IMG/VR virus record: IMGVR_UViG_3300021440_000142
Location: 1-20,826 of that record
From: a virus
Strand: one strand, 5' to 3'
Length of the DNA: 20,826 nucleotides
Every line of letters starts with the position of its first letter. Position 1 is the first letter of the stretch. The notes beneath the pieces are model-generated. The model was not told the origin of the DNA and did not search any database. It worked only from the letters and a program-made list of their open reading frames with translations. This document shows positions 1 through 20,826 of the stretch, piece by piece. Both the position numbers and the translations under genes were made by a program.

Positions 1-395
1 AAAGAAACAGCGTTTGCGACGTTCGTCGGGTTGGCCCCGGTCTTGGAATACACCAAAAGTTGCGACTTGCCGCCCGAAGTGGCCTCGCTGATCAGGTCCG
101 AAAGAGACGCAAAACCCGCGTTCAGCTTGTGACGATTCCTCTCCAGAGTCTTCCGAAGAATGCGGCGCTGACGCTGAACGGCAAAATCCCACAGGTTTCC
201 GAATGCACCGCCCTTGATCGGACCCACAAAATCGCCACCCTTGGCGACGTACACGTTTCCAGGCACCCCGGCCAAAGCGACCGGGGGACCGTACCAGTTA
301 CGGAACATTTGCGAGTAATGCTCGGTCTGTCCCGCGCCAAGCCAGCGGTCGAGTTTGTCGGAATGTGTGTGCTGGATGCGGTTTAGGAAAGCCAT
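1..395 (-). CDS. Conserved phage protein of unknown function, 3' end cut by window edge
   Basis: The minus-strand frame opens with ATG at 395 and stays open to base 1, giving 131 complete codons without a stop; the C-terminus lies outside the window. A GAGGT Shine-Dalgarno sits about 7 bases before the ATG. The protein begins MAFLNRIQHTHSDKLDRWLG and contains NWYGPPVALAGVPGNVYV, then a basic stretch with many Arg (about residues 72-88). I see no signal peptide, membrane segment or catalytic motif. It follows the 187-residue structural protein by 27 bases, so it is probably in the same late operon. N-termini of this type recur in phage late regions without an assigned function (recollection, not a search). 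I can only call it a conserved phage protein; a structural or injected role is inference. Confidence 0.75.
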   Translation of the reverse strand, partial: MAFLNRIQHTHSDKLDRWLGAGQTEHYSQMFRNWYGPPVALAGVPGNVYVAKGGDFVGPIKGGAFGNLWDFAVQRQRRILRKTLERNRHKLNAGFASLSDLISEATSGGKSQLLVYSKTGANPTNVANAVS

Positions 396-422
396 GGCGT
401 TACCTCGCGTTGTGTCCTGTTA

Positions 423-986
423 TCAGGCGTTCAGGGTGTAGGTGGCGTTCAGGGTGTCGCCGTTCACCACGGCGCGACTGCCACCCGAGAAGCTTCCACA
501 GGAGAAGAGAATGCCCGTGGCACCGCCCTTGGTGTTGACGGTCGTGAGGAACATGCCCGCAATCGTGCCACCCGCGTTGATGTTGAAAGCCGCCGCCGCG
601 CTGGTTGCTTTCGATCCGCCCGATGCCGCCGCAAAAGCAGGCGCGACCCGGGTAGCGTTCGAATACCCGGTGTTCTCGGTCCACCCCGCATGGGAAGCCA
701 TCGTGTCCGCGATGTTGAAAGTCGGAGCCGACCCGCCATCGACAAGACCAAGGAAAAACGAAGCGGTGTAACCCGACCCGGCCAGATACTTGTCGAGGGC
801 GTCGTTCTTGCCCGCCGTGGTGACGAGGTTTTCGATGTGGTCGGTCCATTTCAGGTTGCCGTCCGCGTCGAAGCACTCAATGGTATAAAACCCTTTCAGG
901 TTGATACCTTCCTCGGACCCGCCACCACGGGTAACGGTCGCTTCAACAACGTCCGTCATTCTGAGATTTTCATTGAAGAGCGCCAT
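423..986 (-). CDS. Phage structural protein, Gly/Ala/Ser-rich (unknown role)
   Basis: This encodes 187 residues with a strong Shine-Dalgarno (GAAAGGAAAAAC before ATG 986). The first third (MALFNENLRMTDVVEATVTR, then GFYTIECFDADGNLKWTDHI) looks like a compact beta domain. The remainder is rich in Gly, Ala, Ser and Thr, as is common in beta-structured virion proteins. No membrane segment or enzyme motif is visible. Similar sequences (charged N-terminus, an 'ECFDxDGNLKW' core, then a low-complexity beta region) occur in many phages and are usually annotated as hypothetical or structural; this is family recollection, not a search. It lies beyond the lysis genes and just before another unassigned phage gene. 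A capsid decoration or tail-surface role is possible but unproven. Confidence 0.75.
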   Translation of the reverse strand: MALFNENLRMTDVVEATVTRGGGSEEGINLKGFYTIECFDADGNLKWTDHIENLVTTAGKNDALDKYLAGSGYTASFFLGLVDGGSAPTFNIADTMASHAGWTENTGYSNATRVAPAFAAASGGSKATSAAAAFNINAGGTIAGMFLTTVNTKGGATGILFSCGSFSGGSRAVVNGDTLNATYTLNA

Positions 987-1013
987 TGTTTTTCCTTTCA
1001 GGCGAGAGTTTCG

Positions 1014-1361
1014 TTATTGCTTGCGGCCCGGCCTTTTGGCGTGAACGGACCACCCGGCGACGGCAAGCGTGGCGATCGCGCCACCGAGTTGGGAAGCCGT
1101 GGCCTGATCGATGTAACCGCGCTGTACCGCGAAGCCGCCCGCCGTGGCGATCAGCGCGCGCACAAGGCCCGCAATTTGTTGACCGACATCGCCGGAATTG
1201 GCGTGGAAGGACCAACCCGCCGTTGCGAGGACGAGAAGGGAGCCAGTGATGAGTTGGGTGGTGGCAGCATCTGCCGTCCCCGAGGAAATCAGCCAGCCCG
1301 AAAGGCAAGCCAAGAGAGCGCGGACTGCGCCAAGGAATTGTTCGGAGGTCATGTCATTCAT
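1014..1361 (-). CDS. Pam3-gp28-type holin with internal tandem duplication
   Basis: This 115-residue protein probably forms the lysis pore in the inner membrane. It has two halves that align with each other. VRALLACLSGWLISSGTADA through AGWSFHAN (residues about 13-55) matches VRALIATAGGFAVQRGYIDQ through AGWSVHAK (about 67-109), with 19 of 43 aligned residues identical by my count. Each half has a hydrophobic helix, a short polar turn, and a second hydrophobic helix ending in AGWS-x-HA. Single-copy proteins with this pattern are annotated as Pam3-gp28 family putative phage holins (family knowledge). The start at ATG 1361 overlaps the upstream Acb2/Tad1-like gene by 8 bases; ATG 1352 is an alternative three codons later. 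Its place next to the M15 endolysin supports a holin role. The C-terminus is basic (KRPGRKQ). Confidence 0.8.
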   Translation of the reverse strand: MNDMTSEQFLGAVRALLACLSGWLISSGTADAATTQLITGSLLVLATAGWSFHANSGDVGQQIAGLVRALIATAGGFAVQRGYIDQATASQLGGAIATLAVAGWSVHAKRPGRKQ

Positions 1362-1590
1362 CCTTCGGTTTGGTTGCAGCCTTGACGGCCCACATGGTGC
1401 CTTCTTCGATGGCGGTTTGGGCCAGCGCCTTTGTCCTGGCCACTTCGGTCACTTGCATGTTTTGGGTGTCGCCAATCGGAATCGAGTCAATCAGGTCGAT
1501 CAAGTCAGCGGCGGCGCGTTTCAGTCGGTCCACGATGTTATCATTGGACGGGTTGAAGTTGATGCCAACGCGATATTCGCCTTTGGTCAT
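1354..1590 (-). CDS. Acb2/Tad1-type hairpin-domain protein (cyclic-nucleotide sponge, anti-CBASS/anti-Thoeris)
   Basis: This 78-residue cytoplasmic protein has the pattern of the Acb2/Tad1 hairpin domain: an N-terminal FNPS segment (RVGINFNPSNDN, residues 7-18), a helix (about 19-37), and a second helix containing LAQTAIEEGTMWAVKAATK (about 56-74). In characterised members of this family, Acb2 sequesters CBASS cyclic oligonucleotides and Tad1 sequesters the Thoeris signal, which prevents host abortive defence. The start at ATG 1590 has an AGGA Shine-Dalgarno 7-9 bases upstream; the frame is open further upstream but that part lies over the endolysin gene and is unlike the family. The gene sits between the endolysin and the holin and overlaps the holin by 8 bases, so it is expressed late with the lysis genes. 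Which nucleotide it binds cannot be read from the sequence. Confidence 0.82.
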   Translation of the reverse strand: MTKGEYRVGINFNPSNDNIVDRLKRAAADLIDLIDSIPIGDTQNMQVTEVARTKALAQTAIEEGTMWAVKAATKPKDE

Positions 1591-1601
1591 GTGATGTCCT
1601 T

Positions 1602-2093
1602 TCAGGAGATTTGGAAGTGAGGTCCGTCGACGAAATCGGGGCCGGGGTGGACTTTCTCGTAACGTGCGCGCGCCGCCCGCATGTCGTCCGGGGTGCTGCC
1701 GTAGCGGTCCATGGTTTCGAACCAATTGCCGCCCCACGTCAGACGCGACCCAAGCCCGAGGCCGTTGGCCGAACGCGACATCGCTGCCGCAATCGGGTAG
1801 TACAGTTCCCACGAATCCGGGTCGAAACCTTTCCCGGGAACGTAGGCGGTAAGGTCAACTGCATGACCATAACCGTCCGACCAGACTTGATGGTTCGACT
1901 TGTGCCTGTAGCCGTCCTTTTGCGTCACGCCCCGCAGAAACAGTTTGTGCTGTTCTTCGGCGGTACGCACGGCTTTCCCGGTCACGCCGAAATCTTGCGT
2001 CGTGATCTTGATTGCCGTTTCGATGATAAGCATCAAATCGGGGTGGACCCCAACCAGATGCAAGCGGCTTTTCGGGCCAAGAGAGTACGTCAT
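1602..2093 (-). CDS. M15-family peptidoglycan endopeptidase (endolysin)
   Basis: This 163-residue enzyme is predicted to cut peptide cross-links in peptidoglycan at the end of infection. It has the zinc peptidase layout of the M15 family (VanY/T5-endolysin type): a KSNHQ motif (H68), GHAVDL (D80) and a C-terminal DGPHFQ (H159) as likely metal ligands. An RTAEEQHKLFLRGVTQKDGY segment (residues 43-62) is typical of phage members. There is no signal peptide or membrane segment, so it needs a holin for export, consistent with the holin gene just downstream. The start at ATG 2093 overlaps the upstream stop as ATGA and has a GAGG Shine-Dalgarno. Its length is normal for a single-domain endolysin; no separate cell-wall binding domain is present. 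Confidence 0.9.
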   Translation of the reverse strand: MTYSLGPKSRLHLVGVHPDLMLIIETAIKITTQDFGVTGKAVRTAEEQHKLFLRGVTQKDGYRHKSNHQVWSDGYGHAVDLTAYVPGKGFDPDSWELYYPIAAAMSRSANGLGLGSRLTWGGNWFETMDRYGSTPDDMRAARARYEKVHPGPDFVDGPHFQIS

Positions 2094-2407
2094 TTTTGCC
2101 TCGCGTTCTGCAGCATCACTTGTTCTTTGATGCCGCGTTGCACTTCAAGAACGTCTTTAAGGTGTTCATTCGTTGTGGCGGTATTGCGCGCGCATTCTGC
2201 CATGCCCTTCTCGACGTTGGCAAAATACTCCAAGTTCTTTTGGAACAACCCAACCATGTTGCCCATAAGACCTTCGAGCGCGGTTTCATTTCTGCCCGCC
2301 GAAAGGAACCCGCCGATTTCCTTCCGTAACAAGATAACCGCCGCTAGGATGGGGGCCACCCAAGGGGCGTAAGCCAGTGCCTTTTCGATCAAGTCTGCGT
2401 CTGCCAT
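2090..2407 (-). CDS. Small membrane-anchored coiled-coil protein, lysis module (holin/spanin candidate)
   Basis: This 105-residue protein has a single N-terminal hydrophobic segment (about residues 12-27, PWVAPILAAVILL) followed by RKE and a long charged helical region (about 45-103) that looks like a coiled coil, with a basic end (NARQK). This topology fits an accessory holin, an antiholin or an inner-membrane spanin. No lipobox or nested outer-membrane spanin frame was recognised, so the exact role is open. The start at ATG 2407 overlaps the upstream four-helix membrane protein by 19 bases, and its end overlaps the endolysin start as ATGA, so the three genes are probably translationally coupled. 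A weak GGGG Shine-Dalgarno precedes it. Confidence 0.72.
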   Translation of the reverse strand: MADADLIEKALAYAPWVAPILAAVILLRKEIGGFLSAGRNETALEGLMGNMVGLFQKNLEYFANVEKGMAECARNTATTNEHLKDVLEVQRGIKEQVMLQNARQK

Positions 2408-2796
2408 TTAGCGCCCCATGCCGTGAAACAGTCCCTTGCGGCATTACGCGCGCCGATAAATAGTAAAGCTGCAACCCAACCGTAGGTGTAACTCGCCGAA
2501 GTGCCCGCCCCGGCTATGACCGCCGAAACGGCCATCGAGAAATGGGCCAACATGCCCGCCAATCGCAAGAATGGGCTAAAACGCCACGCCCCATTGATGC
2601 GGATTCCCAAGGCCCAAATCATTGACGCGGTGACGAGGACTTCGGCGATGCCGATTTGATTGCCACCAATCCACGCAAGGGGGGCAACGCCGCCCGAAAC
2701 AGTGGAGATACCCGTGTAAACGCCAAGGCCCCCGGCGTACAACGCCCCGAGTACCTCGATTTGTCTTTGACGTGGGTACAGATACTTGTGGTTCAT
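2389..2796 (-). CDS. Phage inner-membrane protein with about four transmembrane helices
   Basis: This 135-residue protein starts with a basic segment (MNHKYLYPRQRQ), followed by four hydrophobic stretches at about residues 13-32, 47-66, 78-97 and 102-118, and a polar tail. There is no enzyme motif. A clear AAGGGG Shine-Dalgarno lies 6 bases before ATG 2796. It lies between the cysteine-peptidase-like gene (3 bases upstream) and the coiled-coil membrane protein and endolysin, so a role in lysis control (holin or antiholin) or in a membrane step of infection is plausible. Classical holins usually have one to three helices, so four makes the holin label uncertain. I do not recognise a named family. 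Confidence 0.7.
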   Translation of the reverse strand: MNHKYLYPRQRQIEVLGALYAGGLGVYTGISTVSGGVAPLAWIGGNQIGIAEVLVTASMIWALGIRINGAWRFSPFLRLAGMLAHFSMAVSAVIAGAGTSASYTYGWVAALLFIGARNAARDCFTAWGAKWQTQT

Positions 2797-2799
2797 TTC

Positions 2800-3174
2800 T
2801 TACCCCTTGAGTATCATGCTGGCCGCAAACATCACCGGACCGATCTTGTCTTCTTTGGCAAAATGCGGTGTTTTCGACCATTTCTTGTGCGTGTTGTCGA
2901 TCCACCCTTTGCCCTTGACCCACAACATCATGTGGGTGTGTTCAGGACCGGGCATTGTGTGAGTGCGCCACAGCGCCGCCTTCCCTCTAAGCACCATGCG
3001 GTGCATTTCAGCAACATCATGCCCTGCTTCGATCCACAAAACCGTAAGGGCGTAATCTTCGCAGTCCCCAATGAGCGGGCCAGTTTTCGAAGTAAGAACA
3101 CTCCAACGATCGCGCCCCGGATCACGGCGGTACACGAACCGTTCGTTCAGTTCTTCTAAAGTTAGCCCGCTCAT
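2800..3174 (-). CDS. Transglutaminase-like cysteine peptidase (BTLCP-like)
   Basis: This short protein (124 residues) carries a transglutaminase-fold cysteine protease signature: GDCEDYAL (C38), HTHMMLWV (H79 or H81 as the base) and GWIDN (D93). This matches the Cys-His-Asp order of bacterial transglutaminase-like cysteine proteinases (family knowledge). No signal peptide is visible. Shine-Dalgarno AGGA lies about 9 bases before ATG 3174. It sits after the tail fibre genes and before the lysis membrane proteins. Substrates could be peptidoglycan peptides, a virion protein needing processing, or a host protein; the sequence does not decide. The catalytic triad looks complete. The family assignment is fairly safe, the role is not. 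Confidence 0.75.
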   Translation of the reverse strand: MSGLTLEELNERFVYRRDPGRDRWSVLTSKTGPLIGDCEDYALTVLWIEAGHDVAEMHRMVLRGKAALWRTHTMPGPEHTHMMLWVKGKGWIDNTHKKWSKTPHFAKEDKIGPVMFAASMILKG

Positions 3175-3185
3175 CGGAGAAGTCC

Positions 3186-3413
3186 TTAGTTGGCTTTGGT
3201 TTTCGGCTTTTCAGGTGCTTCCGGCGCGACCTCTTCCGGGGCGACCTCTTCGATCGGCTGCAGCAGCTGCAAACCTTGGACCAGCGGGGTGTGTCCCACC
3301 ACACCAGTTGCCAGCATGGCCGAAAGATGCGCCGCCACCTTGGACGGGTCGCTCATGGCGACAAGGAAATTGTGGATGGCTTGTCCAAGTTCAGCAGGAA
3401 GTTTGTAGTTCAT
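3186..3413 (-). CDS. Small acidic protein with Glu/Pro/Ala-rich tail, unknown function
   Basis: This encodes 75 residues. The first ~45 (MNYKLPAELGQAIHNFLVAM onward) form a probable helical domain. The C-terminal third is a low-complexity acidic tail with the repeated unit EEVAP and a basic end (KPKTKAN). I chose ATG 3413 because an AGGAG Shine-Dalgarno lies 8 bases upstream. The frame is open further, to 3470, but that would overlap the fibre gene by 35 bases and has no comparable ribosome site. It sits between the tail fibre and the cysteine-peptidase-like gene. Small proteins in this position may be tail fibre chaperones or attachment factors, but nothing in the sequence proves this. Confidence 0.7.
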   Translation of the reverse strand: MNYKLPAELGQAIHNFLVAMSDPSKVAAHLSAMLATGVVGHTPLVQGLQLLQPIEEVAPEEVAPEAPEKPKTKAN

Positions 3414-3435
3414 CGATTTGGCTCCTTTTGGTTCG

Positions 3436-4296
3436 TTAAGTGCCGATAAGGCCGTGAGTAATGAGGTCATCGATCAGGGCTTTGACATGTTCCGCTAAGA
3501 CGACCAGCGTGACCGAGCCGGTGGCGAAGGTGGTGCGGGTGGCCGTGCCAGTAGCCGCCGCCCAGCCCGTCTGCCGTCCAACAAGAACGCGGTTGGCCGC
3601 TGCCACGCCGCCGATCCGAAGCTCAGAAGCGGCTCCGACCAGTGACAGGACGTTGTTGGTGTCCAGTCGCATTGCTTCTGTGACCGCGATCCCGGTGCCA
3701 ATATCAAAACGAAAACCAGCTTTCATGTTGCTGGCACCAGCGACTTCGGTAATGACCCGAATGGCCGCAGATGGCCGCATGGTGGTTCCGTCTGCGCCGT
3801 AGAAGTTGAACGCCGCAAGAATGTCGTTGACGTTGAGCAGCGTGACATCACCTGCGGCTGTTCCGCGCGATTTCCCCATGAGAAGGTACGGCCCGACGTT
3901 GCTTGCATCGTTGTTTTTCATAACGATGCCAGCGCCCGAGAAACCGGGGGTGCCTTCGATCTGGATTGGGAAGTTGCCCAGCCCCATCGCGTTCAGGCCA
4001 GCGCCCACATTGAACCGCAAAGCCTTGTTGAAGAACTCCGCGACCTGGACTCCGTTCGACGAGACGTGAACCGTGCCGGGTGTGACGTTGGAAAGCCCGG
4101 TGTCAGTATCTCCGGAAAAGGTAATCCCGGGAGAAGCGATGGAACCGCTTGTAAATGTCCCGCTGTTGGTCATTCCCGAGTATGTGTTCAGCGCCGGAAC
4201 GAGCGTATTGCTGAGCCAACTCAGATAAGTGTCCATGTCCTGCCGAAAAGTGGCAGGCACAAGGCGCGACGGGGTGGTGGGGGGTGTCAAGGGCAT
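3436..4296 (-). CDS. Tail fibre / receptor-binding-type structural protein
   Basis: This 286-residue protein has an N-terminal helical attachment region (RQDMDTYLSWLSNTLVPALN, about residues 18-37). A beta-repeat region follows, with the phage fibre motif ITFSGDTDTGLSNVTPGTVH (about 58-77), GKSRGTAAGD...DILAAFNFYGADG, and repeated Ala/Gly/Val/Leu segments. The C-terminus ends in a helix (LAEHVKALIDDLITHGLIGT). These are hallmarks of trimeric phage tail fibres (family knowledge). No intramolecular chaperone peptidase was recognised. The start at ATG 4296 overlaps the upstream stop as TGATG, indicating translational coupling with the carbohydrate-binding-like tail protein. It would act outside the cell in host recognition; the receptor is unknown. 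Confidence 0.78.
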   Translation of the reverse strand: MPLTPPTTPSRLVPATFRQDMDTYLSWLSNTLVPALNTYSGMTNSGTFTSGSIASPGITFSGDTDTGLSNVTPGTVHVSSNGVQVAEFFNKALRFNVGAGLNAMGLGNFPIQIEGTPGFSGAGIVMKNNDASNVGPYLLMGKSRGTAAGDVTLLNVNDILAAFNFYGADGTTMRPSAAIRVITEVAGASNMKAGFRFDIGTGIAVTEAMRLDTNNVLSLVGAASELRIGGVAAANRVLVGRQTGWAAATGTATRTTFATGSVTLVVLAEHVKALIDDLITHGLIGT

Positions 4297-5291
4297 CAGG
4301 CCAGTCCTTCCACTTCAAGCGAGAAATAAGCCCGCTCGGGGGTTTCGAAGATCATGTCAAAACTCTTGATAACGCCGTAGATGATTATGCCGTCATTGGC
4401 GTCGTCAGAAGTTGGATAAAACACGCAAGGCGTGGCGCGCAAGTCAGCAATCAGCTGCGTAACCCTGGACCTGCGCAACGATGGGACTTCAATCTCGAAA
4501 GTGGCGTTGAAGCTGTAAGACCTCGACACAATCGAAAGATTCCCGTAAGCATCGACGGTTTTCACCGAATAGTCCACGAGCGACATTTTCGCCCCGGAGT
4601 GGCACTTGCCCAGATCATACGAAGGGCCGACGAGTATCTCGCCAATACGCACTGTGCCCAAACTCTGGAAGTTAACCGCTTCGAGCGAAAGCGTAGGCGC
4701 GTCCCCGGTGATGCCTGTTCCCCATCCATCAATGCCGTCAAACACGTAGTTATTCCGGTACGGCAAATCGCCAAAGCAATACTCCCATGCATCAAACACA
4801 AGAGAATCGTCAAGGCAATAGATGTAACGCTCATACTCCGGAAGAGCAAAGTTTCCCACCGCTGTGTAAGTGGCATGAATCCACGAAACATCAGCATTCA
4901 AAATAGCCACTGAGTCGAATGCTCCCATTCCGACCAGCCGGAAACGCGAGAAACCCGCCGACTGAGAAGGAGCAGAGTCATAACCCGCAAACCGATTGGT
5001 GTTGACAAGCGCGTCAAAAGGTTTCCACGCATTCGAGGCACTGATCCGAACCCACCACGTGTTGGACGTAAGCGGGGGAGTTGGCGGGGCGTGGTTCGTG
5101 TGGGCGACAATGCACTGATAAATCGAGTACGAAGACTCGACAATAACTTTGTCGCCAATCGCATAAGCAGCAGCGCTTGACCAAACAGGCGACGTTGCAT
5201 AGTCGCCGCTGTTCGTGTACCCGTAGTTGCTGTCTTGAAGCGCCGTCAGATAATTCGATGGCTGAACGGTTGTTGGAACAAGTACTCTCAT
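4296..5291 (-). CDS. Tail tip protein with carbohydrate-binding-module-like N-terminal domain
   Basis: This encodes 331 residues. Residues ~35-85 (WSSAAAYAIGDKVIV, IYQCIVAHTNHAPPTPP, WWVRIS) show the small aromatic-rich CBM5/12-like pattern 'AYxxGDxVxxxxxxYxC' found in phage adsorption proteins. The middle is aromatic- and Gly-rich. The last ~90 residues (YSFNATFEIEVPSLRRSRVT to YFSLEVEGLA) look like a beta domain similar to minor or distal tail proteins (inference). It directly follows the tape measure gene with an ATGA overlap, the usual position of tail-tip genes. It may combine a structural tip role with saccharide binding. I see no protease or lysozyme motif. Confidence 0.72.
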   Translation of the reverse strand: MRVLVPTTVQPSNYLTALQDSNYGYTNSGDYATSPVWSSAAAYAIGDKVIVESSYSIYQCIVAHTNHAPPTPPLTSNTWWVRISASNAWKPFDALVNTNRFAGYDSAPSQSAGFSRFRLVGMGAFDSVAILNADVSWIHATYTAVGNFALPEYERYIYCLDDSLVFDAWEYCFGDLPYRNNYVFDGIDGWGTGITGDAPTLSLEAVNFQSLGTVRIGEILVGPSYDLGKCHSGAKMSLVDYSVKTVDAYGNLSIVSRSYSFNATFEIEVPSLRRSRVTQLIADLRATPCVFYPTSDDANDGIIIYGVIKSFDMIFETPERAYFSLEVEGLA

Positions 5292-8200
5292 GCCCGCACC
5301 GCTGGCATTCCATTAGCCTGCCAGTCCTCAAAAATCTTCCGCATCTGCTTGATGTCGATCATGGTTTTCCCGTTTATTTGGGCCTGTTCGTCACGGAGAG
5401 AAGCGATTTCACTACGAAGGCCGCGAACTTCCGAAGCAACCGGGTTGTCTTGTCCTACAACGGCAGAATTGGGGCGCGGGCGGTGGTCGCCGTTGTTCGT
5501 ACGAGTCTTGCCTTGAAGGGCGTAGATCAATTCCATTATTTGATTTTCAAGGCTGTTCGTGGAAGCGCCACCTTGGGCCACGATAGCGTCGTTCACCGAA
5601 TCAAGACGCGCCAGCATTTGTTCTAGCGTTTTAACGTTAGTCCCATCATAAGCCTTGATGGCCTCAAGGGCGTCGATTTGCTTCTTCAAAAGAGCCGCTT
5701 GTGCTTCCTGTTGAGCAGCGACACTGTTCCCGTAGTCACTTACGCCCTGCATCCCGGCGAGGATTTTTGCTTGCTCGACGGCGGCTTCTGCAGCGGTGTG
5801 CGAAGTCTGAGATACGCTTTCGATCAAATTCGCTGCCAACTCGGGCAAACGGCTGGCCGCGTTTACGTTTCCATTGCGGGCGCTGCGCACGGCTTGGTTA
5901 AATTGACCACGATTGAACGAAAGAGCGGCGTACGGGCCAGTTAGTTCGGACACCTTACCGAGCATTCCGGCGATGAAGTCTTGAATAGACTTGGTTGCGC
6001 TGCGCCAATCGCGGGCCTTGTTCACCGCATCATTGTAGGCTTTCTTGGTGGGTCCCAAGATGTCCGAAATCTGCTTGTTTACCGACTTTCTAAGCTTAGC
6101 GACCAGCTTGTCGAAAGCGTTCCCAAGATTGTCTACGGCCCCGGTGGTATCGTCAACTTTGGGGAGAATAAAGTCCATAACGCTGGCCAAGCTGGTGAGA
6201 ACCGCAAACGCCTTGCGGCCAGCTGCCGTGTTCAGGTTCAGAGAGTCCACCATGTGTCTGTATTGTTCGCGAGTGTTCGGCATCGTGAGGCCGATCTGAC
6301 GCAACGCGCGGGCGGCATCACGCGAAGCAATTCGCATGCGTTCGGATTCGCTGTAAAAAGTCTCATAATAAGTCGAAGTGGCGCTATTCATGGCGTCCAA
6401 ACCGCCAAAAGCGTCAACCAACTTAGAGGCCGCATTTGCCCCGCGCAACCCGGTCATTGTGAATTCGAGGCCGAGAGTGTGCGCAATGGACTTCACCGCC
6501 GACATAGCGGTATTGAGGCGCATCAGAGCCTCGGTGGCCGTCTCGCCCTCGTGGATATACCGTTTAAGGTGCGGAATCATCAAGGCAAAGCTGTCGCCAA
6601 GTTTCCCGATCGCGTCCTGCACGGCCTTGGTGGCCTCGGCATCGGTCATGCCCTTTGTGGAAACTTTGAGTTCGTACGCAAAGTCCCGGAAGGCACGTTG
6701 TCCGATGCCGAGGGTTCTAGCGGCCACTATGATGGCCTTTTCCATACTGCCAACAGCGGCCCCGATCGGGTCGGAAATCTCAGAACCCACGCTGCCGTGG
6801 GTTGTCTTGGTCCAGCTATTCCAGAGGAATTTGCGCTTCACCCGTTCGAACGATTCTACCGTGGTGTTCATGCCATCGGCAGTAACGACAAGACCCTCGT
6901 CCAGTTTCTTCGTTCGAATGCGCAACAACGAAAAAGCTGCAGCGAGAGCGGCAATCGGGAGGGCCAAAGCGCCAGCCGCCGTGGCGAGGCCCGCAAGACC
7001 ACCGCCGCTTACGCCCGCAAGCGCAGACGTGATGGCCGAACCAGCGCCGCCAAGACCGCTGGTAAACAAACCCGTGGCCACATCGGTGAGTCCCGTAGTG
7101 AACCCTGAAACAGCGCCACCAGCGCCCGACAGCATTCCGCTCATCCAACCCGACCCGCTGCCGCTTGTAGCACCGCTGGCGGCACTTGCAAGAGCCGTAG
7201 ACCCGGCCAAGGGCGAAAGGCCCATGCCGATTTTGATACGGTTCATTGCCGCAAATACGATCATTTGTTTGATCGTGTTAATGAAAACAGTCCAAATACC
7301 TTTCAGTCCACCTTTGAACCCGTCCACCATATTACTGACTACAGTTTCGATGCCAGAGGTCACATAACCGCTCATGGTGTCCGCATAACTCTTTGCGGCT
7401 TCCTCGGCGGCTTTGATGGCCTTCTCGGCGTCAGTCATGGCCTCTGTTGCTGCGCCACCAGCGCCCGATGCGGCGTCTTCCGCAACATACCACCCCGCTG
7501 CTATTTGGCGGGTGGCACCGTACAATTGATAAGCCGCTTTCGTGGCTTCAACTGTGGCATGCAGGGCCTCTTCGGATTGCTGACGGGTACTTCCGTAGAG
7601 GTTGTAACCACCAGCAATTTGTTCTTTAGACGCCGGACGGTTCTTCGCCACCATGGCGGTGAAGGCGGTAGCGGCGTTCCACAAGCGAGTCCCGAGGGTG
7701 GTGGCGTCTTGAATGGCCCCCTCAAGCCACCCTTTAAGAGGACGGCCCGCCACCAATTCGCTCATGAACCATTTGGCATCGCCAGTAGCTTTTTGGAGTT
7801 CTTTCATCGAAAGAGCAGCGTCAGTAACACTGGACCCGAATTCGGTAGTGGATTCGGTGCTCTTTTGCAGCAAATCGTCGATCTTTACGAGGGCCTCGTA
7901 TTGCTCCTTCGGAGTGGACGCGTTTTTCAGTTCATCCCAAGCTTGAATGAGGTTCACCACTTCGCCTTTGGTCAGGCCAAGCTGTTCCGTCAAGTCTTGC
8001 ATCGCGAAAGCACCAGCCTTGGACTGTTGCTTCGCTGTCTCCATCAGCGTCCCGTACTTCTCTTGAAGAGTGTCCAAGACCACCAAAAGATCACGTTGGG
8101 CAGCACCCTCTTGTTGCTGTTTCTGGTGTTCAATGAGGCGGACGAGTTTCTCGTCAATGATGCCATACTTGTCGGCAATGACCTCAAGGCTTTGCGAGGC

Positions 8201-9211
8201 GGTAGCGGACAAGTCTGAAATGCTGGACTTCAACGCGGACGTGGCGTCCCGCAAGTCGTCCATGTACGTATTGGTGCTCATGAGGGAAGGCAACAACACG
8301 CTGGCAATCGCGCCACTGAAACCGATAATAGCGCCGACGATCGCACCCTCGGCCCCGAACAAAGAAGCGATTTGGGACCCTTGTTGGGCGAAGATGATCA
8401 TGGCGTTTTGACCAGCTTGAAGCTGGATACCAACGTCTTGAATCTGGTACGCAAATTGAGTGATGTTGGCCCGGGCAACACGCGAAAACCCGCCCATACT
8501 CCGAGAGAACGAAGTATGGAACAGGTTGTTAGCCTCCTCGGCCACTCTGAAATCGCGGGCGGCAATTTCCATCAAACGGTTGGCCTCTTCTTGAGGAACC
8601 AAACCGTTTCTTACGGATTCATTGAGAGAACGAAGGATAGTGTTGTAGCGCTGTGCGGCGGCAATCGCGGGGTCCAGTTCAGCAGACAACCGATTGAATT
8701 GCCGAACACGCTGTTCCTCGGCCTTCATGGCATCGCGAGTTGCTTTCTCTTGCGCCTTTTGTGAAGCCTTCAATTCAGCTGCAACTTTGCGCTCTTCTTC
8801 AAGCTTCGCTTGAGCAGCCAGACGAGCAGCTTTCTGCGTAGCCATCAGAGCCGCTTTTTCTTCTGCGGCTTTGGCTTGTGCGGCGAGACGAGCGTTCTTC
8901 TGCGTTTCCATCAGAGCCGCTTTTTCGATGGCGGCGGCTTTACGGGCAGCTTCCTGTTGCTGTTTGAGTGATGCAGCTTGGGCCTTGCTCTCGTCGGCCA
9001 CTTTTGTCTTCAATGACGCAGCGTAAGCTTGGGCGGCTTTCGTCATGTTAGCATTGAAGTTGGTGGACACGGCCTCAAGGGCGTCCATCGCTTTTTTCAA
9101 GCGTTTTTCGGTGTCACCGCCTGCAGCCCCAAGCTTGCGCAAATCCTCAATAGCTTTGATAAGCTTCTTGGTATCCGCGCTTAGGACTATGTTGGCAAAA
9201 TCCTCAGCCAC
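5288..9211 (-). CDS. Tail tape measure protein
   Basis: At 1307 residues this is the largest protein, lying after the tail chaperones as expected. It sets tail length and is ejected during DNA entry. Residues ~45-175 are a charged Ala/Lys/Glu coiled coil with a 22-residue tandem repeat (~97-140). Then come YQIQDVGIQLQAGQNAMIIF and AQQGSQIASLFG (~255-286), a signature of phage tape measure N-terminal regions, with a hydrophobic stretch to ~310. A second hydrophobic segment is at ~739-763 (GLAGLATAAGALALPIAALA). No peptidoglycan hydrolase motif was found. I chose GTG 9211, which starts 5 bases after the upstream stop with AGAGG 9 bases before it. The frame is open to ATG 9259, but that lies inside the upstream gene. 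At about 1.5 angstrom per residue the tail would be near 200 nm. Confidence 0.93.
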   Translation of the reverse strand: MAEDFANIVLSADTKKLIKAIEDLRKLGAAGGDTEKRLKKAMDALEAVSTNFNANMTKAAQAYAASLKTKVADESKAQAASLKQQQEAARKAAAIEKAALMETQKNARLAAQAKAAEEKAALMATQKAARLAAQAKLEEERKVAAELKASQKAQEKATRDAMKAEEQRVRQFNRLSAELDPAIAAAQRYNTILRSLNESVRNGLVPQEEANRLMEIAARDFRVAEEANNLFHTSFSRSMGGFSRVARANITQFAYQIQDVGIQLQAGQNAMIIFAQQGSQIASLFGAEGAIVGAIIGFSGAIASVLLPSLMSTNTYMDDLRDATSALKSSISDLSATASQSLEVIADKYGIIDEKLVRLIEHQKQQQEGAAQRDLLVVLDTLQEKYGTLMETAKQQSKAGAFAMQDLTEQLGLTKGEVVNLIQAWDELKNASTPKEQYEALVKIDDLLQKSTESTTEFGSSVTDAALSMKELQKATGDAKWFMSELVAGRPLKGWLEGAIQDATTLGTRLWNAATAFTAMVAKNRPASKEQIAGGYNLYGSTRQQSEEALHATVEATKAAYQLYGATRQIAAGWYVAEDAASGAGGAATEAMTDAEKAIKAAEEAAKSYADTMSGYVTSGIETVVSNMVDGFKGGLKGIWTVFINTIKQMIVFAAMNRIKIGMGLSPLAGSTALASAASGATSGSGSGWMSGMLSGAGGAVSGFTTGLTDVATGLFTSGLGGAGSAITSALAGVSGGGLAGLATAAGALALPIAALAAAFSLLRIRTKKLDEGLVVTADGMNTTVESFERVKRKFLWNSWTKTTHGSVGSEISDPIGAAVGSMEKAIIVAARTLGIGQRAFRDFAYELKVSTKGMTDAEATKAVQDAIGKLGDSFALMIPHLKRYIHEGETATEALMRLNTAMSAVKSIAHTLGLEFTMTGLRGANAASKLVDAFGGLDAMNSATSTYYETFYSESERMRIASRDAARALRQIGLTMPNTREQYRHMVDSLNLNTAAGRKAFAVLTSLASVMDFILPKVDDTTGAVDNLGNAFDKLVAKLRKSVNKQISDILGPTKKAYNDAVNKARDWRSATKSIQDFIAGMLGKVSELTGPYAALSFNRGQFNQAVRSARNGNVNAASRLPELAANLIESVSQTSHTAAEAAVEQAKILAGMQGVSDYGNSVAAQQEAQAALLKKQIDALEAIKAYDGTNVKTLEQMLARLDSVNDAIVAQGGASTNSLENQIMELIYALQGKTRTNNGDHRPRPNSAVVGQDNPVASEVRGLRSEIASLRDEQAQINGKTMIDIKQMRKIFEDWQANGMPAVRA
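8792..8923 (-). repeat. 66-bp in-frame tandem repeat in the tape measure coiled coil
   Basis: Two adjacent 22-codon units encode KAALMETQKNARLAAQAK and KAALMATQKAARLAAQAK plus four acidic or Ala residues each. At DNA level an identical 18-base block occurs at 8843-8860 and 8909-8926, exactly 66 bases apart. This is a recent in-frame duplication within a region already made of heptad-like helices. Confidence 0.8.
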
Positions 9212-9215
9212 TGGC

Positions 9216-9656
9216 TTAGACCTCTTTGGACAGCCTTGCGAAAATGCCGGGGACGGCATGATACGCAGTTGTTGCGAAAAGGCGACCCTTCACGTTGTAG
9301 AACCGCCCCAATACGTCTTGGCCCGCAAAACCAAACTCGATCCTGCGGGCATAAGGGACAGTCCACTCGAAAGTAATCGTGTCCCCGATTTTCATGCGAG
9401 AAATACGCCAGAGATAGCTTTTAACGCCGGGTTTGGACGGAACAGCGCCATTTATGGTGGTTACGAGAGACGACCACAAATCCTCTGACAAGAGAGGGAC
9501 TTTACCAACCTCGAACGTTCCGCCCGTAAGAATGACGCTCGGTTGAGGCTCTTGGGCCATGTCCATCATTTCGGTGAGAGTACGACGCATAAGCTTCGTC
9601 AGTCTCTTTTCCGTGCCCTCGGCGAATTTATTGATTTGCGCTTGTAGGCTCAACAT
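9216..9656 (-). CDS. HK97 gp10-like tail completion / minor structural protein
   Basis: This encodes 146 residues with an amphipathic N-terminal helix (LQAQINKFAEGTEKRLTKLM), a central beta region and the segment WTVPYARRIEFGF (about residues 99-111). The last resembles the PYAxxxEFG signature of HK97 gp10-like proteins, which act at the head-tail junction or tail end (family knowledge). There is no membrane segment. The start at ATG 9656 overlaps the frameshift-encoded gpT by 29 bases, and its stop is 5 bases before the tape measure GTG. Members of this family usually lie before the tail terminator and tube genes. Here the gene lies between the chaperones and the tape measure, so the role could differ, for example at the tail tip. 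Confidence 0.65.
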   Translation of the reverse strand: MLSLQAQINKFAEGTEKRLTKLMRRTLTEMMDMAQEPQPSVILTGGTFEVGKVPLLSEDLWSSLVTTINGAVPSKPGVKSYLWRISRMKIGDTITFEWTVPYARRIEFGFAGQDVLGRFYNVKGRLFATTAYHAVPGIFARLSKEV

Positions 9657-10014
9657 TGTCTCGATCCACGGGCGGAATGCACAGAGGGTTCACGCCCTCT
9701 ATCTTAGCATTCAGGTAGTCGGCGCTCATTTCTAGAAGAGTCTCTACTTCCCACTTATTCAGCAGCGGGTCGAAAGTCTCTTTGTAGTAATAAACGTCCT
9801 TCCAGCTAAGGGGCCGCTCCCCTTCGAACACATGGGAAGTGTACCCCAAAGCTTTTAGCGCTTCTACCAGATAAACCTCGCGCCCCAACTTGGGAAGCTG
9901 TAGGTCCTCTTTTCTTTCGAGGGCCAGTTCCAGCCTGCTGGTTTTGCCCCATCCCTCTGGTATGGAATTTAAGTAGCCAAGCTGCGCTGAAAACAAACGC
10001 AGCTTGGCTTTTAT
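9628..10014 (-). CDS. gpT-like part of the gpGT tail assembly chaperone, reached by -1 frameshift
   Basis: This frame has no ribosome site of its own. It continues the gpG frame after a -1 slip at GGGAAAA (10014-10020). The first codons after the slip read I-K-A-K-L-R-L-F-S-A-Q-L-G and continue to the stop at 9628, adding 128 residues to the 165 of gpG for a 293-residue gpGT fusion. In lambda, gpG and gpGT bind the tape measure and recruit tail tube protein, with only a small fraction made as fusion (established). The extension is soluble and mixed alpha, with an aromatic/acidic core (SWKDVYYYKETFDPLLNKWE). A TTG at 9996 could serve as an independent start, but it lies in the hairpin loop and lacks a Shine-Dalgarno. 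The position before the tape measure supports the assignment. Confidence 0.82.
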   Translation of the reverse strand: MKAKLRLFSAQLGYLNSIPEGWGKTSRLELALERKEDLQLPKLGREVYLVEALKALGYTSHVFEGERPLSWKDVYYYKETFDPLLNKWEVETLLEMSADYLNAKIEGVNPLCIPPVDRDNVEPTSANQ

Positions 10015-10020
10015 TTTCCC
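9975..10020 (-). other. Programmed -1 ribosomal frameshift signal (GGGAAAA plus 12-bp hairpin)
   Basis: Read on the minus strand, the last gpG codons are CTG GGA AAA TAA, which gives the heptamer G-GGA-AAA in the X-XXY-YYZ phase needed for -1 slippage; lambda uses GGGAAAG. Four bases later a perfect 12-bp inverted repeat (9998-10009 with 9975-9986) encloses an 11-base loop. The -1 frame continues open for 128 codons. No U-tract follows the hairpin, so it is not an intrinsic terminator. Confidence 0.88.
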
Positions 10021-10508
10021 AGCTTAAGGATGGATTTTTGGGACGCATCGAGGATTTGACTGGCGAACGGCCAGTTGAGCATCCCCATTTCCTCGGAATC
10101 TTCCAGTTTCCCGAAGATGGGAAACGTGAAGTCGAGAAGACGGCGGATAAGCGCTTCGTCTGAACCGACTTCGACGAGTTCACCCTTTTCAGTGAGGTAG
10201 ACATTCTCGAAGCGGATGATGAAAGGAAGCGCGGCATCGATGAGGGTGTTGTGCGTGTCTTCAAGGACCGCAAGACCGGGAATGTCCCCTTGCTTGTCGT
10301 CGTCCGTAGACACAACGCTGGAGCGCAGTCTGTCGCGCACCAACGATTGGAACGAATGCGAATGGGGGAGCCGCAACAGAACGCTGCAGGGCTTGCCTTC
10401 GCTTTCGAGGGGTTCGCGGGTGTTCGGGTCGCAGAGTTGGACAAGCTGCCCTTTTTCTTCTGAATCCCGGTTGTCGAACTTGAAGAAGTCGACTTTGCTG
10501 GTGGTCAT
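10011..10508 (-). CDS. Tail assembly chaperone, gpG-like
   Basis: This 165-residue cytoplasmic protein is soluble and acidic. It starts MTTSKVDFFKFDNRDSEEKG and ends in a helical segment (ASQILDASQKSILKLGK). It takes the place of lambda gpG: after the tail tube gene, before the tape measure, and ending in a slippery heptamer that fuses it to the gpT-like frame. The chaperone keeps the tape measure protein soluble and helps recruit tube subunits (established for lambda). The sequence itself carries no catalytic motif; position and frameshift give the assignment. ATG 10508 has a GAGG/AGGA Shine-Dalgarno. Its 109-base leader holds two overlapping inverted repeats that may control its translation. 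Confidence 0.82.
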   Translation of the reverse strand: MTTSKVDFFKFDNRDSEEKGQLVQLCDPNTREPLESEGKPCSVLLRLPHSHSFQSLVRDRLRSSVVSTDDDKQGDIPGLAVLEDTHNTLIDAALPFIIRFENVYLTEKGELVEVGSDEALIRRLLDFTFPIFGKLEDSEEMGMLNWPFASQILDASQKSILKLGK

Positions 10509-10527
10509 TTCTTTTCCTCACGGCTTC

Positions 10528-10573
10528 TTGGCTTCGAATGGCCGGGGTAGTGAAGCCAACCCCACCCCGGCCA
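10528..10573 (-). other. Overlapping inverted repeats (pseudoknot or alternative hairpins) between tube and chaperone genes
   Basis: In the 109-base gap after the tail tube stop, a perfect 10-bp inverted repeat (10564-10573 with 10539-10548, TGGCCGGGGT) encloses a 15-base loop. Part of that loop, GGCTTC-containing 10552-10559, pairs perfectly over 8 bp with 10528-10535, downstream of the first stem. The order S1-S2-S1'-S2' is that of an H-type pseudoknot; with a crossing loop of only 3 bases the two stems may instead exclude each other. The second stem ends close to the gpG ribosome site. No U-tract follows. Confidence 0.55.
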
Positions 10574-10617
10574 CCGTCGAACAGCCCCTTCGAGGGATAG
10601 GGGCCGCTCAAACAGGA

Positions 10618-11052
10618 TTACACGCGAACCGTCGCCGAGTTGACGCGGAACACGCCAGTCAGGCCCTTGAAGTTCGAGTTGTTCCGCTCTTGGTCCTGGA
10701 TGTTGGCCACGATGCCGTAGAAATAGGCCAACTTGCCATCCGGGTCGGTGATCTTGACCGAAACGGTGACGTTGTTGTTCGAGTTGTTGACCAGCAGCGT
10801 TTGGCCCGCATCCGAATCATAGCGAACGACGAAGGGGATTTCGCCACCATCGGCGGCACCGTTGACGTGTTCGACGCGGCCAGCGAGAAGCGGGATCGCG
10901 ATGTTGTCCGAAGTGTCACCGACCGCGCCCCACGACACGATTTTGCCAACGGTGGTGTAGGACAACGCACCAAAGCCCGAAGAGTCGATGGTGGCGGGGG
11001 TAGCGACGGAAACGGCGATTACCGCCCCGATGTAGGAAGTAGGCGAGGCCAT
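10618..11052 (-). CDS. Major tail protein (tail tube)
   Basis: This 144-residue protein is beta-rich (ITDPDGKLAYFYGIVANIQD and FRVNSATVRV near the C-terminus), without membrane segments or catalytic motifs. Its size and position, directly before the gpG/gpGT chaperones and after the neck and terminator genes, are those of a siphovirus tail tube subunit, which polymerises around the tape measure protein. The strong AAGGAG Shine-Dalgarno before ATG 11052 and the stable hairpin after its stop suggest high expression, as a tube protein requires. No Ig-like extra domain is visible. The assignment rests on position and general character rather than on a diagnostic motif. Confidence 0.78.
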   Translation of the reverse strand: MASPTSYIGAVIAVSVATPATIDSSGFGALSYTTVGKIVSWGAVGDTSDNIAIPLLAGRVEHVNGAADGGEIPFVVRYDSDAGQTLLVNNSNNNVTVSVKITDPDGKLAYFYGIVANIQDQERNNSNFKGLTGVFRVNSATVRV

Positions 11053-11089
11053 TGCAGGCTCCTTTCAGCGTAAGTTGATGGGCGGGGGG

Positions 11090-11419
11090 TTACTTCTTCT
11101 TCGCCGGGGTTTCAGCCACAGCGGCCATGGCCGCAGCATTCTCGGCGGCGGCGACCGCGAGTTGACGATCAGCCTCGGCTTGTGCCAAGACTTCGGGGTT
11201 CGGTTCGATGGACACCACGACCGAAGAATTGGTTTCCGGGTCAACGTCAGCGTCGAAAGTCACGACGATCTGACCCGACTTGGCCAACCCACTGATGGTG
11301 TTGGCGTTGTCCACGCCACGAAGCACGTCGTTGGTGGTTTCCAACGAACCAAAGGCCGGAATGACGTGCCCCGTTGCGAGGGTGATCGGGCGGTTGCCCG
11401 GATTGCTGACTTTTGCCAT
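11090..11419 (-). CDS. Small phage protein: beta domain plus Ala-rich, Lys-ended tail
   Basis: This encodes 109 residues. The first ~75 (NPGNRPITLATGHVIPAFGS through GQIVVTFDADV) look like a small beta domain. Residues ~78-109 are an Ala/Glu helix ending PAKKK. The general layout (N-x-G-x-x-I-x-L at the start, a short beta domain, then an Ala-rich basic-ended tail) resembles the 86-residue protein encoded at 13447-13707, which suggests a shared fold or remote paralogy (inference). The start at ATG 11419 has a TAAGGAG Shine-Dalgarno. It lies between the paralogous structural pair and the tail tube gene. A minor virion or assembly role is likely from position; no family is recognised. Confidence 0.7.
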   Translation of the reverse strand: MAKVSNPGNRPITLATGHVIPAFGSLETTNDVLRGVDNANTISGLAKSGQIVVTFDADVDPETNSSVVVSIEPNPEVLAQAEADRQLAVAAAENAAAMAAVAETPAKKK

Positions 11420-11429
11420 GAAGTTCTCC

Positions 11430-11798
11430 TTAGGCGACCGGGTTGATCAGCGCCGCCTTGAGGCCAGCGCTGGAGTTGATAACGATGGCCCCTTGCAAGA
11501 AGCCTTCCATCGTGTCGAGCGGGATCAGCTTGATCTGCCCAGCCGCGATGGAGAACGCCGCGTAGCCAGCCGAAATGCTCTTTGCGCCCGCGCCGTCCGT
11601 ATTCCAGGTGGTGCCAGCGCCGACAATGACGGGCGAAATAGCACCACCTGTGGGATTGAGGAGCACGAGAATCTGGCCCGTGCCCTTGACGTAGTTGAAA
11701 GTGTCACCCCCGGCCAAAGTGGTCAGGGTAAGCTGGGCGAAAGCACCAGCCGAAGCACCGCGCCAAGTGGGCTTGATGGTCGGAGCAATGGTTGCCAT
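11430..11798 (-). CDS. Phage structural protein, second copy of a tandem paralogous pair
   Basis: This 122-residue protein is rich in Gly, Ala, Thr and Ile and probably beta-structured, with no membrane segment. The core DTFNYVKGTGQILVLLNPTG matches the neighbouring upstream protein's DTFTYLPGTGQMLLMYNPTG; after it both have G-x-x-x-P-x-I-x-G and an equivalent C-terminal half. The two genes are adjacent (10-base gap) and of equal length, so they arose by tandem duplication. Position between the tail terminator and tail tube suggests a virion protein such as a capsid or tail decoration. The sequence does not show which. A GGGGG-containing ribosome site precedes ATG 11798. Confidence 0.72.
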   Translation of the reverse strand: MATIAPTIKPTWRGASAGAFAQLTLTTLAGGDTFNYVKGTGQILVLLNPTGGAISPVIVGAGTTWNTDGAGAKSISAGYAAFSIAAGQIKLIPLDTMEGFLQGAIVINSSAGLKAALINPVA

Positions 11799-11808
11799 GT
11801 CAGCCCCC

Positions 11809-12168
11809 TCAGTTGTTCAACAGCACGGCAATGACGCCCGTGCCGTTGGTGATGGTAACAATACCCGAAGCATCGGGCAGGTAATTGCGGGAGTCGTCAA
11901 GGTTGACGAGCACCATTTGCAAGGTCGGGATCGCGACGTCAAGACCCGAGTTGAAAGCCGTGGTCGTGCCACCAAGCCCCGGGATTGCCGCTGCAGCAGC
12001 CGCCGAACCCTTGATGTTCGGGGTAACGGTGCCACCTGTGGGGTTGTACATGAGGAGCATCTGCCCGGTGCCGGGGAGATAAGTGAAAGTGTCAGAAGCA
12101 GTCAGCGTGTTGGGCGTACCCGTCCGCTGGCCAGCCCCTTGCATGGTAGTCGAGGTCAATGCGGCCAT
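11809..12168 (-). CDS. Phage structural protein, first copy of a tandem paralogous pair
   Basis: This 119-residue protein is Thr-, Ala- and Gly-rich. It shares the D-T-F-x-Y-x-x-GTGQ-x-L-x-x-x-NPTGG core (about residues 26-47) with the gene just downstream, and both end in a hydrophobic beta-like segment (here TNGTGVIAVLLNN). It differs in an insert of six alanines (GSAAAAAA) after the core. The start at ATG 12168 has a GGAG Shine-Dalgarno 7 bases upstream and begins 4 bases after the tail terminator stop. It is a probable virion component by position; no specific family is recognised. Divergence from its paralog suggests the two have separate jobs rather than being a fresh copy. Confidence 0.72.
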   Translation of the reverse strand: MAALTSTTMQGAGQRTGTPNTLTASDTFTYLPGTGQMLLMYNPTGGTVTPNIKGSAAAAAAIPGLGGTTTAFNSGLDVAIPTLQMVLVNLDDSRNYLPDASGIVTITNGTGVIAVLLNN

Positions 12169-12172
12169 CGTT

Positions 12173-12577
12173 TTACTCCGTTCTGAACGTCATGATAACT
12201 GGCGTTTTCATGTGCGTCGTTGTTTCCACAAGCCGTTTTGGGCTTGGGTGGCTTGTAACCATCGTTATCGTGGCAGGGGTGCCATAATAAATTCTGCGCC
12301 CCTTCGGGAATACCGACCGGATGAAGTCGATTATTTCCCCGAGTTTTTCCGTCGAAGTGTCTTTTTCCACCACAACGTCAATGTTCACGAACCCATTGAT
12401 GTGTTCGTCTGTGGAACCCAAGGTTTCGTCAAAGGATTCCGAAAACGAAAACGAAAACTCGACGTATGGGAACGTGTACGCGTCGGGTGTTGAGTTGGGC
12501 CATTCGACTTGAAATGACGGGTCAGCGTCATACATCGCTTTCTTCATGCCCAACATTACGTCTTGGTACGAGGGCAT
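12173..12577 (-). CDS. Tail terminator / tail completion protein
   Basis: This 134-residue protein starts with an amphipathic helix (MPSYQDVMLGMKKAMYDADP), followed by PYVEFSFSFSESF, a central helix (STEKLGEIIDFIRSVFPKG) and a C-terminal beta hairpin region ending HMKTPVIMTFRTE. This alpha/beta pattern is typical of siphovirus tail terminators (lambda gpU-like), which form a ring that stops tube growth and docks the tail to the head (family knowledge). It lies between the head closure gene and the downstream tail genes, the expected order. The start at ATG 12577 is 1 base after the upstream stop, so translation is probably coupled. No enzyme motif. Confidence 0.75.
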   Translation of the reverse strand: MPSYQDVMLGMKKAMYDADPSFQVEWPNSTPDAYTFPYVEFSFSFSESFDETLGSTDEHINGFVNIDVVVEKDTSTEKLGEIIDFIRSVFPKGRRIYYGTPATITMVTSHPSPKRLVETTTHMKTPVIMTFRTE

Positions 12578-12578
12578 G

Positions 12579-12935
12579 TTATCGCCTCAACATAAGCTTT
12601 TTGGCGACGACAACCCCGCCCGGGCTTATCGATTCGATGGAATCAACGGTGTACTTAGTCCCGTTAACTTCCACAGAGTCTTTCTCCACAGGGTCGATCC
12701 CGTTTTCAACAGGGACCAAAAGCACTTCGTCGTATCTGGTCGGCATGCCCTGCGCGTAGCCAAACACCTTGTTCCTCAAAGAAACAGCGCGCATTGACAG
12801 CACTTCCGGTTCCTCGGAGACGCGGGCATATTCCGGACCAACTTTCGTCGGCCTTTTAGTCAAAGTGACTGAAAAACCAACATCATCGATGGCTTCGAGA
12901 ACATCGGACGAAACACGGTCCCAATCCTCTGGCAT
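12579..12935 (-). CDS. Head closure / head-tail stopper protein
   Basis: This encodes 118 residues from ATG 12935, which overlaps the upstream stop as TGATG; GTG 12938, one codon earlier, is the alternative start. The protein begins with a helix (MPEDWDRVSSDVLEAIDDVG) and continues with short beta strands, including VEKDSVEVNGTKYTVDSIES and a final VVVAKKLMLRR. Small beta-barrel proteins of this size between the connector and the tail terminator are usually head closure proteins that plug the portal after packaging (family knowledge). Position is the main evidence. It is soluble, with no catalytic residues apparent. Confidence 0.7.
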   Translation of the reverse strand: MPEDWDRVSSDVLEAIDDVGFSVTLTKRPTKVGPEYARVSEEPEVLSMRAVSLRNKVFGYAQGMPTRYDEVLLVPVENGIDPVEKDSVEVNGTKYTVDSIESISPGGVVVAKKLMLRR

Positions 12936-13450
12936 CACACCACCCCAAAGGCTGGCGCAAACTTGAACGAAACCAAAGTTGAGAGCGCGTTCTGAACGTT
13001 GATCAGCACGGGCTTCATTTCTTCAAGGGTGTGGGCGTTTGCGGTAGTCTTCCACCGCATACTGTCCATTTCCACCAAGACTTTTTCATTGTTTCCATTC
13101 ATGAACACAGGGGACAACGAAGAAGGCTTGGATACCTCTTGAACAGCTGCATAGACTTGAGCCAAGAGGATTTCTTCGGGGATCGTGGCCGAATCAAGAA
13201 GATATGCCTCAAGATCGTATGCATCTTTACGCGGCCAGTCACGCGATTGAGAGCGACCGTTTGTCTTCGTGCCGGGCCAACGGGGGCGAAAATTCGCATC
13301 CAGCCAAATCGCAGAACGGCGCAAAGCAGCCTCAAGAACCGAATCCGCCCCCGACGCAGACAAACCCAAATTTGTGACCCGAGTTTTGAAACTCGCGAGG
13401 TCCAAATAGGAATCTGCGTCAACCGCGCCGGGGGTGGTGACAAGGGTCAT
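12935..13450 (-). CDS. Head-tail connector / adaptor, DnaT-like family
   Basis: This 171-residue protein contains VDADSYLDLASFKTRVTNLG (about residues 10-29), then RRSAIWLDANFRPRWPGTKT and a helix IPEEILLAQVYAAVQEVSK. The pattern 'ADSYxxxxxaxxy..G......LRRA..yld' is that of the phage DnaT-like head-tail connector proteins (family knowledge; the DnaT name comes from a distant similarity and does not imply DNA replication here). It would bind beneath the portal. ATG 13450 overlaps the upstream stop as ATGA. Order after the capsid gene supports this role. Length is normal for the family. Confidence 0.78.
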   Translation of the reverse strand: MTLVTTPGAVDADSYLDLASFKTRVTNLGLSASGADSVLEAALRRSAIWLDANFRPRWPGTKTNGRSQSRDWPRKDAYDLEAYLLDSATIPEEILLAQVYAAVQEVSKPSSLSPVFMNGNNEKVLVEMDSMRWKTTANAHTLEEMKPVLINVQNALSTLVSFKFAPAFGVV

Positions 13451-13707
13451 TTGCTTGCAGCAGCCTTGGTCTTGGTCGCTTCGGCAGCGGCAGCGGCAGC
13501 TTCGGCAGCAGCAGCTTCGGCAGCGGCAGCTTCCTCGGCGGAGACATCGACCTCAACCAGCATGCCCTTCTCGAAATAGGCAGCGACGACTTCGCTCTTC
13601 GCGAACTCGGCAAAAGCCTCGGCGGAGACGTCAAGGGTTTGCCCCTCGGCGACAACGCATTCAAACGACAGACCGATCGGTCCTTTCGTCGTGTTGCGAA
13701 TTTTCAT
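13447..13707 (-). CDS. Small phage protein with Ala/Glu-rich helical tail
   Basis: This encodes 86 residues. The first ~55 (MKIRNTTKGPIGLSFECVVA through YFEKGMLVEVDV) form a probable small beta domain. The remainder is an Ala/Glu repeat (units of AAAEA) ending in a Lys/Ala tail, likely a helix or coiled coil. An AGAGG Shine-Dalgarno precedes ATG 13707. It lies between the major capsid and connector genes, where many phages encode a small accessory protein of unknown function. The tail is encoded by 15-base GC-rich repeats, so its length could vary by in-frame slippage. I do not recognise a named family. Confidence 0.72.
   Translation of the reverse strand: MKIRNTTKGPIGLSFECVVAEGQTLDVSAEAFAEFAKSEVVAAYFEKGMLVEVDVSAEEAAAAEAAAAEAAAAAAEATKTKAAASK
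13486..13530 (-). repeat. 15-bp low-complexity repeats in the Ala/Glu tail
   Basis: Read on the plus strand, units close to TTCGGCAGCGGCAGC recur at 13501-13515 and 13516-13530, with a longer copy just before (about 13480-13500). They encode AAAEA-type units, and all lengths are multiples of three, so gain or loss of units keeps the frame. Confidence 0.65.
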
Positions 13708-13735
13708 GGTGTTCCCTCTCTCGAATGGAATGGAT

Positions 13736-13762
13736 GCGCTGGCAAGACTGTCCTGCCAGCGC
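13736..13762 (-). other. Hairpin just after the major capsid gene
   Basis: A perfect 9-bp inverted repeat (13736-13744 GCGCTGGCA with 13754-13762) with a 9-base loop lies 12 bases after the capsid stop codon. No U-tract follows on the minus strand, so it is unlikely to be a full intrinsic terminator. It more likely protects the capsid mRNA end or lowers read-through (inference). Confidence 0.55.
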
Positions 13763-13774
13763 CATTGTTGGGCG

Positions 13775-14734
13775 TCAGATGCCGTCGCCGTAGGAAATCG
13801 CCTTGGGCAGGCGAACGTCCAGACCGCCGAGGCGGAAGATGCCGGGGCGCACGAAACGAAGGCCCTCGACTTGGGTCGGCAGGAAGCGATGCGGCATCGG
13901 AATGCGCAGTTTCAGCACTTCCGGAGAACGGCGGTAGGCGATCATGCGGGCGGTCGAACCGACGCCGATCGTCAGCATGTTCCGCTTGCCACGGATCGTC
14001 AGCGGCTGTCCGGTTTGGGCCGTGTAGACGTTGTTTTCCTGCAGGAATTTCAACACGGTCATGTCGGAGTTGGCACCGATCCGGGTGGTGGCCAGCGTCA
14101 TGAGACGTTCCACCGGGAGCAGAAGGGTGTCGGCCAGTTCGGTGGTCTTGGTGGCCGTGTGAAGGCCGACCAGCAGAGCGTTGACGTCGCGCGCCATCAG
14201 ATCGCCAGTCTTGTTGGCCCAGAGGGTCGAAGACCCGGTGCCATCAGCAGCGACGGAAGCCTGCGGAACACCCGTGTAGTTGTAAAGGCCCTGGAAGCCC
14301 TTGGGGGTGTCGCCAGTGAACGCGATGTCGTAGACCATCTGGTCATAAGCACGGCGGGCGGCGGCGGCTTTGGTGCCGTCGAGGTCAACACCGAGCATGC
14401 GCGCTTGGTTGATTTCCTCGAAGCCCCAATCGTAGCCGATGCCAGCGGTGTGAACGCCAGTTTCGAACTGTTCCATCGCCATCCCGACGACCGGAATGTC
14501 CGAAGCGTTGCCGTTCAGCCAGCCGGCCTTCCCGTAGGTGTCGATCGAATAGTAGGTGACGCTTTTCGCCCATTCGCCGCCCGAAAAATCCACCGGGATC
14601 ATTTCCTGGTAGTTCAGTTCGGGGTAACGAATCTTGTAGACGTCGGCCTCGATGATGGAGGCCTGTTTCTCGGCGAACCCGAAGTTCGCCTGCAGGGCGT
14701 CGTTGAACGCCTGTCCCATCAGAATCTGGTTCAT
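13775..14734 (-). CDS. Major capsid protein, DUF2184 family
   Basis: This 319-residue protein matches the DUF2184 capsid family in length and layout: an N-terminal segment with QASIIEADVYKIRYPELNYQ and MIPVDFSGGEWAKSVTYYSI, a central part (GIGYDWGFEEINQARMLGVD), the FTGDTPKGFQGLYNY segment, the LLLPVERLMTLATTRIG helix region and a C-terminal LRFVRPGIFRLGGLDVRLPK. These form the HK97-type shell (family knowledge). No N-terminal scaffold domain is present, so scaffolding is probably supplied by the coiled-coil part of the upstream DUF2213 protein (inference). A strong AAGGAG Shine-Dalgarno precedes ATG 14734, and a hairpin follows the stop, both fitting high expression. Confidence 0.92.
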   Translation of the reverse strand: MNQILMGQAFNDALQANFGFAEKQASIIEADVYKIRYPELNYQEMIPVDFSGGEWAKSVTYYSIDTYGKAGWLNGNASDIPVVGMAMEQFETGVHTAGIGYDWGFEEINQARMLGVDLDGTKAAAARRAYDQMVYDIAFTGDTPKGFQGLYNYTGVPQASVAADGTGSSTLWANKTGDLMARDVNALLVGLHTATKTTELADTLLLPVERLMTLATTRIGANSDMTVLKFLQENNVYTAQTGQPLTIRGKRNMLTIGVGSTARMIAYRRSPEVLKLRIPMPHRFLPTQVEGLRFVRPGIFRLGGLDVRLPKAISYGDGI

Positions 14735-14746
14735 ATTGGCGTCTCC

Positions 14747-15199
14747 TTACGACAGCCGGAGTTTCACGAGGTCGCCCAGAACGCCCGAGGACTCGAAAGT
14801 CCCGCGCGGAATGGCGAGGTTGCTGGTCGGGGTGCTGGAGAAATTGCCGGCTTGGCCCGTGCCGACGATCATGTAGGCGGCGGTTCCGACCGTGCAGACC
14901 GCACCAGCCAAAACCCAGATCACGCCGCGAACCAGAAGCGCGGCGGTGTCGCCAACCGGGATCGAATCCGCGCTGCCGGGGCGAACCGACTGATCGCGAA
15001 CGGTGATGCCACGGTAGACATCGGAGGCGGCAGTTGCGGCGACAACGCCATCGTCAGCTGCGCCTTGCTTGACGACAACACCGAAGCCCAGAGCCGCCGT
15101 TTCGACGTTCTTGGAAATGATGTCGCAGTCGGTCATGTTGGCGATCATGCCCTTGGCACCCGCCGTCATGTTGTTGTTGTAGGTGGATTGAACGGCCAT
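14747..15199 (-). CDS. Capsid cement / decoration protein (Gp24-like)
   Basis: This 150-residue protein starts MAVQSTYNNNMTAGAKGMIA, continues ETAALGFGVVVKQGAADDG and SVRPGSADSIPVGDTAALL, then has a beta-rich C-terminus with RGVIWVLAGAV and AIPRGTFESSG. This matches the pattern of phage structural cement proteins encoded just before the major capsid gene (family knowledge). They bind the outside of the expanded capsid to stabilise it. The start at ATG 15199 lies 3 bases after the DUF2213 stop with AAAGGG upstream. The hydrophobic segments are beta-type and short, so it is not a membrane protein. The capsid gene follows 12 bases later. Confidence 0.82.
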   Translation of the reverse strand: MAVQSTYNNNMTAGAKGMIANMTDCDIISKNVETAALGFGVVVKQGAADDGVVAATAASDVYRGITVRDQSVRPGSADSIPVGDTAALLVRGVIWVLAGAVCTVGTAAYMIVGTGQAGNFSSTPTSNLAIPRGTFESSGVLGDLVKLRLS

Positions 15200-15202
15200 G
15201 GT

Positions 15203-16276
15203 TCAGTGCCCTTTCGCTTGGACGCCGGGGTTCTTCCAGGCGTTGGTGAATTCGTCCAGCAAAGCCTTGTAGGCTTCGTCGGCGGTGTTGTTGACCGGGT
15301 TGGTCGTTTTCAGGCCACCCTTGATGGCGTTCCGCAGCGGATCGGACTTGCCGGCGTTCATGTCTTCGAGCATCAGATCGAAACGGGCCTGGATGTAATC
15401 GTCGCTCTTCGAATCCATCATCGGATATTTGGCGCTGACGATGGCGCGGCGGATTTCGGCGTCGGTCTTGCCATCACAGACGATGTTGGGATCGAGGAAT
15501 TTGGCCGTCGCAACGACACGGGCGCGGTTTTCGACGCGGGCCGTCATTTCGGCGTCGGACAGCACCTGCTTTTCGAGTTTCCCGATGGTGTCGTCGCGCT
15601 TGGCGATTTCGGCCTCGGAGTCGCGGATTTTGGCCTGCAGTTTTTCGATCGCCGCAGCGCCAGCTTCCGTGGTTTCCACTTGAAGACCGTCCACCAAGAC
15701 GACCTTCGTTTTGACTGGATCAGTCATAGGAGTTTCTCCATCCCCAACTTTGAGTTCGGAACCACCACGCGCAGCGGGGACAATCGCGAGATGGTTCATG
15801 CGCAAGTCCCTCTGGATGGCATTATATGCTTCGCCAGAGGGGGTAACACCATCGACAAGCTCCACATTGCAGCTGTAGCCCATGGAAATTTCTTTGATGC
15901 CGAGTTCAAGAGCCGCTTTGCCCTTGGCGTCCATCAACAGAATCGGGACGCGAACGAATTCGCCGTCGCGCATGACGTCTTCGCCAGTGACGCCAACAGC
16001 AACGTCCGACCAGTTTTGCGGGTTCACGCCATTCGGCGGGTGACCAATGGTGATCGGACGGTGCGCATAAGACGCCAGCGAATCCGACTTGAAAACTTCG
16101 TCCTCTGGACGCCAAACACGAAGGGGGTCCTTGCCCGAAAGGCCGAGGTCAGACGGGGCGTACAACTGAATGCCCGTGCGCGCGACCTTGGGCATCGTGA
16201 CAATATAGCCATCACGAGTTTCTTTGATCGCGTCGAACGGCATGGAGTCGAAAGAATTGACTTTGATCATGGTCAT
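15203..16276 (-). CDS. DUF2213 prohead protease-like protein with C-terminal scaffold region
   Basis: This encodes 357 residues. The N-terminal ~175 carry the DUF2213 pattern: AHRPITIGHPP (about 71-81), KEISMGYSCNVE (about 128-139; S131 a candidate nucleophile) and LRMNHLAIVPAARGG (H162), in the order seen in phage prohead proteases. Residues ~205-250 form a charged helical coiled coil (AAIEKLQAKIRDSEAEIAKR), followed by an alpha-rich end ending GVQAKGH. The combination suggests a maturation protease with a built-in scaffold that is later removed (inference from other protease-scaffold fusions). The start at ATG 16276 overlaps the portal stop as ATGA; a second Met at codon 3 is an alternative. 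Confidence 0.82.
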   Translation of the reverse strand: MTMIKVNSFDSMPFDAIKETRDGYIVTMPKVARTGIQLYAPSDLGLSGKDPLRVWRPEDEVFKSDSLASYAHRPITIGHPPNGVNPQNWSDVAVGVTGEDVMRDGEFVRVPILLMDAKGKAALELGIKEISMGYSCNVELVDGVTPSGEAYNAIQRDLRMNHLAIVPAARGGSELKVGDGETPMTDPVKTKVVLVDGLQVETTEAGAAAIEKLQAKIRDSEAEIAKRDDTIGKLEKQVLSDAEMTARVENRARVVATAKFLDPNIVCDGKTDAEIRRAIVSAKYPMMDSKSDDYIQARFDLMLEDMNAGKSDPLRNAIKGGLKTTNPVNNTADEAYKALLDEFTNAWKNPGVQAKGH

Positions 16277-17667
16277 TGCGCGTTTCCGTTGACGGGCGGT
16301 TCATTGACCGGGGGCGGCGGGTTGCTGTGCAAAGACGCGTAGGGGTCGCGAGGAGCGAAGTCTTTGCCAAGGATTTTGTCGCGTCCAAGCTTCTCGACGA
16401 TAGCATCGAAACCGATCATAGCACCACGGTCAGTCATGACGGACTGAATAAGTTCAGCCAAGAATTCTTGGGAGAACACATTGGTTTCTTTGATCGCCTT
16501 GAGCGCGTCCGAGAGGCTCTTGGAAATGTCTGCTTCTTCTTTTTCGCTGCTCTGCCAGAGGCTGCGCCATTCGTAATAAACGCCGCGTGGAGTCGACCCG
16601 ATGGCAGAACGCACAAGGCATTCATCGAAAAGGGCCATGGTGGGGGTCATCACCACTTTCTGCAGCGACTGGATGCGGTCGTAGTAGTTTTTCAGGTCGC
16701 TGTCGCCCGTCGAGTTCATCCCACCGGGCGACATGCCATAAAGGCGGGTCATGGGGATATCGGCGGCACCAGCGACGTTTTGGAAGAACCTGTCCATCAC
16801 TTCGGGGATGGTGGAGAAGTTCATCTTTTTCTGTTCGTAGGTTTCCTCGGTGTCCTTGAGGAACATGCCGTTGTTGCCCTTGCCAACAGCCGCCACTTCC
16901 AGACGCGAGTACAAATTCTCGCGATACTTCGGATCGTCGATGTTCGACATCAAATCGGGGATGCCGATAACGTCAATCTTTGATTCGAACAGGAGCGACG
17001 CAACGTTCGCCGTGGCCCCGTCAGCTTGGAACATCGACTGCATAACGGCCATCAAGGCGCTGTCGCCCCATTGGAAGTCGGTGCTGACAGAAATCCGTGG
17101 GACTTCGTGCCCCGAGAACCGCATCAATCGCGAAGGGTGGATTTTGACGATCCTTGCATCGTTCGTCGAAATCTCCCAATATTTGGGCTGACCGAAATAA
17201 GCCGACTGAATGTCGTACTCAATCTCGGACCACGTGAGGGTATTCTTCGGGAACAGCACCAGAGACTTGATGCCGCCTTTCCCCACGGTTTTGGGGTTCA
17301 ACGGGAACGCAGGGTCGGACCCCGGAACGTTGATATAAAGAGCGGCACCCCCGAAAAGGCGCGCGCTGATGATGGCCTCAAGTACTTTCCCACAAACGTT
17401 CAGGCGGGCTTCTTCGGCTTCCAGCATCAACACCCGGTCGGAGGGAGCGTTCCAGTTGCGCCAGCGACGGCAAGCATCATACGCCGGAATGTCAACGATT
17501 TTCTGCGGGAGCCAAGCCGACCGATAGGCGTCATAGAAATCTTTGTCGGTGTAACTTGGCAACTCATAGAAGCTGGCAGACGCCTTGTCACGTGCAGTAC
17601 CCAAATTGCCCACGAAGTTTCGCAGGCTGTCGGAGACGTTACGAAAATATTTGGCAACTGACGCCAC
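16273..17667 (-). CDS. Portal protein, DUF1073 family
   Basis: This 464-residue protein forms the dodecameric DNA channel at the capsid vertex. Its features match DUF1073-type portals: YRSAWLPQKIVDIPAYDACR (about 48-67) with RRWRNW after it, SARLFGGAALYINV, the GQPKYWEIS/RLMRFSGHEVPR strand region, GMFLKDTEE and AGAADIPMTRLYGMSPGGMN (about 306-325), then a long helix region with NYYDRIQSLQKVVM. The start is GTG 17667, overlapping the terminase TAG as TAGTG, with GGAAG about 8 bases upstream. Some DUF1073 proteins carry a fused Acb1 nuclease; nothing of that kind is visible here, and the C-terminus is a short Pro/Asn tail. Confidence 0.9.
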   Translation of the reverse strand: MASVAKYFRNVSDSLRNFVGNLGTARDKASASFYELPSYTDKDFYDAYRSAWLPQKIVDIPAYDACRRWRNWNAPSDRVLMLEAEEARLNVCGKVLEAIISARLFGGAALYINVPGSDPAFPLNPKTVGKGGIKSLVLFPKNTLTWSEIEYDIQSAYFGQPKYWEISTNDARIVKIHPSRLMRFSGHEVPRISVSTDFQWGDSALMAVMQSMFQADGATANVASLLFESKIDVIGIPDLMSNIDDPKYRENLYSRLEVAAVGKGNNGMFLKDTEETYEQKKMNFSTIPEVMDRFFQNVAGAADIPMTRLYGMSPGGMNSTGDSDLKNYYDRIQSLQKVVMTPTMALFDECLVRSAIGSTPRGVYYEWRSLWQSSEKEEADISKSLSDALKAIKETNVFSQEFLAELIQSVMTDRGAMIGFDAIVEKLGRDKILGKDFAPRDPYASLHSNPPPPVNEPPVNGNAQ

Positions 17668-19142
17668 TATGTTTCTTCCGGTTTGTCGTTGACGTTATCC
17701 AACGTATACGACGAGTTTTTCAACAGCAGCGTGAACGCTCGGGAACACGCGTCGATTTGGTCCTTGAACCGCCCCATGGGGAAGCCCTCAGCTTCGTCAA
17801 GGAAGGCCTTAACCCACGGGCCATTGACGAGATAGACGTTGCCGATTTCGGCTTGGGTCGCCAGAGGCTCGGCACGGGTAATCTTGCTACCAGTTTCCGG
17901 CGTGGCCTCGTACCGATAGCCCATCAGCTTGCCCAGCAGGTAATCCGATTGAGCGATCCCCGCTTGGCCGGGGTCTTTCGGCATGGAACCACGAACGTTC
18001 CTTCCGTCTGCTTTTGCGGTTTCCAGCAGCAATTTTTCAATTTCTGCTGGTGTACCCTTTTTGCGCTTCATGTCATCAATAAAGATGCACTTGCGCCCTT
18101 CGTATTCAGCCAGTCCGACTTTTGCGCCAGCGCTATACGCTGATCTTTTACCCTTGGTGGCGGCGAAGTCCCAACCGCGTACCCAACGGATTTTCTTCGG
18201 CGGTGCGTCGACAATTTTGCCTTCGAACCACTCTTTCTTGAACAGCCCACCACCGCGCGGAGCGGGCCGCTGTTGAAGTTGACCAGCGACCGAGTAGCTT
18301 TCGGTCCCGCCCATGGTGAGTTCCAATTCAGAAACGGCTTCCTCGGGGAAGAGTTCCGGAAACAGCAACTCGCCGTCTTCTGTGCGCGGGTCCACGAAAC
18401 CAATCGGGGTTCTGCAGCGGCGCTCAACTTCGAAACGCATGGGCAGCATCAAGTGAACGTAAGGCAGACCCCGCGACAAAATCAAGCCACTAGGGTCCCT
18501 TTCGTGCAGACGCTGCATGATGACGATAATAGCCGATTTGGACTGATCGTTCAAGCGAGTTGGGAGAGCCTCGGTGAAGTTTCTCTCAACAGCTTCAAGT
18601 TCAAGGTCCGAATCGGCATCAGTCACCGAAAGAGGGTCGTCAAGAAGAACGGTGTCGCCCCGTGCACCAGTCATGGACGTAAACGCCATGGCCTCGCGGA
18701 AGCCCGTTTTTTCGTTTTCAAACTTCGTCTTTTGGTCTTGGTCCGGGACGATATTCACGCCCCATCTTTGCTGATACCAGTCGCTTTTGATCAGGCGGCG
18801 GCACTTAAGGTTGTCCCGGATCGCAAGATCGAGTTTGTGCGACGTCCCCAAGAAGCGGTGCGAGGGTCGTCTCTTGGGACCCCAGAGCCACGCCGGAAAC
18901 ATCACACCACACAGCAGCGACTTCATGCATCCCGGGGGCACGTTTATCAACAGGCGACGGATTTCCCCTGTCTCTACGTACTCTAGGTGTTCACAAATCG
19001 CGTCCAGAGCGAACCCCCAACGAAGGTTCGTGGTCGGCTCCAGAATGTGCCATGCCCGTTTCACAAACTGGCTGAATTTTCGGGAGCACAACTCTCTCTC
19101 GATATTCAGCCAATCTGTGTTATTCAGTTCCAGCACTTTCAC
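17667..19142 (-). CDS. Terminase large subunit (packaging ATPase and nuclease)
   Basis: This 491-residue motor pumps DNA into the prohead and cuts it. ATPase motifs: Walker A VPPGCMKS (68-75), Walker B VLLDD (165-169) and the coupling segment IVIMQRLHERD (206-216). The RNase H-like nuclease domain starts near WDFAATKG (D325), with further acidic residues at D356/D357 and at DQIDACSRA (D461, D464). Length and motif spacing are normal for a complete protein. The start is GTG 19142, overlapping the small terminase by 23 bases; GTG 19136 is an alternative with slightly better spacing from AAGG. The C-terminus ends LDNVNDKPEET and overlaps the portal start by one base. Confidence 0.95.
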   Translation of the reverse strand: MKVLELNNTDWLNIERELCSRKFSQFVKRAWHILEPTTNLRWGFALDAICEHLEYVETGEIRRLLINVPPGCMKSLLCGVMFPAWLWGPKRRPSHRFLGTSHKLDLAIRDNLKCRRLIKSDWYQQRWGVNIVPDQDQKTKFENEKTGFREAMAFTSMTGARGDTVLLDDPLSVTDADSDLELEAVERNFTEALPTRLNDQSKSAIIVIMQRLHERDPSGLILSRGLPYVHLMLPMRFEVERRCRTPIGFVDPRTEDGELLFPELFPEEAVSELELTMGGTESYSVAGQLQQRPAPRGGGLFKKEWFEGKIVDAPPKKIRWVRGWDFAATKGKRSAYSAGAKVGLAEYEGRKCIFIDDMKRKKGTPAEIEKLLLETAKADGRNVRGSMPKDPGQAGIAQSDYLLGKLMGYRYEATPETGSKITRAEPLATQAEIGNVYLVNGPWVKAFLDEAEGFPMGRFKDQIDACSRAFTLLLKNSSYTLDNVNDKPEET

Positions 19143-19599
19143 GCGCCTTCATGAGTTCTTCCAACACGTCAGACGACACCTTGGTGAAGTCCACTGTCCC
19201 CGCCAGCGGCTCCCCATCTTTTCCGGTTGCTTCGGAGCGGGTTACGTAGCCGCGGTCTTTGCCTTTGGTCTGCAGGAAGAATCGTTGCACACCGAGGTCG
19301 CCGCTCATTGCCGCGTCTTGGTGCAAGCCTTCAATCTGGTCCAGGAACGTTTCCCACACTTCCTGCATCAGGTCCCGCAGCGGCATGTTGCGCTCGACGT
19401 GGTTCCGAACCGAGGACCGGGACCTTCCCAGAAGATCAGCCATTTTGGAATAGTTGGCGCGGGTAACGATAATCGCCACCGCCACGTCCAACTCCTCGAA
19501 AGGACCCTCGGGATGAACGCGAGTCCAGCAATCCCCAAAGTCGTACGCTTGTACGAACATCGGGTCTGCCAGTTTCGGGTAAGTCTCGTGGATCAACAT
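19120..19599 (-). CDS. Terminase small subunit
   Basis: This 159-residue protein recognises phage DNA and hands it to the large subunit. A helix-turn-helix region (TRANYSKMADLLGRSRSSVR, about 47-66) lies in the N-terminal half. FLQTKGKDRGYVTRSEATGK (about 108-127) is a segment characteristic of phage small terminases (family knowledge), followed by a helical C-terminal oligomerisation region. It lies directly before the large subunit with a 23-base overlap. The ribosome site is poor: only GGA two bases before the ATG and AAGG about 12 bases away. Translation may therefore depend on ribosomes ending at the TGA six bases upstream. Confidence 0.85.
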   Translation of the reverse strand: MLIHETYPKLADPMFVQAYDFGDCWTRVHPEGPFEELDVAVAIIVTRANYSKMADLLGRSRSSVRNHVERNMPLRDLMQEVWETFLDQIEGLHQDAAMSGDLGVQRFFLQTKGKDRGYVTRSEATGKDGEPLAGTVDFTKVSSDVLEELMKARESAGTE

Positions 19600-19605
19600 T
19601 TCCAG

Positions 19606-19674
19606 TCATGCCTTAGACTCGGGGTCGCCCCCGATTTGCGTAATCCCTGCGGCAGCGGCTTTCGCCCCCCACAC
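19606..19674 (-). CDS. Possible 22-codon leader ORF before the small terminase
   Basis: GTG 19674, one base after the NusG-like stop, opens a 22-residue frame (starting VWGAKAAAAGITQIGG, ending PESKA) that stops at TGA 19606-19608. The small terminase ATG follows 6 bases later in the same frame. It has no clear Shine-Dalgarno of its own. It could couple translation between the two genes or, with read-through of the TGA-C stop, extend the terminase N-terminus. It may also be a chance frame. Confidence 0.3.
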   Translation of the reverse strand: MWGAKAAAAGITQIGGDPESKA

Positions 19675-19675
19675 G

Positions 19676-20185
19676 TCAGACCACGATTGCCTCAATTTGC
19701 GAGGCTTCGACGCGAATTGTCCTCGTTGCGCCGAATATGTCGAGGTTCACCAGAACCCCGTATTTCCCTTGCAGCCCCGCCACCAATACATTGATCAACG
19801 GGAATGCCTTCATGCGAACTTTCTGGCCGATCGTCCAGCTGTGTTCTTTCTGTTTGACTTGGGAGGCGCGTTCGATGTCGGCCTCAACCAAGCGAACCAG
19901 ATCGATTTTCTCGTCTGAAAGAACGGCGTACTCCCGATCCATCGAGCGCACAATCCCCAGAAGGGACGAACAGGGGACCGAAAGCAAACTTTGCACAGCG
20001 TTGGTTTTTGCAAACACGTAACCGGGGTACAACGGTTCCTCACGGAAGGTGGTGACCCTCAAACGACGGTTGAACCGACGCATGTGACGGATGGGGACAT
20101 AAGTTTCGGTGGAGGTTAGCGCATTTTGCACTTCCTTCTCTTTACCGGGGGACACCCGAAGTATATGCCAAACAAGTGCGTCCAT
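19676..20185 (-). CDS. NusG-like transcription antitermination protein (phage NusG paralog)
   Basis: This encodes 169 residues. The N-terminal NGN domain (about 1-105) has WHILRVSPGKEKEVQNAL and the hallmark EEPLYPGYVFAKT (about 49-61). The C-terminal KOW-type domain (about 115-169) starts WTIGQKVRMKAFPL and includes GLQGKYGVLVNLDIFG. NGN domains bind RNA polymerase and suppress pausing; specialised paralogs such as RfaH and LoaP act on long operons (established). It is the first gene of a ~20 kb one-direction late operon, so it probably lets polymerase read to the end (inference). I chose ATG 20185: the NGN domain begins there, and an extended -10 promoter lies 6 bases upstream. The frame is open to 20371, but that part crosses the promoter and has no NusG character. 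Confidence 0.88.
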   Translation of the reverse strand: MDALVWHILRVSPGKEKEVQNALTSTETYVPIRHMRRFNRRLRVTTFREEPLYPGYVFAKTNAVQSLLSVPCSSLLGIVRSMDREYAVLSDEKIDLVRLVEADIERASQVKQKEHSWTIGQKVRMKAFPLINVLVAGLQGKYGVLVNLDIFGATRTIRVEASQIEAIVV

Positions 20186-20191
20186 GGTGCC

Positions 20192-20220
20192 AGTATAGCA
20201 CACACAAACACCCCTGTCAA
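20192..20220 (-). promoter_or_regulatory. Leftward sigma70-type late promoter (TTGACA-17-TATACT, extended -10)
   Basis: On the minus strand, TTGACA (20215-20220) and TATACT (20192-20197) are separated by exactly 17 bases, with TGC just before the -10 box (extended -10). This is a near-perfect consensus. The expected start point, 7 bases after the -10 box, is base 20185, the A of the NusG-like ATG. Confidence 0.88.
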
Positions 20221-20285
20221 GTAGTGCCGATTCGGGGCCAGTCTGGCGCGGCACGGGGGGTACACCGGGGTGCGGGCGCACATGT

Positions 20286-20307
20286 GCCACGGGCGGGCCA
20301 CGGGCGG
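20286..20307. repeat. Tandem 11-bp repeat GCCACGGGCGG
   Basis: Two adjacent perfect copies of GCCACGGGCGG lie at 20286-20296 and 20297-20307. A third copy differing in the last base is at 20377-20387, inside a shared 14-base block (20293-20306 and 20373-20386). The 11-bp period is close to one helical turn, as in iteron-like protein sites. Confidence 0.7.
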
Positions 20308-20333
20308 GGCGGCGCGTGGGTATGGCGCATATG

Positions 20334-20353
20334 GCCGCTATATACATAGCGGC
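20334..20353. repeat. Perfect 8-bp inverted repeat (operator or hairpin)
   Basis: GCCGCTAT and ATAGCGGC flank a 4-base centre (ATAC). It is a perfect 8-bp dyad in the control region, about 115 bases upstream of the leftward -35 box. It could bind a dimeric regulator or form a cruciform; no known site is recognised. Confidence 0.6.
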
Positions 20354-20407
20354 ACGGCGGCACATATACACGGCGGGCCACGGGCGCGCACGGCGGGTAT
20401 ATACATA

Positions 20408-20458
20408 TATGGGGGTATATGAATCACGATGGGGAAGTGTATGGGGGTATATGAATCA
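20408..20458. repeat. 19-bp direct repeat pair, 32-bp period
   Basis: TATGGGGGTATATGAATCA occurs at 20408-20426 and 20440-20458 without mismatch. The 32-base spacing is about three helical turns, which would place two bound proteins on the same face of the DNA. The pair lies midway between the two divergent promoters. Confidence 0.8.
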
Positions 20459-20526
20459 AAGGCGGAACAGATGCACGGGGACGAAAAGCAACGGAGTCGC
20501 GGCCCGGGGAGGGGACCCCGGCGCAT

Positions 20527-20554
20527 TGTTGCAGGCCTGCAACAGGTGTTGCAG
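20527..20554. promoter_or_regulatory. Operator-like palindrome plus half-site before the rightward promoter
   Basis: TGTTGCAGGCCTGCAACA (20527-20544) is a perfect 18-bp palindrome. The half-site TGTTGCAG recurs at 20547-20554, one full site length (20 bases) from the first half-site, and ends 10 bases before the rightward -35 box. This arrangement fits a dimeric repressor or activator of the rightward promoter. Confidence 0.68.
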
Positions 20555-20564
20555 CCTTGCCATA

Positions 20565-20593
20565 TTGACTCCGGCGCGCGGGCGTGGTATGCT
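20565..20593 (+). promoter_or_regulatory. Rightward sigma70-type promoter (TTGACT-17-TATGCT, extended -10)
   Basis: TTGACT (20565-20570) and TATGCT (20588-20593) are spaced 17 bases apart, with TGG before the -10 box. The expected start point is near 20600. An inverted repeat GCTGGC (20591-20596) / GCCAGC (20600-20605) covers the -10 edge and start point and could be a second operator. A leader of about 85 bases follows, with a GC-rich hairpin at 20607-20635. Confidence 0.72.
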
Positions 20594-20684
20594 GGCGGGG
20601 CCAGCACCCGGGAGGCGATTCGCGCCGACCCCGGGGGCAGGCGGAACCCGGGCCAAGCGCCCACAACCGGAAAGAGAGAAGACC

Positions 20685-20826
20685 ATGAACACCACAACCG
20701 CCGCCGCCGCCGCCGCAACCGCCGCCGCCGCCGCAGAAGCCCACGCCCGGGACGCCCGGGAAAGCCAAGACGACACCGGGGACGCGCGCGCGGACAACCG
20801 CGCCGCCGCCCGGGCGCACCGCGCCG
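20685..20826 (+). CDS. Ala-rich N-terminus of a rightward gene, cut by window edge
   Basis: ATG 20685 follows GGAAAGAGAGAAG, a purine-rich ribosome site, and opens a frame of 47 codons to the window edge. The start is MNTTT followed by a poly-Ala stretch encoded by GCC repeats, then a charged Ala/Arg/Asp/Glu region (EAHARDARESQDD). It is probably helical or disordered. The rightward promoter at 20565-20593 with an operator-like palindrome makes it the first gene of the divergent (probably early) transcription unit. Composition (very high GC) differs sharply from the leftward genes. Function cannot be inferred. The GC content weakens ORF evidence, since long open frames also exist on the other strand here. 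Confidence 0.5.
   Translation, partial: MNTTTAAAAAATAAAAAEAHARDARESQDDTGDARADNRAAARAHRA

Follow-up and report, generated by a model that had tools for sequence, protein, structure and literature searches.

The window analysed here is the whole of a 20,826-nucleotide stretch of viral DNA (IMG/VR virus record IMGVR_UViG_3300021440_000142, positions 1 to 20,826). It carries a small gene of the Acb2/Tad1 hairpin family, referred to below as acb2, within a lysis cassette whose order on the minus strand is endolysin, 11 nt, acb2, holin. The cassette lies at the end of an operon of about 19 kb, all on one strand. The features discussed are the following:

423..19599, minus strand: continuous late operon (from ORFs and Pfam domains), presumably a single transcript
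1014..1361, minus strand: holin with two tandem Phage_holin_10 units (PF23987, E 1.9e-23, in two stretches)
1354..1590, minus strand: acb2-like gene, 78 aa (PF24729, AlphaFold2 model, similarity to the nearest relative)
1591..1604, minus strand: ribosome-binding site of acb2, AAAGGA-CATCAC-ATG, read from the sequence and extending into the endolysin stop codon
1602..2093, minus strand: endolysin, M15-type peptidase-like (phrog_465 endolysin, E 4.7e-35)
2090..2407, minus strand: ORF upstream of the endolysin, for a small protein that may be a membrane protein or lysis accessory
19676..20185, minus strand: NusG-domain protein heading the operon (PF02357, 39.4 bits against a cut-off of 22.2)

The acb2 reading frame begins with an ATG at 1590 and stops at 1354, with its ribosome site (AAAGGA) at a spacing of 6 nt from the ATG. 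The plus strand of this interval is also open, but its translation is unrelated. The product matches Pfam family PF24729 (Acb2_Tad1_hairpin; 49.4 bits, cut-off 27, E 5e-13 over all of Pfam), and the hairpin domain occupies residues 15-73. The gene is real and the match is beyond chance. The first-pass annotation, made from the sequence alone, had proposed a 78-codon gene of the Acb2/Tad1 hairpin family at this place; the gene is confirmed, on the minus strand, and the HMM search bears out the family. Its reading of the protein was less exact. FNPS is not the start of the protein but occupies residues 12-15, and the helix motif is present but with a different spacing, T-x-x-E-x-x-x-MWAVKAATK (TAIEEGTMWAVKAATK), one residue longer than described. 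PADLOC and NCBIfam gave no match for the protein.

Relatives were collected from IMG/VR (80 loci kept of the 544 found) and from bacterial genomes (28 loci). All 68 aligned members (the window protein and 67 relatives) match PF24729, and the closest relative is 73% identical to the window protein. Across this alignment the N-terminal segment MTKGEYRVGINFNPS and the C-terminal helix are nearly invariant, while the length of the hairpin loop differs among members. Pairwise dN/dS against eight relatives is 0.10-0.18, a rough estimate because synonymous sites are close to saturation. The FNPS subfamily, as we call this group, is already covered by Pfam and by names in UniProt. The same pattern (FNPS-V-K ... 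R ... T ... MWAVKA) is found at 40-45% identity in proteins annotated as hypothetical in Pasteurella phage Pmp11, Enterobacter phage EcP1 and the Flavobacterium elemo phages. The Pmp11 copy lies between lysis genes and terS, and the EcP1 and elemo copies lie among small hypothetical genes. FNPS Acb2-like proteins also occur in Bacteroidota chromosomes (L097, L098, L099, L101 and L102); in two of these (L097 and L102) the gene adjoins others that, by eye, resemble phage head-morphogenesis genes.

The position between endolysin and holin given by the first-pass annotation also stands, since the gene upstream matches a PHROG endolysin family and that downstream a Pfam holin family. The endolysin has a weak match to PF13539 (E 0.011, below the cut-off) and its phage relatives are annotated as endolysin or LD-endopeptidase. 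No confident family was obtained for the 2090..2407 protein among the Pfam and PHROG-type profiles searched. The holin belongs to the Pam3 gp28 family. Its first ATG (1361) falls within a ribosome site, AAGGA. Codon 4 (ATG at 1352-1350, in the context TGA-C-ATG) has AAGGA 8 nt upstream and would give a protein beginning MTSEQFLGAV, to be compared with MSAEEIGGVV in L089 and MTADQVGGIV in L070. Codon 4 is probably the true start; because it agrees with the ribosome site and with the homologous holin starts alike, acb2 and the holin probably abut with one base between them. The 8-base overlap noted earlier is obtained only with the first ATG and disappears with the likelier start. The holin contains the Phage_holin_10 unit twice, as an internal tandem duplication with halves that are 42% identical, and the holins of L087-L089 are a single 56-aa unit. 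A search of viral contigs for relatives with the holin as query gave no match.

The AlphaFold2 model of the 78-aa protein (single chain, pLDDT 92.4) has helices at residues 3-8, 18-35 and 45-72, that is, one short N-terminal helix followed by two long antiparallel helices. This is the layout published for Acb2 (PMC12043709, PMC10419184). The Pfam name of the hairpin domain family includes Tad1 as well, but Tad1 has an N-terminal beta-sheet (PMC12043709); the four-stranded sheet of Tad1 type is absent from the model, in which no strand is predicted. As modelled, the architecture is Acb2-like, not Tad1-like, and on this ground CBASS-type cyclic di- and trinucleotides are better supported as ligands than gcADPR. 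The top match among solved structures, T4 Vs.4 with cGAMP (TM 0.64, Foldseek E 1.8), is only suggestive, its E value not being significant, as often happens with short helical hairpins. The top match among viral models is named Acb2/Tad1 hairpin protein (TM 0.90, E 7e-7). Using hhalign against an Acb2 alignment of 11 rows, two of them characterised (T4 Vs.4, Pseudomonas phage Acb2 of PDB 8h2j and Rhodobacteraceae Acb2-like proteins), we obtained probabilities of 97.8-98.2% with E 8e-13 to 4e-14. A single-sequence search of solved structures returned chance matches only. The corresponding profile search placed 9ptq ('Acb2 homolog 43') first (E 0.15) and 7uq2 (Vs.4) third (E 0.38), neither being significant, and no clearly matching solved member of the FNPS subfamily was recovered by sequence.

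Ligand-site positions were compared in a joint alignment of 13 rows, in which K24 and M66 never vary and R52 and T59 hardly do. T4 Vs.4 (Acb2; PDB 7uq2), with about 24% identity, has the three-helix layout and the hairpin in common with the window protein, and the positions of its Lys23 (K24), Thr68 (T59) and Met75 are kept. However, its Tyr8 is replaced by Phe12 and its stacking residue Phe82 by threonine (T73). In Pseudomonas phage Acb2 (PDB 8h2j, 8h2x; about 19% identity) the helix order is alike and Lys26, Arg67 and Thr74 correspond to K24, R52 and T59, whereas Tyr11 is again Phe (F12) and the N-terminal segment differs (TKGEYRVGINFNPS). We take Arg67 and Lys26 of the Pseudomonas phage protein to be ligand-binding residues. 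The Lys and Thr positions are kept, and Tyr is replaced by Phe throughout the FNPS subfamily. In the T4 protein, Y8A abolishes ligand binding, T68M lowers affinity and Phe82 stacks on the ligand (PMC12657218, PMC12657230). Judged from the aligned residues, the ligand site appears to be largely conserved, and the Tyr-to-Phe and Phe82-to-Thr differences may alter specificity.

The operon begins with a terS-like gene (19599) and continues with terL, portal, capsid and tail genes, followed by endolysin, acb2, holin and one further gene. The terL, portal, DUF2213 and capsid domains are above their Pfam cut-offs and TMP_2 is below its own. The NusG-domain gene lies directly upstream of terS, which suggests antiterminated late transcription, and its product may be the antiterminator of the late operon. 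In Camelimonas (L093), too, acb2 and the terminase genes are preceded by a NusG-domain protein. The 11 nt separating endolysin and acb2 are too few to accommodate a separate promoter there, and a scan for promoters and terminators gave no clear excess over shuffled sequence (for sigma-70-like matches in the region, 6 against 3.7 expected, sd 1.8). Structural and lysis genes on one strand, the NusG-domain gene and the short gap together make late expression the best interpretation, and acb2 is probably made late, with the capsid, tail and lysis proteins. The late production proposed in the first-pass annotation is in this way well supported by gene order. The window terL has its closest counterparts in Rhizobium phage RHph_X3_2 and Paracoccus phage Pkon1, and this points to an alphaproteobacterial host. 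Beyond the NusG-domain gene, the contig end (20240-20826) is GC-rich, of low complexity and repetitive, with a positive GC skew and without a clear gene; it may represent either regulatory DNA or an artefact of assembly.

In L087-L089, whose endolysins are the nearest phage relatives of the window endolysin (67% identity), the cassette consists of endolysin then holin with a 12 nt gap, without acb2. For this reason acb2 was probably inserted in the window. Loss from the L087-L089 lineage is the alternative, but insertion is the simplest explanation. The T4 Acb2 gene, unlike that of the window, sits among vs/regB genes. Other relatives do lie beside lysis genes. The Paracoccus and Defluviimonas prophage copies (L092, L094, L095 and L096; 59-66% identity) are directly downstream of an endolysin gene, but neither these endolysins nor the lysis genes downstream are related to the window's own. 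The distance is 3-28 nt in Paracoccus limosus, Paracoccus sp. DMF-8, P. lutimaris and Defluviimonas. The order is GH24, acb2, Rz-like spanin in P. limosus (L092); Amidase_3, acb2 in DMF-8; a weak Amidase_2 match with a peptidoglycan-binding domain, then acb2, in P. lutimaris; and GH24, acb2, GTA-type holin (a weak match) in Defluviimonas (L095). Further neighbours include a weak GH19 match with a peptidoglycan-binding domain (L015), a CHAP protein (L054), a holin upstream together with an endolysin downstream (L144) and a nearby Phage_holin_10-like gene (L070). L078, which has a small membrane-like protein upstream, was rejected as lysis-linked: no lysis family matched.

In a survey of neighbours made by inspection and motifs, which is rough and in which classes such as scaffold-like overlap, a recognised lysis neighbour was found at 4 of the 80 IMG/VR loci kept of 544 and a neighbour of another kind at 36, and 40 loci were left unclassified. 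Neighbours were co-chaperonin-like (14), SSB-like (10), reductase or thioredoxin (4), dCTP deaminase-like (3) and terminase (3) genes. Since most classified relatives sit elsewhere, lysis linkage is not a rule of the family. A place beside lysis genes is a recurrent option, taken with unrelated lysins and most notably by prophages of Paracoccus and other Rhodobacterales, and this recurrence is the modest new point raised by the window gene. In viral contigs such as L005, L045 and L057 a different block recurs, composed of a co-chaperonin-like gene, acb2 and a scaffold-like gene. The literature searched yielded no functional study of the FNPS subfamily and nothing specific on sponges or anti-defence genes in lysis cassettes, both being weak evidence as most subscription papers are outside its coverage. 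This candidate sponge subfamily is widespread in alphaproteobacterial phages, uncharacterised, and recurs beside unrelated lysins.

We think it likely, with a function deduced from sequence, that the window gene is a late-made sponge of Acb2 type, inserted as a moron between the endolysin and holin of an alphaproteobacterial phage. By analogy with characterised relatives, the small three-helix protein would probably assemble as a hexamer and would trap host cyclic di- and trinucleotide alarm signals (of CBASS and related systems), and with the signal trapped the killer effectors would stay off. Gained as a moron in the late operon, it would be made together with the capsid, tail and lysis proteins and would keep the signal low up to the point at which the phage itself opens the cell. 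Such timing would suit defences that capsid proteins trigger or to which they are linked. Late production makes sense in the light of three observations: Thoeris detects the capsid protein (PMC11312562), a capsid mutation is present in acb2-deleted phages that evade CBASS (PMC10419184), and Acb2 is, according to a review, active on induction and not during lysogeny (PMC12043709). Of 397 genomes sampled from the P. limosus family, 38 have SMODS cyclases, so a CBASS-type target exists in that family. No SMODS cyclase was found in the host genomes of L092 and L095, though only about 10% of family genomes have one. If late expression is true, the question becomes when during infection the signal must be trapped, and whether a sponge coexpressed with the holin protects the phage's own control of lysis.

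How much the position matters is a separate question. It is nearly an even bet that the gene encodes an Acb2-like sponge whose location within the lysis cassette is without functional significance, morons landing wherever an operon tolerates them. This is compatible with the sponge function and denies only that position matters. It agrees with the variety of sites occupied by the family (SSB-like, co-chaperonin/scaffold, ribonucleotide reductase/thioredoxin, dCTP deaminase, terminase and head genes). On the tree, which was built on 82 columns, has poor support and does not resolve the placement of the window acb2, the lysis label has to change about 7 times (at least 2 of the changes being forced), which argues that the site was not inherited once on the best tree. 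However, lysis linkage is more clustered than in label shuffles (mean 9.6 changes, with 4 of 500 shuffles as low as 7), although near relatives can cause clustering, and the three related Paracoccus copies keep their place though the lysin differs. The opposite idea, that lysis-linked sponges are a functional class in temperate alphaproteobacterial phages, kept so that the timing of lysis is decided by the phage rather than by its host, is a speculative one to which we give little weight. The sponge would then be most abundant at the stage where defences triggered by capsid or directed at the membrane would otherwise break the cell with assembly unfinished, and late production would also limit exposure to sponge-punishing guard systems such as Panoptes.

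Other readings change the ligand, the timing or the function itself. A sponge for the gcADPR of Thoeris, or for some other cyclic nucleotide of the host, in place of CBASS signals, is unlikely: the Pfam hairpin family is common with Tad1, the residues that stack on dinucleotides differ and a clearly matching solved subfamily member is lacking, but the beta-sheet that is part of the Tad1 architecture (PMC12043709) is missing and the lysine, threonine and arginine positions of Acb2 are conserved. Slightly less credible still is protection early in infection, from an internal promoter or from prophage leakage before late-operon transcription begins. Those relatives that lie in regions for replication or nucleotide metabolism are presumably expressed early; in the window, however, this would have to be reconciled with the 11-nt gap, with sigma-70-like matches not clearly above shuffles and with the activity of Acb2 on induction described above (PMC12043709). 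That the protein merely resembles Acb2 and is a lysis regulator (antiholin-like, or a chaperone of holin or endolysin) is very improbable. The tight spacing to both lysis genes and the possible translational coupling to the holin would favour it, but the protein has no hydrophobic segment (best 19-residue hydropathy 0.59) and no holin family match, the gene is absent from the L087-L089 cassette, and its relatives accompany unrelated lysins and holins or, often, no lysis neighbour. A direct role in lysis is unlikely for these reasons, and nothing was found in support of the effect on lysis timing raised by the first-pass annotation. An indirect role may exist, in which the sponge keeps membrane-damaging effectors from opening the cell early.

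Two further groups of Acb2-like genes were observed among Rhodobacteraceae. A single Rhodobacteraceae MAG contains seven near-identical Acb2-like copies on different contigs (L109-L115); in the two inspected (L109 and L110) a small lipoprotein-like ORF lies downstream. Classical GYR-type Acb2 relatives (L131, L146 and Rhodobacter phage RcWaterboi) are placed among the head genes in Rhodobacteraceae prophages, so that this one host group is served by two Acb2 subfamilies.
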